A stretch of 64,000 nucleotides of DNA from assembly GCA_000309945.1 (NCBI GenBank), contig CM001633.1:704723-768722 (forward strand). The letters are read 5' to 3'. The stretch is from Leptolyngbyaceae cyanobacterium JSC-12 (GTDB taxonomy: Bacteria > Cyanobacteriota > Cyanobacteriia > Leptolyngbyales > Leptolyngbyaceae). Shown here piece by piece: positions 1 to 64,000 of the stretch. Within the stretch, counting starts at the first letter, position 1. The number at the start of each line of letters is the position of its first letter. The translations under genes were made by a program, and so were the position numbers. The notes beneath the pieces were generated by a model. It had not been told where the DNA came from and searched no databases. It was given only the letters and a program-made list of their open reading frames with translations.

Positions 1-68
1 CATCTATAAAAGCTCAACGCTAACTCTTCTGCTAAATTATCGTTTGTTCCAGTTTTTACTATTAGAAC

Positions 69-735
69 CTAGCAGTGATAAAGGTAGCCAAACCAAGTTT
101 GGAGTAGTTCGTCTAAACTTGCAGTAACCATTTTGTGTACTGATTTCACGTCTGCATCTGCATTAATTCGGATGATTGCCCTGGGATACTGTTCGTGCAA
201 CTGCTTATAGACAGCTCGAACTTTTTCGTGAAAGAGTAATGATTCTTCGTCGAAATGATTGTTTTGGACTCTGACTTTAAGACGCTCTAGCGCTATTTGT
301 GGAGACACGTCTAACCATATAGTAGTACTCGGTAATACTCCTTGCACACTAAAGTTGTTTAACCAATTCAAAATACCCATATTAAACCCACGACCGCCCC
401 CCCTGATATGCAAGAGTGGAGTCGATAAACCGATCGCACAGTACCAGATTTCCCTTTATTAGTTCAGGTTTAATAACTCTTGAAACATGCTCAGCACGGT
501 CAGCTTGGTAAAGCAACAACTCTGCGTGGGTGGATAGCTTATTGTTCAGTAGTAGTGAATGCAACTCTTTACCTAACTCAGTACCACCTGGCTCTCTTGT
601 TACGATAATCTTCTTCAAACCCTTTTCTATTTTCTCTTTCCAACCACTGGTTTCTAACCACTGCACTAGCATGATAAGTTGTGTGGTTTTTCCAGAACCA
701 TCTATTCCTTCAAAGGTTACTAACTTTCCGTTCAT
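69..735 (-). pseudogene. tmk: Thymidylate kinase, split by a one-base frameshift
   Basis: Phosphorylates dTMP to dTDP with ATP; phages carry it to raise dTTP supply. The N-terminal part (382-735, ATG at 735 with TAGGAA 8 bases upstream) has the P-loop [12 protein letters not shown] at residues 8-19, [10 protein letters not shown], and the DR dyad plus DSTLAYQG near residues 101-112. It then runs into RSWV and a stop. The C-terminal part is in another frame (open 69-413) and continues GGGRGFN, then IWLDVSP and a typical LID and C-terminal helix ending at 69. The join is a run of seven C on the plus strand (397-403, G7 in the coding strand); one more G, or a -1 slip, restores a normal-length enzyme of about 220 residues. 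Sequencing error, true mutation or programmed slippage cannot be told apart. Family assignment is certain, activity is not. Confidence 0.88.
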
Positions 736-742
736 AAAATTC

Positions 743-1045
743 CTAATCAATACTAATTCCACGGCAGCGCGTGGGGATTCCGTAACTAAATGTTGGTCTT
801 GCTAAAATGAATGCATCAAGCACCAGTACTTTACAATCCCACGGCAAAATAACGGATCGACCGTGACTTACAGTACTAAACCGACACGTTTGAGTTTCTT
901 GATCAAGCTTAATAAAGGGTATCTCTACCCAAATTTCTTTCTCTTCAAATGCCTGCTCCATCCATTGAGAAGGTACCTTAGCTTTTATAGGAGTTTGCAT
1001 ACTCGCATGTAACTCCAAATCACGTAAAGTTATTGGTTGTGTCAT
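743..1045 (-). CDS. Hypothetical protein, 100 aa
   Basis: I do not recognise this protein. It is soluble-looking, mixed alpha/beta, with no signal peptide or membrane segment. It starts [14 protein letters not shown] and ends TRCRGISID. Its ATG overlaps the stop of the upstream gene in a 4-base ATGA-type junction and its own stop lies 7 bases from the tmk start, so it is co-transcribed and probably translationally coupled in the leftward operon. It carries a [17 protein letters not shown] stretch that may form a beta-sheet edge. Function unknown; coding status rests on tight packing and an open frame without alternatives. Confidence 0.6.
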
Positions 1046-1266
1046 AGTACTTCTTTCACACTAATAGACTGGGTACCAGGAATGTATACATACGTGGGGC
1101 TTTCAGTATCATTACGACAAAACTCTAAGACAATCATCCCAGTATGAATCTGCGTCTTGCGATACTCTCCAGTAAAGCAATGCTTACCGTCATGAACTTT
1201 GTAAGTTTTATTATTTTGTAGAGTTATTAATTCAGACAACTTGAACCGTTCAAGTTTTTGTGACAT
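1042..1266 (-). CDS. Hypothetical small protein, 74 aa
   Basis: Small unknown protein beginning MSQKLERFKLSELI. It is beta-rich in the centre (KTYKVHDGKHCFTGEY, then IHTGMIVLEFCRND) and looks like a small barrel or SH3-like fold, but I cannot assign a family. I prefer the ATG at 1266 over the in-frame GTG at 1269 because GGAGAA lies at a normal distance upstream of the ATG. Its end overlaps the next gene by 4 bases (ATGA), indicating coupled translation in the leftward operon that ends in tmk. Confidence 0.6.
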   Translation of the reverse strand: MSQKLERFKLSELITLQNNKTYKVHDGKHCFTGEYRKTQIHTGMIVLEFCRNDTESPTYVYIPGTQSISVKEVL

Positions 1267-1393
1267 CACTGTTCTCCATATTAATTTTATTAAGTTCGAT
1301 GGAGAGTTTTTTCCATCCGTTTTGTTCTAGGTAACCACTTGCAACTGTCAGGTCAGTAACATTGTTTGAGCCGTTCACAGCACAGATAACCAT
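1250..1393 (-). CDS. Possible 47-aa small protein
   Basis: This short open frame fills a gap otherwise empty of genes. It would encode MVICAVNGSNNVTDLTVA... and end TKT, with its stop 17 bases inside the next gene. Composition is protein-like (NGWKKLSIELNKI forms a plausible amphipathic helix) and a short end-overlap with the next start is typical of this operon. Against it: no clear ribosome-binding site precedes the ATG at 1393, and the frame stays open upstream only to a TAG near 1460. It could be real, a remnant, or chance. Confidence 0.35.
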   Translation of the reverse strand: MVICAVNGSNNVTDLTVASGYLEQNGWKKLSIELNKINMENSDVTKT

Positions 1394-1504
1394 GACTACT
1401 GCAAGTTTTATGGCAACGTATTTATCGAGGGTTATTAGCCTAAATGCATATAACCACTATGAGCGTTTTTGCACTCTGTAAATCTTTTTAGGAATTTCTT
1501 TAGG

Positions 1505-1735
1505 TTATCTTTGCTTTGCATTTGCAATCTCATTCCTTTTCTTCTGTGCCTTAGTCATCCAATCTGCTGGAACATGCTTTCGAAACCAGTAGTAAACAGT
1601 GTTTTCACTAACACCAGCTTGTTTAGCAATTTCTTTCACTGAGACTCCCTTCTCGTAACAGGTAAATGCTGCGAGGTACTTTTTATCTCCACTCTGCATT
1701 TGGGTTGAATACTCCTTGTTCTTGATTATAGTCAT
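1505..1735 (-). CDS. Helix-turn-helix protein, 76 aa
   Basis: Small DNA-binding protein. Residues about 30-52 (GVSVKEIAKQAGVSENTVYY) form a textbook helix-turn-helix of the resolvase/terminase-small-subunit type: a basic first helix, AGVS turn and a recognition helix ending in YYWFRKH. The C-terminus is strongly basic (KAQKKRNEIANAKQR). The start at 1735 lies 53 bases inside the end of the 340-aa upstream gene; an alternative ATG at 1699 also overlaps it, so overlap is unavoidable. It could be a small terminase subunit, a packaging-site binder or a regulator. The terminase large gene is far away at 48424, so its role stays open. Confidence 0.65.
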   Translation of the reverse strand: MTIIKNKEYSTQMQSGDKKYLAAFTCYEKGVSVKEIAKQAGVSENTVYYWFRKHVPADWMTKAQKKRNEIANAKQR

Positions 1736-2705
1736 CCGACAAATAACTTTTTCCTGGTGGCTTTAGTCGTGTGTTGTAACTTGTATTGGGTGGGTGAACC
1801 AACCAGCCTTGGTCAAAAGCATTAATAAACCCGAATTCTTGAATCCAGTATTCGCCATACAGGAATAGATGAACTTCTTCTACGACTCTGATAACCGGAA
1901 CAAGTTCAGGTAGCATGGTTATTTCATTAATAACTTCTTCTTCTAAGTAAGGACGAGTAATACTTGGAGCAACTACTCGGATAATTGGATGCGTCAAAGC
2001 GTAAGGAGCTGACCCTGAAACTTCGGTAGTAGAAGGAGCTGTAGGATTTCCTAAAACTGCACCTGCTTCCGATGGTGACTGTCGAGCACAATCGTCAGTT
2101 CTCTCGTGGGTAGCTTGAATTGAACCACCCGACGAACGTATTTCAAAATTGAATCCACTGACAGAAGAAGTAGCACGAAGTCCCCACAATCTTCCGGCGT
2201 TTACGTCTAAACTTATTAACTCACCCAAAGTTTGCTGACTAGTGATTACCCCTTCGGAGTTAAAGAGGTAAACACGATCGCTGGCTGTACCTTCAGAAGT
2301 TGGTTTTGACATTAATTGCCAAACAACACGAGTTACTAGTGTGTCTGTCCACAACTCAGTTCTGTGGTTAATATTGGCTGTATATTCCCAACCATAGAAG
2401 TCATTAAACTCTGCAAGCTCTCCTGCATCTGCTCGAAGTTTTTGAGCACTATAGACTTTCTCAATAAATTCTCTCTTTAGAGCGTAATGATGTGAAAACG
2501 TATCTGGGTGCCCGGTCGGTGCTCCTGGCATCACTTGTAATTCCAAGTCAGTACCATGCTCTAGTTCTGAAAATTCTCTCTGTAATATCTCATCTTGATA
2601 ATTAATCCACTCTTGGGCAACAACCCAGTCCATTTGTAGAGTTGGGTCATAGATTACTCGCTCTCTAATTCTTAGGTCGAGTAAAGGTTCACTTCTATCA
2701 ACCAT
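1683..2705 (-). CDS. Hypothetical virion-associated protein, 340 aa
   Basis: Unrecognised. Acidic N-terminal half with many aromatic residues (DPTLQMDWVVAQEWINYQD, then NDFYGWEYTANINHRTELW), a serine/glycine-rich middle and a C-terminal part with YLEEEVINEI and IRVVEEVHLFLYGEYW. There is no signal peptide or membrane segment. It begins 11 bases after the PAAR-like gene ends, so it is in the same transcript. By position it could load onto, or be carried by, the PAAR tail tip, as tip-proximal genes often are; that is inference from neighbourhood only. Confidence 0.6.
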   Translation of the reverse strand: MVDRSEPLLDLRIRERVIYDPTLQMDWVVAQEWINYQDEILQREFSELEHGTDLELQVMPGAPTGHPDTFSHHYALKREFIEKVYSAQKLRADAGELAEFNDFYGWEYTANINHRTELWTDTLVTRVVWQLMSKPTSEGTASDRVYLFNSEGVITSQQTLGELISLDVNAGRLWGLRATSSVSGFNFEIRSSGGSIQATHERTDDCARQSPSEAGAVLGNPTAPSTTEVSGSAPYALTHPIIRVVAPSITRPYLEEEVINEITMLPELVPVIRVVEEVHLFLYGEYWIQEFGFINAFDQGWLVHPPNTSYNTRLKPPGKSYLSDDYNQEQGVFNPNAEWR

Positions 2706-2716
2706 GTTTAATAAGA

Positions 2717-3016
2717 CTAACCAATAAATGTATCTTTAGAACCCACACGGGTAATACCACAACGAACTGGGTCACCCACACGAGCCATCTGACGCCCTTC
2801 GATAAACACTTTAGAAGACCCTCTCAAAATCCGATTCGGGCAAGGGCAGCAACTACCACAACAATTAGTGCAAACACCTCCATTGAGAGTAGCTTGCCGC
2901 CCATTAACAAATACACTACGTGCTCCAGTTATTACCTGCCCATTAGGGCATCGTTTTTTCTTGCAGTTACAAATACAAATAACTGGATCTCCTACACGTA
3001 GCGCATTAATACCCAT
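2717..3016 (-). CDS. PAAR-like tail-tip protein
   Basis: Likely the sharpened tip capping the central spike of a contractile tail, where PAAR proteins help pierce the envelope. The sequence shows the two symmetric PAAR-type half-motifs: INALRVGDPVIC near residues 3-14 and GRQMARVGDPVRCG near 75-88, with VFVNGRQATLNGG and KVFIEGRQ between them. Length (99 aa) fits the family. It is very cysteine-rich (11 Cys, including CTNCCGSCCPC near 48-58), which suggests Cys-based metal binding at the tip rather than the usual His-rich site. It stands in the leftward operon, separate from the plus-strand baseplate genes at 32-45 kb. Confidence 0.8.
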   Translation of the reverse strand: MGINALRVGDPVICICNCKKKRCPNGQVITGARSVFVNGRQATLNGGVCTNCCGSCCPCPNRILRGSSKVFIEGRQMARVGDPVRCGITRVGSKDTFIG

Positions 3017-3018
3017 TA

Positions 3019-3687
3019 TTAACTCTCTAAAACTGCTGTAATTGCTTCAGTTACTTCTGGGTCATCAGACTCCAACTCAATTGTATCTTTTTCATCTTCA
3101 GATAGAACCTGAACAGGTTTATCAACTTTCTCAACTTTGGTTACCTGAATTCCAGGAATCTTGTGCAGGTATTCCGTTAGAATTTCTTCGGACGTAGACC
3201 CAACAAATGCTCGAATGTTGTGTCTAAAGTGAATCAGGTTGGATGCAATTTGATTAAGCTTTCCTTCAATATAGGTATTCTCATCTTCCCTTAGCTGAGA
3301 AGTCCGGTCTAACGTCTGATGTAACAGTGCGACTTCGAGTCTAAGCTTACGCAATTTTTCTTCTGTCACTGACTTTATTTGAGGATCGATGATAGTCAGC
3401 ACTCTTTGTTCGGCTTCTGCCAGTAAGTTGAGAACGGTTTGAAATGCGTTGAAGCGATTAAAAACGTCAGGACCCATAGCGTAGTATTTGATTGCGCTAC
3501 TCTCAAAATCTCTAGGGGAGTTAACCAAAACTAGGTCACTGTGTTGAAGCCAGTGTCTCCCAGCCATGATTTCAATATCTCCGGTTTTTTTAAAAGTAAC
3601 GCTGCTTTCATTCAGCTTTAACGTAGGCTCTACGGCTACTAAAAACTGCCAAGCCATCTTGAGACGGCTAAATAAACGGTTACACAT
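3019..3687 (-). CDS. Hypothetical protein with coiled-coil segment, 222 aa
   Basis: First gene of the leftward operon, 2 bases before the PAAR-like gene. I do not recognise a family. Residues about 85-150 are strongly helical (LLAEAEQRVLTII, VTEEKLRKLRLEVALLHQTL) and should form a coiled coil; the C-terminus is acidic (LSEDEKDTIELESDDPEV). The N-terminal part contains TFKKTGDIEIMAGRHWLQ. No clear Shine-Dalgarno is seen before the start; an internal ATG at 3657 is an alternative. Position next to the PAAR tip hints at a structural or chaperone role, but this is inference. Confidence 0.6.
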   Translation of the reverse strand: MCNRLFSRLKMAWQFLVAVEPTLKLNESSVTFKKTGDIEIMAGRHWLQHSDLVLVNSPRDFESSAIKYYAMGPDVFNRFNAFQTVLNLLAEAEQRVLTIIDPQIKSVTEEKLRKLRLEVALLHQTLDRTSQLREDENTYIEGKLNQIASNLIHFRHNIRAFVGSTSEEILTEYLHKIPGIQVTKVEKVDKPVQVLSEDEKDTIELESDDPEVTEAITAVLES

Positions 3688-3756
3688 GAGCGGTAGTTGT
3701 TTAGGACAATTTCAGTATCACTCACATTGCTCACTTCGTACTACCGTAACTATTAA

Positions 3757-3993
3757 ATGTCTTCTTTAGTAAAGTCTAATCGGAAACGTTTAGCTGAAAT
3801 ACGTCAGCAAACGAACATGACTGCCGCCGAAATCACAGCCAGGTTATTAGATTGCTATGAGCTTGAAGACCTCTCGTTTTTAGTGAGCAGGATACGGCAT
3901 GTTCGAAACGATGGGTTTTTCACACCTAAGCAGATCACTCAGTTAAGTGTGCTTGCTACACAGGTGTCCACTATTCTTAAGCAACTTCACTAA
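3757..3993 (+). CDS. Hypothetical small protein, 78 aa
   Basis: Small helical protein (SNRKRLAEIRQQTNMTAAE, ITQLSVLATQVSTILKQL). It has no membrane segment or recognised motif. It is the first plus-strand gene after the divergent 69-base gap that must hold promoters for both the leftward operon and the late plus-strand block, and it ends 9 bases before the giant gene at 4003, so the two are co-transcribed. No Shine-Dalgarno is evident. It might assist the giant protein; function unknown. Confidence 0.6.
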   Translation: MSSLVKSNRKRLAEIRQQTNMTAAEITARLLDCYELEDLSFLVSRIRHVRNDGFFTPKQITQLSVLATQVSTILKQLH

Positions 3994-4002
3994 CAAAGTC
4001 GT

Positions 4003-7000
4003 ATGAACGAAGATTTAGATATTGAACTAGAGAAGGAGGAGGAAAGTTCTGTACGACCGACAGATGAAAGTGCTATTGAAACGGAATCGCCTGCCAGTCG
4101 TTTTGTAAATGACTTTGAGGATACTCTTAAAACCGGAGATCCCTTTAGACTTGTTCAACGTGTAGCTCGGACAAGCACAGAAGTTTTAGCAGATGCTAAA
4201 CCAGACTCGCGCTCTGGGTTGTTCCCCCTTTCTCAGTCTGCTAACCAAGCAATGCAGTCGATGGGAGAGCGTGTTGTTCAATCTGCTCTTTCCACAGAGC
4301 AACCATCAAGACTTCGGATTTCAGGTACACAAACTTCTCGTCTGCAAGGTTTTACATCTAGAGCACTTGCATCTGATTACCAATCTTTATTGGAACGTCC
4401 AGGTGAGTTTAAGGCTACTTTTTTCCAGTTTCAACAAGAGTCCGTTGTTAGCTCATTATTAAAAAGAACAGACCCAACAACTTTAATAACACAGAGAGCA
4501 GCCTTTACCAGTCCTCGCGCAGATCAAACTACTGCTGAAATTTTACTCGGCAACGAACTCACCTATGCTGCTGGGGCTGCATTAAGATTGCCTACGCACA
4601 ACGTGTTAGGTGTTCAATCTTATGCATCTTTTCACCCTAAAGTAGGCTATGTCGGGGACTCCCAAAAAGGATTCACTGCATTCCTGGGAACTCAAAATAT
4701 TACTCCGGCGTTACAGGGTAACAACTCTCTTGAAACGTTGATGACTTTCACGACACCAGGAACCAGAGCAGTTACTACTAGCCCTACATCTTTTGTAGAA
4801 CAGAGTATTGCTCAAGAAATTTATCAGCTGACAAACTCAATCTCCGACTTGGCTAACCAGGAAGGAGTTTACCGTCCAGGACAACTTAGACGTTATCTCA
4901 CACAAAACCAAGTGCAAAGAAATTTTTTGTATGTGGAGCAAGAGATTCATCAACGTATTACCCAAGCTCTGACTGCTGCTGCATTTAACGCTGCTTCGAA
5001 AAAAGACAAAGTTGTAATCAGCATGGGTGAGATTTCACTCTTATTAAAACAGTCTAAAAACTCCACGTCTCTGCTTCAGGCGATCGCTCAACTCGCTAGA
5101 GAGAACAGGCTAAACATTATTACGGACAGTAAACGGGTTAATAACTTCTTCGATGAGTTACGGTCAAACCCGGTACTATCACATAACCGTGCTCTAGTAG
5201 ACTTGTTGCTTCAGACAGGTTCACTTAAAGTTGCAACTACTGGTTACCAGCATGACAAAACTGTTGCCATTTTTGGAGAGAGTAATCAGCTTCGCTTCTT
5301 TAACGTTGGTTCTGCAAACTTTTCTGCCGATTCTATGACGGCAGTTAAAGACCTTGGAGCCAATCGCGAATACTTTGATAGTGCTCTGGCTATTCTCAAA
5401 CAGCAACCGAATTCATTTGACAACAACGCTCCACTAAACCTAGATGTAAACTTAATGCTAGGTAGTGGACCGTATGCAGACAATCTCAGAGCAGCCCCGG
5501 CTGCTGAAGCATATCTTAAGCATTTAGCTCCACAACTGTATAACCATTACTCAAACTTGTCTGCAGGTTGGTTGCAATCTAGAACTATTTATCACACAGG
5601 TTATTTAGCTGAACGGCGTGCTGATCCAACTAAAGTAGAACAACTTAGGCAAGGTCTTGAAGTACTGTCTCAAGAATTAGGTGGGTTACTAGAAGTAACT
5701 GGACGTTACTCGACTGACCAGGGTAAAGCTACCCAAGTCGGGTTAACAGTTAGAGTTAAAGCACTTGGCTCTTCTTCTGTACAAACAACCCTTAAATTAA
5801 GCGTTGACAGGTATGGCAACGTTATTTTACCTGAGACAAATAAAGTTATTCCTGGGTCTGTATTTGTCAACAAAACTTCACAAGTAAGACGAGTAGTCGG
5901 AAGAGATGTAGCACCTGGCGCGTCTGCTCAATTAACGGGGGTAGAAACTGCTGTTGGTCTGATCGGTACTATCAGTCGAGAACTGAGTTATCAGGCAAAG
6001 TTTGGAATTGTGGACACTCTTTTTGAGAGGATGGGAACGACTCAGTTCCAAACGCTTAAATCTGCGAGTCGAACACTTCTGGCAAAAAGTATTCAGGCAT
6101 CAAATGAGGTTTTCAAAGGAAACCCACAACTTAATTTAGTGAGTCTCCTTTCTGCCTTAAATACTGATGAACTTGATGCTCAATTTGGACCTACATTATT
6201 AAATGCTCAACAGTTTTTAGCTACAGGTGACTCATCTTTACAGCTAACTGACAAGGAAAAACAGCAACGTTTTAAGGCGCTTCAATCTGTATTCTCAGAG
6301 TTTTCAGAACCTAGTAACTGGTACTCAGATAACGTAGATGATGTAGCTGCAAGACGCTTACTCCAAACACTATCAACAGACACTAAAGGTTTATTAACAG
6401 ACCTTAAACTAGCTTTGGTTCTTTCTACTGAAGAGGGTAGAAGACAGTATCAAGCTATTCAGAATACGCAAGCACGTCGTTTAGTCCAGGATCTTACTGC
6501 TCCATTTCTAGCAGCGCATGAGTTAGGTTACTCAGCTATGCAAGGGCAAGCACGTTTGCCTATTTATGCTGAATCTGAGATTTATGACACAAGTACTGCT
6601 TACGGAAAGGTATTAAACTCAGGGTTTCTAAACCCAGCTTTAGTAAAACCAGGTACTAAAGTTGGACAACCTGGACAGTACTTTCGTCCAGTTGGTGCAA
6701 CTTCCCATGCTAAAAAGTTGTCACTACCTGGATTTGGTAATATCCGCCAACTTAATATTATCGACGCTGATATATCCACGGGTGCGGCAGTTACCTATGA
6801 CATTAAGAGACTTTTCTCATCAACGTCTGGTTTAGCCAGGATAGAAAAAGAGCAATACATTCAGCAAATGCACCAGGTGTTTAATAACCTGGGAATTGAA
6901 GCTCCAGTCATAGAAACAGATGAAGTACAATATCTGTTGCCTTTCACAAAAGCTGAACAGATACCTCAACGTTTGAAAAATGTTGTTGGCTCACGCCCTG

Positions 7001-10000
7001 CTTTAGATGTAAACCCAGAGTTAGTGCGAAAGTTAAGGTCTCTTCAACAAGTTAAGCTTGGTGCTTCTTCTCTGTTAGCAGGTAGGTTGCGTGAGGTATT
7101 GCCGCAAACCCAATTTGAGGAGTTAGCAGCTAAAGCAACGCAGGACTTCGCTTCTGTTCAAGAATATTTTCGCTCGTCGGAGTTAGACCCACTTAACACA
7201 CAACGTGGGTTTATCGGACCACGTTCGATGAAACGTGTGGCGATCGTGGGTGGTGTGTCTTTAATTGGGGATTCATCTTATTTGAACTCTGGGTATGAAC
7301 TGTACGCTGGTGATATGCAGCGCATGACTGTAAAAGTTTCTAGTCGCCAGGTCACAAACCAACTTCAGACTCAAGCATTACTTTCCAAGTACCTTGCGCC
7401 CGGAACCACTATATTCAGTGCTCCTGTTACTCTTGCTGATAATGAGTCGTCTAGTTTACTAGCCGCATTACAACAATCTCTCGAAAGTACTGGGCAGGCA
7501 GTCACGGTTACCACGCTACAACGAGCTTTAGAAACTTATGAAAACGGTAAGTTCAAAAACGTTCTTGTCAAAAGGGATGGTTCCAGGTATCGACTTTACT
7601 ATCAAGAAGGTCTTTACTCCCCAACAAAAGATGGGTACGAACGGATAGGGTCATTTGACAAAGATGGATTAATAACAGTTAGAGGCGTTGGTACGCAACA
7701 AGATACTTTGTGGGGTAGTCGTCACCAACCTATAACCTTAAAGTTTCAGGCGTTTAATAAACGGCACCAAGCTGGTATATCCGTTATCACTAGTGCCCCA
7801 TCCATTCAAGTCTCGGATTCGGGCACAATGATTGTTTCAACAGATGTTTTAACAGTATGGGAACCTGGAACAGGGTCCAGACCAACCGGAGCTGGTTTGG
7901 TAAAAGGACCATTCTCAGTTATTAAACCAGAGATCTTCAAAGATATTGATAAACTGGTTTCTCAGAGAACGTCCTTAAAACCTCAAGCACTTGCCAATGA
8001 AAGTTTATATGGGTTATTTGGACACGGACATTTCAAAGGGTTTAACTACGAGACTGGATTATATTTACTTTCTCAGCAAGATACTCGCGAAGCCGTTGCT
8101 CAGTTAAGCGGTCAACAAGTAGCCCAAAGTTTGTCTCTGCTATTTTTAGGTGACGAACAGATTAGGGCAGCGCTTCAAACTCAACTTAAATCGTCAGGGC
8201 TTGACCTAGCCGCTGACGCAATAAGTCACGTAAAAGCGACAGATTTTGCACAACTAAAAAACGGTAAACCTTCTACTGCATTAGGTAGAGTTGCATTAGG
8301 TCTAACTTCTCTCTCAGATTTACCAACGGCTGCACAAGATGCATCAATAGGAAGTCTAGCCTCGGTCAAACAAACGGTACTTCGGGCATTACAGAACGAT
8401 TCCCAAGCTATTCAAGTCTTAGAAACTCAGACTAGAAAATTAATCAATACCGTTATTAATTCCCCTGAGTCTGCAATTCAGTTCTCTTCAGGAGAAGTAG
8501 TTCTAAACGAAAGTAATTTGGTTGCTAGAGGCGCTGGATTACTCGCCCACTTGTCTTTCGTAGGACAGCAGTTATTTAATCCAGCTATTACGCCTGGTCG
8601 CTCAGTTAATAAACTTTACGAGCGAGATTTATCAGATGCTCAAAAGTATATTACAGATGTTGCCTACCGAAATGTAGTAGATACGGTAGCTGCGACTGCG
8701 GGGATGAGTTTACCTGCTCCCTCTCCTAAAAATAGACAAGACATCCAGAGAAAGCTATCGCTTTTACAAGCAATGATTCAGAATGATGTCGTGATCGAAG
8801 ACATCAAAGATATTACTGTTAGCCGATCGCTTGTGCCAACAGGCATGAAAGACGAAGCGGCTATGGAGTATCAATACCTTTTAGGTATGAGCAGTTCATA
8901 TCTAAAAGCATTTACAAAAGTAGGAGGTGGATCTCAGGCAAGTCAAGAATTGCAATCTGCATTTGCGCGATTGTTAGGTTCATTCAGAGTTGATTTGCCC
9001 TCTGCTAACGCACAGTTAGGCTATCGATTAGCCTTACCGGGAGAAGATAGCCAAGCATTTTTCTCAACACTTGCTCAAGACACACAATCGTTACTACTTT
9101 CTTACACAGAGTTAGGAGAGAAGTTAAATCTGGTTCAGTCTTCTATTGAGGAGGTTACGACAGCTAAAGGCAGTACAGCCTTGCGCCGTTTGCAACGCTT
9201 TCAGCGACTTGCAACAGGTATGACCGCTGACGGAACTTCTCAATTGGAAGCAAGAGCTATAGCTGCTAATAAACTTTTCAACTTATCTTACTTTTCAGAT
9301 CAAAAACCGGAAGACTCGAAAGCGGCAAAGCTGCAAGTCTCCCATTTAAGAAAGACCCTAAGTATCCAAAATACCTTTGCGCCTGGTGAATCTGCACTAT
9401 CAATTACAACCCAGGTTGTTAGAAGAGCGTACCAGTCTTATCAAGAAGACCGATTCTTCCGTAAACAGAATGGTCAAATACAAACAAGCTTCCAAAGCTT
9501 TGTATCTGAAGGTTCAGGTGGACGAGTTGCTCAGGCATTGGAAGAAAAATACGGTTTAATAACGGAACTAGCACAGGATTCATTTCGTATCCCTGGTGTT
9601 CCGCTCACGGATGATACTGCAATTCTTGACACTAGGATTGCACAACGAATCCAACGAATTAATGAACGGTCATTAAATTCGATTCAGAACGCTTACGACA
9701 CATCTATATATAAGGAATTTGTTCAAGGTGCTCTCAATCTTGAAAGTAAACTTCAAGTTCAAGCAGCAAACGATCGCTCAAATCAAGTAAGTCGTGTTCT
9801 TCAAGAAATACAAAACACTAAGCAGGTTATCTTACCTCAATTTACGGCTGAAGCAATAACCGAAGGGGAAAATGTAGGACGCTACCGACTTAAGATGCTT
9901 GACCCTGGTGAATACGATCCAACGGTAGGAGTCATGATGGGTACTGACATCCTTCGTCGTGCTCCTCTTTTATTCCCACAATATACAGATGAGGCGTTGC

Positions 10001-13000
10001 GTTATCAGGTTGAGCTTCGACAAAAACTGCTTGAAACCAGTAAAGTCCGAGAGCAGTTGTTGAACCCAGGAGCTACTGTTTCTGAAAAGCAACTCCGGCA
10101 ACTGCAAGATTTACAAGAGACTTTAGAAGGGAGTAGAGCTTCAACTTTACGTTTGCTAGACACAGACTTCACCCGCAAAGCGTTGGGCGATCGCCAGCAA
10201 TTTGAAGGGACAGTAGGTATCGCAATAGGTTCTTTTGCACTTGATGCGACAGAAGCGGTATTGGGACAAAGGTACAACGCATTAGGTTCAACCCGAAATA
10301 CTTTAGCTGTCGTTGAAAACCAATTTCGTTTAGTAGAGATGGCACTTAACAGGTCTTCTAAAACAAGTGCAGTTCCAGCTGAACTACAGCAAACGTTAAC
10401 TAACACCTATGAGTTGACTCGTGCATTAGGTTATAGAACAAATGAAGATCAGGTAAACCAGCAATTCCAGACAGCTCTTGAAGCTGCAGAGCGTAAAACA
10501 TTAACTCGTCAACAACTTGCAGATCTGAGGGTCCAAACGTTAAGTGCTTTAGCAAACATTCCGGCTGAAAGAGTACAGCAAACATCTCCAAATGACCTCG
10601 ACAAGTTATTAAACTTGTCGTCCGGGTCTATCCGTCGAGGTGGTGCCCCCGCTGGCTCTGCCGCTTTAACTGCAGATTCTAACTTTTATGATGTACTTGA
10701 TGTTCAGTCACTACAAGCGAGACTCACTAATGAAGGCAGTGGTTTAATACCTGAGTCTGAACGTTTCAAGACAGGAATGCAGGTACCAGCAGTTGGTAGG
10801 TTGCTAGCCATGTTAGGTGACTTTGATGGAGATGCTTATCAGTTTTTATTAACTGGAGTAGGTGACCATGCATCTCAACTTTCTCATTTACAGAGAGCAA
10901 CTCTGCAATTAGGTCAAAAGTTGGGATTTCTCGATAGACAAATTAATCAGACCAATACTCAAGAGTTGCAGCAAGAGCGTCAAGCGGTTCAACAGCAGTT
11001 TAACGAAGTTAGTCAACAACTTTCTGAACAAGTACAGAAGGTATCTCAGTTTTCTAGCAATATAGACCGCACTCAAAACAGAGCGTTAAAAGATGTCCGT
11101 AAATGGGTTGGATCTTATCTAGCTTTACCTGACTTTATCACTGATGAACAGAGTTCTCTCTCAACTGGAACTCTGATGAGCATGGTTCAGCAAATGAGTG
11201 GAACTATGCCACAAATTGAAGATGCTGCACATCATATTAAATATGCGGAAGAACATCTCAGTTTATTAACTAGTGCTTTTGGTTCGTCAGACTCTCTTAC
11301 GTCTGACCAGTCGGACCCGTCTAATCCTCAAACTCGAAGTAAAATAAACCAACTTCTCCAACAGAATAACTCTCTTTCAGCATCAATGGTCGAGGGAGTT
11401 CTTCGTTACGCTAACCAACAAGAGTCTTTCACTTCAGAAGCATTTGAGTCATCAGCTCGTACTTATCTTGCTCTCCAATCAAATTTGTCTATGACTTTTG
11501 AGCAAGTTAATAAATCGATGAAGAAAGCTTCTGGTCTTATTCTCAACCCATTCGATTTTGAAGGATTGCAAGGTGTTATAGGTCAGGCGGGGACTGAACT
11601 AATCGGAAAGACGTACAACGTTTTAGTTCCGTTGCTTGACCAAACAATGTTGGACCAGGCGCTTGTAACTAGTTTGCAAACTACAGGACAGTCTTCGTTT
11701 AGGTCTGTTATTGACCAAAACTTACAGGCGATGGCTCAAGAATCAACAATTGAAGAAGCAACAGAAATCAATAAACTACGACGCAAGCTACTGACAGAAG
11801 ACCATCAAGGTTTGCAGCAGCAACTTTCAGCTAGATTTAGTGCCGTAACAGGTACTCTTGCTTCTCTCCAACAAATAATTCGAGATGCTCTGAAAGAAAA
11901 ATCAGATAAAGGAATTATTAATGTTTTGCGAGAGGCATCCTACGAGGGTAAACCTCTAGCAGAAGCATTAGAAACTGTTGAAGCTGACTCCCCATTAGAG
12001 GCGGATAAAAGAAGAAGTCAGATTCTTAAACAGGCAGTAATGACTCGTATTGGTCCAAACTTGGGAATTGGTTCTGATTCTCAGGACTATGGTATTACTG
12101 GATTTGGAGCTTTATTAAAGCTTTCTGAATTTGCTATGACAGATTCAGATGAGCAGCTGTATGAAAAATTTGTAACAGAACCCGGTCTTGAAGATACATA
12201 TCGTCAGCAAATTAAAGAAGGCAAAGTAAGTAGCGTTAGTGAATTTGCTGCCTCCCAAGTTTTATCTTTAGTAGAAAGAGCACAGGCTTCGTTTATTTCA
12301 GGGACCTTTTCTTCGTCTACACAAGAGACATTAATAAATCAATTTAGACAGTTTCATAACGATGCTGACCAGTCAAAACTTTCTCCGGTGAACCATCAGA
12401 TTTATCAAGTAATCGATGAGTACGAGCAGCAACGACAACAGCTTAGTGACAATTCTGAACTCACTAGACTTAATAACCGTCTATTGCAAGATACAACCCT
12501 AATTCAAATCCAACATCGTAATAAAGAGCAGCAAGTACTTTCTACGAATCAGTTACAGAACCTCCGAGAATTTTATCTAGAGTCTCAGAAAGTCAGATTT
12601 GATGACGGAGACGTTTACTCTAGAATGCTTGGTGCAAACGTTGATACCTACAATTCCTTTTTGAGAATGCTTCAAAGAGGACAACAACCTACTGCTCAAG
12701 ATGCCCTTTATCTTGCAGAGTATAAAATTAATGCTTTGTCAAACATCTATGATGACGAAGCTAATTTAGCGCCTGCTGATCAGATGAGAGTGGCAAGGTT
12801 GATGGGGCTTCGGGCTGGCAGCGGGTTTATATCAGACAGAGAGCAAGCATATCTCGCACAAGCTCTTACCAGAACTTCAAAAGGTGGAGTGAGTGGCTTA
12901 CAGTCGCTCCAGTCTAGTACAGCTGCAATGACCCAAGGAGTTTTTCCATTAATTGATGAGTTAGAAAAAGAATTCGAATCACCTACACAAGACCGAGCTG

Positions 13001-13938
13001 ATGTTTTACGACAGCAACTAGCCGGACTTTATGAGTATGGAGTTAATGTTGACAAGTTACAAGAAGTTGGGGTTATTAAAACTCCCCACTCTGTAGAACA
13101 GACACAAAGACTAGCTCAATCTGCTAGTGAACAACTTAATAAACTAATCTCTCCAGTCGAGGAGCTGGGAGAACGTCCCATAGCTCATTCAATCTTGCAA
13201 CCGGACTCAAGGTTAGAAGCATTAGGGTTATTTGTCGCTCCAGCTTTATTAGCCTTAGCAGGTTCCGATGTCAAATTAGATGATCGGGTTGGAATGTTCA
13301 CCCTAGACGTTTTGCAAGCAACAGCAACTCTAACTAGTAGGTCTGATACTTTAACAGCACAGTTAGCAGGTGGTTCTGCATCGTCAAAGGCTGCATTTAA
13401 TTTTTCTGCAGGACGAGTTCGACAATCTTTAGAGACTGAAGGGTTAGCCGTAGGTGCTGTGCAAGGGCTAATACAAGAGGGTGTTTTTCAAGGTATTAGT
13501 CGAGCTGCCTATTCAACAATTGACCATTTTGCAAACAAATTACCTGGGGGTAAAACAAAAGCAGGTAATGCTATAGCGACTGTAGCGGCTGAAGCTTTGT
13601 CAACAGTTTTATCTTTAGGAATCTCTCGCGCCGTAACAAAACAGCAAACTCGTGGAGAAGAATTTGTCCCAGATCGTATTGGAGATATTCTGAAAAATGT
13701 TACGGAGCAGATCTGGCAAATGGTAGAACAGGCACAGTTAGCAATGTCAGATCCAAATTATGAAGTGTTAGATACTACAGAAAACCAAAGTATGAACTTT
13801 GAAGTTAGTGCTGTTCCTTCCCAGTTTGAACAAGACATTCAATCCGGTTTAATTGTTTTAGATGAAGAAGGTAACCAAATTGCTACTGAGTTTGAGTCTA
13901 GCTCTTCTGAACAAGTTCAACTAGCTGGAAGTTTCTAA
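4003..13938 (+). CDS. Giant protein (3311 aa): PLD domain plus RNA-polymerase-like DFDGD motif
   Basis: Residues about 130-480 hold a phospholipase-D-superfamily domain with two HKD-like motifs: FHPKVGYVGD (H211, K213) with LGTQN (N232), and HDKTVAIFGE (H417, K419) with GSAN (N439). Residues 1247-1261 read KFQAFNKRHQAGISV, resembling the RHGNKG region of RNA polymerase beta. Residues 2273-2277 are DFDGD inside RLLAMLGDFDGDAYQFLL, the pattern of the catalytic metal-binding loop of beta-prime and of single-chain two-barrel phage polymerases. RRAPLLFP lies at about 1985-1992. The rest is Gln/Ser/Leu-rich helix and coiled coil, with a mildly hydrophobic Ala/Leu stretch near 3070-3090 and an acidic C-terminus. 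Its size, position beside virion genes and PLD head shared with the giant at 50742 suggest an ejected virion protein. PLD fold is likely; polymerase activity is inference. Confidence 0.9.
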   Translation: MNEDLDIELEKEEESSVRPTDESAIETESPASRFVNDFEDTLKTGDPFRLVQRVARTSTEVLADAKPDSRSGLFPLSQSANQAMQSMGERVVQSALSTEQPSRLRISGTQTSRLQGFTSRALASDYQSLLERPGEFKATFFQFQQESVVSSLLKRTDPTTLITQRAAFTSPRADQTTAEILLGNELTYAAGAALRLPTHNVLGVQSYASFHPKVGYVGDSQKGFTAFLGTQNITPALQGNNSLETLMTFTTPGTRAVTTSPTSFVEQSIAQEIYQLTNSISDLANQEGVYRPGQLRRYLTQNQVQRNFLYVEQEIHQRITQALTAAAFNAASKKDKVVISMGEISLLLKQSKNSTSLLQAIAQLARENRLNIITDSKRVNNFFDELRSNPVLSHNRALVDLLLQTGSLKVATTGYQHDKTVAIFGESNQLRFFNVGSANFSADSMTAVKDLGANREYFDSALAILKQQPNSFDNNAPLNLDVNLMLGSGPYADNLRAAPAAEAYLKHLAPQLYNHYSNLSAGWLQSRTIYHTGYLAERRADPTKVEQLRQGLEVLSQELGGLLEVTGRYSTDQGKATQVGLTVRVKALGSSSVQTTLKLSVDRYGNVILPETNKVIPGSVFVNKTSQVRRVVGRDVAPGASAQLTGVETAVGLIGTISRELSYQAKFGIVDTLFERMGTTQFQTLKSASRTLLAKSIQASNEVFKGNPQLNLVSLLSALNTDELDAQFGPTLLNAQQFLATGDSSLQLTDKEKQQRFKALQSVFSEFSEPSNWYSDNVDDVAARRLLQTLSTDTKGLLTDLKLALVLSTEEGRRQYQAIQNTQARRLVQDLTAPFLAAHELGYSAMQGQARLPIYAESEIYDTSTAYGKVLNSGFLNPALVKPGTKVGQPGQYFRPVGATSHAKKLSLPGFGNIRQLNIIDADISTGAAVTYDIKRLFSSTSGLARIEKEQYIQQMHQVFNNLGIEAPVIETDEVQYLLPFTKAEQIPQRLKNVVGSRPALDVNPELVRKLRSLQQVKLGASSLLAGRLREVLPQTQFEELAAKATQDFASVQEYFRSSELDPLNTQRGFIGPRSMKRVAIVGGVSLIGDSSYLNSGYELYAGDMQRMTVKVSSRQVTNQLQTQALLSKYLAPGTTIFSAPVTLADNESSSLLAALQQSLESTGQAVTVTTLQRALETYENGKFKNVLVKRDGSRYRLYYQEGLYSPTKDGYERIGSFDKDGLITVRGVGTQQDTLWGSRHQPITLKFQAFNKRHQAGISVITSAPSIQVSDSGTMIVSTDVLTVWEPGTGSRPTGAGLVKGPFSVIKPEIFKDIDKLVSQRTSLKPQALANESLYGLFGHGHFKGFNYETGLYLLSQQDTREAVAQLSGQQVAQSLSLLFLGDEQIRAALQTQLKSSGLDLAADAISHVKATDFAQLKNGKPSTALGRVALGLTSLSDLPTAAQDASIGSLASVKQTVLRALQNDSQAIQVLETQTRKLINTVINSPESAIQFSSGEVVLNESNLVARGAGLLAHLSFVGQQLFNPAITPGRSVNKLYERDLSDAQKYITDVAYRNVVDTVAATAGMSLPAPSPKNRQDIQRKLSLLQAMIQNDVVIEDIKDITVSRSLVPTGMKDEAAMEYQYLLGMSSSYLKAFTKVGGGSQASQELQSAFARLLGSFRVDLPSANAQLGYRLALPGEDSQAFFSTLAQDTQSLLLSYTELGEKLNLVQSSIEEVTTAKGSTALRRLQRFQRLATGMTADGTSQLEARAIAANKLFNLSYFSDQKPEDSKAAKLQVSHLRKTLSIQNTFAPGESALSITTQVVRRAYQSYQEDRFFRKQNGQIQTSFQSFVSEGSGGRVAQALEEKYGLITELAQDSFRIPGVPLTDDTAILDTRIAQRIQRINERSLNSIQNAYDTSIYKEFVQGALNLESKLQVQAANDRSNQVSRVLQEIQNTKQVILPQFTAEAITEGENVGRYRLKMLDPGEYDPTVGVMMGTDILRRAPLLFPQYTDEALRYQVELRQKLLETSKVREQLLNPGATVSEKQLRQLQDLQETLEGSRASTLRLLDTDFTRKALGDRQQFEGTVGIAIGSFALDATEAVLGQRYNALGSTRNTLAVVENQFRLVEMALNRSSKTSAVPAELQQTLTNTYELTRALGYRTNEDQVNQQFQTALEAAERKTLTRQQLADLRVQTLSALANIPAERVQQTSPNDLDKLLNLSSGSIRRGGAPAGSAALTADSNFYDVLDVQSLQARLTNEGSGLIPESERFKTGMQVPAVGRLLAMLGDFDGDAYQFLLTGVGDHASQLSHLQRATLQLGQKLGFLDRQINQTNTQELQQERQAVQQQFNEVSQQLSEQVQKVSQFSSNIDRTQNRALKDVRKWVGSYLALPDFITDEQSSLSTGTLMSMVQQMSGTMPQIEDAAHHIKYAEEHLSLLTSAFGSSDSLTSDQSDPSNPQTRSKINQLLQQNNSLSASMVEGVLRYANQQESFTSEAFESSARTYLALQSNLSMTFEQVNKSMKKASGLILNPFDFEGLQGVIGQAGTELIGKTYNVLVPLLDQTMLDQALVTSLQTTGQSSFRSVIDQNLQAMAQESTIEEATEINKLRRKLLTEDHQGLQQQLSARFSAVTGTLASLQQIIRDALKEKSDKGIINVLREASYEGKPLAEALETVEADSPLEADKRRSQILKQAVMTRIGPNLGIGSDSQDYGITGFGALLKLSEFAMTDSDEQLYEKFVTEPGLEDTYRQQIKEGKVSSVSEFAASQVLSLVERAQASFISGTFSSSTQETLINQFRQFHNDADQSKLSPVNHQIYQVIDEYEQQRQQLSDNSELTRLNNRLLQDTTLIQIQHRNKEQQVLSTNQLQNLREFYLESQKVRFDDGDVYSRMLGANVDTYNSFLRMLQRGQQPTAQDALYLAEYKINALSNIYDDEANLAPADQMRVARLMGLRAGSGFISDREQAYLAQALTRTSKGGVSGLQSLQSSTAAMTQGVFPLIDELEKEFESPTQDRADVLRQQLAGLYEYGVNVDKLQEVGVIKTPHSVEQTQRLAQSASEQLNKLISPVEELGERPIAHSILQPDSRLEALGLFVAPALLALAGSDVKLDDRVGMFTLDVLQATATLTSRSDTLTAQLAGGSASSKAAFNFSAGRVRQSLETEGLAVGAVQGLIQEGVFQGISRAAYSTIDHFANKLPGGKTKAGNAIATVAAEALSTVLSLGISRAVTKQQTRGEEFVPDRIGDILKNVTEQIWQMVEQAQLAMSDPNYEVLDTTENQSMNFEVSAVPSQFEQDIQSGLIVLDEEGNQIATEFESSSSEQVQLAGSF

Positions 13939-14013
13939 GGTTTTCTTATTAATAGTTGGACACCGTAATGCTCTAGTTTTCAGTAAGTATGTTAGTAGAT
14001 TTTAGCTTCACAT

Positions 14014-14562
14014 ATGTCGAAATCTTCTACTGACAAATTATATCCAAAAGTTTTGCTGCACCACTTATGTGCAATTTCACCGTATGGTGATCCTTTCGAT
14101 TTAGAGCGATTTTTGCCCCATCTTAATGAGGCTATGAACGAGTTTGGTATTAACACGCGGTTAAGACAATCTCACTTTTTGGCACAGATAGCTTACGAAA
14201 GTGAAGACTTTGCAAAAACCGAAGGGGGTGATTTTTACTCAGAAGAAGATCTAGGTAATGTTTACCCAGGAGATGAAGAAATATTTGCTCCAAGGGGTTT
14301 AATAAAATTTTCTGGACGCACCGCCTATGAAGAATTATCTGAAGTTCTGGATGAAAATTTATTAGTTCACCCGCAACGGTTAGCTGATGAAGATGTTGCT
14401 TCTAGAAGTGCCGGGTGGTTTTGGCAAAGAGAAGAGCTAAATTATTCAGCTGATTCCAATGACTTTGACGGTATTGTAAAAACCCTTAATCACTTAGATG
14501 GGGGTTATGGAGAAAGACGGAAAAAGTTAAACGAAGCAAAGAAAGTTTTTAACATTCAGTGA
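14014..14562 (+). CDS. GH19-type endolysin (peptidoglycan muramidase/chitinase family)
   Basis: Cleaves the glycan strands of peptidoglycan to release progeny. At 182 aa it matches a lone GH19 catalytic domain. Seen: RLRQSHFLAQIAYESEDF (residues 49-66) with E62 at the first catalytic position, E70 in AKTEGGDFYS at the second, the substrate-cleft motif RGLIKFSGRTAY (94-105), SAGWFW, and a C-terminal LNHLDGGYGERRKKL that matches the phage-lysin ending. There is no signal peptide, so export would need a holin, for which the next gene is the candidate. It follows the giant gene by 75 bases. Confidence 0.85.
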   Translation: MSKSSTDKLYPKVLLHHLCAISPYGDPFDLERFLPHLNEAMNEFGINTRLRQSHFLAQIAYESEDFAKTEGGDFYSEEDLGNVYPGDEEIFAPRGLIKFSGRTAYEELSEVLDENLLVHPQRLADEDVASRSAGWFWQREELNYSADSNDFDGIVKTLNHLDGGYGERRKKLNEAKKVFNIQ

Positions 14563-14586
14563 ACTTAAGCTATAACCCGGTTTAAG

Positions 14587-14598
14587 TTGAGCACTCAA
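14587..14598. promoter_or_regulatory. Intergenic dyad TTGAGCACTCAA
   Basis: A perfect TTGAG/CTCAA dyad with a 2-base centre, 59 bases before the ATG of the holin candidate. The core TGAGCACTCAA recurs at 15130-15140 before the next gene, and related forms lie before 18592, 27452 and 47336. It may be a late-promoter or regulator-binding element; no convincing -10 box is seen at a fixed distance. Confidence 0.35.
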
Positions 14599-14645
14599 TC
14601 AGCTACTTCTACCTATAACTTGGCTATGTAGCGCTACTTAGTTTA

Positions 14646-15041
14646 ATGAGTATTCCAGAGAAATTATTTGTTGGTTCGATTGTAGTGGGTTGGGCAGCAG
14701 AGCTTGTTAACCTGTCTTTATCTCACTTTAAGTACAAAAAATTCTTGCCTTACCTGCACAAAATTTTTGTACTAATTGATCCGATTATCAAATCGAATCT
14801 TCCTCATATGTCTTCTAATGACGTGTACAGTTTAGTAGAAAAGGCTGCGATTGCAGTTGCAGACGAAACTTTGTCTCCCAAAGAAATCTCAGAGTTGGTT
14901 TCTACCGTTCTAAAAACTTTCAAGGTTGACTTAGCTGCTAACTCTAACGTTGTAACTCAGACAGACAAACCAATCTCAACACAAATTGATGAAGCAATAG
15001 ACAGATATAAGAACTCTGCAAAAGAGTTATTTAGCTCTTAA
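14646..15041 (+). CDS. Putative holin, 131 aa
   Basis: One hydrophobic segment lies at residues 7-25 (LFVGSIVVGWAAELVNLSL), followed by a basic stretch and a soluble helical domain with AVADETLSPKEISELVSTVL. A single N-terminal membrane segment with a charged helical tail is the layout of long-tailed holins, and it directly follows the endolysin and precedes a strong terminator, so a lysis cassette is a sensible reading. Family membership is not proven by any motif; it could equally be a small membrane-anchored virion or unknown protein. Confidence 0.55.
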   Translation: MSIPEKLFVGSIVVGWAAELVNLSLSHFKYKKFLPYLHKIFVLIDPIIKSNLPHMSSNDVYSLVEKAAIAVADETLSPKEISELVSTVLKTFKVDLAANSNVVTQTDKPISTQIDEAIDRYKNSAKELFSS

Positions 15042-15083
15042 AAAAGTCAAGTTGAACTCTACACATAGCAAAGGTTGAATTAG

Positions 15084-15108
15084 AACCGGGGTCTGTTCCC
15101 CGGTTTTT
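15084..15108 (+). terminator. Rho-independent terminator after the lysis genes
   Basis: Perfect 8-bp stem AACCGGGG / CCCCGGTT with a 6-base loop, followed by a T run. It closes the transcript from the giant gene and lysis cassette 43 bases after the holin candidate ends, and separates it from the head module. Confidence 0.85.
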
Positions 15109-15128
15109 CCGTAAATGCCCAGTTATAT

Positions 15129-15140
15129 GTGAGCACTCAA
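15129..15140. promoter_or_regulatory. Intergenic element GTGAGCACTCAA
   Basis: Shares 11 identical bases (TGAGCACTCAA) with the element at 14587 and lies 66 bases before the ATG at 15195, just after a terminator. A new transcript must begin hereabouts, so this is a candidate promoter or operator part. Evidence is recurrence and position only. Confidence 0.35.
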
Positions 15141-15194
15141 CAGCACTGCATTTGTGGAAGAGTAAAGACGTGAAATTTATGTCACTTTGTCCTA

Positions 15195-15971
15195 ATGAAT
15201 ACGTTTACACTGCCAGCCGATCGGCTACCATCAAAAGCCTTTTCGTTGAGTTTTAAGGAGCCAACGTTTAGAGATAGAAGAGAAGTCAGCGCTGCATATC
15301 CTACTAAAGAAACACGACCTGGTTATTCTTTAGATGAGTTGTTGTTTGCTACGTCCATTACTGCTGTAAATGGTATAGAACTTACTCAGTCTGCACCTCG
15401 TGATCCTATCGAGCTGTTGAAAGAAATGCCACAAGCCGATGAACAGTATGCGCTTATGGTCTTTTTATCAATGTTCACTTTAGATGAAGAGTTGGAAAAA
15501 AGCTCTCGTCAACTAGGAACTGCATTTAAGACCTTATTAGACGTGCAGCATACGATCAAAAAGGATCAGATGCCTCGTCAAAAGTTCAGTGTTACTTTTC
15601 GCAAACTAGTTTCTGGACAACGGATGGCACTGGAGCGGCATTATCCTGGACTTGACTCAAACTGTGGTTACTCGTTCGATGAGATGTTGTTAGCAGCATC
15701 AATAACTCATGTAGACGGACATCCGGTTGAACCTGTTAGCAATGCTCGTGACATTATTGGTCGTCTTGATGGCTGGAGTCATCTTGACGCACAGTTTGTG
15801 TCAAATGTATTTTTGAATGCTGTAACTATTGATAAGCAAGAAGCTCAAGATGCTAAAGACTTGGGAAAGTTACTACTTCAGGGTACCCAAGAGGAGCTTA
15901 TTGCCGTTGGTGCTCAAACCTCTGGCAAGCGCGGCAAAGCGTCCTCTCAAGAGTCTGTAACAGCGACTTAA
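15195..15971 (+). CDS. Tandem-repeat protein, possible tail-assembly chaperone (G-like), 258 aa
   Basis: The protein consists of two copies of one domain. Copy A is at about residues 17-115 (FSLSFKEPTFRDRR ... GYSLDELLFATSITAVNG ... YALMVFLSMFTLDEE) and copy B at about 133-235 (FSVTFRKLVSGQRM ... GYSFDEMLLAASITHVDG ... FVSNVFLNAVTIDK). The pattern of a beta start, conserved GYSxDExL and a final helix resembles contractile-phage tail-assembly chaperones and hub-assembly proteins. A lambda-type slippery heptamer GGGAAAG lies at 15863-15869 in the correct zero frame, and the -1 frame is open from there through the next gene, as expected for a G/GT pair. The last 30 residues are low-complexity. 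Its place before the portal rather than beside the tail tube is unusual, so the assignment is tentative. Confidence 0.65.
   Translation: MNTFTLPADRLPSKAFSLSFKEPTFRDRREVSAAYPTKETRPGYSLDELLFATSITAVNGIELTQSAPRDPIELLKEMPQADEQYALMVFLSMFTLDEELEKSSRQLGTAFKTLLDVQHTIKKDQMPRQKFSVTFRKLVSGQRMALERHYPGLDSNCGYSFDEMLLAASITHVDGHPVEPVSNARDIIGRLDGWSHLDAQFVSNVFLNAVTIDKQEAQDAKDLGKLLLQGTQEELIAVGAQTSGKRGKASSQESVTAT
15863..15869 (+). promoter_or_regulatory. Candidate -1 ribosomal frameshift site GGGAAAG
   Basis: Reads G GGA AAG in the frame of the 258-aa gene, identical to the lambda G/GT slippery heptamer. A slip here enters the frame of the 123-aa gene, which is open without stops from 15869 to its own stop at 16360, giving a fused product of about 388 residues. 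Confidence 0.45.
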
Positions 15972-15988
15972 TACCATTAACGTACTTT

Positions 15989-16360
15989 TTGACGCAACAG
16001 CTTGAGAAACACTCAATCTGGGAAAAATCCAGTTCCTATCTTGACAATGTTTTAACAGACCAAGATATTGCAAATCTTGTTTGGCAAAGGGATGATGCCG
16101 CCAAAAAACTTTCTCAAAAATTGGGTATAGACGTTTGGGTTTCTGTTAACCAATACGTGACGATCTCATGGGAAACCTGGCATGACCTGGACGATTTAAC
16201 AAAACGTGCAATCGGTCTTGAAATTGAAGCATTAGCACAGGACAAACAGAAAGCTGTGCGAGAGCAAGAAAGCAAATTGGAAAACTTAATAACTAAAGAT
16301 TCTTTAGCACTTAAGTTTCCAAATCAAACCAACAGCTCTATCGGTAGGTTCATGAGTTAA
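15989..16360 (+). CDS. Hypothetical protein, 123 aa (possible frameshift extension)
   Basis: Helical, charged protein (QDIANLVWQRDDAAKKLSQKL near 25-45; KQKAVREQESKLENLI near the C-terminus), not recognised. Its first usable start is a TTG at 15989 with no Shine-Dalgarno, which is weak for independent translation; the frame is open upstream back to the GGGAAAG site at 15863, so it may be made as the C-terminal part of a -1 frameshift product of the preceding gene. It ends 2 bases before the portal ATG. If it is a tail chaperone extension it should bind the tape measure; otherwise it may be a head or packaging accessory. Confidence 0.6.
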   Translation: MTQQLEKHSIWEKSSSYLDNVLTDQDIANLVWQRDDAAKKLSQKLGIDVWVSVNQYVTISWETWHDLDDLTKRAIGLEIEALAQDKQKAVREQESKLENLITKDSLALKFPNQTNSSIGRFMS

Positions 16361-16362
16361 TA

Positions 16363-17880
16363 ATGTATCAAGGTCAGAGTAAAGTTCTGGAACTTGTTGA
16401 TGTTCCATTTAATCCTAATAGTCGCCCCCGCAACAAGTTAAAACAGCTAGGCGACTACAAGTCCATTGCTGGACACTACAGACGACCGATGGCTCAACGT
16501 CTGTTGGAATTTGAGCAAATTGCTCTGTTTGACACAACAGTTTCGTATGTTCTCTTTATCCTGATTGACACGTTAATTTCTCTACTGGGTCCAATTGAGC
16601 ATCCTGATAAAGAAATTAGGGATTTCCTTAGAGAAAATATTGATGTGCTAGGTGGATTGCCTGGTGCAAAAAATGAAGATGAGGAAAAGTCTAACAGCGA
16701 TTTTAAGTCGAGTCAGATTTATCAAGCGCTTTACCGAGCAATACACTGTTCATTGTGGGCTGGGTTTTCAACCTCAGAAGTTCTTTACACAGTTAATAAA
16801 GGGCGACTTTTTATTGAAGATTTTCTAACCTACCACCCGGCAACAATCATAGTGAGACCGAATAAAAAAGGTAGGTTAACAGAGGGAGAACCTACTCATG
16901 AACACCGTCCGTCTGGAATATACCAGCAGACTGGACTGTTAAATTACGCTTCCCCCGGTGAGACGCAGTTACCGTTATGGAAAACTGTTCATCTTCCCAG
17001 ACTTTCTTTTTATGGAAACTACTACGGCACTTCCGCAATTGAACCTATTTATAAGTGGCATCTATTAAAAGAAGCTTTCATAGACATGCAAGCGATCGCA
17101 TTAGATCGTAGCGGAACTCCAATTGTTGCCATAACGATTCCAGTGTACAACACCAATCAGACAGAAGTTGACCCAGTTACAGGAGAAGAACGTCAACTTA
17201 CAACTCAAGAGATTTTAGAGCGGCAGACTCAAACTCAAAACTTCGGTGGAGGTGGAAACCTATTACTTTTGCCTCAGTTTGATGAAAAGTTACCTCCTAA
17301 AGCCCAAGTACTAACATCAGGCTCAAACGTCGGTGAATCTTTCGAAATTGGGATTGATCGATGTGACAGAGAACTTGCAAAAGGATTGTGGGTACCTTTT
17401 GTGTTATTTCCCTTTGGCAATAGGGTTGAAGGAATGTCTGATACTTATCGGGCAATGGAACTCTTTAACCGCATAATAGTTAATCTTCACAGGCAGTTTA
17501 TCCACCCATTAGTCTCACAAAGTTTTCATCAATGTGTAAAGCAGAATTTTAGTAGAGAATCCGCAAACATTGCCCCTTGGTTTCCAATACGGCAAACCAC
17601 CCGACCAGAAGACCGTGTGGCATTGATGCAAATGATTTCAGGTTTAACTGACCGTGGTTACTTTAATCCTCTTAACGACCAAGATTGGCTAATGGTGCGT
17701 GAGATGGTAGATGCAATATCTCGTGCGCCAAATGATGTTGACCGCAAATTTATTAATGACATGATTATTGTGCCTAAGCAACCTGCACCGGGCGGTTCCT
17801 CTAAAGGTTCAGTTAGAGGTAAAGGTGTAGGAGCCGGAAGACCAACGGGAACTTCAGCTCCTAAATCCAATAAGAGTTAA
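16363..17880 (+). CDS. Portal protein, Mu gp29-like
   Basis: Forms the dodecameric ring at one capsid vertex through which DNA enters and leaves. At 505 aa it has the Mu-type portal signature: LPRLSFYGNYYGTSAIEPIYKW (about 209-230), a wing region with DRSGTPIVAITIPVY, a Gly-rich NFGGGGNLLLLPQFDE, then ECDRE-like FEIGIDRCDRELAKG and the long C-terminal helix region MELFNRIIVNLHRQFIHPL. The C-terminus is Gly/Ser/Pro-rich and likely disordered. It precedes a gpI-like protease and the capsid gene in the standard Mu-like order. Its last 4 bases overlap the end of the convergent SWIM gene. Confidence 0.8.
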   Translation: MYQGQSKVLELVDVPFNPNSRPRNKLKQLGDYKSIAGHYRRPMAQRLLEFEQIALFDTTVSYVLFILIDTLISLLGPIEHPDKEIRDFLRENIDVLGGLPGAKNEDEEKSNSDFKSSQIYQALYRAIHCSLWAGFSTSEVLYTVNKGRLFIEDFLTYHPATIIVRPNKKGRLTEGEPTHEHRPSGIYQQTGLLNYASPGETQLPLWKTVHLPRLSFYGNYYGTSAIEPIYKWHLLKEAFIDMQAIALDRSGTPIVAITIPVYNTNQTEVDPVTGEERQLTTQEILERQTQTQNFGGGGNLLLLPQFDEKLPPKAQVLTSGSNVGESFEIGIDRCDRELAKGLWVPFVLFPFGNRVEGMSDTYRAMELFNRIIVNLHRQFIHPLVSQSFHQCVKQNFSRESANIAPWFPIRQTTRPEDRVALMQMISGLTDRGYFNPLNDQDWLMVREMVDAISRAPNDVDRKFINDMIIVPKQPAPGGSSKGSVRGKGVGAGRPTGTSAPKSNKS

Positions 17881-18488
17881 ACCATCTTTGCAGTATCTTG
17901 GAAGGCAAGCCGATCACTTAAATAGTAGTCCACTATTTTTAAGTGTATGCACTTAAACCCTGGAACATACTTCCCTACTTCAATAAATTGCTGACAATCA
18001 CAATGATTTGGAGTACATCGTCTTCGTGCCCCAGACGGAGTGTTAATTATGATATGCGACCCAATTAATTCCGTTATAGTGTAGCCTTCATAAACTGCTC
18101 GTGCTACTAAAAGTAAATCGTAGTGCTCTTGAACATTTGCAATCGCCCTTAATTTTTTCTGCTTCTTTTTACCTCTAAACCAGTAGAGGAGTAACCAATC
18201 ATCCCCAGTTTCAATTAAAGATGCTGACTCCATAGCGGTTAAGAAGCTTTCCGCTAAAACAAGTCTTACAAAGCATTCTTCAAAATCTTCTAAGCTCTTT
18301 CCTTTTAAAGACGCAGATATTTGATAGCGTCTTGCATATTCTTTCCAATTGTCTGGTAGTGGCAAGCTTAGTTTTTTACCGTCTTGCAAGATCACTTGCA
18401 TCGTGTCTTGTGTTACTTCGGTTTTTGTAATGGATAAAGAATCCTGTAAATGTTCTAAGACTAAAAGGGTAGCTAACGAGTAATCCAC
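17877..18488 (-). CDS. SWIM-type zinc-finger protein, antisense in the head module
   Basis: 203 aa. The C-terminus carries CDC at residues 163-165 and CIH at 180-182, i.e. CxC(x14)CxH, which matches the SWIM zinc-finger pattern used for DNA or protein binding. The preceding strand-rich RRRCTPNH (from about 155) fits the usual SWIM lead-in. The N-terminal two thirds are helical (LEDFEECFVRLVLAESFLTAM) with a basic patch GKKKQKKLR near 125-133 and no known domain. It is the only minus-strand gene between portal and protease and overlaps the portal stop by 4 bases, as an inserted accessory gene (moron) would. It could be a regulator or a host-interaction protein; no catalytic motif is seen. Confidence 0.7.
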   Translation of the reverse strand: MDYSLATLLVLEHLQDSLSITKTEVTQDTMQVILQDGKKLSLPLPDNWKEYARRYQISASLKGKSLEDFEECFVRLVLAESFLTAMESASLIETGDDWLLLYWFRGKKKQKKLRAIANVQEHYDLLLVARAVYEGYTITELIGSHIIINTPSGARRRCTPNHCDCQQFIEVGKYVPGFKCIHLKIVDYYLSDRLAFQDTAKMV

Positions 18489-18529
18489 GTAACCTTTAAC
18501 TCCGAAGTATTGCTATAACGCCATTAAAA

Positions 18530-18547
18530 TTGAGCAGCCTTGCGCTC
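18530..18547. promoter_or_regulatory. Intergenic element TTGAGC-N8-GCTC
   Basis: Located 62 bases before the protease ATG. It is closely related to the element at 27372: both have TTGA-C, the spacer core CCTTGC and an inverted arm. Likely a shared promoter, operator or 5'-leader hairpin of late transcripts; a new plus-strand start is needed here because the minus-strand SWIM gene interrupts the block. Confidence 0.35.
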
Positions 18548-18591
18548 TTGATTTCCCTAAAGTGTTAGAGAGAAATAAATCTCCCTAACTT

Positions 18592-20370
18592 ATGATTTCT
18601 GACAGCCAGCTGATTGCTGACTTGGTGATGAATAGTGTTAATGTCAAGCCTGACCTTATGGAAATACAGGCTGGACAACCTGTAAACCAAGTTGTTAATC
18701 AAACACCACAACCACAATCTTTGTCTCTGCCGGATGAAGTACTTACTGTAGCATCTACAGATAAGCTAAATAGTACTATAAATGTTGACGCTCAAACACA
18801 TCTAAGTCACGAATCTGATTCGGAAAAATTATCTATTTCGATTGGTGGTCATTGGTCGGATAGTAACAGCCAGTTAGCAGGCAACTTTCCGTTTTCTAAA
18901 ATGTGGAGAGCTGCAAGATTTATCTCATGTGTCTTGTCAGAAGCGTCTGATTCTAAGTACCACCGTCTTTCTCTTGCTCTAAATTCCAGCGATGATAGTT
19001 CAGACTCAGACTGGGTTGTAACAGCTAATTTCAAGTATGAGTCGGAAGTTTCAGATACAGAGCTTTTGTTAGCTCACTATGCTAGCTATATTCATTTAAG
19101 AATCGGAGCTTTGCCTAGTTACTACGACGAGTACTACGCAAATCCTACTTCTCAGAATCAAGATGAACTTAATAAGTTAGCTGAATCTCTTCGATCCGAT
19201 GCTATTAAACTGACTCAAAAAACTGAAGATGAGAGTTTCACCTGGGTTCAGAAATTAGCCGGACAACCTTTGGGCGTAGACTCTTCCAAACGACTTATTA
19301 AGGTTCCATTCTGTGTTCTCGGCTCTTGGAGCCATCCGGTTTATGAAACGGTTAGTTTCACACAGAATGACTTTGACAACATGAAGCAAAACTTTGCCAA
19401 TGGTGAAGTTGGGTTTGAACCCCCCTTATTTCTAGGTCATCCGATTGATACGGATACTATGGAGGGTCATGCTGCAGAAGCCTTCTTACAAGAAATTGTT
19501 CAGGAAGGGAACGTACTTAGCGGCATCTTCGAGACGGTTTCTGACGAAACATATGCAGCGGTAGCGTTAGGGCGCTACCGCTATAGCAGTGGTGAGTTCA
19601 TAAGAAATTGGCAGTCAAAGAGTAACGGTAAATCTGTTGGTACTGTGCTGATTGGAGTAGCACTAACAAATAGACCATTCTTGCCAAATTTGCCTCGCGT
19701 GAGTGCCCTGTCTGCTCCTTTGGAGTCTAGGGTGTCTCTAACTTTTCAACTTACAAACCCAGATTTAGTCCAACATATGACTACCCAAACTTCTCCTGAA
19801 AAGCAACAGGAGCAGACATCTGTTGCTGCTTCACAACCCGTTCAATCGCCTTCACCAACACAAACACAGGACTTGTCAATGACAACAGAACTTGAACAGT
19901 TCAAGAACTTAGTAAACCAACAGTTTACAGATCTTAAACAGTCTTACACACAACAGTTTGAAGCTCAAAAGCAGGAATTGGCGGCAGCTATTGCTCGTCT
20001 TACAACTGCAGAAGCCGAAAAGCAAGATTTAGCTACACGTCTTGCTGCAGCTGAAGAAAAGTTAAAAGCAACAGAAGTAAACGCCAAACTTGCTGAGCTT
20101 GAAGCTTTGACCTTACCTGTTGAAGTGAAAGAGAAGTATAGCGAACTCATCAAGAACGGAACCCTTGGTGAGCAAGAGTCTGTTGTGATGGAAACGCTCA
20201 AACAGATGAGCCTTACTCGTGTGCAAGAAGCGACTACTCAACACGGGACTGTCACTGCAACACAAGCACTCAATGATCCAAACGTTCAAGACCCTTATGC
20301 CTCAGTAATTGAGCGTAACCAACAGCTTGCAAAAGCCAAAGAAAAAGCGTTGATGTCTTTGCTTAGCTAA
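18592..20370 (+). CDS. Prohead protease/scaffold, Mu gpI-like
   Basis: Cleaves scaffold and itself during head maturation. Residues about 235-375 match the Mu gpI pattern: a strand-rich start, EPPLFLGHPIDTDTMEGHAA (about 280-299), the GNVLSGIFE hairpin, GRYRYSSGEFI (about 329-339) and the closing GVALTNRPFLPNLP. The C-terminal third is a coiled-coil scaffold (FEAQKQELAAAIARLTTAEA onward). In-frame ATGs at 19777 (residue 396) and 19879 (residue 430) could give a separate scaffold, as Mu makes gpZ from inside gene I, though neither has a clear ribosome-binding site. An extra N-terminal region of about 210 residues, Ser/Asp-rich, is longer than in Mu and of unknown role. Confidence 0.8.
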   Translation: MISDSQLIADLVMNSVNVKPDLMEIQAGQPVNQVVNQTPQPQSLSLPDEVLTVASTDKLNSTINVDAQTHLSHESDSEKLSISIGGHWSDSNSQLAGNFPFSKMWRAARFISCVLSEASDSKYHRLSLALNSSDDSSDSDWVVTANFKYESEVSDTELLLAHYASYIHLRIGALPSYYDEYYANPTSQNQDELNKLAESLRSDAIKLTQKTEDESFTWVQKLAGQPLGVDSSKRLIKVPFCVLGSWSHPVYETVSFTQNDFDNMKQNFANGEVGFEPPLFLGHPIDTDTMEGHAAEAFLQEIVQEGNVLSGIFETVSDETYAAVALGRYRYSSGEFIRNWQSKSNGKSVGTVLIGVALTNRPFLPNLPRVSALSAPLESRVSLTFQLTNPDLVQHMTTQTSPEKQQEQTSVAASQPVQSPSPTQTQDLSMTTELEQFKNLVNQQFTDLKQSYTQQFEAQKQELAAAIARLTTAEAEKQDLATRLAAAEEKLKATEVNAKLAELEALTLPVEVKEKYSELIKNGTLGEQESVVMETLKQMSLTRVQEATTQHGTVTATQALNDPNVQDPYASVIERNQQLAKAKEKALMSLLS

Positions 20371-20422
20371 TTTTTTTAATTCCGTAACCGTTCCCAGCGT
20401 ACTAATTCCTGACTGATAAATT

Positions 20423-21733
20423 ATGGTAACAACTATTCAGCCGACGACAACTCCCTATGAATATGTGGGTGATGTGCCTGCACTAGGGTCTTTGCAGCTA
20501 ACTCGTTTAGCTAAATCATTTGAAGAAATAGACTCCCAAGGATTAGAAGATCTTTTTCCAACCGTTCAGTCTGAAGAGCGTACTGTCGTTATTGAGACGA
20601 TGCGTGAAGGTTTAGGAATTATGCCTATCGTTCAGATGGGTGTTCCTGCCGGAAACTTCCTAGAACCTGAGCGTGTAGAAAGACGTTACGTTCAACCCGT
20701 ATTTTTGCGGGAAGACGATTTCGTTGACCAGGCGTTGATTAACCAACTTCGTAAGGTTGGAACTCTCAATGAAAAAGATCCTCCTTTACAGATTATTCAG
20801 CGTCGTGTTCAGCGACTAGTTAATCGCCACAACCGGACTCGAAATTTGCTGCAAGCAATGTGCTTACAGGGAGGTATTAACTACACGGACCCTCGCACAA
20901 AAGCCACAATTAACGTTAGTACTCAAATTCCCACGCACAACTACTTCCGATACGACGGGTGGGATGCAACTCTAGCTTCTGGTGCTGCGATTGGCACTAC
21001 TGGCTACGTTGCAGCTAAAAACTTGACGAACAACAAAGGACGTAAGGAAGCATTACTGTTTACAGATAAATCTGGTCGGGCGGGTGTTCCCTGGTCCCAC
21101 CCACAAGCAGATCTAGTCCGGTGCTTACGTTTTCTACGACAGTATTGCTACAACAGCAACAAAGTGTTGCTCACGGACATGGTTATGTCCCGTGATTTGT
21201 ACACTGTCATTCAAGAGAACGAAATCATTCAAGCTCAGATGGGTAGCGTCGGAGTCATAACGGTTCCAGGTGGAACAAACGGGGCAGTTAATGAAATTGC
21301 AGCAGCTTCGTCTCGTGTAACACCTCCAAGTATCCGCTTTGACAGTGCTGGAGATGTTCAGTCGATTGCAGGGTTGAACATTCGTCTGATCGACTCAATG
21401 TATCGAGATCCTGTCGATAATGTCATTAAAAAGATGTGGCCATCTAACTTGGTGGCTGTGATTGCTAGATCACATCATCAAGACCGTAGTGCATCTCTTG
21501 GTCAGACAATGGAACCAGTTGGAGAATCTCCAGATGGAACTGCAGGTCTGTGGATGCGTACTGGTCCTGACCAAATGCCACCTGCTGTACCTGGTAGAGC
21601 AATGCAGCTTGGCAACTGCTTCCTCCCATACGTAACTTATCCTCAGTGGATTATGTTACTGACCGTTGCCGATACCGGAATGATCGATGAAACTCTCATC
21701 TTGCGTTCTGACCTTGAATACGGCACGTTCTAG
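20423..21733 (+). CDS. Major capsid protein
   Basis: Main shell protein, expected HK97 fold. Assigned from position right after the protease/scaffold gene, length (436 aa), and composition: an N-terminal arm, VERRYVQPVFLREDDFVDQALIN (about 92-114) resembling the E-loop entry of lambda E-type capsid proteins, an arginine-rich spine helix (IQRRVQRLVNRHNRTRNLL) and a P-domain-like C-terminus with NLVAVIARSHHQDRSA and GRAMQLGNCFLPYVTYP. I cannot place it in a named family with certainty. No cleavage site is obvious. Start ATG is 52 bases after the protease stop without a strong ribosome-binding site. Confidence 0.78.
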   Translation: MVTTIQPTTTPYEYVGDVPALGSLQLTRLAKSFEEIDSQGLEDLFPTVQSEERTVVIETMREGLGIMPIVQMGVPAGNFLEPERVERRYVQPVFLREDDFVDQALINQLRKVGTLNEKDPPLQIIQRRVQRLVNRHNRTRNLLQAMCLQGGINYTDPRTKATINVSTQIPTHNYFRYDGWDATLASGAAIGTTGYVAAKNLTNNKGRKEALLFTDKSGRAGVPWSHPQADLVRCLRFLRQYCYNSNKVLLTDMVMSRDLYTVIQENEIIQAQMGSVGVITVPGGTNGAVNEIAAASSRVTPPSIRFDSAGDVQSIAGLNIRLIDSMYRDPVDNVIKKMWPSNLVAVIARSHHQDRSASLGQTMEPVGESPDGTAGLWMRTGPDQMPPAVPGRAMQLGNCFLPYVTYPQWIMLLTVADTGMIDETLILRSDLEYGTF

Positions 21734-21768
21734 TTTTAATAAGCATTTGGAAATTTAGGAGATTATTA

Positions 21769-22470
21769 ATGAGTGCCACATCAGGACAACGGTTTGATTA
21801 TCAGGCATACACTGAGGGTCAGCGTGGTGGTCTGAGTCTTTATCCGTACTGCGGAATTATTAACGGTTTACAAGTCAGTACCGTTGCTATCGCAGGTACA
21901 GGCAACGTGAACTTGACAATGAACGTGTCAGCGGGTGCTGCAAGACTTGATGGACAATACTGTTCACTAGCTGCTGGAATTACGACTTTGGTTCTTCCAG
22001 TAGGATTAGACTTAAACGTAGGCGACTACACATTTAATGTTTGGCTGAACGCAAGACGCCTGGTTCCTGCACAAGCTTCTGCGCCAGGTGCGCCTGCTAC
22101 AAATGATAAATACATCAAGGTAGTAGATAAAGGGTCATATCTAGAGGTAGATGATATTCTCTACTACACTGGAAGTGTGTGGGCTAAATATAACGCTATA
22201 TCAGGACCCCCTGCATTGCAAGGACATAACAACCTTCCTCTTAACGAGGTCAATGCGACCATCCACAACGCAACATCCAGTAACCAATCTTTTGCACTCA
22301 CAGCAGAAAAGCCTGTTTACCACAAGACAAATTATCCTGTGGGTTTATCATCACCTGGAGCCGCTTACTTAAGACAGCCAGCAGCCATAAAAATTGCGAC
22401 AATTAATATCGCTAACGGCGGTACTATCACGTCTACCATTTATGGTGATGAAGTTCGCATTCCAATTTAG
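21769..22470 (+). CDS. Probable head decoration or minor virion protein, 233 aa
   Basis: Starts with a strong ribosome-binding site (TAGGAGA before the ATG), suggesting high expression. It is beta-rich and Ala/Gly/Thr-rich with no charged clusters (VSTVAIAGTGNVNLTMNVSA, QYCSLAAGITTLVLPVGLDL), like capsid-decorating or fibre-type proteins. It directly follows the major capsid gene. The end (ATINIANGGTITSTIYGDEV) looks like a beta-sandwich edge. No family recognised; decoration protein is the best guess from position and expression signal. Confidence 0.6.
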   Translation: MSATSGQRFDYQAYTEGQRGGLSLYPYCGIINGLQVSTVAIAGTGNVNLTMNVSAGAARLDGQYCSLAAGITTLVLPVGLDLNVGDYTFNVWLNARRLVPAQASAPGAPATNDKYIKVVDKGSYLEVDDILYYTGSVWAKYNAISGPPALQGHNNLPLNEVNATIHNATSSNQSFALTAEKPVYHKTNYPVGLSSPGAAYLRQPAAIKIATINIANGGTITSTIYGDEVRIPI

Positions 22471-22490
22471 TAAGTTAATAAGTAACCACT

Positions 22491-22991
22491 ATGACCACAT
22501 ATAGATTTTTAGTTAAAACACAAACGTCTGTTATTGTAAACGGTCAGCGTCGAACGTTTAACTCAGTCGGAGAAGTTGCAGAGTTTCCTGAAGACATTGG
22601 GCGTTTAATTCAACAACGACAAGTCTCTGGTAGTGAACACCTTGATTTTATTGGGTTTCACCCACCAGATGATTCAGTTATTCCTCTATCGGCTCCAACT
22701 ACTCCTACTACTGATGAATTAAATGTCAACGAGGAAGAGGAGGAAGAGAAAAACATTGAAGAAGAGGAGCAAAGTCTAGATGCTGACGAAGATAAATCAT
22801 CTGGATCAGATGATCAGACTATCATAATTCCTTTAGATGCCAATGCTCATTGGAGTACTGTTCGTTCCTTCGTTTTAGACATGGAACAAGAGGAACAGTA
22901 TGAGATGATTGCAGCAGTTAAAGCCGCATATGACTATCCAAAGGTTAAAGAAGAGTGCGATCGTATCTTGAAGAAAGCTGGTCGTATTTAA
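22491..22991 (+). CDS. Acidic small head-module protein, 166 aa
   Basis: Unrecognised. Three parts are visible: an N-terminal beta-rich domain (YRFLVKTQTSVIVNG), a central disordered acidic stretch with runs of Glu (about 80-108), and a C-terminal helical domain (HWSTVRSFVLDMEQEEQYEM ... ECDRILKKAG). Small proteins with this two-domain layout sit between capsid and head-completion genes in Mu-like phages, but I see no diagnostic motif. It is followed by a terminator hairpin. Confidence 0.6.
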   Translation: MTTYRFLVKTQTSVIVNGQRRTFNSVGEVAEFPEDIGRLIQQRQVSGSEHLDFIGFHPPDDSVIPLSAPTTPTTDELNVNEEEEEEKNIEEEEQSLDADEDKSSGSDDQTIIIPLDANAHWSTVRSFVLDMEQEEQYEMIAAVKAAYDYPKVKEECDRILKKAGRI

Positions 22992-23009
22992 CATACTCGT
23001 ACTTCAGCG

Positions 23010-23040
23010 ACCGACTAAGCTTAAATTTGGTCGGTTTTTT
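23010..23040 (+). terminator. Terminator or attenuator directly before the next start
   Basis: Stem ACCGAC / GTCGGT (6 bp, extendable by a G-T pair) with a 14-base loop, then six T. It ends 2 bases before the ATG at 23043, leaving no room for a ribosome-binding site, so it probably reduces or regulates read-through from the head module into the neck genes. Confidence 0.65.
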
Positions 23041-23042
23041 AA

Positions 23043-24656
23043 ATGGATTTTACTGACAGATTTATTATTGCAACACCTGCTCTTTCTGGCGTGGACTTAG
23101 AAACACTAACAGATGAACAGCTGGAAACACTTTCTCCGCCTGTCAAAGATTTTTCTAGGATGGTGCGGGAGTACTCTGCACTGCTTTCTAGAAAAGGTTC
23201 TAAAAGTATCTATTTAATATGCACAGAGCAGGTAGACCCACGAATTGCTCTGGTTTTAGCTGGTGCAAGAGATAAAGTAGGTGTCAGATTGTTTCCAGAC
23301 TTAAACTCTGTTAAACAAGTAATGTTTGGGAAAACGGACCCTTCTGAATCGGCATTTGTCAATGCTGAACGTAACATGTTTACACAAGGGGTTCGGCGTA
23401 TTGCGGCTGCTCTAACGGCTGCTTTATTAATTGGACAACTTGCTCAAATCGAAGAGCAAGCAAAACATTCTGAGTTTTTAGAAAAATCAGCCTTAGCTGA
23501 CCTTCAACGACTTCTAGAAGTCCCGGACATTGCTGTTGCTACAGCACAAAAACTAGAAGGTGAAGGAGAAGTCAAGTCTTTTTTCTTTCAGCCATTTTCT
23601 TTGGAGTTAGGTTCTAGAATTCTTCGAGCAGAATTCTTCATGCCATCGACAACTACATCGACTTGGCAGATAGTTAACAACTATACGGGTAAATTTACTA
23701 CTGCAAGAATCGTTGCAGATCTAGCTGATGCGATTAACTCTTACACTCTCACCCAACAAACGAGCAATATCATCGCAGCTCCTATCCTTGGTGACGAAAG
23801 TACACTCTACAAAATTGAATTTAAGGCGAGACACCGAGATGCCTCTATCGCCTGTGAAGTCATTACGGCAAGGTTTACATTTACCGACAATCCCAATGAA
23901 CCTCTCCCATTCAAATGGGGAGTTAGTCCAGCCGGATTAAACGACCAGTTTATCAACTCGTTACTTTTAGCTGTTCAACAAGGAAAAGCATCGGTTGTTG
24001 GTGTCACTGCAGCAGATAGAGAGCGTGGCGAACCAACTGTTTTGTACTTCAAACGAGCACCTAAAAACTCTAACGGAGATATTCTGGACTATGAAGGGGA
24101 CGTAATTTCTTCCTCTATTTGGGGTGCTCAAGGTAATCTTACATTCCGAGTCTCACCCATGATGGATGAGAATGTAACTCTGCCTGTGCCTTACCTGACA
24201 AATGTTGATGCTATTCAACAAACAAAGTTAGATGCTATGCGTCCAAATCAGGTGGCAGAGCTGTTATTAAATCAGTTATTTCAGATTAAAGGGGACACGT
24301 TGGCGTTAGGGGCGTTGATAAGAAATGACTATCCAGACAATATCAACGCGCTAGTTGCCTTAGAATTAATACCTTTCTCAGTGACCAATCCAGAAGCCTG
24401 GTTAATTTTAGATTTAATTGATATTCCACAGGATATTTTGGTTGCTGTAGGAAATCTACAAGCACCGTTAACACCCTTTAGTTCTAAACCTCGTTCTGTT
24501 CGCGTGGAGTCCAAATTTTACGCTGCGCTTGCTCAAAATATTCGGACTACGAATCAACAAGTAACTGCAGTTCCTAAAGTGGTTAAGTCTCCTATTTCTG
24601 ACAGGTTGCAAGCAGTTAGAGATGACTCCACTTATAGAGTCTTACGCAGACTATGA
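23043..24656 (+). CDS. Hypothetical neck/tail protein, 537 aa
   Basis: I cannot name this family. The N-terminal half is helical with an Ala-rich segment (RIAAALTAALLIGQLAQIEEQ near 119-139); the C-terminal half is beta-rich (FKWGVSPAGLN, EPTVLYFKRAP, NLTFRVSPMMDENVTLPVP). It lies between head genes and the sheath, where connector, neck and tail-terminator proteins are encoded, and overlaps the next gene by 4 bases (ATGA). Structural role by position; exact role unknown. It has no Shine-Dalgarno because a terminator hairpin ends just before its ATG. Confidence 0.65.
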   Translation: MDFTDRFIIATPALSGVDLETLTDEQLETLSPPVKDFSRMVREYSALLSRKGSKSIYLICTEQVDPRIALVLAGARDKVGVRLFPDLNSVKQVMFGKTDPSESAFVNAERNMFTQGVRRIAAALTAALLIGQLAQIEEQAKHSEFLEKSALADLQRLLEVPDIAVATAQKLEGEGEVKSFFFQPFSLELGSRILRAEFFMPSTTTSTWQIVNNYTGKFTTARIVADLADAINSYTLTQQTSNIIAAPILGDESTLYKIEFKARHRDASIACEVITARFTFTDNPNEPLPFKWGVSPAGLNDQFINSLLLAVQQGKASVVGVTAADRERGEPTVLYFKRAPKNSNGDILDYEGDVISSSIWGAQGNLTFRVSPMMDENVTLPVPYLTNVDAIQQTKLDAMRPNQVAELLLNQLFQIKGDTLALGALIRNDYPDNINALVALELIPFSVTNPEAWLILDLIDIPQDILVAVGNLQAPLTPFSSKPRSVRVESKFYAALAQNIRTTNQQVTAVPKVVKSPISDRLQAVRDDSTYRVLRRL

Positions 24657-25528
24657 CACGTATTTTTCCCACGCCACGACAACTTGTTTTGGGCACGATC
24701 GTTGCCCTAGCAAGTCACCCACGAATACAAAATCCGGGTATATATTACATTGGTAGCAACACGGAAGAAAAGATAGTTTCGTGGAGGTCTTATGGTGGCT
24801 ACGAACTAGAGGAAGAAGGGCTGGTTTGTTCAGTTTATCCAGCATACTCATCGAGAACGACGGCTGGTTCTGCACCCCCATTAGGAAAACAAAAATCTAT
24901 CCAAATAGAACCATACAATTTAGGTTCTAGAATGGATGCTTCTTCGCTAGAACAAGGCACTTACAACTTAATTGTGGAGCTTTCATACCGAGATGCTAAC
25001 TTAGGAGAAATCGTTAAATTAGGCTACGATTTTATTCAATCTACGGATGGAATTCCTCCACTAAATACACCTCACGGCACTAATGTGATGCCGCACGAAG
25101 GAACTTCACTTAATTTAGCTTCAGAAGATTTAACTGCTTTTCAAGCAGAACCGCAAGGGTTGCAACGTCAGTTTCAAACTGTAGAAATTAAAGTCAGTCC
25201 GGCAGAAGAGTTGCTAAGAGAGTACACAGAATTATTACGTTTGGTGTTAAACGATATACCACATATTCGCCCTTACACAATTCGCTCTTCGAGAGTCGTA
25301 ACTATTGATTTTCCTACATCTGCTTGGACAAGAGAATCTGAAGATCTTTTGTTCCACACAGCGTATATTCATTGGGAACTAACTTTGTATCCTCCCGGAA
25401 GCTGGAAGGATGTTTACTTTATGCCTGTGACTTCGATTTCTGCAACAGCTCAATCGGAGCAGCAGCAAATATTATCTCCTTACTATTACGTTCAATTAGG
25501 GGATGGGACTAATCTAAGAATTCTTTGA
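24653..25528 (+). CDS. Hypothetical neck or tail-completion protein, 291 aa
   Basis: Unrecognised. It opens TRIFPTPRQLVLGTIVALAS, with beta-rich segments (QGTYNLIVELSYRDANLG) and a helix EELLREYTELLRLVLNDIP near 200-218. The combination of a strand-rich body and one amphipathic helix, next to neck genes, suits a tail-terminator or connector protein but is not diagnostic. Start overlaps the preceding stop by 4 bases, so translation is coupled. Confidence 0.6.
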   Translation: MTRIFPTPRQLVLGTIVALASHPRIQNPGIYYIGSNTEEKIVSWRSYGGYELEEEGLVCSVYPAYSSRTTAGSAPPLGKQKSIQIEPYNLGSRMDASSLEQGTYNLIVELSYRDANLGEIVKLGYDFIQSTDGIPPLNTPHGTNVMPHEGTSLNLASEDLTAFQAEPQGLQRQFQTVEIKVSPAEELLREYTELLRLVLNDIPHIRPYTIRSSRVVTIDFPTSAWTRESEDLLFHTAYIHWELTLYPPGSWKDVYFMPVTSISATAQSEQQQILSPYYYVQLGDGTNLRIL

Positions 25529-25536
25529 GGTCTAAA

Positions 25537-27357
25537 ATGAGTTCATTCCGGTCTATCGGAGATATTGAATTAATAGGTTCAGAGTCAATCGACCTAGACT
25601 ATGACAGGTTGATACTTTGGGATGCATCTGCGTCTGTTAATAAAACTAAAGCAATTGTTCCCAGGTCTTTAGTAAACATACTTAACAACAGTGGAGTTAC
25701 TTCAGTTAATAACTTAAGTGGCACAGTAGTTTTGACTCCGAATATTATTGGTGCCGCAAACTTAGTCCACACTCATACTGCCAGTCAACTACCACAACTT
25801 GTCGGGGCAACCTCTACGGTAGCAGGTTCATCTGGATTAGTACCTCCACCAGCAATTGGAGATAATTCTAAGTTTCTATCAGGTGATGGTACTTGGAAAA
25901 GTATCTCAACTGGTTATACGAACCAAGATGCAATTGCAGCAGTTGGCTCAGCTTGGCAGGATACTTCCAGCATTGACTTCACTTACAACTCAGGTTTAGG
26001 ACAACTCAGTGTTGCAGTTGTATTTGGTAATCAAGCTGGTCAAGTTTGTCAAGGTAATGACTCTCGATTGTCTGATAATAGAACACCTATTGACGGTTCT
26101 ATTACTAACGTTAAAGTTGCAACAAACGCTGCTATTTCTTGGACTAAATTAGACAAAACAGGTAGTGCTATTTCTGATATTAATGGTTTGCAGAATGCAC
26201 TTGACCTTAAGATTTCTACGGTAGAGAAAGGAGCTGTTAATGGAGTTGCATCCTTAGATAGCAATGCTAAATTGCCCACTGAGCAATTACCTGAATCCGT
26301 CATCGGTTCCGTTAGTTATAAAGGAGTTTGGGATAGTAGTACAAACACACCTGCTATTCCATCAGCTACTACAACACAAAAGGGTTGGTACTATGTCGTT
26401 TCTAATAACGTAGCTAGTAATCACGGGTACCCTAATGTTCCTACAATCAGTTTTGCTGCAGGCGACTGGATTATTTGTAACGGGTCTACTTGGGATAAGC
26501 TAGACGCTACTGACCAAGTATTTACCGTCCACGGTAGAACAGGCAATATTATTGCTCAAACAGGAGATTATACAACTGACCAGGTAACAGAAGGAACTAA
26601 TAAATACTTTTCCAACACTCTCGCAAGAACAGCCCTGTCGGGCGGAACCGCAATTAGTTATAACTCTTCCACAGGTGTCATTGCTGTTAATCCAGATAAT
26701 TTGATCGTTATTAGCTATGATCAATCTTCAAAGCCTTCTAGCCCAACAGTCGGACAGTATTGGCTAGAACGGACAAGTTTTGGATTACCTGTCACTCTTT
26801 GGCGCTATGTTTTGTTACACGGTACAACTCATGCTTGGGTTACTGAACAAACATATCAAGTTAGTCAGAGAACAAGTCAGACTTCAGTTAATGCAAGTGT
26901 CGGGACTACTTGGACAAATTTTAGTGGTGTAGACCAAGCGCCATCTACTTATGCGGTGCCTTTAATTTCACAGATTGGCGATGGAATAGTGTGTTTAAAA
27001 GCTTTCTGGAACTTAAATTTATCCAGAACGTATGCGTCTAACGCCTCTTATTTTCCTATTTTTGGATTAACTTTTACAACGATAGGAACGATTAATGATG
27101 CTGCAATGGTTACTTTACTAAATTTACAAGGAAACCCAACAAGTGGTTCTTTAATAGATAAAATTTACGAAGTCGATTTAGACCCAACAAATACGACATA
27201 CTCGTGGACTTATTTTAGTAGTGTTAGTAACTATACTATTCCTTCAATACTAAGACCTTACTATAAGTTTAATGCTGGTGGTGGCTCGGCTGGAGACAAC
27301 CTTACTGTGTACAAACCATTTATGGGTGTTTTGTATAAAGGTTATAAATCCCCTTAA
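25537..27357 (+). CDS. Fibre-type protein (neck or tail fibre), 606 aa
   Basis: Contains repeats typical of phage fibres: VNNLSGTVVLTPNIIGAAN (about 56-74), the linker VFTVHGRTGNIIAQTGDYTT (about 328-347) followed by QVTEGTNKYFSN, and stretches such as GLQNALDLKIS and SLDSNAKLPTEQLP. These modules build trimeric beta shafts. The last part (about 440-606) is a separate beta-rich domain, perhaps receptor-facing. I start at the ATG at 25537, which has GAGG 7 bases upstream, rather than the TTG at 25525. Position between neck genes and sheath suggests a collar or whisker fibre, but a tail fibre is equally possible. Confidence 0.7.
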   Translation: MSSFRSIGDIELIGSESIDLDYDRLILWDASASVNKTKAIVPRSLVNILNNSGVTSVNNLSGTVVLTPNIIGAANLVHTHTASQLPQLVGATSTVAGSSGLVPPPAIGDNSKFLSGDGTWKSISTGYTNQDAIAAVGSAWQDTSSIDFTYNSGLGQLSVAVVFGNQAGQVCQGNDSRLSDNRTPIDGSITNVKVATNAAISWTKLDKTGSAISDINGLQNALDLKISTVEKGAVNGVASLDSNAKLPTEQLPESVIGSVSYKGVWDSSTNTPAIPSATTTQKGWYYVVSNNVASNHGYPNVPTISFAAGDWIICNGSTWDKLDATDQVFTVHGRTGNIIAQTGDYTTDQVTEGTNKYFSNTLARTALSGGTAISYNSSTGVIAVNPDNLIVISYDQSSKPSSPTVGQYWLERTSFGLPVTLWRYVLLHGTTHAWVTEQTYQVSQRTSQTSVNASVGTTWTNFSGVDQAPSTYAVPLISQIGDGIVCLKAFWNLNLSRTYASNASYFPIFGLTFTTIGTINDAAMVTLLNLQGNPTSGSLIDKIYEVDLDPTNTTYSWTYFSSVSNYTIPSILRPYYKFNAGGGSAGDNLTVYKPFMGVLYKGYKSP

Positions 27358-27371
27358 AAGTTAATCCCAGA

Positions 27372-27391
27372 TTGAACACCCTTGCGTTCAA
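27372..27391. promoter_or_regulatory. Intergenic dyad TTGAAC-N8-GTTCAA before the sheath gene
   Basis: Perfect 6-bp inverted repeat with spacer ACCCTTGC, 80 bases before the sheath ATG. It shares CCTTGC and arm bases with the element at 18530. Could be an operator, a late-promoter component or a leader hairpin. Confidence 0.4.
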
Positions 27392-27451
27392 ACCTACAGT
27401 TACAGTGCTGATTAAAGTGCTCTAAGAATCCCCGCACTATTATTTGGCACT

Positions 27452-30271
27452 ATGACACAAGGTATTAGTATTCCCAGGAACGAGTATGCGTTCCCCAATG
27501 TAAGTTTTACAGAATCAATTGTTGGTCCAATTCCCTTTGACGCTCAGTGGAGAAACACCATTGGAGTTGCGGGTGTATTCTCAAGAGGACCGATAGGACC
27601 ATCTCGGATAACGGGACGAAGCGAATTTGCCTACAACTTTGGTGAAGATGACTCAGCCGGGTCGCTTTTTATCCGACAGGCAATGTTGCAAGGTGCAACA
27701 AACTTCGTTGTTAGTCGAGTGATGCCAAACCCTGCACGGTCTGCCGGGTCTATTCACCTTCAATCTGGTACTAACCCAACTACTTCTGAAGCATTTGTTG
27801 CTACAGGTAACGCCCGTACCGTTGGGATGAAATTTGAAGCATCTTACGTAGGTAGCCCCCTTATTCGTCCTGGGGTTTACGTAGGTGCTGCTGTTCGAGT
27901 CGATGCTGCACAACCCCTGTTAATTCCAACTTATCAGGGCATTGGCTACTTTGATTTTCGAGTGATTGAAAAAGTGACAAACGATGTCACTCCTTCTCCT
28001 ACAGTTACCGTAAATATTTCAAATGCTGCAACGACATCAACTTTACAGGTTGTAAGTGCTTCTAGTACGGCTGGTACAGCCATCTTAAATAATGCCAAAC
28101 CCGGTAGAGTTCTTAGGGTTGGTACAGGTGGAACAGGAATTACGTTCAGCTCTGGTGCTGGTCAAGCATACTTACAAGTTGTAAGTTATCCCTTTCAAAT
28201 TTCTGCTGGCACCTACGGTGTTTTAGTAAAAGGACAAGTCACAGGCATCGCTAATGATGAAGGTCCTATTACGATCGAAGCGAGTTCTGTCTCAGACCCA
28301 ACTTATTTTACTGTTGCCTATTCTTATCGCTCAGGAGATGGCAGTGCTCTTCTGTCAAACTTAGCATCTGCAAGAACCTATGAAGGCAACGTTGGTACAG
28401 CTGACGGATTTCTAAAAGTTTCAGTCAACAATAAAAACTATCAAAATTTGATAGTTTACACAGATACGTCTGGGACATTTGCGGAAGTAGACACTGGTAT
28501 TGATATAGCCATCGGAAATCCTGGAGATTCCGGGGCAACAGAACTTGTACCAACCAGCTCGTTCTCTATTCCATTTATGAGAGGTGTCGCTAGTGTTGGT
28601 GAGAATAACACAGCGGCATCTGGATTCCCAAATACTGCATCAGCATTTGCAAGTGGGTTAGCAGCTGTTGAAGTTCTAAAACTGTTACAAAGAGCGATCG
28701 CAACTAACACCATTTTGGTTTCGATGCTTGATGACATCAGCGTAAACGACTTCAACTTGCCTTACTCCCTCACGTTTACTTCAAACTTTTTAGGAGAAGA
28801 AGCTAATCGAGTCTCCTACAAGCTGACTCGAACTGTCGGATCTGGCACACCAACAGATTTACAGTTTCAAGATACTGGGGATAAATACAACACTAGTATT
28901 GCGATGACAGGTGGGCGTAATGCGATGACAAACGCTCAACTGTTCCTGTATGACGTTAATGGTAACGCCTTAGTTCGAATTGACGCTATCTCACCAGGTA
29001 AAACTGGAAATAGCATTCGAGTTACAGTTCGACCGATTCCAGCAGGACAGTTTCGAGTAGAGATTGTAGATGAAACTGGGATTAACTACAGTGTCCCAAT
29101 TAATCCTGAATCTTTCCTTCTCAACAATTACTCTGTTGATCCTCAGACAGGTTTATACCCAGAAACGCTTGATTCTAAACTGATTCGAGCGTATTTCTTA
29201 CCTGTTGTCAACTCAAATGGCCAAGCTATCAACAGCTCTATCTATGCGTTAACTCCACAAAGACTTGCACCCCCTGTTCAATCATTAGCAAATACGTCTG
29301 CCACAACTAATCCCTTACATCCTTCTCACAAAGGTGTTGCATACCTGTCTAATATTTACTTAAAGGGTGGCACCGAACCTGTTGATTATCAAATAAACGA
29401 CCCTGGCGAAAAAGATTACGTTGACGCTGTTCGTCGGTTAGAGGACGCGGATTGTGCAATTGTTGCTTTAGCTGGTGTATCTGCGTCAGACGCTCGATAT
29501 GAGCTAGCAGTAACCGAACTCACAGCTCAAGCTGAAAGGTCTACAACACTTAACGGATTACGAATTGCTGTGATTTCTGCACCTGCTCGTGTCTCAGAAG
29601 CAAGAGCATCCAGTGTCGCTTCTGGACTTTCGTCAGATCGCGTAGTAATTGTGTCTGGTTACTCGACCTTGGTTGGTGCCAGATACTTGGGGGTTAATAG
29701 CATCCCGCCTATTGGTATTTACACTGGGTTACTCGCAAACATTCCCCCTCATGTTTCACCAGCTTCAATTAGTAACGGTCAAGCTGCTGCGGGAGTGCTC
29801 TCAGTTGATTCTAAAAGTACTCCAGAATTTCTAGATGCTCTGACACGAGCACGGTTAGAAGTGTTGCATTATGACTCTGGGTTACGCCTATACAAATTCC
29901 TCAATGGGATAACCACAAGTAATGACCCACAGCGCAAGTATGTGTCCGTCAGACGTATGACTGACCAAATTATTATGGACATGTATCGTAATCTGCAGTG
30001 GGTAAGAAGCGCTCCTAATAACCGGAGTTTACGTGCCAGAGTTGCTTCAGCTTGTGATGCTTATCTCCGTTCACTTCAGCGAGAAGAAAAGATCTACGCT
30101 TGGTCACCCACCATTTGCGATGAGTCAAATAACCCGATTCAAGACATTAGTAATGGTCGATTAAATATTCGACTCACGTTTACACCTATCTACCCGGCAG
30201 ATTTTATCCGGGTGAACGTTGTTCGTGATCTTACTACGGAATTCAGCATCAATACTTCTGCTGGCGCTTAA
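27452..30271 (+). CDS. Contractile tail sheath protein, long form
   Basis: Builds the sheath that contracts to drive the tube through the envelope. The N-terminus has the sheath signature: NVSFTESIVGPIPF, then GVAGVFSRGPIGPSRITG and AYNFGEDDSAGSLFIRQAM followed by FVVSRVMP. The C-terminus has the conserved end: KYVSVRRMTDQIIMDMYRNL (about 830-849), then helix RSLRARVASACDAYLRSLQ and RLNIRLTFTPIYPADFIRVN. At 939 aa it is much longer than common sheaths (about 400-660 aa); the extra mass is a middle insertion of beta-rich Thr/Ser/Gly sequence from roughly residue 150 to 540, likely surface-exposed decoration domains. Confidence 0.9.
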   Translation: MTQGISIPRNEYAFPNVSFTESIVGPIPFDAQWRNTIGVAGVFSRGPIGPSRITGRSEFAYNFGEDDSAGSLFIRQAMLQGATNFVVSRVMPNPARSAGSIHLQSGTNPTTSEAFVATGNARTVGMKFEASYVGSPLIRPGVYVGAAVRVDAAQPLLIPTYQGIGYFDFRVIEKVTNDVTPSPTVTVNISNAATTSTLQVVSASSTAGTAILNNAKPGRVLRVGTGGTGITFSSGAGQAYLQVVSYPFQISAGTYGVLVKGQVTGIANDEGPITIEASSVSDPTYFTVAYSYRSGDGSALLSNLASARTYEGNVGTADGFLKVSVNNKNYQNLIVYTDTSGTFAEVDTGIDIAIGNPGDSGATELVPTSSFSIPFMRGVASVGENNTAASGFPNTASAFASGLAAVEVLKLLQRAIATNTILVSMLDDISVNDFNLPYSLTFTSNFLGEEANRVSYKLTRTVGSGTPTDLQFQDTGDKYNTSIAMTGGRNAMTNAQLFLYDVNGNALVRIDAISPGKTGNSIRVTVRPIPAGQFRVEIVDETGINYSVPINPESFLLNNYSVDPQTGLYPETLDSKLIRAYFLPVVNSNGQAINSSIYALTPQRLAPPVQSLANTSATTNPLHPSHKGVAYLSNIYLKGGTEPVDYQINDPGEKDYVDAVRRLEDADCAIVALAGVSASDARYELAVTELTAQAERSTTLNGLRIAVISAPARVSEARASSVASGLSSDRVVIVSGYSTLVGARYLGVNSIPPIGIYTGLLANIPPHVSPASISNGQAAAGVLSVDSKSTPEFLDALTRARLEVLHYDSGLRLYKFLNGITTSNDPQRKYVSVRRMTDQIIMDMYRNLQWVRSAPNNRSLRARVASACDAYLRSLQREEKIYAWSPTICDESNNPIQDISNGRLNIRLTFTPIYPADFIRVNVVRDLTTEFSINTSAGA

Positions 30272-30297
30272 TAAGCCGTTAATTTAAGGACTTATCA

Positions 30298-31077
30298 ATG
30301 ACTTTTAATAATGTAAGAACAGTCACTAGCTCGACTGGAAATCCAGTAAACGCTGTCTACGGTGCAGCAGTCAATAACGCCATTCTGGACCCCCTTCAGG
30401 GGTATGATGCAGATGTTTGGGTGCTTGACCAAGCCACGGGGCGTTATCTGTTAGTTGGTCGGTTTACCAGTATTCAAATTACTGTTCGGAACGCAACAGA
30501 ACCGTATATGGAATTTAACCAACGGGTGCCTCGGTATCTGGATGGTGAAATTCAAATTGGTTGGGTACTAGAACGAGGAATGCTCGACACCAGAATTTTG
30601 CAACAGACTTTCGGTATTAGTGCTCTTACTCGTGAGCTTAGACTAAACCGTATGGCGCGATTTCAGATCACGTTTGAGTTAAACGCTGAAGAGCTTCATA
30701 ATGTGAACCAATCAACGGATGGCAACCGCAACAGCTTGCCACCAGATTATAATGAGTCGGCTGGGATTATCGGGAACGGAGAGCTGTTTATTAACAGAGG
30801 TCCGAGTGAATGGAACCCCAGACGAAGTGCAAAGGGGCAGCTAATGTTGACCTACTGTAAAGTGGATAGCTTTACACTAGGAGCAATGGCGGGGAGGTCA
30901 GTTATTGCAAATAGGTGGGAAGGCTTAGCGGAAGGAATAGAAGAAGTAAATCGTACTTCTATCTGGGCTGGTATCGCGCTTAACGCATCTTCTGCAGCTA
31001 ACAACTTACCTGTTGCCAACAATGCCAACCCAGCAGACGGAGTAAACTTAGGCAGACCATCTGGGGTAATACTCTAG
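30298..31077 (+). CDS. Tail tube protein
   Basis: Directly follows the sheath gene, with AAGGA before its ATG. 259 aa, somewhat longer than typical tubes of about 150-190 aa. It contains the tube-like central segment RYLLVGRFTSIQITVRNATE and RYLDGEIQIGWVLERGMLDT, then FQITFELNAEEL; the pattern of strands separated by a glycine-rich loop fits the tube fold. The C-terminal tail (NNLPVANNANPADGVN) appears disordered. A hairpin follows 7 bases after the stop. Confidence 0.82.
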   Translation: MTFNNVRTVTSSTGNPVNAVYGAAVNNAILDPLQGYDADVWVLDQATGRYLLVGRFTSIQITVRNATEPYMEFNQRVPRYLDGEIQIGWVLERGMLDTRILQQTFGISALTRELRLNRMARFQITFELNAEELHNVNQSTDGNRNSLPPDYNESAGIIGNGELFINRGPSEWNPRRSAKGQLMLTYCKVDSFTLGAMAGRSVIANRWEGLAEGIEEVNRTSIWAGIALNASSAANNLPVANNANPADGVNLGRPSGVIL

Positions 31078-31083
31078 GTATAC

Positions 31084-31116
31084 TCTCTACTTTCCAAACT
31101 GTTCGGAAAGTAGAGA
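31084..31116. terminator. Hairpin between convergent tube and HNH genes
   Basis: Perfect stem TCTCTACTTTCC / GGAAAGTAGAGA (12 bp) with an 8-9-base loop. It lies between the stop of the tube gene and the end of the convergent HNH gene; the following sequence is AT-rich but lacks a clean T run, so it may be a weak bidirectional terminator or an mRNA-stabilising hairpin. Confidence 0.6.
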
Positions 31117-31125
31117 ATATCTTAG

Positions 31126-31779
31126 TTATGATTCTTTTGTTGTTGGAGACTTTCTAGCTGGTTGTGTAAACGCACGTTCAATGTCCCATTTATGCTTGTT
31201 GATACGTGTGTTTAGAGTTTGGTATGTCATACCTAATGTTTCAGCCCACTCAGCTAAGCATTTTGTCTCACCTTTATAGGTGATCAATCTGTTTCTGCTG
31301 GTATTACGAGCTTGTTCAGTATAAGTTGCCCACTTACAGTTACCGGGTTCGTAGTCTTTGTTAAAGTCAATTCGTTCAATGGTTAAATTATCTGGCATTT
31401 CTCCCATGTCTTCTTTGAAATTTTCAAAGCTGTTTAACCATCGTTCACAAACTTTTATCCCTCTTCCACCGTAATCTTTATAAAACTTGTTGTTTGGATT
31501 TGTGCACCTAGCTTTCATGTCTAACCAACATTTATACATTCGACTCTTCTTTCCTCTTGTCTGACCGTGACTAATATTGTGAGTAGCTAAGATTTCAGCT
31601 CTATAACACCCACAACTTTTGGTCTTTCCGTTCTTTAACTCTTTTGCGGCAGTCAGTTTCTCATTACCACAATCACAGATACATCTCCACAACGGACGAC
31701 CGCTTTTGTTTGTACCTTCTCGACTAACAGCTACTAACCTTCCGAACCGTTGACCACTTAAGTTATCTAGTTTTGGCAT
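31126..31779 (-). CDS. HNH-type homing endonuclease
   Basis: Free-standing phage homing endonuclease that nicks or cuts target DNA to spread its own gene. 217 aa. The N-terminus is the usual zinc-binding module LSGQRFGRLVAVSREG then WRCICDCGN and KSCGCY (residues 7-57). Next come KCWLDMKARCTNPNN, YGGRGIKVCERW and FKEDMGEMP, and the catalytic-region IERIDFNKDYEPGNCKWAT (about 134-152) with EQARNTSRNR. The C-terminal part (ITYKGETKCLAEWAETLGM ... LNTRINKHKW) is the DNA-binding repeat with a helix-turn-helix. It sits antisense between tube and downstream genes, as an invasive element would. An intron or intein is not seen nearby. Confidence 0.9.
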   Translation of the reverse strand: MPKLDNLSGQRFGRLVAVSREGTNKSGRPLWRCICDCGNEKLTAAKELKNGKTKSCGCYRAEILATHNISHGQTRGKKSRMYKCWLDMKARCTNPNNKFYKDYGGRGIKVCERWLNSFENFKEDMGEMPDNLTIERIDFNKDYEPGNCKWATYTEQARNTSRNRLITYKGETKCLAEWAETLGMTYQTLNTRINKHKWDIERAFTQPARKSPTTKES

Positions 31780-31900
31780 TTCTCAACACTAATAAAAAAA
31801 AACAAAGTATTTAATAAAGGCTTTAGAAATTTCCATTATTGATCGTCTTACACTACCCTCATCCCCTTAAAATAAAATTGTCCCAACACTGGTTACTCAC

Positions 31901-32407
31901 ATGAATTCCAACTCTCTCGAAATGCTGAAATTTGTCGCTAATCTTGTTGCCTCCGCACTCGCCCTTAACGCTCAACTTCGATCTGAAGTTTCGAAGTTGT
32001 CAAAGGAATTAGCAGATGCACTGACACGAGTACCAAATGCTGAACAAGAAGTTGAAGCTGCAAAAGTAGCCCAAGCTGAAGCTGAAGCTAAACAAAAGTT
32101 AGCCGAAGAAGCTAAAATATTAGCAGAAGAACGTGCAGCTGCATTTGAACTACAGCTCAAACAATTTGTTGAGGAAGAGCTTGCAGAAGACGAGGCTCAA
32201 GCTGCGACAGAAAGCGCTTTATATAGTGGTCTTTCTTCTCTAGCAACATCGCTAACGCAAGCACTAAATCCCCCTGTAGTAGAAGAACTTCCTGTAGAGG
32301 AACCCGCTGTAGAAACTCCGATTGAAGAACCTGTAGCAGAACTTCCGGTAGAAGAATCTCCTGGTTTGGAAGAAACAGCAGCAGAAGGCACTACTGTTGT
32401 AGAATAG
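31901..32407 (+). CDS. Coiled-coil protein with Pro-Glu repeats, 168 aa
   Basis: N-terminal 110 residues are strongly helical (SEVSKLSKELADALTRV; EAEAKQKLAEEAKILAEERA), forming a long coiled coil. The C-terminus (about 125-155) repeats the unit VEEP/VEEL, e.g. PVVEELPVEEPAVE and then PIEEPVAELPVEE, an extended acidic stalk. No family is recognised. In the order tube, this gene, hub it occupies the slot where chaperones and tape measure normally lie, but at 168 aa it is far too short for a tape measure. A terminator follows. Confidence 0.65.
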   Translation: MNSNSLEMLKFVANLVASALALNAQLRSEVSKLSKELADALTRVPNAEQEVEAAKVAQAEAEAKQKLAEEAKILAEERAAAFELQLKQFVEEELAEDEAQAATESALYSGLSSLATSLTQALNPPVVEELPVEEPAVETPIEEPVAELPVEESPGLEETAAEGTTVVE

Positions 32408-32437
32408 TTTAATCAACATTGGAAAGTCGATAACAAG

Positions 32438-32462
32438 CCGGGGTTTTAACCCCGGTTTCTTT
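32438..32462 (+). terminator. Rho-independent terminator
   Basis: Perfect 8-bp stem CCGGGGTT / AACCCCGG with a 2-base loop followed by TTTCTTTTT. It ends the transcript of the coiled-coil gene and faces the convergent small minus-strand gene ending at 32463. Confidence 0.85.
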
Positions 32463-32690
32463 TTATTTAATTTGGTACCACCAATTCAAGCCACTCTCTA
32501 AGGTTCCGCCAGGAATTTTTTTCATATCTCTAACTCCTTGAATTGCAAACATAAACTGTTTTACGTCTGGAACTTCCTTACCAATCTCGTGAAGTTTCTT
32601 ACATATCTGGTCGTACAGTGTGCTTTCTTCTTTGGTTAAAACTCTGGTAGTACCCGCAACAATTGCGCCGTATTTTCTTTGATTACTCAT
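32463..32690 (-). CDS. Small antisense protein, 75 aa
   Basis: Unknown small protein: MSNQRKYGAIVAGTTRVLTK then a helix TLYDQICKKLHEIGKEVPD and a C-terminal GLNWWYQIK. I start at the ATG at 32690 because GGGAGAA lies upstream at normal spacing; the longer open frame to 32726 has no such site. It is one of three minus-strand genes inside the plus-strand structural block and may be an accessory insertion. No function proposed. Confidence 0.55.
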   Translation of the reverse strand: MSNQRKYGAIVAGTTRVLTKEESTLYDQICKKLHEIGKEVPDVKQFMFAIQGVRDMKKIPGGTLESGLNWWYQIK

Positions 32691-32756
32691 ATTGTTCTCC
32701 CATGTTTGAAATAATTTCGGGCACATGAACAGTTATTAAAACGTTAACCTACAAGT

Positions 32757-34481
32757 ATGCGACCTGACCTCGGTGACCTTTGCCACTTTCGTTCCACGTA
32801 TGTTCCTGTTGCGGCGATTACTGACCTTAACGGGAATATTATTTTTAGCAATGAACAAAAAGACTTAAACGGTAACGCTAAATGGTCCGTGTCAGGCATA
32901 CGAATAATGACCACCCGATTTTGGAGTGCTGCATCTGCGTATGCAATTCTCACTACGGAAGCTTTAAGTCAAGGATTACCAGAGTACCCGACGAATGCTG
33001 CTGGGATTGAACGAGAACTTTGTTTATGGCAAGGATACCTACCAGCTCTCCGCCCAATAGTTCCCCAAGATTTAGGGTCTAGATTAATAAGACGGTTTGT
33101 AGGAGTTGTTGATGTTGTTAAAGCCGTTGGCTCGGCAACAGGCGGTTACACGATTAACATTCAAATGCGCGATCGCATGAAGTGGTTAATGGATACAGTA
33201 GTCACCTATAACCCAACAACTGACAAAGGCGTTGGTTCCAACCCGTTACGTTCCAATATCATTTTGGAAGTAGCTCAGCGTGGAATTGGGCAGGTTGAAG
33301 GAGAGCAGCAAGGTTCTGGATGTGCCGTCTGTGGTAAAAAGATTCTTTGGGACCAAAACTATCTCTACGATTTAGGTGATAAAGGAAAAGGTAGCTCTCC
33401 AAACATATCTTCAGTCCCACCTGCTAACTTGTGGTATCAACCAGGAGGTCCACTTGCTGCTTCTACTCGAACTCAATCTCTAAAAGTTAATAAAAACCCT
33501 TATTTCCGTATTTACACAACTCGCGCCCCTATTAATTTACAACAAGGGACTAACTTTCTTATCTCTCAACAGATTCCGGTTGACATTCTAAAATTTCTGG
33601 CAATGCAAGAAGTTTACCCTACGGAGGTTTTCCAGGATAGTCGAGATGGGAACTTGTATTATGCGCCAAGAGCAAACGACACGAGTGGGTTGAAAGACCC
33701 CAAGAGGTTTTACAGAACGTACTACTTTAGAGATTACCCACAAACCTACGATATTGGCGGTGGGAATGCAGCACCACCTGACCCAAATCAACTACTTATT
33801 GCATTTAGCGAAGAGCAATCTTCACTGGGGTTAAAGACAAATTTTTGGGTTCATAAAAATGCACCTACTGCCCAAGGTGCATCTGGTGATGAGTGGAGCA
33901 TTCATCTTAGAGTAAAACCTAAAATTCTTGAAGGGGTGGACTATGCCTGTAAGTTTACTCGTATTTTTGACGATACAATAACCACTGCTGAAGAAGCAGC
34001 TGTGGTTGCTCTTAACGCAGCTCGGATTATGGGTAAAGAAGTAAGAGCAGCAACAGCAGTGATGCTTGGTGACCCATCTATTACACCAGGTGAAGTTATC
34101 CAAATCTTAGGATCTCCAATTCAGCCAGGTCGTGGGTTTACAAATGCACTGCAAGACCGACAACAATTTGAGCAGTTTGATAAAGCCTATAACGATAACT
34201 TGAAAGTTTATGCAGAGCAAGCGATCAAAAATGCTGGCGCAAGTGCTCCTGCTATTCAAGGAGCAGAAGTTACTTTACCTATCCACGATGGGTCTAGCGC
34301 AAGAATTAAAATCGATGGAAAATCACAGGAAAATCAAGATAGATTAATTTGTGAAGCATCAAGTCAGACAAACGCTGCTTCAGAGCCTCCTACGATGTGG
34401 AGGGTAGAAGCGGTAATTGAAAAATTCAATATATCTGGCAAAGGCTGGACAACTGAAGTAGCTTTAGTTTCACCTTTTTAA
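32757..34481 (+). CDS. Putative baseplate hub protein, 574 aa
   Basis: Begins the baseplate gene run. The segment LGSRLIRRFVGVVDVVKAVG, then GYTINIQMRDRMKWLMDTVV (about 118-142), resembles the beta-barrel and following helix of gp27/gpD-type hub proteins, which connect the tube to the spike. A Cys pair (GCAVCGKK near 182-189) and long beta-rich loops follow. The C-terminal part has VRAATAVMLGDPSITPGEVI (about 422-441), also usual in hub domains that carry phage late-control-like folds. The upstream boundary is clear. Hub is likely but not proven by motif. Confidence 0.6.
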   Translation: MRPDLGDLCHFRSTYVPVAAITDLNGNIIFSNEQKDLNGNAKWSVSGIRIMTTRFWSAASAYAILTTEALSQGLPEYPTNAAGIERELCLWQGYLPALRPIVPQDLGSRLIRRFVGVVDVVKAVGSATGGYTINIQMRDRMKWLMDTVVTYNPTTDKGVGSNPLRSNIILEVAQRGIGQVEGEQQGSGCAVCGKKILWDQNYLYDLGDKGKGSSPNISSVPPANLWYQPGGPLAASTRTQSLKVNKNPYFRIYTTRAPINLQQGTNFLISQQIPVDILKFLAMQEVYPTEVFQDSRDGNLYYAPRANDTSGLKDPKRFYRTYYFRDYPQTYDIGGGNAAPPDPNQLLIAFSEEQSSLGLKTNFWVHKNAPTAQGASGDEWSIHLRVKPKILEGVDYACKFTRIFDDTITTAEEAAVVALNAARIMGKEVRAATAVMLGDPSITPGEVIQILGSPIQPGRGFTNALQDRQQFEQFDKAYNDNLKVYAEQAIKNAGASAPAIQGAEVTLPIHDGSSARIKIDGKSQENQDRLICEASSQTNAASEPPTMWRVEAVIEKFNISGKGWTTEVALVSPF

Positions 34482-34484
34482 TAT

Positions 34485-36521
34485 ATGTCTTTTGAAGTAG
34501 ATAAGTTATTTGAGGAGTATCAACGGAATAAGTTTCGGCAGTTTGACCAGTACAACAGCCGAGCACAGTCTCCTGTGTTTAATTCCATTGTGGGATACGT
34601 CGCAGACGTAGATGATATGTCCCGTTTGAGAAACACGTACAACATTATCGTGCCTTCTCTTAATAACATCATGCTTCGCCAGGTGCCTCGTAAAATTCCA
34701 GATGGATTTATTAATGCCAATGGCGTTGGACACTTACCAGCTCCCTTACGTCCAGGTCAGCCAGTTCTTATTAGTTTCACAAATAACAGTACATCCTTAC
34801 CTTATATTGACGGTTCGTTTATGATGAACGGTCAGTTGGAGTTGTGGGAAGGAGATAAAATTCCACAGCTGGATACGAAAGATACTACTAACCTTGCGTT
34901 ATTTCCAACTCCACTTCCACCAGAAGCTCTCGCTATTAAAGGAGATGCAGAAGTTAAAGTTCACCCGCTAGTTCTTAGACTTTCTTCTCCTACTCAACCA
35001 CAAAATTCTGCCACCGCCTTAGAAGTTCCTGGTACGACTTACATTACTGACGCCTATGGTAATGTTTTTACCTACTTCGCAGGCGAACGTATAGTCGTCG
35101 GTAAAAACGAGCAGAAAGCGCAGGCTGGTGCTCGACAATCTATGGCAGACATGCCGAAGCAGGAATCGCTCAAAAAAGCAATTCGTCTTCAAGCACAGAT
35201 GCTTGAGTCAATGGCACATTGGCGCGTAGCTCTAGCTGGTGAATTTACAATTCAAACTCCACACCCAGAAGCTAAGAGAAAAAGAAACTTTAATAACGAT
35301 ACATCTGGTAGTCTATCTATTTCTTCTTCTGGGATCTCCGGTCAATTCCAAACCCAAATTGGAGGCACTGAATTTCTCAAAGATGCTTTCAATAAAATGG
35401 ACCAAATTAGTAGCTTACTTGATTTAGCTATTCAATCTGGTAATAAGCAGCTAAATTTTTTACAAAAAGTGTTGTTACCTCTTATTCGAAAGCTTAAAAC
35501 TCTCTGGGGTAGTGCCAGTGGATTTGGATTGCAACAACTCAGTTTTTCTGTTGATTTACCTTTTAATTTGAAGCTTTCAGTGTCTATTAGATTCGATGTC
35601 AAGACCGGAAAGCTATCAATAAAGGCATCAATAGGTTTTGGCAGTGGTACACCTATTGTAGGTTCACAACCGTTACCCCTTCGAAGTGAAGGTACTATTA
35701 TTGCTGGGGGTTACCAACGTCAAGAGAATCCTCAAATTGTTGTAAGGACAACTGTTTCAGAGTACGTTACCTCAACTATTTACCAAGATTTTCCTGAACT
35801 AGAAGGGTATACTCCTCAAAACCTAAACCACAATCATGTTCCGTATGAGTATGTCAGTAGAGATTTTAATAACCTAAACTTCGGAACAAACCAAGAGGAC
35901 GCTTTAACTAGTTTATTAACCCAGTATGGAGTCAGAGATTCGTATCTGATAATTCGTTATCTTGTGCCCTTGGTGAAGTACGGGTCTGCCTTTGACTTTC
36001 TCAAAATTGCAGCAGTGTTGGCTGACCCACTTCTAACGATAATCATCACAGTGGGTCTTGCTGGTAATGATGCCTTCTCTACGACTACACCCTCAACCAC
36101 AAATGCAGATACGTTGACTCAACTTAATCCAGAGTTAGAAGAAGTAGTGAGCACAATTATTAAACCAGGTATTGTACAGTGCCCTACTTTACCCGATGAA
36201 GCCTATCGTATTCTTTTCTTAGCTCAAAGAGGAGATGTGCAAGGCGCAAAAGAGTTTACTCAGGAGTATTTTAATGTTTTGACTCCAGACTATATTTCTT
36301 GGGTGGAAGACCTTGAAAACTTTATGGACTGGGCTAATGCAAACCAGCATCCGTTTTATCCTGCGTTATATCAGCTACACGATGGTAACTTATTAAACTT
36401 TTTTGTCTTGCTTCTGTACCTAAAAACTGGAATAGATGTCAGAGCTTTCCCAAGAGCATATGATGAGCTACGTGCTTATAGCTTGTTGGCGTTTCCTCAA
36501 CCAAGGTTGGGAGCAGAGTGA
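34485..36521 (+). CDS. OB-fold baseplate/spike-associated protein, 678 aa
   Basis: Residues about 30-110 form a gp5/gpV-like OB-fold: FNSIVGYVADVDDMSRLRNT, YNIIVPSLNNI and then PGQPVLISFTNN with YIDGSFMMNG. This domain sits at the base of central spikes and binds the hub. The rest is long: a predicted helical middle (KKAIRLQAQMLESMAHWRVA; LDLAIQSGNKQLNFLQKVLL), a beta segment LKLSVSIRFDVKTGKLSIKA, and a helical C-terminus. It begins 3 bases after the hub gene, so the pair is coupled. A full spike needs the beta-helix, which is better seen two genes on at 37702. Confidence 0.65.
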   Translation: MSFEVDKLFEEYQRNKFRQFDQYNSRAQSPVFNSIVGYVADVDDMSRLRNTYNIIVPSLNNIMLRQVPRKIPDGFINANGVGHLPAPLRPGQPVLISFTNNSTSLPYIDGSFMMNGQLELWEGDKIPQLDTKDTTNLALFPTPLPPEALAIKGDAEVKVHPLVLRLSSPTQPQNSATALEVPGTTYITDAYGNVFTYFAGERIVVGKNEQKAQAGARQSMADMPKQESLKKAIRLQAQMLESMAHWRVALAGEFTIQTPHPEAKRKRNFNNDTSGSLSISSSGISGQFQTQIGGTEFLKDAFNKMDQISSLLDLAIQSGNKQLNFLQKVLLPLIRKLKTLWGSASGFGLQQLSFSVDLPFNLKLSVSIRFDVKTGKLSIKASIGFGSGTPIVGSQPLPLRSEGTIIAGGYQRQENPQIVVRTTVSEYVTSTIYQDFPELEGYTPQNLNHNHVPYEYVSRDFNNLNFGTNQEDALTSLLTQYGVRDSYLIIRYLVPLVKYGSAFDFLKIAAVLADPLLTIIITVGLAGNDAFSTTTPSTTNADTLTQLNPELEEVVSTIIKPGIVQCPTLPDEAYRILFLAQRGDVQGAKEFTQEYFNVLTPDYISWVEDLENFMDWANANQHPFYPALYQLHDGNLLNFFVLLLYLKTGIDVRAFPRAYDELRAYSLLAFPQPRLGAE

Positions 36522-37705
36522 TGGTTAAAACTTATAAATCAGTTGGACTAAGCTATAACCCTAACGATCTCAAGTTTGGGCATGTTAATAACCTAGAGTA
36601 TTTTTTTGAACGCCGCCGCAATCAAGTAATCTTGCAAGGAGCTTTGAGACTTTATCAACTACAAGCTGCTTATGCCAGGTCACTTGTGGAAACACCTTCA
36701 TACACAGTACTTGCCTTTCGGGATAGTCTACTCTCTATTGCATTAAGTCTTTCTCTCCGGTGTGCTCAAACTAAAGATGTTTTGTACATGGAGATGACAA
36801 ACCATGCTTCTACATATTGGGCAAAATACGGCAACACATTTTGGGTTGAGATTCCAGACTACTCTTCCGATCCTGAGTACGTACCGGATACTGCATTTTG
36901 TGGAGTAGCAGGTAGCTTAGCTTTTTTACTTCACCAAAATCAAGATACGGGTGCTGGGTTGTATCCGCATCAGTTATTGCAGAAAATGTTGGACTATCTC
37001 TGGGAAGAACTTGACATTTTGAGTTCGTTAAATCCATCTGAAAAAGTCAACACATTTCTTGAAAAAATTGGGGCTGACCACATTCCATTTGACAAATATG
37101 AGTCTGCTTTAACATCCATCGCATCTTCAAACTTAAACGGACTAAGCTCTGAACTACAAACATTTGTAGTTCAAAATATTCGCCGTAAATTATTAACGCC
37201 AAATGACTGGAGCCGTTTGAAACTGCGCTGGTTACTAAAAGAAGTCACCCCTGAAGTTGTTTCCGCAATTATTGCCTTACAACTTATAGCTAACCAAGAA
37301 GAACAGGTTAGACAACGATTCGGATTACCCATCTCTTCCTTAAATTTAGAAGAGTTTGATGACACCTTGTTATCGTTACTTCCTCCTGCTGGCACCGTTT
37401 TAATGTTTGTAGGGTTTGCAGTTGAAGGATTGTTAAAAGCTATTGTTTCAATAACGGAGACAGACGAGCTTCACTCCATTGCATATCAAGATTTTTTAGG
37501 ACGTTCTGATTACGCTGAATTTCGTAGGTCGGTAGCAATGAACCTTTCAACTACTTACGATGCTTTAGGTGCTTTAGGGGTGTTTAACACTTTGTACGAA
37601 GCGAGAGGACTAGCATACAGGATGTACCTAACAGCATTGCAATTAATAGCTGGTCAAACGCCAATATCTAAAACAGAGTTTACTCGTCTAAATGGGTTCC
37701 TATGA
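36521..37705 (+). CDS. Hypothetical baseplate protein, 394 aa
   Basis: Unrecognised helical protein. It opens with TYKSVGLSYNPNDLKFGHVN, and has helical blocks ALRLYQLQAAYARSL and LSIALSLSLRCAQ, then a C-terminal region with FVGFAVEGLLKAIVSIT and a Tyr-rich end. I use the ATG at 36521, which overlaps the preceding stop (GTGATG), with GGGAGC upstream; a GTG at 36518 is a minor alternative. It overlaps the spike gene that follows by 4 bases, so it is translationally tied to spike assembly. Structural by neighbourhood only. Confidence 0.6.
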   Translation: MVKTYKSVGLSYNPNDLKFGHVNNLEYFFERRRNQVILQGALRLYQLQAAYARSLVETPSYTVLAFRDSLLSIALSLSLRCAQTKDVLYMEMTNHASTYWAKYGNTFWVEIPDYSSDPEYVPDTAFCGVAGSLAFLLHQNQDTGAGLYPHQLLQKMLDYLWEELDILSSLNPSEKVNTFLEKIGADHIPFDKYESALTSIASSNLNGLSSELQTFVVQNIRRKLLTPNDWSRLKLRWLLKEVTPEVVSAIIALQLIANQEEQVRQRFGLPISSLNLEEFDDTLLSLLPPAGTVLMFVGFAVEGLLKAIVSITETDELHSIAYQDFLGRSDYAEFRRSVAMNLSTTYDALGALGVFNTLYEARGLAYRMYLTALQLIAGQTPISKTEFTRLNGFL

Positions 37706-39573
37706 CTTTTTTACCACTAGGATTTACGGAAATCTCCGATGAATATATAGCGCTCAATCCTCCACCTCCAATTACTGGATTGTCAGAGGACACAAACTTA
37801 ACTAGTTTGCTGAGCCAAACTTACGTAGAGCTGCAAGAGGTTATACCAATTTCTTCAACTCCAGACAATTTGGCAGTTATTAACATTCAACCAGATACAA
37901 ATTATCCGAAAGTAAACTCTACGGTCAGCGTTAAAGCTAGAGTTAGCGGAACAACATCTGGTTTGTTAGCCTTACGGATTCTTTCTCCAGCACCAGCTGT
38001 TTATGAAAACAGTTCGGCACCTGTTGTGCAGTGGCAAAATAATGTTTTAAGTAGTTTCCAATTTGTGGTCAAAGATACTGGACTTATTCAATTAGTAGCC
38101 CACCCGGTTGAATCAAATGTAAATCTTCCGTTAGTAATTGCGTCCTCTGACTATCAAAGCCTTAGAAACAGAAGCAATCTGGTTACTCTTTTTGTTCAGC
38201 CAGCTTCCGACGACGCACAGCAAATTGTTGTTGCAGCCGAAGTTATTAACTCAAATCCTCTATATGATTTAGTTCCACAGTTGAGTGAGAACATCTTAAG
38301 AACGATTATCGTAGACCAAACTCTAGATTTAGCTCCAACAAATCCTCAACCTCATGGCTCACATGGAGTTGGTATCTACAAAGACGTTGGTATTCCGTCA
38401 CCTCTAAGTGCCAACATGCACAAGAAAGTGCCGTCTGATAATCTACAAAAAATATTAGGTATGGCACTAGATCAACTTAAACGGCTGGAAGGGTGGGCAA
38501 GAAAAGTACTTCACCATGTTCACTCAGATAAGAGCATTCTGCCTAACTCAGAACTAAATCTTTTATTAAATCTGTTGCCTGATGAGCTTAAGTCTTCTAT
38601 TGAGCGGTATGCAGAATTTGTTGAAGAGGCAGGCAAGTTAGCCAGTAGTGTTGCTCAAACTTACACACCTGATTATGCACAAGGCAACTCAATTTCGAAG
38701 ACTAACGCGGTTGAACAACATAATGCAGGGCAGTTTAGAGTTCAAACTTCGAGTTTGTTTGACATTAACTCGCCTTCCTTCAATCTTGCTTCGCAGCAGG
38801 CAGTATTTCAAAACAGATTTGAGCATCATGTTGGTGATATTTATCAGGGAAGTCATATTCACGTCTTTGTTCGTGCAGAAGATCAGCTTACTCAGATGAG
38901 TGCGAACGCCGTTCAATATACATCAGGAGACTTTGCACAGTACAGTTCCAACTCCCAACAAGTTGCAGGCTCCAGTGTTAAATATCAGGACTCAGAATGG
39001 AGTCAAGTTGGTCAAACTTCTCAAACTCCTATTCACCCTCAGAATGCTGATCCGACTAAAGCAAACCAATATGGTAGTTCCACTAAGTTAGTCAACAAGG
39101 ACTACAAAGTAGCAACATCAACTGGTGAGATAGTTTTCAACAGCGGTACTCATACTCATATCCATGCAAAGCAGGGTTCTCTTAAACTTTCTTCTGCTAC
39201 AGCTGATGTTCGTATTGATGCAGCAACTTCTATTACTCAAAAGGCTACTCAAAATATTCAGCTAAGTAGTACACAGAAAACCTTAATAGGGGGTGGTGCT
39301 GTGCTTGTAACTGCCAGTAAAAACGTTATGGTTAGAGGCAAGTTGGTTTTAATCAACTCTGGTGGTAGTCTGAGTATTCCAGCACAATCACAACCCAAAT
39401 TAATAACTGATCAACCAAAAGTGTTTTTGCCGATGACCGATCCAGCACCTTATAGTAAGGAAACTCCAGTCTCTCCTGGACCGCTTGGACAAAACACTCC
39501 GAACACCCCAGAACCAAATAGCACTCCAGCCGGACCCGCTGATCTTGGTAAATATTTAACCAACTCCGATTAG
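37702..39573 (+). CDS. Central spike (beta-helical, gpV/VgrG-like) protein, 623 aa
   Basis: The N-terminal 170 residues look like an Ig-type beta sandwich (NSTVSVKARVSGTTSGLLAL). From about residue 325 the sequence changes to a pseudo-repeating beta-helix: FRVQTSSLFDINSPSFNLAS, FEHHVGDIYQGSHIHVF, QYTSGDFAQYSSNSQQVAG, EIVFNSGTHTHIHAKQGSL, DVRIDAATSITQKATQNIQL, GGAVLVTASKNVMVRGKLVL. Such alternating short strands build the three-sided needle of contractile-tail spikes. The C-terminus is Pro-rich and flexible, perhaps where a PAAR tip (2717) docks. The middle (about 250-310) is helical. Confidence 0.75.
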   Translation: MTFLPLGFTEISDEYIALNPPPPITGLSEDTNLTSLLSQTYVELQEVIPISSTPDNLAVINIQPDTNYPKVNSTVSVKARVSGTTSGLLALRILSPAPAVYENSSAPVVQWQNNVLSSFQFVVKDTGLIQLVAHPVESNVNLPLVIASSDYQSLRNRSNLVTLFVQPASDDAQQIVVAAEVINSNPLYDLVPQLSENILRTIIVDQTLDLAPTNPQPHGSHGVGIYKDVGIPSPLSANMHKKVPSDNLQKILGMALDQLKRLEGWARKVLHHVHSDKSILPNSELNLLLNLLPDELKSSIERYAEFVEEAGKLASSVAQTYTPDYAQGNSISKTNAVEQHNAGQFRVQTSSLFDINSPSFNLASQQAVFQNRFEHHVGDIYQGSHIHVFVRAEDQLTQMSANAVQYTSGDFAQYSSNSQQVAGSSVKYQDSEWSQVGQTSQTPIHPQNADPTKANQYGSSTKLVNKDYKVATSTGEIVFNSGTHTHIHAKQGSLKLSSATADVRIDAATSITQKATQNIQLSSTQKTLIGGGAVLVTASKNVMVRGKLVLINSGGSLSIPAQSQPKLITDQPKVFLPMTDPAPYSKETPVSPGPLGQNTPNTPEPNSTPAGPADLGKYLTNSD

Positions 39574-39616
39574 CTGCTGACTTTTTCTCCAATGTATATT
39601 ACTGACAACTAGCATA

Positions 39617-40282
39617 ATGAGTTTTTTACCAGCGTATATTATTAACAACCCTTCATCGCAACGTTATCTCGTGAATAGTATTGAAGGTTATGTTGTTTCT
39701 TTTATTTATGGGCAGGATGAAGTTCGTCCAGGTGTTCAAGTTCGATTTTTGAATGCAGCTCTAGAGTTGATTTCAACAGGATTTGTTTATAAAGCTCAGA
39801 ATAACGTAGCGTTCTCAGAAGCCTTCGAAGAACTTTCTCAATCTGCGTTAACAAGCATCAAATTTTGTGAGCTGGCGCGTGTCTGGAATGTTGCTATTCC
39901 CCAACCAACTCAACTTATAGACGATAATCAGCTGTTTGTAGCAACAACTGGACAAACTGCATTACTGAGATGTCGCTGCTTAACACCACCAGACCATACA
40001 GGTGGTCAGATTAGTTGGTCGCTATTTCGTGCTCCACTTGATGCTTCTACAGAGTATGTAGAAGCAATAAAGAGTCATGATTATTTTTCTGTCAATTACG
40101 TCAGATTTCAAAAGCAGAATTATCTTTGGAAAGCTGGTGTTTATACAGTAATTGCACAGCGATATTCCAACAGAGGAAATATATTGTCAGAAGATAGCAA
40201 GACTTGGACACTTAAACAGCCAACTAATCGTATATCGTGCGGAGAGTACGACGATCCACTATCTTCTATTAACCTTCTGTGA
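39617..40282 (+). CDS. Ig-like-domain baseplate protein, 221 aa
   Basis: The central part (about 107-190) looks like an immunoglobulin-type sandwich: GQTALLRCRCLTPPDHTGG, QISWSLFRAP and later FQKQNYLWKAGVYTVIAQRY, with the usual Trp in strand C and a Tyr-x-hydrophobic end. The N-terminal third (SIEGYVVSFIYGQDEVRPGV) may be another small barrel. Ig-like domains on tails and baseplates bind surface sugars. It lies between the spike and the gp25-like gene and its stop overlaps the next GTG start. No more specific name is supported. Confidence 0.6.
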   Translation: MSFLPAYIINNPSSQRYLVNSIEGYVVSFIYGQDEVRPGVQVRFLNAALELISTGFVYKAQNNVAFSEAFEELSQSALTSIKFCELARVWNVAIPQPTQLIDDNQLFVATTGQTALLRCRCLTPPDHTGGQISWSLFRAPLDASTEYVEAIKSHDYFSVNYVRFQKQNYLWKAGVYTVIAQRYSNRGNILSEDSKTWTLKQPTNRISCGEYDDPLSSINLL

Positions 40283-40740
40283 ACGACTTAATTTACCGTC
40301 GCCACCCGAATTTTGAACGTTCTGTGGAGTTAACAGGTACAGACTTAGCTATTAAGGCTAAGGAAGACCTTGTTACTCAACAAGGTGATGCTGCGACAAT
40401 CTCAGGGGTAGACCTAATTGTTGAGTCTCTACTTCGGCGGTTAAATACACCAACAAATGGTTACAGACGATGGGTTCGCACACCAGATGGAATGGAGGTA
40501 GTTGACAGCTCTTATGGTAATAGAGCTTTTGACTATCTTTCTTCTCCTACTACACCTGCAACGATTGCAGAGATAGAACGCGCTTTTAAGGAAACAGTAG
40601 AAGCAGAACCTCAAGTTGAGCTGGTGAGCATAAAAGTCAAACAAGCTGCTAATTTCACAGATATTGATGTAGTTATTAATTACCGTATTTTATCTGAGCA
40701 AGAACTCAGAGCTTTATCTATTACGTTAAATCCCGCTTAG
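40279..40740 (+). CDS. Baseplate wedge protein, gp25/W-like
   Basis: Joins the wedge to the hub and starts sheath assembly. 153 aa with the family pattern: VELTGTDLAIKAKEDLVTQQ (about 15-34) giving the early helix, SLLRRLNTPTNGYRRW, then DSSYGNRAFDYLSSPT (about 75-90) corresponding to the conserved YG/G-x-x-L-x-x-P region, and IKVKQAANFTDIDVVINYRI as the final strand pair. It starts with GTG overlapping the preceding stop, and is immediately followed by the J-like gene, the usual W-J order of P2/T4-type baseplates. Confidence 0.85.
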   Translation: MNDLIYRRHPNFERSVELTGTDLAIKAKEDLVTQQGDAATISGVDLIVESLLRRLNTPTNGYRRWVRTPDGMEVVDSSYGNRAFDYLSSPTTPATIAEIERAFKETVEAEPQVELVSIKVKQAANFTDIDVVINYRILSEQELRALSITLNPA

Positions 40741-40741
40741 T

Positions 40742-41827
40742 ATGGTTCAACCCAGAACACTAACTGAAATCCAGCAAGAATTTTTTCAGGCTTTGTTGTC
40801 TCAAAGCACTGCACTCAATGATGTGCGTCAAGGTTCTATACTTTTTAGTTTGAGTAGAGCGCTTTCAGCTATTCAGGTGCAGTCAGACCTACAACTATCT
40901 GAGCTGGCAAACGACTACTTTCTAAACACGGCAAGAGGTTCTACTTTAGATCTTAGAGCTTCTGACTTTGGCATCACTAGAAAATCAGGTGTTGCAGCGA
41001 CAGGGTTTGTCTTAGTTATTAGTAGAACTGAAGGTTTTACCTTACAACCAAACACAATCCTGACTGATCCAATTACCAGCTTACAATTTGAAGTAACTGC
41101 TGCTACAGCTATTCCAGTTAGTGCTTTTACCGAAGTTAAAGTACCCATAAAGGCAACACTTGCGGGAGTTTCTGGAAACGTAGAGGCAGGTACAAGACTA
41201 ATTTCACCTGTGTACCCGCAAGGACTATTTACGATCGGGTCGCACAGAACAAGTGCTGGCTCTCCTTGTGGCGACTTACAAAATGGTACAAATGAGGAAA
41301 CTGATGAAGAACTTCGTCGTCGTGTTCAAGTAAATCTTTTACATTCTCGTTCTACGACGGAACAGGCAATTCGCAATGCTCTTTTAGCTGAAATAACTGT
41401 CCCTTGGGTTTCATTGCGTTATCCAAAACCAGGCATTATTCAAATTTGGGTTGATAATCCATCTTCCTTACCTGCTTCTGAGTTGGAACGTTTAAGACAG
41501 ATAGTATTGCCATTACGTCCTGCAGGAATCCCAGTTGTAACCGCTCATCAGGCAACTAGATTACTAACAGATATAAGTATTCAGGTTTACCCAGAAAAGA
41601 CTACAAATTTACAGGAATTGACTGGAAAACTTCAAGGGATAGTTAGTAATTATTTGTTAAAGCTATCACTTGGGCAGACCTTTAGAAAACAGGTTTTATT
41701 AGATGAATTAACTAGAACACTAGGGATTCTTAGTCTTGTGCTAACAAAACCGACGTTTGACGTAGTACCGCAAGCATTAGAAGTTGTAAGAGCTTCCAAA
41801 ATTTTGGTGACTTATGAAACGCAATAA
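40742..41827 (+). CDS. Baseplate J-like (wedge) protein
   Basis: Wedge arm protein of contractile baseplates (P2 J, T4 gp6 type). 361 aa. Family features: the opening RTLTEIQQEFFQALLSQS, ANDYFLNTARGSTLDLRASD (about 59-78) with the ARGxxLD signature, GFVLVISRTEGFTLQPNTIL, VPIKATLAGVSGNVEAGT (about 136-153, the conserved G-x-x-GNV turn), then EETDEELRRRVQVNLL (about 185-200, the conserved D-E-x-x-R-R region). The C-terminal alpha/beta domain (ITVPWVSLRYPKPGIIQIWV) is typical. Position after the gp25-like gene confirms it. Confidence 0.9.
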   Translation: MVQPRTLTEIQQEFFQALLSQSTALNDVRQGSILFSLSRALSAIQVQSDLQLSELANDYFLNTARGSTLDLRASDFGITRKSGVAATGFVLVISRTEGFTLQPNTILTDPITSLQFEVTAATAIPVSAFTEVKVPIKATLAGVSGNVEAGTRLISPVYPQGLFTIGSHRTSAGSPCGDLQNGTNEETDEELRRRVQVNLLHSRSTTEQAIRNALLAEITVPWVSLRYPKPGIIQIWVDNPSSLPASELERLRQIVLPLRPAGIPVVTAHQATRLLTDISIQVYPEKTTNLQELTGKLQGIVSNYLLKLSLGQTFRKQVLLDELTRTLGILSLVLTKPTFDVVPQALEVVRASKILVTYETQ

Positions 41828-41832
41828 ATAAA

Positions 41833-44349
41833 ATGGTCGAGTCCTTTTACCCATTCTTCTTTACGCATCTAACGCAGTTTGTTAATTATCAACAAGGTGT
41901 GCAGACTTGGATCGACCCAATGCGTCCAGTCAGTTTTTTTCGCCCTGAGTCAGCTGAACAGAATAACGTATACTTCCTAATTTCTGGGTTTCAACCTCAA
42001 GGTACGATCGCCATAGAGGTTGATAATGGGCAGTACCTTTTAGATACATCCTCAAGTCTTACAATTGACACAGCTTTAACAGTTGATTGTACAGTTCAAG
42101 ACATCTCTGGGTTTAGCTCTGAGCTTAAAACTCCGATTACTTCTTCAAGTCTAACTAGGGAGTATAAACTGGACTGGCTAAATCAGCACATTACGAGAAG
42201 TTACCCGGAAACTTTTTTTGCCCAGGTACTGGAGGGGGTTTACCCTTTTCAAAAAGTTTCAACTCAGAAATATACTATCAACCCTGTACTCGTCGAACCA
42301 CTGGAGTATCGCAAGGACTTAACCAGCGGTGATGAAATGCTTTATGAATCTCTTACAGTGGATAACTCATTGATTACGATCGATGCAACTCATATTCCAA
42401 ACGATTTAGCAAATGGGTTATTAACTACTGACAGAACTGGGTTTTATGTACAAGCTGCTCCTGGACAGGCAGTTTTGGATGCATCTCCAAACGACTCAGA
42501 AGTGAGTCGAGTACTTGTCTCAGGAGTTGCTGACGGTAACGTTATCGTTTCGTGGAAGGTAGGAGATTTATTAACCAGCCAAATTTATTATCCAGCACTA
42601 GGACGAGGATTTTTACCTGCGTCAAATCTCGATTTAGATATGAAAGGAGCAACGCTTCACGAAATTGCACTTTCTATTCTCAGTTTAATCTCTCAAAGAG
42701 ATGAAGTATTACTACTCTCTGCCTTGACAGAACTTTCTTATATCTGGTCTTCTGTCCTAAATAATATAAAAGACGGTCAAGCTAACTCTGAGGTTACACC
42801 TGGATTACCTTCTTTTCTTCCAAGAATGATACCGAGTGTTAAACCTATTCAATTAGAAAGGTCTACATTACAACAAGCTTGGATAGGTTATGCAATTACA
42901 AAAGCAGTCGCCTATCTACGGTCTAGACCAATCGCATCAATTATTAAACTACCAACGTGGTTACCGGAATTACTTAACCAACTCGCAGCCGTTGTTTCTA
43001 GCGCGATTGACCCAGCAACAGGCATAACCTTTCAAGGTTTTGATGAGTTTGGATACTTAATAGACCAGGCTGATCTATCTGCTGCAGTTGTAGCAGAGAT
43101 GTTTTTGCAAGAATATCTGTCGATAAAGTATGACGCTAAAGTGCATAGAGTTACAGCTCGTGCTCATGTGCATTTATTAAAAAACAACACAGTTCATCTT
43201 GAAGATGGTACGTCTGAACACTTAGCACCGCTCTATAAACTGTTTTGGAATGTCATCCATAACCGCCATTCGGATAGTGACGTTCTGGTTAGTCAGATTC
43301 ACACGTATACTCAGACAACTAAACTAAATGATTTCCAGGCAGGATTGTGGAAATTTGTTGTATCCAGGTTGCCTGTTATTTATGAGCAACTAAATTACGA
43401 AAGTATTAATACACCTTTTGTTCAGATAGGAACAGGACTTTATGAACGGCGCAAAGTTGGAGGTATTCAAGATAAGATACCTGCGTTAGTTGCTTCAAGT
43501 TGGTCTTTGCTTTTAAGAGCAGAAGGGGAGATTGTTCTTAACGAAGAAGGTGAAGTACAGGTTAATGCTGAAGGAGAGATTTTACTAACAAATCAAACAA
43601 GTGCAAGCCTTTTACCTTCAAGAACATTTTCCTTAGGTGCTTTAGATGCTTTAGGATTTGAGTCTTTGGTTTTAGCAGAAGCTCAGAGAATGATGCCGTT
43701 TGGGTATCGCTGGGCATCCGAAGAAGCAAGTACCACCGGGCGTATTGGTGCTTTGTTAAAGGCAAGCGCTGAACTTGCCTTTGGTTGGTATTTGCAATAC
43801 CGAGAACTTTTGCTCGGTCAGTACCTTACTCAAGCTCAAGGTGACCCACTTGACCAGTGGGCACAATTATTAAACTACGACAGACCCCCTCTTCAGCCGG
43901 ATAGCTACTTAAAAGAGCAATTACTTCCGTTGTTAAGAAACAACCGGACAACAATTTCTAATTTAATAAGTCTTGCAGATAAATACGGTGTTAGAGCTAC
44001 CTATATTGAACCTGTTCCAATCAAAGCTCTGATTAATTCACAAGAGTTAAGTTGGGAGAGTTTAACACCTGAGCAGATAGACCAACTTGATGAAACAAAT
44101 GAATTTGTTGTTCCAAGAGATTTATATCCATCAAGTGTGCGGTTGGAACAAGGTAACAATTACCTTGTTGTTTGGGAAGCTGTAGTTCCATCTATTGTTA
44201 TTTATAGTCAGGAAGTTTCTCCAGAATTTACAACCGAAGTTATAGACAGCGTTCCGGCCTCCGTGCCTATTCGAATATACGCACGGTTGCATCATGAGAA
44301 TGTTGTTCAAACAAGTGCTAGTGCAAGTACGAGGAGGATAACTGGATGA
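41833..44349 (+). CDS. Large baseplate wedge protein with I-like C-terminus, 838 aa
   Basis: The last 200 residues contain LLGQYLTQAQGDPLDQWAQL (about 658-677), then LNYDRPPLQPDSYLKEQLLP and RNNRTTISNLISLADKYGVR, the pattern of tail-protein-I/wedge proteins that cap the J arm. The N-terminal half is beta-rich and Thr/Ser-rich, the middle helical. Residues about 560-585 hold three imperfect 8-residue repeats (EGEIVLNE, EGEVQVNA, EGEILLTN), a repeated beta hairpin. Much longer than ordinary I proteins (about 200 aa), so it is probably a fusion of wedge and extra domains. It overlaps the next gene by 4 bases. Confidence 0.6.
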   Translation: MVESFYPFFFTHLTQFVNYQQGVQTWIDPMRPVSFFRPESAEQNNVYFLISGFQPQGTIAIEVDNGQYLLDTSSSLTIDTALTVDCTVQDISGFSSELKTPITSSSLTREYKLDWLNQHITRSYPETFFAQVLEGVYPFQKVSTQKYTINPVLVEPLEYRKDLTSGDEMLYESLTVDNSLITIDATHIPNDLANGLLTTDRTGFYVQAAPGQAVLDASPNDSEVSRVLVSGVADGNVIVSWKVGDLLTSQIYYPALGRGFLPASNLDLDMKGATLHEIALSILSLISQRDEVLLLSALTELSYIWSSVLNNIKDGQANSEVTPGLPSFLPRMIPSVKPIQLERSTLQQAWIGYAITKAVAYLRSRPIASIIKLPTWLPELLNQLAAVVSSAIDPATGITFQGFDEFGYLIDQADLSAAVVAEMFLQEYLSIKYDAKVHRVTARAHVHLLKNNTVHLEDGTSEHLAPLYKLFWNVIHNRHSDSDVLVSQIHTYTQTTKLNDFQAGLWKFVVSRLPVIYEQLNYESINTPFVQIGTGLYERRKVGGIQDKIPALVASSWSLLLRAEGEIVLNEEGEVQVNAEGEILLTNQTSASLLPSRTFSLGALDALGFESLVLAEAQRMMPFGYRWASEEASTTGRIGALLKASAELAFGWYLQYRELLLGQYLTQAQGDPLDQWAQLLNYDRPPLQPDSYLKEQLLPLLRNNRTTISNLISLADKYGVRATYIEPVPIKALINSQELSWESLTPEQIDQLDETNEFVVPRDLYPSSVRLEQGNNYLVVWEAVVPSIVIYSQEVSPEFTTEVIDSVPASVPIRIYARLHHENVVQTSASASTRRITG

Positions 44350-44891
44350 CAGAGTATAGCGCAACAACTTTTCAAGCGCGTTGTCGTTTGGCAGCATCTT
44401 ATGTCGATCGTTATCTCGCTGACCCCAAATCTTATTGGGTTGCAATCGGTAAAGCGTCACCCTGGTTGGACGAGAACAATCCACCCTATCCAGCGATCAC
44501 TGTAAATAGAGTGCCAGAACTAATTGGGTTTGTTTATGTGCATACGTGTAAATCCGTGTATGAGACGGATATAGGGATTATTAAAACTCTCGATAAAAAC
44601 TACGAACCTGTAAATAGTACTAACCCAAATCTGTTGGCTAGCGCCAAAGCAAACAAGCTTTATTTCGAAGCAATACTTCCACATGAGGCTACTCCTCTTA
44701 GCTCAACTTATAGGATTAAAGCTCTATGCACAAACGTTGTATTTGCAAATACTCCAAACATTGTCGGTCCTGAACTGTTTATCTCAGGCAGCGAAGTCCT
44801 GGACTATTTTGTAGATTGGATTGTCCACCACAAGGCTGTAGAGAATGATGGGCAGACAAACCAAGTTGTTCAGATTATCCGGGAGTTTTAG
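44346..44891 (+). CDS. Baseplate wedge (gp8-like) protein, 181 aa
   Basis: The N-terminal 60 residues, ADPKSYWVAIGKASPWLDEN then NPPYPAITVN, match the pattern seen at the start of T4 gp8-like and other wedge/fibre-anchor proteins, where a Y-W-x-x-IG-K-x-x-PW motif is followed by PP-P. The rest is beta-rich (LIGFVYVHTCKSVYETDIGI) with a C-terminal helix-strand QTNQVVQIIREF. The order J, I-like, this gene also suits a wedge. Translation is coupled to the previous gene. Assigned with moderate confidence from this opening and context. Confidence 0.6.
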   Translation: MTEYSATTFQARCRLAASYVDRYLADPKSYWVAIGKASPWLDENNPPYPAITVNRVPELIGFVYVHTCKSVYETDIGIIKTLDKNYEPVNSTNPNLLASAKANKLYFEAILPHEATPLSSTYRIKALCTNVVFANTPNIVGPELFISGSEVLDYFVDWIVHHKAVENDGQTNQVVQIIREF

Positions 44892-45842
44892 ATGACAACT
44901 AGCGGATACCTACAAGGACAAGCCTCTATTAGTACAACTCAGAAGATTACAGATTTGCGTACTTCTGACCAAGCTACGGCTGGGTTAAGTGCTTCTGTAA
45001 TTCCCCCAGGTGATGGACAAGCTCAAGTTTTGCCTAATCCAAATACTTACCAAATTTACGGTGCACAGCCGTTACCTCAGTTTTCTTTTACTAGCTTTTC
45101 AGATGAAGCTGGTAGAACCTTATTTGGTATACCACAGTCTATAACAACTCCAAACACGAACACGGTCAACTTAGGAGAAGAAGGTACTATCTCCACAGTT
45201 CGAGCGACACGTTTTGAAATTCGCTACACAAACGTTAACGGATCTAGTCAACTTTACCTCTTTAGTCTTCCACCAGCCATTGAAACAAACTTACGTTCAA
45301 ATACAGCAGGTGCGTCTGTACCAGAAGTAAAACCAGGAATTTTGATAAGAACCAGTATGAACTACAAACGGTTTTTACTGCCTGGTGGTTCCCCCGCGTA
45401 CCAGTCATTAGGGGTTGAACAAACAATGATCCAATTGGTTGGATTGTTTATCGGAGTAGAAGGGAACTTCTATGTAGCACCAGGGCAAGTACTTTATGGA
45501 AAATTTGCTGATACATTGAAGCTCAACTCGGCATACCAAACTGCACGACGTTTTGACGAGGAAGTTGTACAGTCTGCACGAGAAGTTGACCTTTTTATTA
45601 ATTCTGAATCGCCACAAGGACTAACGCCTATTAGTATTAACTATAGGTGCATTCTCAGAAGTATGAGATTGTTTGTCGCAAGACATGACCGAGTTTATTA
45701 CGCACTAGATGCAGAAGTTACTACATTTAAGACAAATAGAATTTCTCCTATTAATCCAACCATTAATTCAATTGGTAGTGCAGTTTCTTCTATAACTCAA
45801 AGACCATCCACTAGCCCACAATCAAATCCTGCTAAACCATGA
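44892..45842 (+). CDS. Hypothetical baseplate/fibre protein, 316 aa
   Basis: Not recognised. Beta-rich (TFKTNRISPINPTINSIGS; LFIGVEGNFYVAPGQVLYG), with an N-terminal low-complexity part and no membrane segment. It starts directly after the wedge gene stop and overlaps the next gene by 4 bases, so it is part of the coupled distal-baseplate run. Composition resembles fibre-connector proteins, but no signature motif is seen. Confidence 0.55.
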   Translation: MTTSGYLQGQASISTTQKITDLRTSDQATAGLSASVIPPGDGQAQVLPNPNTYQIYGAQPLPQFSFTSFSDEAGRTLFGIPQSITTPNTNTVNLGEEGTISTVRATRFEIRYTNVNGSSQLYLFSLPPAIETNLRSNTAGASVPEVKPGILIRTSMNYKRFLLPGGSPAYQSLGVEQTMIQLVGLFIGVEGNFYVAPGQVLYGKFADTLKLNSAYQTARRFDEEVVQSAREVDLFINSESPQGLTPISINYRCILRSMRLFVARHDRVYYALDAEVTTFKTNRISPINPTINSIGSAVSSITQRPSTSPQSNPAKP

Positions 45843-47266
45843 CTCGTTTATCCGAACAAGCTCTTAAGTATTTAGACCAATTCGCAGCACAATTTGGTGG
45901 AGCATCTGAAGTTCTTTCTTTACTACCAGATGTAGACCTTGAAAAGCTTTTAACTTTTCCTGGCAAAGTTTTTATTACAAAACCTTGGTCGGCAGCTATC
46001 GATCTAAGAGAGCTTGGCTATGTTGAGGGTACACCATACTCTCTTCTAGATAATCAACTTAAACTTATTAAAACAGATTATTCTGAAGATGGTTATTTTG
46101 GTGGAAAAGAAGAAGACCAACAAATTTTATTAAATGCTCAACATGCTTCGTTTTTGTATTTGCAGTTTTTGGATCAGTTAGTACTGCTTTGGGTCTGTAA
46201 TCGTCTATCTCAGACCCAGTTAAAACAGCAGATTAACCAGTGGCAAAAACAAGCTAGTTTGTTTAATGAAGTACTTTCAACATATGAGTTGTTTTTGCAG
46301 ACAAACTTTCTTCTATCCACTGACGTTATTCAAATAACACACGTCCCGGCTACATGGTCCGAACGATACACTATCCAGGAGTTGCGAAATCATCCAAATA
46401 AAGATGTTTCGGAACACAAAGGGTCAGATGAAATTATCAGCATATATTTCCAGAACTCTGGTTGGTATTTATTTGAAGTGATTCGTGGTTCAACTAGGTC
46501 AACACTTATCCTAGATGAGTTACAGGGTGTTGGAGTTAATAAAGTTAGAAGTGCACATACTGGGGCATACTTTGTTGCCTTAACAGGAAGAGAGCAGACA
46601 ACAGCTGCAAGTTCTTCTATCGTACAGTTACCATCTAAAACCTATGGGATACAAGGTGTGGAACCTTTTATTAGGTTGGAGGGAGTTCTTAAGTTCCGAG
46701 AACCTGAACTTTGCTTAGGTAAGACAACGGTTGTAGCAACTGCAAACGTTATGCGTCGAATGCTGCCAGCGACTTCTACAGGTAAGGCTACGGTCCAAGC
46801 TTCGCTTGCCGTTTCAATGGATGGCATAGCTACTGGAGTAGCGACCCCATCAACACGTTTACCTTTACCTTTAGAATCGGAGCGTTTAGTTGTAATAGGT
46901 GCTGCAGTTATTAACCCAACCGATAATGTTCGTTATTGTTCTGCAGATGGGAGAGCTACTGGCATTGCTTTAGCATCCGTTAACGGGTCAGCCTCCGATG
47001 ATGAAGAAGCAATAGGAGAAGCTGAGGCTACTGCTGATATTGGCATTATTAAAAGCATAAATACTCTACAAACTCCTACTTATCAAATTGACCCTCTAGA
47101 GTTAATCCCTTTGACGTATGACTTACCTGCAACGATGGACCCTCTAGAACGGGTATGGTTCAGTGTTGAGTACAAGCCTTATACTTTCGTGAATGCAGAT
47201 GATGTTGTGGATGAACCAATAGCTACAGGTGTTGCTTTTAGCAATGCAGAAATAACCATAATCTAA
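45839..47266 (+). CDS. Hypothetical tail protein, 475 aa
   Basis: Unrecognised. The first 170 residues are helical (LKYLDQFAAQFGGASEVLSL; LSQTQLKQQINQWQKQASLF); after residue about 280 it becomes Ala/Thr/Val-rich and beta-like, with near-repeats such as TTVVATANV, GKATVQASLAV, GRATGIALASV and GEAEATADIGI. That change suggests a helical anchor followed by a beta-structured distal part, as in fibres or tail pins. It is coupled by a 4-base overlap to the preceding gene. Confidence 0.55.
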   Translation: MTRLSEQALKYLDQFAAQFGGASEVLSLLPDVDLEKLLTFPGKVFITKPWSAAIDLRELGYVEGTPYSLLDNQLKLIKTDYSEDGYFGGKEEDQQILLNAQHASFLYLQFLDQLVLLWVCNRLSQTQLKQQINQWQKQASLFNEVLSTYELFLQTNFLLSTDVIQITHVPATWSERYTIQELRNHPNKDVSEHKGSDEIISIYFQNSGWYLFEVIRGSTRSTLILDELQGVGVNKVRSAHTGAYFVALTGREQTTAASSSIVQLPSKTYGIQGVEPFIRLEGVLKFREPELCLGKTTVVATANVMRRMLPATSTGKATVQASLAVSMDGIATGVATPSTRLPLPLESERLVVIGAAVINPTDNVRYCSADGRATGIALASVNGSASDDEEAIGEAEATADIGIIKSINTLQTPTYQIDPLELIPLTYDLPATMDPLERVWFSVEYKPYTFVNADDVVDEPIATGVAFSNAEITII

Positions 47267-47275
47267 CAGATATAA

Positions 47276-47293
47276 ATGAGCACATACACGGTC
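47276..47293. promoter_or_regulatory. Intergenic element ATGAGCACATACACGGTC
   Basis: Shares TGAGCAC with the elements at 14588 and 15130 and lies 60 bases before the ATG at 47336, the same distance range as the other copies. Weak by itself; listed because it fits the recurring series. Confidence 0.25.
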
Positions 47294-47335
47294 AAGTAAG
47301 TCTCTACGCTAAAGCTGAAACTATAAGACCAGTGT

Positions 47336-47722
47336 ATGAGTGCTAAGTCTGATATTCTTGAAACAGAAATTATTAACCATTACTTCGGTGGAAGTGGAGC
47401 ACCGCAGCCAACTCAATGGTGGTTAGCCATCTATAGTAGTGATCCGACGGATGCGATTACTGCAACAGTACCGACGGCTATTACCACACGTCTTGAAATT
47501 GATGGCTGGACTAGAAATGCGAATGAAGCCGTAAACACAAATAACTTACAGTTTCCTCCAGTACCCACCGGACAAACATGGACTGTCACACACTTTGCGA
47601 TCTTCAACGCAATAACAGGGGGTAAGCCTCTATACCACAGCCCTTTTCGTATAGCAAAAACTTTACAGGAAGGCGACATTCTGTTTATTGCTGCGGGACA
47701 ACTTGCTATCCGGGAGACATAA
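47336..47722 (+). CDS. Tail-fibre-associated protein, 128 aa
   Basis: Follows a common small phage tail-protein pattern: TQWWLAIYSSDP near 24-35 (strand plus turn), RLEIDGWTRNANEAVNTNNL, FPPVPTGQTWTVTHFAIFNA (about 70-89), GGKPLYHSPF and EGDILFIAAGQLAIRE at the C-terminus. Proteins like this form a trimeric beta-domain at fibre ends or bind fibres to the baseplate. It ends 1 base before the next ATG and precedes the terminase by one gene. Confidence 0.65.
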   Translation: MSAKSDILETEIINHYFGGSGAPQPTQWWLAIYSSDPTDAITATVPTAITTRLEIDGWTRNANEAVNTNNLQFPPVPTGQTWTVTHFAIFNAITGGKPLYHSPFRIAKTLQEGDILFIAAGQLAIRET

Positions 47723-47723
47723 A

Positions 47724-48422
47724 ATGTCTAGTGTTGTCCCATCTATTGTTTTAGGAGATCCCTTAACTGGACAAAGCGGGGATAACCTTTACCAGTGTTT
47801 TGGTAAGTTTAATGTCCACACACACAGAAACAGTGCAAGTGTAGTGGCATTGCTTCAAGATGTTTCTCCAGGAGATGCAGTACAAACAGTCTCAGATTGT
47901 TTGCCCAACGCATTTCCCGCTGGAACAACTGTCTCCAGTATTTCTCGTACAACAATTACGGTAAGTCAAAACGCGACTAGATCTGCTCAGGGTTGCAAGC
48001 TTCAAGTTGGCACCAAAGTTTTAGAACATGCCAATATCGCGCTAGATTCAAACGCTATAACGTTTAATCATTTCAGTGGTTTTGTACCCGGCGAGTATTT
48101 ATCAGGACTTCATTCGAAACCTTTAAGCGGGTTAATAAACACAGCAAACTTAACATACCCTCTTTTGTGTAAAGTTCCCTGGAAAGGAATTCTAGACAGA
48201 CTTGTTCTTAGAAACTTGAACGGTTCGAGTACTGTTGAACTTTTAATAAACACTCGTCAAGTAGCGATCGCAAACGTTACGACCAATTACACTCAGATAG
48301 ATTTCTTAGATACCGGAACAAACCGAACAGTGTTTGCTTCCGGGGATGATTTGTTTTTAAGAGTCACTAACGCCACTGGTAGTCCAAATCTTCATTACAG
48401 CTTGTATTTGCTGACTCTTTAA
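47724..48422 (+). CDS. Hypothetical fibre-type protein, 232 aa
   Basis: Beta-rich, Asn/Thr/Ser-rich protein without a named domain (AVQTVSDCLPNAFPAGTTVS; NLTYPLLCKVPWKGILDRLV), ending in NLHYSLYLLTL, a terminal strand common in fibre and head-fibre proteins. I choose the ATG at 47724, which has GGGAG upstream, rather than the TTG at 47688 that would overlap the previous gene. It lies directly before the terminase. A receptor-binding or fibre-tip role is plausible, unproven. Confidence 0.6.
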   Translation: MSSVVPSIVLGDPLTGQSGDNLYQCFGKFNVHTHRNSASVVALLQDVSPGDAVQTVSDCLPNAFPAGTTVSSISRTTITVSQNATRSAQGCKLQVGTKVLEHANIALDSNAITFNHFSGFVPGEYLSGLHSKPLSGLINTANLTYPLLCKVPWKGILDRLVLRNLNGSSTVELLINTRQVAIANVTTNYTQIDFLDTGTNRTVFASGDDLFLRVTNATGSPNLHYSLYLLTL

Positions 48423-48423
48423 C

Positions 48424-50142
48424 GTGGCAAAAGATAATCGAATAGAACAACTAGAATTTAATAATCTTCTAGACAATTTAGTACTTGGGGTTGAGGAGCG
48501 ATTAGCTAAGGCGGTTCCAGACACCCTAAATATTCTTGAGTTTTTAGAAGAGGAAGTAGACCTGGGCATCGAGCTGACTTTACAGCAGCGTACTGTCCTC
48601 AAAGCTTTCTATAACTTACCGCTAACAGAGGAAGAAACCTCTGTATTAGAGTACTGGAACGCCAGAGATACATGTACTTGGCACCCTGATGATATTTACC
48701 AAGTACTTGTTTTAGAGGCTGGTCGGCGTTCTGGAAAAAGTTCTTTGGCGAGTATCATCACTGCGTATGAGTTCTATAAACTTTGCCGCTTGGCTTGTCC
48801 TCAGGAACATTATGGAATTTCAAAAAACACGCCTATTTCAATCATCGTTTTAGCAACGACAGCATCCCAAGGTAAAAAGACTATTTTTAAGGCTGTTGTT
48901 GGAGTTATACGCAATACCCGTTATTTCAACCAGCTTGAACAGCAAGGAAGACTCTTCGTTGGTAAAGAAGAGATCAGCTTTGAAGAGAAGCTTCTTTACA
49001 TTTACTCAGGTAACTCCCAATCGGGGGCACAGGTAGGAGGCACTGTTAAGGTGCTTGTTATGGATGAAGTTGCCCGATTCAAAGACCTGGACGGAGAATC
49101 CAATGCATTAGAGTTATGGTCTAACCTTGGTATTTCAACAACTACCTTTGGTCGAGAAGCGAGAAGAGTTGCTATCTCTTCTGCTTGGTACGAAGGTGAT
49201 GCAATCGAAAAGTTATTTGATGCATCAAAAACTGACCCAGTAGCTTTAGGAATCAGAGCTAAATCCTGGGATATGAATCCAATCCATGCTGCCAGGGATA
49301 ATCCGGTAGTTGCGTCAGAGTATATCCGTGATCCTGTTCATGCAGCTCTTGAATTTGAAGGTATTCGTCCTGCAGCTGTAGATGCTTTCCTAAATGCAAA
49401 TGAAGTAAAGGCAGCATTCAAAGGTCGTAGCGTTATTAAAGCATCTAGATACGAAGAAGAGGAGGCAGGGTTTAACCTTGTAAAACTCCGAGTTGAGCAT
49501 ATAGAACCGTTTAATGGAAGTACCGTTTTCCACGTAGACCCAGCTATTGGTACGGACACGTATGCAGCTGCTTTTGGACACAATGAGTTTGATGAAGCTC
49601 ACCGTCAGATTGTTGTAATCGACGGTTTTCTTTGCTGGGAGCCAAATCATAAAGCTCAAGTTTCTATCACTAACGTGCAAGAAGCAATACTTGCAGTCAA
49701 TCGCCGCCGCCCAATCTCTAAACTTTCTGCCGATCACTACAACTCGGTAGAAACTGTGCAACGAATGCGACAGCATGGCATTATGTGCGACATACAATAC
49801 TTTAGCAACAATACACAAGTTGCCATGTATGACCTAGTTCGTATGTTGCTCCATGAACAACGGTTGATACTACCCTACGATTCAATATGGACACCTTTAG
49901 CGTTATCAGAGTTATGTAAGGTACAATTAATTAAAGGGAGAAAAATCGATCACCCTGCTTCGGGAAGCAAAGATCTTTCTGATTGTATAGCAGCTGTGTG
50001 CTGGCAACTTGCGTCTAGAGTTACACGCGACACAGTAGCAAAAAAAGGTGTTATTAAACATGTAAATTATCAATCTGGAAACTCTTCTCTGCAAAACTAT
50101 CAATCTGCACGGGACAGATGGTTTTCATTAAAAGGAAGATAA
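48424..50142 (+). CDS. terL: Terminase large subunit
   Basis: Packages phage DNA into the prohead with ATP and cuts it. 572 aa. Walker A is EAGRRSGKSS (about 98-107, K105), the terminase variant; Walker B is KVLVMDE (D214, E215); a coupling-type segment FGREARRVAISSAWYEGDAI lies near 242-261. The nuclease domain begins FHVDPAIGTDTY with its first acidic residue at D372 and continues with IVVIDGFLCWEP (about 396-407) and a late acidic cluster KDLSDCIAAVCWQL. It starts with GTG 1 base after the preceding stop. Its place at the far end of the structural cluster, away from the portal, is unusual. No small subunit lies beside it. Confidence 0.9.
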   Translation: MAKDNRIEQLEFNNLLDNLVLGVEERLAKAVPDTLNILEFLEEEVDLGIELTLQQRTVLKAFYNLPLTEEETSVLEYWNARDTCTWHPDDIYQVLVLEAGRRSGKSSLASIITAYEFYKLCRLACPQEHYGISKNTPISIIVLATTASQGKKTIFKAVVGVIRNTRYFNQLEQQGRLFVGKEEISFEEKLLYIYSGNSQSGAQVGGTVKVLVMDEVARFKDLDGESNALELWSNLGISTTTFGREARRVAISSAWYEGDAIEKLFDASKTDPVALGIRAKSWDMNPIHAARDNPVVASEYIRDPVHAALEFEGIRPAAVDAFLNANEVKAAFKGRSVIKASRYEEEEAGFNLVKLRVEHIEPFNGSTVFHVDPAIGTDTYAAAFGHNEFDEAHRQIVVIDGFLCWEPNHKAQVSITNVQEAILAVNRRRPISKLSADHYNSVETVQRMRQHGIMCDIQYFSNNTQVAMYDLVRMLLHEQRLILPYDSIWTPLALSELCKVQLIKGRKIDHPASGSKDLSDCIAAVCWQLASRVTRDTVAKKGVIKHVNYQSGNSSLQNYQSARDRWFSLKGR

Positions 50143-50152
50143 AATAAGCCGT

Positions 50153-50674
50153 ATGACTAAGTACACACCGATAATTATTAAATTTATTTCACCTGTTGTT
50201 GTTGAAGGACAAGAGCTTCCTCAACAATATCTAGAACCGCTTAAGTTAGCCATCTATAGTCCACAGACGAAGTTGTTGAGTGCCGAACAAGCTTTGCCAC
50301 TGCCAACAGTTGTTACGGTCCCATTTGAAAAAGAGCTTCGTATGAAGCTTTTACCTTCTGCTGTGTATAACCCACACGGTCGATATAAAGTGAAGGTATA
50401 TCAGGGGAAAAATAATGTACCGCTCTATGAGATGGATTGGGTTGTTCCACAAATTCCTGAGCAGAAGTTTGTAGATGTTACACACTCGGAGACAGGAAGA
50501 GATTATCTCAATTTAGCCTTTTCAGAAATAATTTCTATTTCTCATGAAGGAGTCTGGGAAGTAGAAGACCAACATATTGTTTGGGTTCAAGACCGTCCCG
50601 TAATTGGGTCTTCCTATAGAGTTAAGTATCAGCCTGCTGTAACTTTAGGTGACCTGATAGTTTCTAATCCTTAA
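50153..50674 (+). CDS. Hypothetical virion protein, 173 aa
   Basis: Unrecognised, beta-rich: YTPIIIKFISPVVVEGQELP, a central GRYKVKVYQGKNNVPLYEMD and a C-terminal EGVWEVEDQHIVWVQDRPVI. The fold suggests one or two small beta sandwiches, as in fibre linkers. No helices or membrane segment. It is the last gene before the second giant and is separated from it by an AT-rich inverted repeat. Confidence 0.55.
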   Translation: MTKYTPIIIKFISPVVVEGQELPQQYLEPLKLAIYSPQTKLLSAEQALPLPTVVTVPFEKELRMKLLPSAVYNPHGRYKVKVYQGKNNVPLYEMDWVVPQIPEQKFVDVTHSETGRDYLNLAFSEIISISHEGVWEVEDQHIVWVQDRPVIGSSYRVKYQPAVTLGDLIVSNP

Positions 50675-50707
50675 GTAGAACTTAGACACATGAGAGTTCT
50701 TGTTTTA

Positions 50708-50740
50708 ATGCACATTAAATTGTCTGTTAGTACTATTTAA
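50708..50740 (+). CDS. Possible 10-residue leader peptide MHIKLSVSTI
   Basis: A short open frame of 10 codons starts just before the 5' arm of an inverted repeat and stops inside its 3' arm, 2 bases before the GTG start of the giant gene. Translating ribosomes would open the hairpin. GAGAG lies about 12 bases upstream. This is a model from geometry; it may be chance. Confidence 0.3.
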   Translation: MHIKLSVSTI

Positions 50741-50744
50741 TGTG
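50711..50744 (+). promoter_or_regulatory. Inverted repeat enclosing the giant-gene GTG start
   Basis: Perfect 10-bp dyad CACATTAAAT / ATTTAATGTG with a 14-base loop. The GTG start at 50742 lies in its 3' arm, so in mRNA the hairpin would cover the start. It could lower initiation or be opened by translation of the leader; alternatively it is an operator or weak terminator. No SD is visible. Confidence 0.5.
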
Positions 50745-53700
50745 TTAGGTTTTAGTCCGATCAGCGAGTTAATACCTGCTTCGTCTGTTCCAACACGAAC
50801 AGAAGATTTTTTGCGTTCAGCGGAATCGGGCACATTAACAGCAACTATATACTCGACGCCGCATGACCAGAGTTTATTAGAAAATGCTGGAAGAGTTGTC
50901 ATCAACCGTGGCAAGCAGTCAGGTAGTACTGATAAATTAGACAGGTTTATTGAGAGTTCTTACTTAAAAGGATATGATGTTCGCACTTTTTCATCCCCTT
51001 CTGCTGAGCAGAGACTTCACGCAAAAACTTACACAGCCATACTAAATCAGGTTGCTACCGCTCACGTTTCAACAGCTAACCTTTCTGAGACAGCTCTACA
51101 ACAAACTCCTGGTTCTAGGCAAGAGCGTATAAGACAGTATTCAGGAAAAGTTTTTCAAGAAAACTTAGCATTTCAAACAACTGACAGGTCTTTAGTTGCA
51201 CAGATTTCTCATTTTCAATCTGCAGTCTCTCAGAACCGAGTTCCTAGCTCTACTCAGAATGTTGCTGTAGGTGGAACTGCCTCGCAAGCTACTGCACATA
51301 GAATATCTAGAGCAAAGCGTGGCGATCGCGTTATTCTTAGTGGACCTTATTTAGATGACCCACTAGTTGTTGCTTCTCTGCTGACTGCAAAAGCACAAGG
51401 GGCAGAGGTAACTGTTTTAAGTGCTAATCCAAACACTCGGTTTGAAACAGCAACTAGTGGTACAGGTGAACATCGCGAAGCAGTAAACCAACTGTCAGCA
51501 GCCGGAGTTAAGGTTCTTACACCAACAGAGGATGACCCATTATTAATCCATACGAAAGCACTGGCGATTGTTGGAGAATCAGAGGCACTATTTGCGCTCG
51601 GCTCTCATAACTTCACTAATGCGGCTAAGTCTAATCGATCAGTTGACCTTTTATTAATGTTGAATGACCCGCGTCTTGCAAAAGAACTTTATCACAACTT
51701 AAGCAATACGCAGGGTGTTCAACAACAGAAGAGGGAAGCGGTAGAGGTACCATCTTTACTTGAGCTAAAAATGACGCTTCAAGGAAGAGGTGGACTCTAC
51801 CGCGTGTCCAGTTTAGGAGAACGTGGACCAAACTTATCAATGCCGTTTTATCCAACTCGCATGGATGGGGCATTCTTCAAATTTTTTAATGATAAAAATA
51901 CACCGTTTCCTAATCTTAATATCTATTCAAACTTATACGTATCGCGTACTGGTAGAACTGAGACGCCCGATGTTATTAAGCAATTAGATAGAGAAATCAG
52001 TGACCCAGGATTAGGATATTCGTTTAATAAACTTGTAGGTCAACCTATTTATGAGTCTGGATTTGGTATTATCGGCTCTGGTCTAAAATCTGTAGGGAAA
52101 TTAATTGATTGGGCATTAGGGTTTGAAGCTCACAAAGAACGAGAAGACGAAAGAGATAACAAGAGTATAGGCGGCATTCGCAAATACTTCAGTTCTGCCT
52201 ATCAGAGTAGTTATGGAAAAGAGTCTCAAGGACCTTTTGAAAGTATTTTTTCAAACTTTTACCAACTTGGAGCTGGAGCTGCTGCGACTCTATCTTTCTA
52301 TGTAGGAGTGGACTTACCTCTCAAGTATTTTAAGGCAATGCTTGAGACTGATTATGCAGAAATGTTACTTCAGTTACCAGGTGATTCTCCAAAAAACTGG
52401 ATGGCTAAAGGCGTATTGCAAGTAGCGCCAATGCTTCGAACAACGATGTTTGGTCCTGCAATTGGTGGTGCCTTAAATGAAGTAATTCAAGATACAACCA
52501 CAACTCCCCAAAATTTTACTACTCGACTGTATGACAGGCTTTATAAACCTGGGAATGTTCTAAAAGACCCAACCCGTGTAGCAGTAACTCAAGAGGGAAA
52601 GCTTACTAGCATTCAGTTAGGTGATGAAGGGTTATACGCAGCTTCTCAAATGTTGAGGCGTTTTGACCAAGTGCGGTTTGAGCAATTAACTGCTCCAATT
52701 TTAGAAGCGATTAACCCATACACTGTTGATTCTATCCATTATCAGACATACAAACAATCCTTAACTCAGTTAACTGAAACTGTTGGAAAACCCACTGAGA
52801 TTTTATTTCAACAACGGGCTGAAGACCCTAATGTTTATCGTCCTGTATTTAAGAACTTGGGTGTTGAGCGTGTTCGAGAAATTGCTAAACGCTATGACGA
52901 CCTCGCATCTTTGCTGCCAGCAAACCTAACGTACTGGGTACCTCCCCTTCGCAGGCTATTAAACCTGGACGAGTTTGACCCAATGCAGCACATGACTGTG
53001 CGTGACGTTATTTCGTTCGAAGATGCAGTACTTTGGACAGACCGTTTCTATAAGCACACTGTTGCTGTTTTACAAAACCCGGCTCAGAATGTGCGTCAAA
53101 TTCTAAAAGCTTGGTCGGGAGAGGTGGAACTTTTAAGAACTGAACGAAAACTGATCAAGGAACTGTCAAAAGAGTTTGCACCAACTCAGTTTAGCTTTCA
53201 GGCACAACACGCTGATGATGTTGCTGCTAATCTTAGTGCTCTTCATAGATATGGTGAAAACGTTTTAGACAGAACAAACCAGCAAGTTCAAACTATTTTG
53301 AATGACCAACGTGTTGTCAAATACAGTAAGCAGCTGGAAGCTCAACGCAAATTACTGGAGCAATCACCCTTTCGTTTATTAAACGAGAATGTTGTCGTAT
53401 CTGAAAGTAAGTACAAACCTTTTGAGTCGGATGCTCGACACAAAGTGTCAAACATGCGACGTATTTTGGCGCGAGTTGGCATAGCACTACTTGCGGATCG
53501 AATTGCTGACCAGTTTATATTTCAACCTCTAGGAGCTAATTTATTAACTCAAATTAAGGCACACCAAGAACTATCTACTCAAGAAGGTCAAGTTGCACGA
53601 TTTCAATTTACAGGAGACTTATCTAAAGAGTTTGTTATTGCTAGTCAATTAGGCGCGGGTGCTGCAGTTGGATTTTTACTACCCGATGCTTTGGATAAAG

Positions 53701-56700
53701 GTAATCGTCCACAATCCATAAGTACAGTTCTAGACCCACTAAGAGAATTTCAGAAAAGTCTTAAGTTAACTGAGAGGTCCATATATAAGTCAGCTAGCGA
53801 AGAAATTCTTGAATCTGCTGACATTCAGGTGTCTCGTCAAGCTTTGGCATCCACAAATAAACGGTACAAAACTCTACAAGCAGAAATTCAAGGTCTGAAG
53901 TATCGACGAGTAGGTTTAAGATTCAATACTTCAGCAGCAATTGCTGCAGGACTTGTTGCTGGATTTGGACTCAAAACACTGTCAATGGGTGCTGCCTATG
54001 TTCTTAATTTAATAAATAACAACACATCTGGCATATCGCCTTCAGGCATGGATGCTTACTTTTCATCCACGTTTGAGCGTTTAACTCAAGAAGGCATTGC
54101 AAAAGCGGTAACTCGCGAGGACTATGTAAACTTAGCGATCGGTCATACTTTAGCCCAATCATTTTTGAACAGTGGAAAACAAAAGCAGAAAGTTTATACG
54201 GTTGCAACTCAGCTAACTTCACCATTCATACAAGTTCCTTTTTTATTAAAAGCAGATTCCGTAACAGGAAAAGCTAGCCTTTCAGTTGGTCTACAGTTAA
54301 TGCCTCTGTTAGGTTCTGGTGTGACTCCTGCTTTACCATTTTCAATCCGGCTTAATAAAGATGAGCTGGACTCATTCGACATTGGCGCTCAAGTACCAGG
54401 ATTGTTTAGCTCTTTTCAAATTGCTAGTGTCATGGCTAGAGGAATGCTCTCTGCTCTGACATTTGGAAACAGTCTTATTTACGAAAAAGAGTCTGTATAT
54501 GAAAAAGGGATGGAGTTTGTAGGACTCAGTACCGCTCTTCTTTTAGGAGCTAACAAACTGTCTCAAGCAGATATTCGGTCAAAGCTTGCCAATAGAATTG
54601 GGTCTAACCACTCGTTATTAAAACAACTTGATGATGTTGATAAACACACTCGTGCTCTTAGACAAATAAGTAGAGGAGCCTTAGAGTTTTCGAATAAAAC
54701 ACTAAGGTTTATCTACTCTTTGCCCGTCGCGTTTGCAAGTAGTACTCTCCAAGCTGTTGCACCCATTATCAATCCACAGCTTGCTAATTTCAAAGTACCA
54801 AAAGGGTTACGTAAAGCAGCACCTTACTATCTTAGTTTGGTGATGGCGAATCTTATGGCTGACCCTGATGGTGGTTATGTGGGTGAGTCTTTCAAAGATC
54901 CTTTGACAAAAGTTGGGGGAGTTCTTGGAGCAGGTTTATTAACAGGTGCAGTTTTAGATCGGATGGGAGTGTTTGCAGATACAGAGAGTTTAGCTGCTCA
55001 ATTTCAGGCTAGTACTCGAAATCTTTCTGCAAAAGAGTATAGGCAATTAGTTCAAGACTGGTTACCAAAGGCAAAGGCTGGAACATCTGCTGCAGACTAT
55101 ATTGACGAATTGGTTGAAAACTTACGTACAGCTCCAGCTTCGTCGATTACTTCAAAAAGAGCAGTCTCACGTCAACTTTTATCTACTATAAGTGCTCCAT
55201 CACTTTGGGAGCAGGCGCATCGAATTTCAGAACTGAAATTTCTACACGAAGTGAGTGACGGAAGTTTAAAAACTCCAAATAAAATAGACCTTCCTTACAA
55301 GAATCTAAAATCTATTGGGGGAAGAATTGCTGCTGCTGCAATGGGGCTATTTGCCTTAAGAGGTACAGCATATGCGTTAGCTTCGATGATGCCAGAAGGG
55401 TTATTAAGTAATCTGTATAATACTCCTGTGTTAGGTGCAACTTTACGATTACTTTCAGGAGTTGAGCCAGAGCCAAAGTCTAGACAAGGGGTTTTAGCCG
55501 GAGAACGTCCGAGGGGCGCGTATGGTGTTCTTAATAAACTGGCTAAAACTTTGTCTTTTGGTTTGTTTGAATTACCAAAAGCGTCAGGGTTGTACAGTGA
55601 TACTACAGACCCATTCTTAAACCTGATTGGACCTCTCGGAGCTACTTTTAAGTCTCATAAGACTAACTACTATATTCAGTATGCTTCTTCATTTAGTGAT
55701 ATTTCTGCTACTGCCTATGATTTTGTCCGAGGTGGACTATCAACAGATTTACTAGCTAGAACCTACGGTTTGATGCATTTAGGTCAAGCTAAGTCGTTAA
55801 GTGAAGCATTAGCACAAATAAGAGGTGCAGCCCCACGTCAAAAGCTTGCGACTTACGAAACGATCACACCATATGAAATGGATGCGGTTCAAAGTGCTGG
55901 TATTTCACGCGCATTGGGACTAAGACAATTTAGACTCCAACATGCTTCGAATCAGAGAGCGTCGGAATTACTGTTAGATTTCTTGAAAGAAGGCTATGCA
56001 TTTGGCGAACTAGGGCATGACATTATGCCTGGTTATCAGATGCAATACAGAGGGTATAAACCCTTTGATTTTCTGGCGCATAGTGACTTTATTTATCAAA
56101 AGTCAACTATAGAAGGAGGTGAACCACGACAACAAGACCCCTACGAAGCCTTTCTAAACTGGTTTCAAAAGTCACAGTGGAAGAGTCGAAAGTTAGCTGA
56201 AAGCTATAACCCTTTTGATTTAACAAATGGGCTGGGTTCGTTTTCTAACGCAGCCTGGTTAACAGCCCCTCTTGGGGTGTTACTAACATTTGGTGCAATA
56301 AGTGCTGGCACAGAAATCACTGCAAAATTGTCTGCATATGTAGCACAAACAGAAATTAGTAAACTTACAGAAGCTTCTAAGTTAAGTCAGGGTAAGCAGC
56401 TAACAGCCCCCTATCGATACGTCTTCACTTCTGGGAACCTTCCTGGTTCTGGCAAATCTACCATTTTTCAGATAGACAAACTCAATCGGTATAGCAATGT
56501 ACATCGCTTACCGATAGACGTGAGTGAAATTATCGATGGGTCACCCTTTGAGTTAGTATCTGGTATCAATAAGTCTTACCAGAATTTGCACAACAGAGTT
56601 GGCAAGTACTTTACAGGTTCTTATCTAACCCAAGTTAAAAACCTTTTAACGCAGGTTGAAGGAGCAACAGATACTCAGAAAGCACAACTTACGCGAACGT

Positions 56701-59700
56701 TTAAGTCCACGGTGCAAAACGAGGTTACTAAAATTGTTCGTCAACAGATGCAACGGGTCGTACTCAAAGGAACAGACCTAAACTTGTACAGAGCGTTTTA
56801 CGGGGGTAGTAGTCGAAATGCGCCGTCTAATATCCGTGCCTACGTTGATGAAACCAAGTTGTTATTAGGACAAGCTTTAGATGAAGTATTAGACGAAGTT
56901 AATAAACTAGGTGACCTTACAGCAGAATCTAGATACTTGCAGATCTTAAAATTAAACGCCCGGTTTGAGCAAAGTGAGGGGTTGCAGCGATTTTTAGGCA
57001 GATTGTCTGAACCGATTCGCGGCTCTTATGACTTGGATACAGACCGCCGCTCCTGGATGAAGTGGGTAGACCAGCAACTTTCAGGAGAAGATGCCAAGTC
57101 ATCAGTACCGCAAGGAAAGGTTCAACGCTCTCTTGGAAACTTTGCATTTAATCAACCAGCGTTTACCCGTCCTTGGACTGAAGGGTTTCTTACTACAACT
57201 ATAAAAGGTTTGAAAGGAGCCTCCATGCTGACAGGTGCTTGGGTTGCAACCGGGCGTTCCCTTTACGAAATATTTGAGTCGGGGGCAATTTTATTGGGGG
57301 GTTCTTCACAACCAATCTCAACGAGGTTAGCGGCTGGTGAACAGATGACATCGGGTGCTTTGTACTGGGGGATTTCAGCCGGGATTGCTGGTGTGGCAGC
57401 GATGATCGGTTTAGGACCTCTGGGAGCAATCGCTTTAGGCATCGGTTCTTTAATTGGACTAGATCATCTTAAAGCAACCAGTACGCCACTTCGTCAACTA
57501 GAGCAGGGGTTAGTTAAATCAGTTGGTAGATTCTTAGCACAGCCTGTTGAGTCAGCAGCTAAACTAGCTGATTCATTTGGTTTAGGTTCATTCGTCAGAA
57601 CCGCTGGTAATGCGATCGCAACTCCAATAAGTTTCATCGCTTCAACCGTGTCTGCTCCATTTCGGTTTTTACTAGAGAACTTCGCAGCACCTTTTTTACA
57701 GGAACAGAATTTAAGTCTTTTCTCGGATTCACTTCCAGTACAAGTTGTAAAAACTTTGCTTTTACCTAGAAGTGTTTACACTCAGTTCGACTCGTATGAA
57801 CCACGCTCTTCAACCCTTGCTGGGCGGGAACCTTTCGTTGGTGGGAACATTGCCCTTCATTTAAAACGGCAACAGACTGCAAACATTCAAAACGCCATAT
57901 CTGCAAACACATTTATAGATGAGACTACTGTTTATCCTTTGGCTATCGGTAGATTAAGCAGTTCTGGAGATAGGTTAACTGAGCAAAAGTATTTTGACTC
58001 ATCAGCGGGTGGTCGAGTGCTTCAAGCTTTTGGTCCAGGTAACTATCGGATTAGTAATTCACTCCGGTTAGCCTTGCAGCGGCGACAAGCTATGTACCAT
58101 GCAATGGTAACGGTTGCTGCTATAGCTAGACCACCTGAACCTGCTAACCTCTCAAGTTACAGCTTTTTACACGCTGCCTCTAGCACTTTATTAAAATTAC
58201 AACTTGAAGATCTTAGCCAACCTATCACTATTAAATTAAGTCAGCAGCTTTCTGACTCATTCATCACACTTAAGGGACTTTACAGTAAAGTCTCTGAAGC
58301 TTTATGGAAACCAGCAAACTGGTTACTAACTGTAGCAAACAGAGTGAAGTCTCGCTTATCTTATTTAGTTGAACCAATCACAAAGTTCAAGTTAGACTTC
58401 TCGTTTCTAAAAATTAATAAACCTGATTTCAGGTTTAATGTACCCAAAGTAGGTGTACCTAACGCTCTTAAGTCAATCAGACTACCTAGTGTAGATTTTT
58501 CACGACTTACTGATAAAATATTTGATTCTTTAGACTGGGCTTTAGACAAAATCTCAGATTTTAATCTTGGAAGTAAAGTCCCGTCTTACGATATTGGAAA
58601 CTTTTTCCCTAACGGTTCTTTGCCATCGTTTAGTCGAGTTACCACAAAGTTATCTAGTACTTTTTCTTTAGTATCAGAAAAACTTGACCCAGTTATTAAT
58701 CGCTTGAAGGTTGCTTTTTCTAATATTAGTGCAGCTAATCTACCTAATTTTACAACTCCCGATGTTAACGTATCTGGCATAGCAGACCCTCTTGAGAAAG
58801 TAGTTAAAACTGCTACTCGAAATGTTCAGAAGGCTATACCAAGAATTGGATTTGCATTATCAGATGCTTTAGCGTCTGTTCCAAAAGGTTTGTCCCCTGG
58901 ACTATTTTTTGGTGGGTTAGACTTTCTCTCAGCATTTTTAGCTGATGCGCGTTTGAAATCTTTGGATGAAGCAGACCCTTTTAAGGAGTTTCAGAGAGCT
59001 TATCAAGAAGCTGGAGCATCATTTGTTGGATTCACTGTTGGGGGTTTTGTTGCAAGTTTAACTCGAAATCCCTTACTGAGTTTCGGGGCTTCTATTCTAG
59101 GTGGAATATTAGGATTAAATATTGGAGATTCACTTGCAAGGTCTGCCTACAAAAATCAGGAAGAAAATCCAGTACTTACTTATATTCAACAGTCGTTAAC
59201 AACAGCTAGCGCAGTTACATTAATCCAATTACCAAATCTTATTAAAAGTCGCTCAGTAGCTCGGACTGCTCTTCTTAATATCGGTTTGAGCTTTGCGACA
59301 GGTGGGCTTGGTCCGGTGACTCAACTTTCAGCTGTACATAGTTTTTCCAACTTTATTAAGTCATTTCAGGAACAGCCAGGTAAGTTATCTACCTGGATAG
59401 CCAGAACAAAAGAGTTGATTCAAGATACTGCTGAAGCGTTTAAGTTTTGGAGTAGTGGCGAGGTTTCAGGTCAATACGTTAAAGCTACGAGATCGTTAAG
59501 TCGAAATATTCTTTTGGGCCTTGGTACGGAAGCTGACATTCCGTTGACCAGTGTTCGTACCCGTTCTTCTGGTAGTCGTTTCTCGATTGAAGGCAGCTAT
59601 CAAAGTAAATACCGCTCTATTCAACTGAGTAAGGCAACGGCAAGAGTTTTAGGAAGAGAAGCTGTTGGACGTAGGGTACGCCCCACTGATTTAGCTGAAG

Positions 59701-62700
59701 CTCGGTTCACACTGCTGCACGAAGCTTCTCATGCTTTAGATGACTTGGGTCAAAAACAGCGTTTAACTTTGGATGATTTAGACCAGTTTATTTATTCACA
59801 CGCCACAACTCGGTCAAATGTTCAAGAACTTAAGGACTTGCTAACTAGATCTAGTCAATCATCCACTGTCGCTTTGTATCAGAGGTTTTCCGGTGATGTA
59901 AACGCTAGCTTTTTGCAGCAGGTTTACAGTGATGAGTTATCTGCCAATGTTCGAGCGTTAGATGAATATATCAAGCGTTATCCCGGTCAGGTAGATGACT
60001 TGCTAAAAGTCCTGCGTAGGACTAGTAATGCAGGCATCACAGACAAATATGAATCAATTCTAGAGTTAATAAAAGATCGAACGAGTTTTGTTGATCCAGG
60101 TGTTCGATACAGACGTGCAGCTAGTAAAGCTTTTCGTGTAGAACGAGCAGTTTTAGGTGACGTACTAAATGCACCTAAAAGGTTTGTTAAAGGTTTCGTT
60201 TCTCATAAGTCTACTGCCCCACTTATTAATTTACGGTTTGCTGGACAAGCGCCAGATATGTCTGGGTGGAACTTAGCAGTCCAAACTTTTAACGCTGATT
60301 TTTCTGACCTTCCAAAACCTGTTGGAAAAATTCTTGGAGGGGTAGCAAAAGGAATTGGTTCTTACAGAATGCTTCGTTCCGGTTCAAGCATTCTTGCAGC
60401 TTCTCTGAGAAATGTAGCATTAACTACGCTTGGTTCACTTGAGAAAGTTATTAACCCTGCCTACGCTGCAACCTACAATCTAAACTCTAAAATGTCTGCT
60501 GGCGGGGTTAGTGCTATTGGATTGGTTGATTCTGTATTTATAGGAGTTGATTTATTTCAAGGTATTCAGTCCAACGCTGACTATGCTGCTCTTAATAAAA
60601 AGCTAAGACAGAACCCGGCACAAGTGCAGGCATTTAAGCGAGAGATTATTAAGCTACGAAATAGTCAATTAGGAGGATTTCTGGGAGCAACACTAGGCGC
60701 TGCTGCTGGTTTGATTTCGAAAAATCCTCTCTATGGATTTATCCTGGGAGGAGCTGCCGGACTTGTTGCACCTTTGGTTGGATTCTTTGGACTCTCAGCT
60801 TATTTAGGTCAACAGGATTTAGAGTATGCAGCTAACGGTCATGCTCTATATGACCCAATGCAGTCACCTTCAATTTACTTACGAGTTAATAAACAATTGC
60901 TAGCAGAGAAGGAAGCAACCACAAGAGTGCTGCGTCCTTTAAGGTCTAGTATTAAAAAGTTTGTTTCTCAAACAATGCGGTTAGTTGGACGAGCTGTGTT
61001 TCAGGCAGCTAAGCTTGGCTATAATGCTTTGTCGCATCTGACTGCACTGGGGGTTGCGGCTACCACAACAACGGCTGCATTTTTAGGCTCTTCTCTGGCA
61101 CTTGCAATTCCAGTCTTAGGAAAGGCTTACAACTTACTAGAGTTTGGCGCAAAAGGATTTGGACGATTTGCCTACTCTCTTGGAAAACCGTTATTTCCAG
61201 TGGTTGCATACCCTATTCGGCAACTGGGTAAACTCACTAGAAAAGGTATAGCTTTAAGCGCGACGGTTGTTAACAAAGTGACAGAATTTACTACCAATCA
61301 GGTAGCTAAACTAGGCAGATTCAGTCAGCAAATTCTTTCAAATGTTTGGTCGTCTGGAGTGTATGTTGCAAGTCAAGCTTTGCGTATGGCTTCAAAAGCT
61401 GAGAGCTACTTAGGAGAAGCTGCCGCTAAGTTATATCAATATATTCCTCAATTTTCTTACTGGTCGGATGACCTGTTTCTTCCAGCCTTAAAATTTGCAG
61501 GTAGTACTGCACTGAAAACTGCACAACTCTCGATGGCTGCTGGTCGGGCTGTATTAAGTTCTTCATTTAGCCTGGTTAAATCAACAGTCAAAGCTTTTAC
61601 ACAGACTGTTAGGTTTGCTTCCGAGAATTCTTACAAGCTAGCCAAACCTATTATTAATGCATCAATCCAAGGATTACAGCTAGGAGTATCAGCAGCTTTC
61701 GAAATTGCTCGTCCGATAGCTAGCTTAACTAATAATCTTTTACGCTCTTCTTTTTACTTAGGTTCTAGTGTTCTTAAAGCTGGCGTTCATACTGTCTCGC
61801 TTCTTGCTCGAACAGGTTTTAACGTTTTAAGTAAAGTAACACAAGCACTGGCACAGTCAGCTGGATCTGAACTGCTACGAATCGGGGGTGGTATCTATTC
61901 AGAGTTAGCTACGTTCGCAAAGTATATACCTGGTTATCTAAAAACAAAAGGTAGTTTGCTTCGTCAGCTTGGGCGGTCTGCGTCATCTCTAGTTAAAGCT
62001 ACAGTCAATATAGGTTCAGCTATAGCTCTATCTGCGGGTAAAGCTTTAGTAAGAGGCTCTAGGTTTGCAGCATCGGTAATAGGTTCTTCTGCACAAGCAC
62101 TATGGCAAACCACGCAACGACTTACAGGTTTAAGGTCAGTTTTTCCATTTTTAACAAATTTGGCAATAGGTGCAACAAACCTGCTCTACAAGACGTTAGG
62201 AAAACCAGCGATCGCTGCGACATCCCTTGCCTTAAAACTAGGTGGTAGAGTAATTACCACTTCAGCAAAAGCTGCATTCCACTTATTAAAAACTACTCAT
62301 TTGCCGAAAGGGTTTGTCTCCAAGACTATTTCTGCACTTAGAGATATTGGAGAGTATGCTTCTATAACCACGATGAGTGCCGCTCGGTCTTTTATTAAAA
62401 CTACAGGTGCCTATCTTCGGGAATCATCTAAACTTTTAAGCAATCTGGGTACTCTTACAGGACAGACAGCTAAATTCTTATTTGACTCTTCTGTAGCAAC
62501 AACCAAAGCTGTAGCAACGTTTGGAAAGCACATAATTAACGGTACGGGTCAAGTAACGTCTTACGCTCTTAGATCAACACTTGCCGCCGCCCGGTTTGCT
62601 AAGTCAACTGTTAAAAGTGCCGGAAAGTTATTAGCGTTTGCAGGTAGTGTTACTAACCAACTGGTTGACCGAGGTATAAGACAACTTGTTAGATACACAC

Positions 62701-64000
62701 CAGGTCTTGCCAAAACCATATTAGCTCACGGATATAAAGAGACTTTCTTAAACGTTCTCAGCCCTGCTCTTGATCTTGCCACAGTTGGTGGAGGAGTCTT
62801 TAAGGCAGGACAACTTAATGCTTACAGCTCTCTTTCAGAAGTAGAAGAAGCTTACATCCAAGCAGGTGCAGGGCGTGGCAGTTTAGTAGGCTCTGTTTTT
62901 GGACTCTTTGCAATGGGTCCGTTAGGCGATGTGGCTGGGTCTTTGTTAGGACAGTTTATTGGGTCTGAGGCTGCTAAAGAACGTGCTCGACTTCGTTACG
63001 AAGCTAGAGATTACGGTATCGTCCCTATTCTGGAAGATTTCGTCGAACCTTTAACGAGAGATACCGTGCTGGCTGGATATGTAGGGAAACAAGTAGGTAA
63101 GATGGGCAGTGCTGCTGTGCAGTCTTACCTACAAAATTCCTTAGCAAAGATAGCCAGTGGAAAAGCTAATAAGCTCGATCGCATGGTTACAGCAGCGTCA
63201 GCTGCTTACCGACAAGGATTCCGCTCCCAAGTAGCACAAGCAACTGGTCGATTTAGTAGAGTGCTGGGTCATGCGCCAGGTGCAGCCTCTATTGGAAAAC
63301 TAGTTGGTGGAACGTCTAAAGTTGTCACAAAAACTGCTGGAAAGATTCTTCAAATTCTCGGACCTGCAATAGACGTTACTCGGATAGGAGCTGGATATGT
63401 GCAATCTCAATCGGCACGAACTGAGGCTGAGTACCAAGTTTCTGTTCGAAGAACATCTGGTGGATTAGGTTCTATCGCAGGAGGTTTAATAGGGGGTGCT
63501 TTAGGAGGACCGATCGGTGCAGTCGCAGGTAGTCTCTTAGGTGATTTCGTTCTTGATAAAGTTGGTGAGAATCTGGCACAAGAAGCATACATGCGTAATG
63601 TGAGCGCTGGAACAATCACTACAGGGCAAATTGCAGGGGGTGTAATTGGTGCTGGAGTAGGGTTATTAGCTGGGGGGTTATTAGTCGGTGCTGGATTAGT
63701 GGCAGCAGTGGCGACAGCTCCTATTCTTTTAGCAGCAGCAGGTATTGGTCTTTTGGTAGGTGCTGTAGCAGGCGGATACGCTATGCTCACTGGTAAGAAA
63801 AAAGACGAATCAAAAACTCGCCTGGTTCAAGTAGCTCAACGTCGCCGCGCAAGATGGAATACACCTGATGCTCTAAATCAACCCATTAAAAAGCAAAGCA
63901 TTATTAAACAAACTGATAATGAAATACTCGATGTAACCAAACGTTCTAAAGAGCGCTTAGCAATTGCACAGTCTTATTTGAGTCCTACTCAGCAACCTGA
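50742..64000 (+). CDS. Second giant protein (over 4419 aa, runs off window): PLD domain, HExxH, glycine zippers
   Basis: A single frame stays open from the GTG at 50742 to the window edge. The N-terminus has two PLD-type motifs: HAKTYTAILN (H93, K95) with STAN (N113), and HTKALAIVGE (H270, K272) with GSHN (N290), in the same arrangement as the giant at 4003. Later: GNLPGSGKST (K1905), a P-loop-like motif whose first Gly is Asn; LLHEASHALDD (H2993, E2994, H2997) with DELSANVRALDE about 70 residues on (E3065), a zincin-like set. Residues beyond about 3200 are Ala/Leu/Lys-rich amphipathic helix ending in long glycine zippers (GSIAGGLIGGALGGPIGA; GGVIGAGVGLLAGGLLVGA), typical of tape-measure and membrane-active proteins. 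Its real 3' end is outside. Coding is certain; roles are inferred. Confidence 0.9.
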   Translation, partial: MLGFSPISELIPASSVPTRTEDFLRSAESGTLTATIYSTPHDQSLLENAGRVVINRGKQSGSTDKLDRFIESSYLKGYDVRTFSSPSAEQRLHAKTYTAILNQVATAHVSTANLSETALQQTPGSRQERIRQYSGKVFQENLAFQTTDRSLVAQISHFQSAVSQNRVPSSTQNVAVGGTASQATAHRISRAKRGDRVILSGPYLDDPLVVASLLTAKAQGAEVTVLSANPNTRFETATSGTGEHREAVNQLSAAGVKVLTPTEDDPLLIHTKALAIVGESEALFALGSHNFTNAAKSNRSVDLLLMLNDPRLAKELYHNLSNTQGVQQQKREAVEVPSLLELKMTLQGRGGLYRVSSLGERGPNLSMPFYPTRMDGAFFKFFNDKNTPFPNLNIYSNLYVSRTGRTETPDVIKQLDREISDPGLGYSFNKLVGQPIYESGFGIIGSGLKSVGKLIDWALGFEAHKEREDERDNKSIGGIRKYFSSAYQSSYGKESQGPFESIFSNFYQLGAGAAATLSFYVGVDLPLKYFKAMLETDYAEMLLQLPGDSPKNWMAKGVLQVAPMLRTTMFGPAIGGALNEVIQDTTTTPQNFTTRLYDRLYKPGNVLKDPTRVAVTQEGKLTSIQLGDEGLYAASQMLRRFDQVRFEQLTAPILEAINPYTVDSIHYQTYKQSLTQLTETVGKPTEILFQQRAEDPNVYRPVFKNLGVERVREIAKRYDDLASLLPANLTYWVPPLRRLLNLDEFDPMQHMTVRDVISFEDAVLWTDRFYKHTVAVLQNPAQNVRQILKAWSGEVELLRTERKLIKELSKEFAPTQFSFQAQHADDVAANLSALHRYGENVLDRTNQQVQTILNDQRVVKYSKQLEAQRKLLEQSPFRLLNENVVVSESKYKPFESDARHKVSNMRRILARVGIALLADRIADQFIFQPLGANLLTQIKAHQELSTQEGQVARFQFTGDLSKEFVIASQLGAGAAVGFLLPDALDKGNRPQSISTVLDPLREFQKSLKLTERSIYKSASEEILESADIQVSRQALASTNKRYKTLQAEIQGLKYRRVGLRFNTSAAIAAGLVAGFGLKTLSMGAAYVLNLINNNTSGISPSGMDAYFSSTFERLTQEGIAKAVTREDYVNLAIGHTLAQSFLNSGKQKQKVYTVATQLTSPFIQVPFLLKADSVTGKASLSVGLQLMPLLGSGVTPALPFSIRLNKDELDSFDIGAQVPGLFSSFQIASVMARGMLSALTFGNSLIYEKESVYEKGMEFVGLSTALLLGANKLSQADIRSKLANRIGSNHSLLKQLDDVDKHTRALRQISRGALEFSNKTLRFIYSLPVAFASSTLQAVAPIINPQLANFKVPKGLRKAAPYYLSLVMANLMADPDGGYVGESFKDPLTKVGGVLGAGLLTGAVLDRMGVFADTESLAAQFQASTRNLSAKEYRQLVQDWLPKAKAGTSAADYIDELVENLRTAPASSITSKRAVSRQLLSTISAPSLWEQAHRISELKFLHEVSDGSLKTPNKIDLPYKNLKSIGGRIAAAAMGLFALRGTAYALASMMPEGLLSNLYNTPVLGATLRLLSGVEPEPKSRQGVLAGERPRGAYGVLNKLAKTLSFGLFELPKASGLYSDTTDPFLNLIGPLGATFKSHKTNYYIQYASSFSDISATAYDFVRGGLSTDLLARTYGLMHLGQAKSLSEALAQIRGAAPRQKLATYETITPYEMDAVQSAGISRALGLRQFRLQHASNQRASELLLDFLKEGYAFGELGHDIMPGYQMQYRGYKPFDFLAHSDFIYQKSTIEGGEPRQQDPYEAFLNWFQKSQWKSRKLAESYNPFDLTNGLGSFSNAAWLTAPLGVLLTFGAISAGTEITAKLSAYVAQTEISKLTEASKLSQGKQLTAPYRYVFTSGNLPGSGKSTIFQIDKLNRYSNVHRLPIDVSEIIDGSPFELVSGINKSYQNLHNRVGKYFTGSYLTQVKNLLTQVEGATDTQKAQLTRTFKSTVQNEVTKIVRQQMQRVVLKGTDLNLYRAFYGGSSRNAPSNIRAYVDETKLLLGQALDEVLDEVNKLGDLTAESRYLQILKLNARFEQSEGLQRFLGRLSEPIRGSYDLDTDRRSWMKWVDQQLSGEDAKSSVPQGKVQRSLGNFAFNQPAFTRPWTEGFLTTTIKGLKGASMLTGAWVATGRSLYEIFESGAILLGGSSQPISTRLAAGEQMTSGALYWGISAGIAGVAAMIGLGPLGAIALGIGSLIGLDHLKATSTPLRQLEQGLVKSVGRFLAQPVESAAKLADSFGLGSFVRTAGNAIATPISFIASTVSAPFRFLLENFAAPFLQEQNLSLFSDSLPVQVVKTLLLPRSVYTQFDSYEPRSSTLAGREPFVGGNIALHLKRQQTANIQNAISANTFIDETTVYPLAIGRLSSSGDRLTEQKYFDSSAGGRVLQAFGPGNYRISNSLRLALQRRQAMYHAMVTVAAIARPPEPANLSSYSFLHAASSTLLKLQLEDLSQPITIKLSQQLSDSFITLKGLYSKVSEALWKPANWLLTVANRVKSRLSYLVEPITKFKLDFSFLKINKPDFRFNVPKVGVPNALKSIRLPSVDFSRLTDKIFDSLDWALDKISDFNLGSKVPSYDIGNFFPNGSLPSFSRVTTKLSSTFSLVSEKLDPVINRLKVAFSNISAANLPNFTTPDVNVSGIADPLEKVVKTATRNVQKAIPRIGFALSDALASVPKGLSPGLFFGGLDFLSAFLADARLKSLDEADPFKEFQRAYQEAGASFVGFTVGGFVASLTRNPLLSFGASILGGILGLNIGDSLARSAYKNQEENPVLTYIQQSLTTASAVTLIQLPNLIKSRSVARTALLNIGLSFATGGLGPVTQLSAVHSFSNFIKSFQEQPGKLSTWIARTKELIQDTAEAFKFWSSGEVSGQYVKATRSLSRNILLGLGTEADIPLTSVRTRSSGSRFSIEGSYQSKYRSIQLSKATARVLGREAVGRRVRPTDLAEARFTLLHEASHALDDLGQKQRLTLDDLDQFIYSHATTRSNVQELKDLLTRSSQSSTVALYQRFSGDVNASFLQQVYSDELSANVRALDEYIKRYPGQVDDLLKVLRRTSNAGITDKYESILELIKDRTSFVDPGVRYRRAASKAFRVERAVLGDVLNAPKRFVKGFVSHKSTAPLINLRFAGQAPDMSGWNLAVQTFNADFSDLPKPVGKILGGVAKGIGSYRMLRSGSSILAASLRNVALTTLGSLEKVINPAYAATYNLNSKMSAGGVSAIGLVDSVFIGVDLFQGIQSNADYAALNKKLRQNPAQVQAFKREIIKLRNSQLGGFLGATLGAAAGLISKNPLYGFILGGAAGLVAPLVGFFGLSAYLGQQDLEYAANGHALYDPMQSPSIYLRVNKQLLAEKEATTRVLRPLRSSIKKFVSQTMRLVGRAVFQAAKLGYNALSHLTALGVAATTTTAAFLGSSLALAIPVLGKAYNLLEFGAKGFGRFAYSLGKPLFPVVAYPIRQLGKLTRKGIALSATVVNKVTEFTTNQVAKLGRFSQQILSNVWSSGVYVASQALRMASKAESYLGEAAAKLYQYIPQFSYWSDDLFLPALKFAGSTALKTAQLSMAAGRAVLSSSFSLVKSTVKAFTQTVRFASENSYKLAKPIINASIQGLQLGVSAAFEIARPIASLTNNLLRSSFYLGSSVLKAGVHTVSLLARTGFNVLSKVTQALAQSAGSELLRIGGGIYSELATFAKYIPGYLKTKGSLLRQLGRSASSLVKATVNIGSAIALSAGKALVRGSRFAASVIGSSAQALWQTTQRLTGLRSVFPFLTNLAIGATNLLYKTLGKPAIAATSLALKLGGRVITTSAKAAFHLLKTTHLPKGFVSKTISALRDIGEYASITTMSAARSFIKTTGAYLRESSKLLSNLGTLTGQTAKFLFDSSVATTKAVATFGKHIINGTGQVTSYALRSTLAAARFAKSTVKSAGKLLAFAGSVTNQLVDRGIRQLVRYTPGLAKTILAHGYKETFLNVLSPALDLATVGGGVFKAGQLNAYSSLSEVEEAYIQAGAGRGSLVGSVFGLFAMGPLGDVAGSLLGQFIGSEAAKERARLRYEARDYGIVPILEDFVEPLTRDTVLAGYVGKQVGKMGSAAVQSYLQNSLAKIASGKANKLDRMVTAASAAYRQGFRSQVAQATGRFSRVLGHAPGAASIGKLVGGTSKVVTKTAGKILQILGPAIDVTRIGAGYVQSQSARTEAEYQVSVRRTSGGLGSIAGGLIGGALGGPIGAVAGSLLGDFVLDKVGENLAQEAYMRNVSAGTITTGQIAGGVIGAGVGLLAGGLLVGAGLVAAVATAPILLAAAGIGLLVGAVAGGYAMLTGKKKDESKTRLVQVAQRRRARWNTPDALNQPIKKQSIIKQTDNEILDVTKRSKERLAIAQSYLSPTQQP

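Follow-up and report, generated by a model that had tools for sequence, protein, structure and literature searches.

A giant prophage-encoded protein of the Ma-LMM01 gp080 type is probably a PLD-headed, single-chain two-barrel RNA polymerase

Gene Content of the Locus

The window, which is the whole stretch of 64,000 nucleotides analyzed from Leptolyngbyaceae cyanobacterium JSC-12 (contig CM001633.1), contains a gene for a giant protein that is so far uncharacterised, prophage-encoded and common to phages infecting bloom-forming cyanobacteria. All features are listed in Table 1. Genes for a tail sheath and a baseplate wedge subunit are present, in agreement with the contractile-tailed phage assumed in the original prediction.

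Table 1. Features of the giant protein and of the adjoining virion genes (positions in the window).
Feature	Position	Strand	Basis
Giant single-chain protein, 3311 aa; homologue of Ma-LMM01 gp080	4003..13938	+	ORF
PLD-like head with two HKD-type motifs (residues 211-232 and 417-439) and Pfam PLDc_2 (335-449)	4633..5349	+	Pfam, motif
Conserved block KAEQIPQRLKNVVGSRP (residues 983-999)	6949..6999	+	Alignment
Candidate lysine barrel (beta-type, DPBB-B), residues about 1200-1360	7600..8082	+	Sequence only
K1301 (LVKGP), first conserved lysine	7903..7905	+	Alignment
K1345 (FKGFNYETG), second conserved lysine	8035..8037	+	Alignment
Long connector between the barrels; low-confidence prediction, largely helical	8110..9939	+	Model, mean pLDDT 53.7
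GTDILRRAPLLFPQ (residues 1980-1993), directly before the hairpin	9940..9981	+	Alignment to L018 model
Predicted helical hairpin (residues about 1994-2060), positioned like the beta-prime clamp helices	9982..10182	+	Homologue L018 model
Predicted beta-prime-type double-psi barrel (Asp barrel, DPBB-A), residues about 2058-2290	10174..10872	+	Homologue L018 model
G-D-R-x4-G block (residues 2062-2079), counterpart of a 16-residue beta-prime segment	10186..10239	+	Profile comparison
R2212-GGAP, counterpart of beta-prime NRAP	10636..10650	+	Motif comparison
DFDGD (residues 2273-2277), putative catalytic Mg2+ loop	10819..10833	+	Motif, 19/19 conservation, L018 model
GQAGTELIGKTYN (residues 2527-2539), a conserved block that may be the bridge-helix region	11581..11619	+	Alignment
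QQIIRDALKEK (residues 2623-2633), a conserved block that may be the trigger-loop region	11869..11901	+	Alignment
Portal protein	16363..17880	+	Virion module adjoining the giant gene
Major head protein	20423..21733	+	Gene context
Contractile tail sheath	27452..30271	+	Gene context
Baseplate wedge subunit	40742..41827	+	Gene context
Terminase large subunit	48424..50142	+	Gene context

Two HKD-type motifs, at residues 211 and 417, would place the head of the protein in the PLD superfamily. PLDc_2 was found in the first 566 residues with 26.7 bits (E 5.6e-6), just under the cut-off of 27, which together with the motifs makes the proposed fusion to a PLD domain plausible. The family was listed neither in the Pfam scan of the full-length protein nor in those of the N-terminal pieces of four homologues. 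One regular expression detected at least one HKD-type motif in 10 of the 19 homologous loci.

The DFDGD Motif and Its Conservation

The ORF and its coordinates were reproduced with DFDGD at the predicted residues, and the segments AMLGDFDGDAYQFLL and GTDILRRAPLLFPQ are present in the translation exactly as first given. The codon pattern of DFDGD occurs seven times in the 5.53 Mb genome, compared with three times for the backward control. Judged by reading their sequences, one of the other six sites lies in RpoC1 and five do not resemble polymerases, three being in FG-GAP-like repeats, one in a GlmU-like protein and one in another. Because of these six further sites in the same genome, the bare motif is weak evidence and not diagnostic of a polymerase.

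Homologues of the giant protein include gp080 of Ma-LMM01 and a Microcoleus phage protein. The 19 loci counted exclude L014, which covers no more than the N-terminal part, and contigs that repeat or nearly duplicate counted ones (L008-L011, L019, L020, L022-L024, L028-L034, L037, L038, L040, L041, L058, L059, L061-L070, L075-L082, L086, L088, and L089), whereas L083-L085 were counted separately despite their close kinship. Ma-LMM01 is the sole translated record among the matched Microcystis phage records, and the gp080 region is present in both L010 and L021. GD[FY]DGD is kept in all 19 loci, so that the non-conservation named beforehand as speaking against a polymerase was not observed. Since the motif is retained at identities to the window protein of 14-47% (where computed), its conservation in the gp080 family is, as judged by sequence comparison, not due to chance.

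No homologue of the giant protein was found in two scans of genome contigs or, with the window query, on plasmids; residues 1-2000 had no match among phage records, and the window query matched only its own among 388 genomes of the class. In another search of the 388 genomes four matched, the own genome included; the other three (G200, G203, and G329; E 7e-5 to 2e-4) were rejected as homologues, as DxDGD was absent from every open frame of at least 150 aa.

Sequence Motifs Preceding the Loop

An arginine stands 57-64 residues upstream of GD[FY]DGD in all 19 loci and is followed after 3-4 residues by a proline in 18 of them (L016 has Leu). This proline is at +3 or +4, compared with +2 in beta-prime, and three members have a proline at +2 as well. 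In the window protein R2212-GGAP, which precedes DFDGD by 61 residues, corresponds to the NRxP motif. The original prediction had likened GTDILRRAPLLFPQ to sequence preceding the loop in beta-prime; as counterpart of the motif next to the loop it was rejected: the GTDIL segment aligns with residues 59-72 of the L018 model, immediately preceding the clamp-like hairpin. An insertion upstream of the loop was retained in altered form, as 150 residues separate the G-D-R block from R2212 in the window protein vs. 58 in L018.

With hhalign the G-D-R block, taken without DFDGD, pairs in correct register with RpoC1 (pairwise P 0.0033, against 0.045 for the reversed control), and the DFDGD block reached P 0.033, hardly below the 0.045 of the reversed control. 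L074 and L083-L085 are not detected by the G-D-R profile, and in global mode the blocks were not paired. The proposed HMM search against the crAss-like virion polymerase and beta-prime gave nothing significant: hhalign probabilities were at most 10% against RpoC1, crAss and P23-45, and 0.8% and 0.3% against phi14:2 gp077, so no significant similarity to the crAss family was found. The crAss polymerase itself likewise gave no match to RpoC1. Pfam listed no RNA polymerase domain for the members tested (whole proteins and five barrel fragments), nor was an RNA polymerase among the matches listed in PDB sequence searches.

Predicted Fold Around DFDGD

The region was modeled with AlphaFold2 on the homologue L018 (residues 1815-2120, 26 alignment rows, one barrel covered), which shares 22% identity with the window protein there. 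The model has a mean pLDDT of 75.7 and a pTM of 0.51, with local means of 57-63 in the blocks containing DFDGD and 49-66 around the Arg-Pro loop. In the Foldseek comparison with the PDB all 50 rows among the matches listed are RNA polymerases or transcription complexes by title, spanning polymerases of bacteria, plastids, archaea, eukaryotes and phage AR9 (its nvRNAP as 7s01_d). No row is at E <1e-3, the best being 6.3e-3 (619 rows up to E 10), and the TM-scores, normalized to query length, are no higher than 0.22-0.30. VIA-align likewise listed 50 of 50 RNA polymerase or transcription-complex entries at Z 8.1-8.8, values near 8 being compatible, according to the tool's own note, with a common arrangement. 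There, 8him_A and 8qep_A are aligned over 99 and 100 residues at 3.9 A and the remaining rows have an rmsd of 8.4-13.6 A. Matched chains were taken as largest subunits from chain length and letter. Archaeal PolD is not among the 50 listed matches of either PDB comparison, which excludes nothing. In BFVD the best row is LEF-9 (E 1.2e-4), and 20 of the 50 matches listed are named DNA-directed RNA polymerase.

The match extends to the motif itself. Residues 262-475 of E. coli 8t02_J pair with model residues 75-274, and the DFDGD of the model (258-262) falls on that of beta-prime, which we take to be numbered 460-464, within one residue; the hairpin of L018 (74-101, 108-140) superposes on the beta-prime clamp helices. 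A beta-prime-type barrel with a D-x-D-x-D loop is accordingly predicted in the homologue model, with low local confidence at the loop, and the window protein is linked to it by alignment with L018. Its own AlphaFold2 model (residues 1190-2389, 17 rows) is poor, with a mean pLDDT of 53.7 and a pTM of 0.30; its structural matches are mainly helical or coiled-coil proteins and no barrel was seen. The double-psi barrel expected around residue 2273 was predicted for the homologue, whereas the model of the window protein is too poor to judge.

An acidic loop of EF-hand-like or other type, carrying DFDGD by chance in an unrelated fold, would fit the presence of the motif in several unrelated proteins encoded by this genome, the lack of a barrel in the window protein's own model and the individually weak structural scores. 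It is hardly credible in view of the conservation across 19 loci and of two PDB comparisons in each of which all 50 listed rows are polymerase or transcription-complex chains, with the motif in register. The likeness of the DFDGD region to the beta-prime Asp loop thus stands on conservation and fold matches, which make it very probable that a beta-prime-type double-psi barrel carries the motif. Low local pLDDT at both key loops and low TM-scores slightly temper our confidence in this barrel and in an active polymerase.

Candidate Second Barrel and Catalytic Activity

Two upstream lysines, which a candidate second, beta-type barrel would supply, were identified in 18 of 19 loci (14 by pattern, 4 by profile), the 19th being L074, whose record is cut at the 5' end. 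The first lysine of L021, L035, L036, and L060 lies about three columns off the others in one alignment. Downstream, the conserved blocks GQAG..LIGKTYN and QQ.IRDALK.K have a spacing plausible for a bridge helix and a trigger loop.

A structural or DNA-channel protein derived from an RNA polymerase, with the fold kept and catalysis lost, would account for a giant, insertion-rich protein without significant similarity to known RNAPs, whose gene sits among structural genes. We regard it as very unlikely, since the would-be catalytic residues (GD[FY]DGD and the lysines) are kept despite low overall identity. Fold and motifs together make an active RNA polymerase quite probable.

Relation to Known RNA Polymerases

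The cellular largest subunit (beta-prime/Rpb1) provides the best-matching fold for the homologue model. Its GKR block, Arg-Pro and DFDGD follow one another as they do in the giant protein, and a clamp-like hairpin comes before the barrel; cellular RNAPs, however, consist of separate subunits instead of one chain, and sequence similarity beyond the short motifs is not significant. The crAss-like phage phi14:2, short-tailed in contrast to the contractile-tailed phage here, encodes the virion RNA polymerase gp077 (KC821624, 2180 aa), which from its length we take to be the gp66 of the literature. It is likewise a single chain and neighbors giant genes annotated as structural by MS/MS, but has DFDID after R-I-P where the giant-protein family has D[FY]DGD.

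YonO-type RNAPs also comprise one chain (PMC5467207) and have been described in some phages (PMC7824862); YonO has a size of about 100 kDa (PMC5467207). phiKZ/AR9-type phages have a pair of virion and non-virion enzymes (PMC7598289), as may also be the case in Ma-LMM01, but these are split into several subunits. Polymerase relatives also occur in cyanobacterial mobile elements (reviewed in PMC7598289). The integrated element of Ma-LMM01 carries TV-Pol, a family A/T7-like polymerase (PMC2579912), whose fold differs from the two-barrel fold proposed for the gp080-type protein.

In P23-45, gp96 is a proven virion RNAP within a giant protein, fused to the tail tape measure protein, and the phage carries a second, non-virion RNAP (PMC10770324). 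Like the giant protein, gp96 has DFDGD in a giant virion-gene product that shows no detectable similarity to other RNAPs; its sequence reads FRNPVMG...GVDFDGD, with R-N-P before the motif. It is described there as clamp-less, whereas the giant protein has a predicted clamp-like hairpin, a PLD-like head and a connector of much greater length. The likelier tape measure in the window is another giant ORF, from 50742, which includes an M23 peptidase, so that a fusion of the polymerase to the tape measure, as in gp96, is unlikely here.

Packaging in the Virion

In a synteny search covering 18 loci, L085 not among them, 13 loci had the portal gene close to the giant gene and 15 had orf15195 there. 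These neighbors, the size and the PLD-like head in about half of the loci fit the packaged giants of crAss-like phages and P23-45, and by this analogy the protein is rather probably carried in the virion. A genuine two-barrel RNA polymerase that is made in the cell and transcribes middle or late genes is equally compatible with fold and motifs; the giant gene is oriented opposite to the portal gene in 11 of the 13 portal-bearing loci, and the accessible literature yielded no virion proteome naming the protein. We consider such an unpackaged enzyme improbable, given the fit to packaged giants and a separate candidate for the non-virion role in Ma-LMM01. This candidate, gp064, may be a second, non-virion two-barrel polymerase; it has no Pfam family and no PDB relative, hhalign against RpoC1 gave 0.3%, and a search for relatives in the own genome, rated uninformative, found none.

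Taken as a whole, the giant protein is probably a PLD-like-headed, single-chain two-barrel RNA polymerase, likely packaged in the virion. Residues about 2058-2290 would form the beta-prime-type barrel, as predicted on the homologue, whose DFDGD loop would bind the catalytic Mg2+; the candidate barrel at residues about 1200-1360 would contribute two conserved lysines, and the long connector, ending in the clamp-like hairpin, would link both barrels. By analogy with crAss-like phages and P23-45, the protein would leave the particle with the DNA, and the first phage genes would be transcribed before or without the host polymerase.

Implications for Cyanophage Biology

No description of the gp080 family as a polymerase was found in the accessible parts of the openly licensed literature. 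The genome of the related phage MaMV-DH01 is stated to lack an RNA polymerase, from which the authors conclude reliance on host transcription (PMC9927357). The Ma-LMM01 transcriptome study reports that every expression class has sigma70-like promoters, without a motif specific to the phage, and does not explain how promoters so alike give rise to three classes (PMC5780444).

Ma-LMM01-type cyanophages and their relatives may, as we tentatively suggest at somewhat less than even confidence, carry a further lineage of virion RNA polymerase, a PLD-headed, single-chain two-barrel enzyme with a clamp-like hairpin that passes through a contractile tail and is paired in Ma-LMM01 and the Microcoleus phage with a gp064-type two-barrel enzyme. 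If true, phages regarded as entirely dependent on the host enzyme would follow a programme with two polymerases. With such a polymerase, the statement that MaMV-DH01 lacks one (PMC9927357) would no longer hold, and the question of the Ma-LMM01 expression classes could be tested directly (PMC5780444). The virion two-barrel polymerases would gain a lineage of unusual architecture, of use for studying the evolution of RNA polymerase and the passage of such a large enzyme through a tail.

The giant gene and its DFDGD motif

The window corresponds to positions 704723-768722 of a single contig of 5.53 Mb. As a 195,039-base IMG/VR viral contig carries the giant gene with a protein identical to that of the window, the window is considered part of a predicted prophage. 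The DFDGD motif, the putative catalytic Mg2+ loop, was confirmed at the position given in the original prediction, residues 2273-2277 of the giant protein. Six further DFDGD codon sites were found elsewhere in the genome, of which by sequence one belongs to RpoC1 and the other five are not polymerase-like; DFDGD alone is therefore no proof of a polymerase.

Coordinates of the giant gene, its motifs and further ORFs
Feature	Location	Positions	Strand	Product or remark
Giant gene	Window	4003-13938	+	3311 aa
DFDGD motif	Window	10819-10833		
KxxQxxQRLKN block	Window	6949-6999		Residues 983-993
Probable tape measure ORF with tail lysin	Window	50742-63998		In frame to genome position 771318, ~5284 aa
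Split giant gene, first ORF	L035	2777-7177		1467 aa
Split giant gene, second ORF	L035	7316-13873		2186 aa
Prophage ORF upstream of the window	L012	202-3531	-	1109 aa
Ma-LMM01 gp064	L010	31334-36355		1673 aa, hypothetical protein

Conserved residues among the homologues

The first relatives were gp080 of phage Ma-LMM01 (3562 aa, hypothetical; PHROG 31006, unknown function) and an environmental protein of 3360 aa. Eight scans of the viral collection together with named phages resulted in 19 loci holding the region, in which the Ma-LMM01 kind and Microcoleus phage My-WqHQDG are each counted once. Catalytic-type residues are conserved within this family. GD[FY]DGD is kept in all 19 loci, as is an Arg located 57-64 residues upstream, which is followed three or four positions later by Pro in 18/19 loci and by Leu in L016. 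The Arg-Pro motif is preceded by an [RK]-x4-G block; a profile of this block built from 13 members recovered two of the six members left out of the building (L060, E 2.2e-9; L087, E 1.1e-4) and found no match in L074 and L083-L085.

Two lysines with constant surroundings, K(G)..P and K-x-[FY] followed by G or H, occur approximately 830-1600 residues further upstream. Both are present in 18 of the 19 loci (14 by pattern, four by profile), the remaining one, L074, being a 5'-partial record. The first lysine of four members stands about three columns off the rest in one alignment and falls into a single column for 12 of 12 members in another. The KxxQxxQRLKN block is among the best-conserved stretches of the whole family. 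In contig L035 the giant gene is broken just upstream of the first lysine motif, for which a natural split, an intron or a sequencing error are candidate causes.

Predicted structure of the barrel region

AlphaFold2 yielded a poor model for residues 1190-2389 of the window protein (pLDDT 53.7, pTM 0.30), and its structural matches were mostly helical and coiled-coil proteins. For residues 1815-2120 of the compact homologue L018 (26 rows; pLDDT 75.7, pTM 0.51) a beta-prime-type barrel is predicted: the order of its strands agrees with a double-psi barrel in which strands flank the DFDGD loop on both sides, and a two-helix hairpin lies ahead of the barrel. Local confidence is lower at the key loops, the blocks at DFDGD averaging 57 and 63 and those around the Arg-Pro loop 49-66.

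With an E limit of 10, a Foldseek search of the L018 model against the PDB gave 619 matches; the best stood at 6.3e-3, short of 1e-3, and TM-scores by query length were 0.22-0.30. By title, the best 50 of these matches are all RNA polymerases or transcription complexes, and those listed span bacteria, plastids, archaea, eukaryotes and phage AR9. With VIA-align, the best 50 of 993 chains were likewise all of this kind at Z 8.1-8.8, a Z near 8 being possible for a common arrangement. The barrel alone aligned over 99-100 residues at 3.9 A (8him_A, 8qep_A); longer alignments had an rmsd of 8.4-13.6 A, which indicates a loose placement of the hairpin relative to the barrel. Residues 75-274 of the model were paired with 262-475 of the E. 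coli chain 8t02_J, which sets DFDGD within one residue on the catalytic loop and the hairpin on the clamp helices. Among predicted viral proteins two of 289 matches reached E 1e-3, namely nudivirus LEF-9 (E 1.2e-4, the best) and a protein without name, and 20 of the best 50 are named DNA-directed RNA polymerase. These model-based comparisons carry weight because the listed PDB matches all represent one kind of enzyme and keep the motif in register, in contrast to the unrelated proteins obtained with the model of the window protein.

Sequence-profile comparison and assignment

The profile comparison of the giant-protein family with cyanobacterial RpoC1 was not significant overall. The best local alignment paired the block that lacks DFDGD with a segment of RpoC1, correctly in register (pairwise P 0.0033). 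The next comprised DFDGD (P 0.033), with a reversed control hardly worse at 0.045, and in global mode no blocks were paired. Since the same method also fails for the crAss polymerase against RpoC1, this failure is not telling. The authors of the work on Thermus phage P23-45 had the same starting point, a giant virion protein that contained DFDGD but showed no recognizable similarity to other proteins, and then demonstrated its activity (PMC10770324).

Altogether, we consider it likely that the giant protein belongs with the two-barrel RNA polymerases of phages; our confidence is slightly reduced because the model is less certain at the loops and its TM-scores are low. The polymerase proposed in the original prediction probably stands with respect to its fold, on the basis of the conserved residues and the match of the L018 model to RNA polymerase chains, while one motif had been misassigned.

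Gene neighborhood

Downstream of the giant gene, the window encodes an endolysin, portal, major head protein, tail sheath, baseplate wedge and terminase. A portal gene was found near the giant gene in 13 of the 18 loci searched and orf15195 in 15 of them. The giant gene is opposite in direction to the portal gene in 11/13 loci; both share one direction in the window, L013 and L074. The head of the giant protein contains HKD-type motifs with a borderline Pfam PLD match. In its last part, the separate ORF starting at 50742 carries an M23 peptidase together with a weak match to a cell-wall hydrolase; this ORF is a likelier tape measure protein than the giant protein. The prophage ORF on L012 contains no Pfam family above the cut-off and no DxDGD.

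A candidate second polymerase and the proposed role

Ma-LMM01 gp064 carries EGQVIGIQRTPMG (RTP) and GDADGD (EGDADGDQ), beta-prime-like by eye, which resemble KEGDIAFTFRNPVMG and DFDGD of the virion RNA polymerase gp96 of P23-45. RTP and GDTDGD are kept in its relative from Microcoleus phage My-WqHQDG (L099). Comparisons of gp064 with protein families, the PDB and RpoC1 gave no match. It adjoins gp054-gp063, described as early genes in PMC5780444. The motifs suggest gp064 as a candidate non-virion RNA polymerase and partner of the giant protein.

In the most likely mode of action of the giant protein, a putative lysine barrel would supply the rest of the active site from the other end of a long connector. 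The enzyme would be packaged, enter the cell with the DNA and transcribe the early genes, and the PLD head would act on DNA or membrane at entry.
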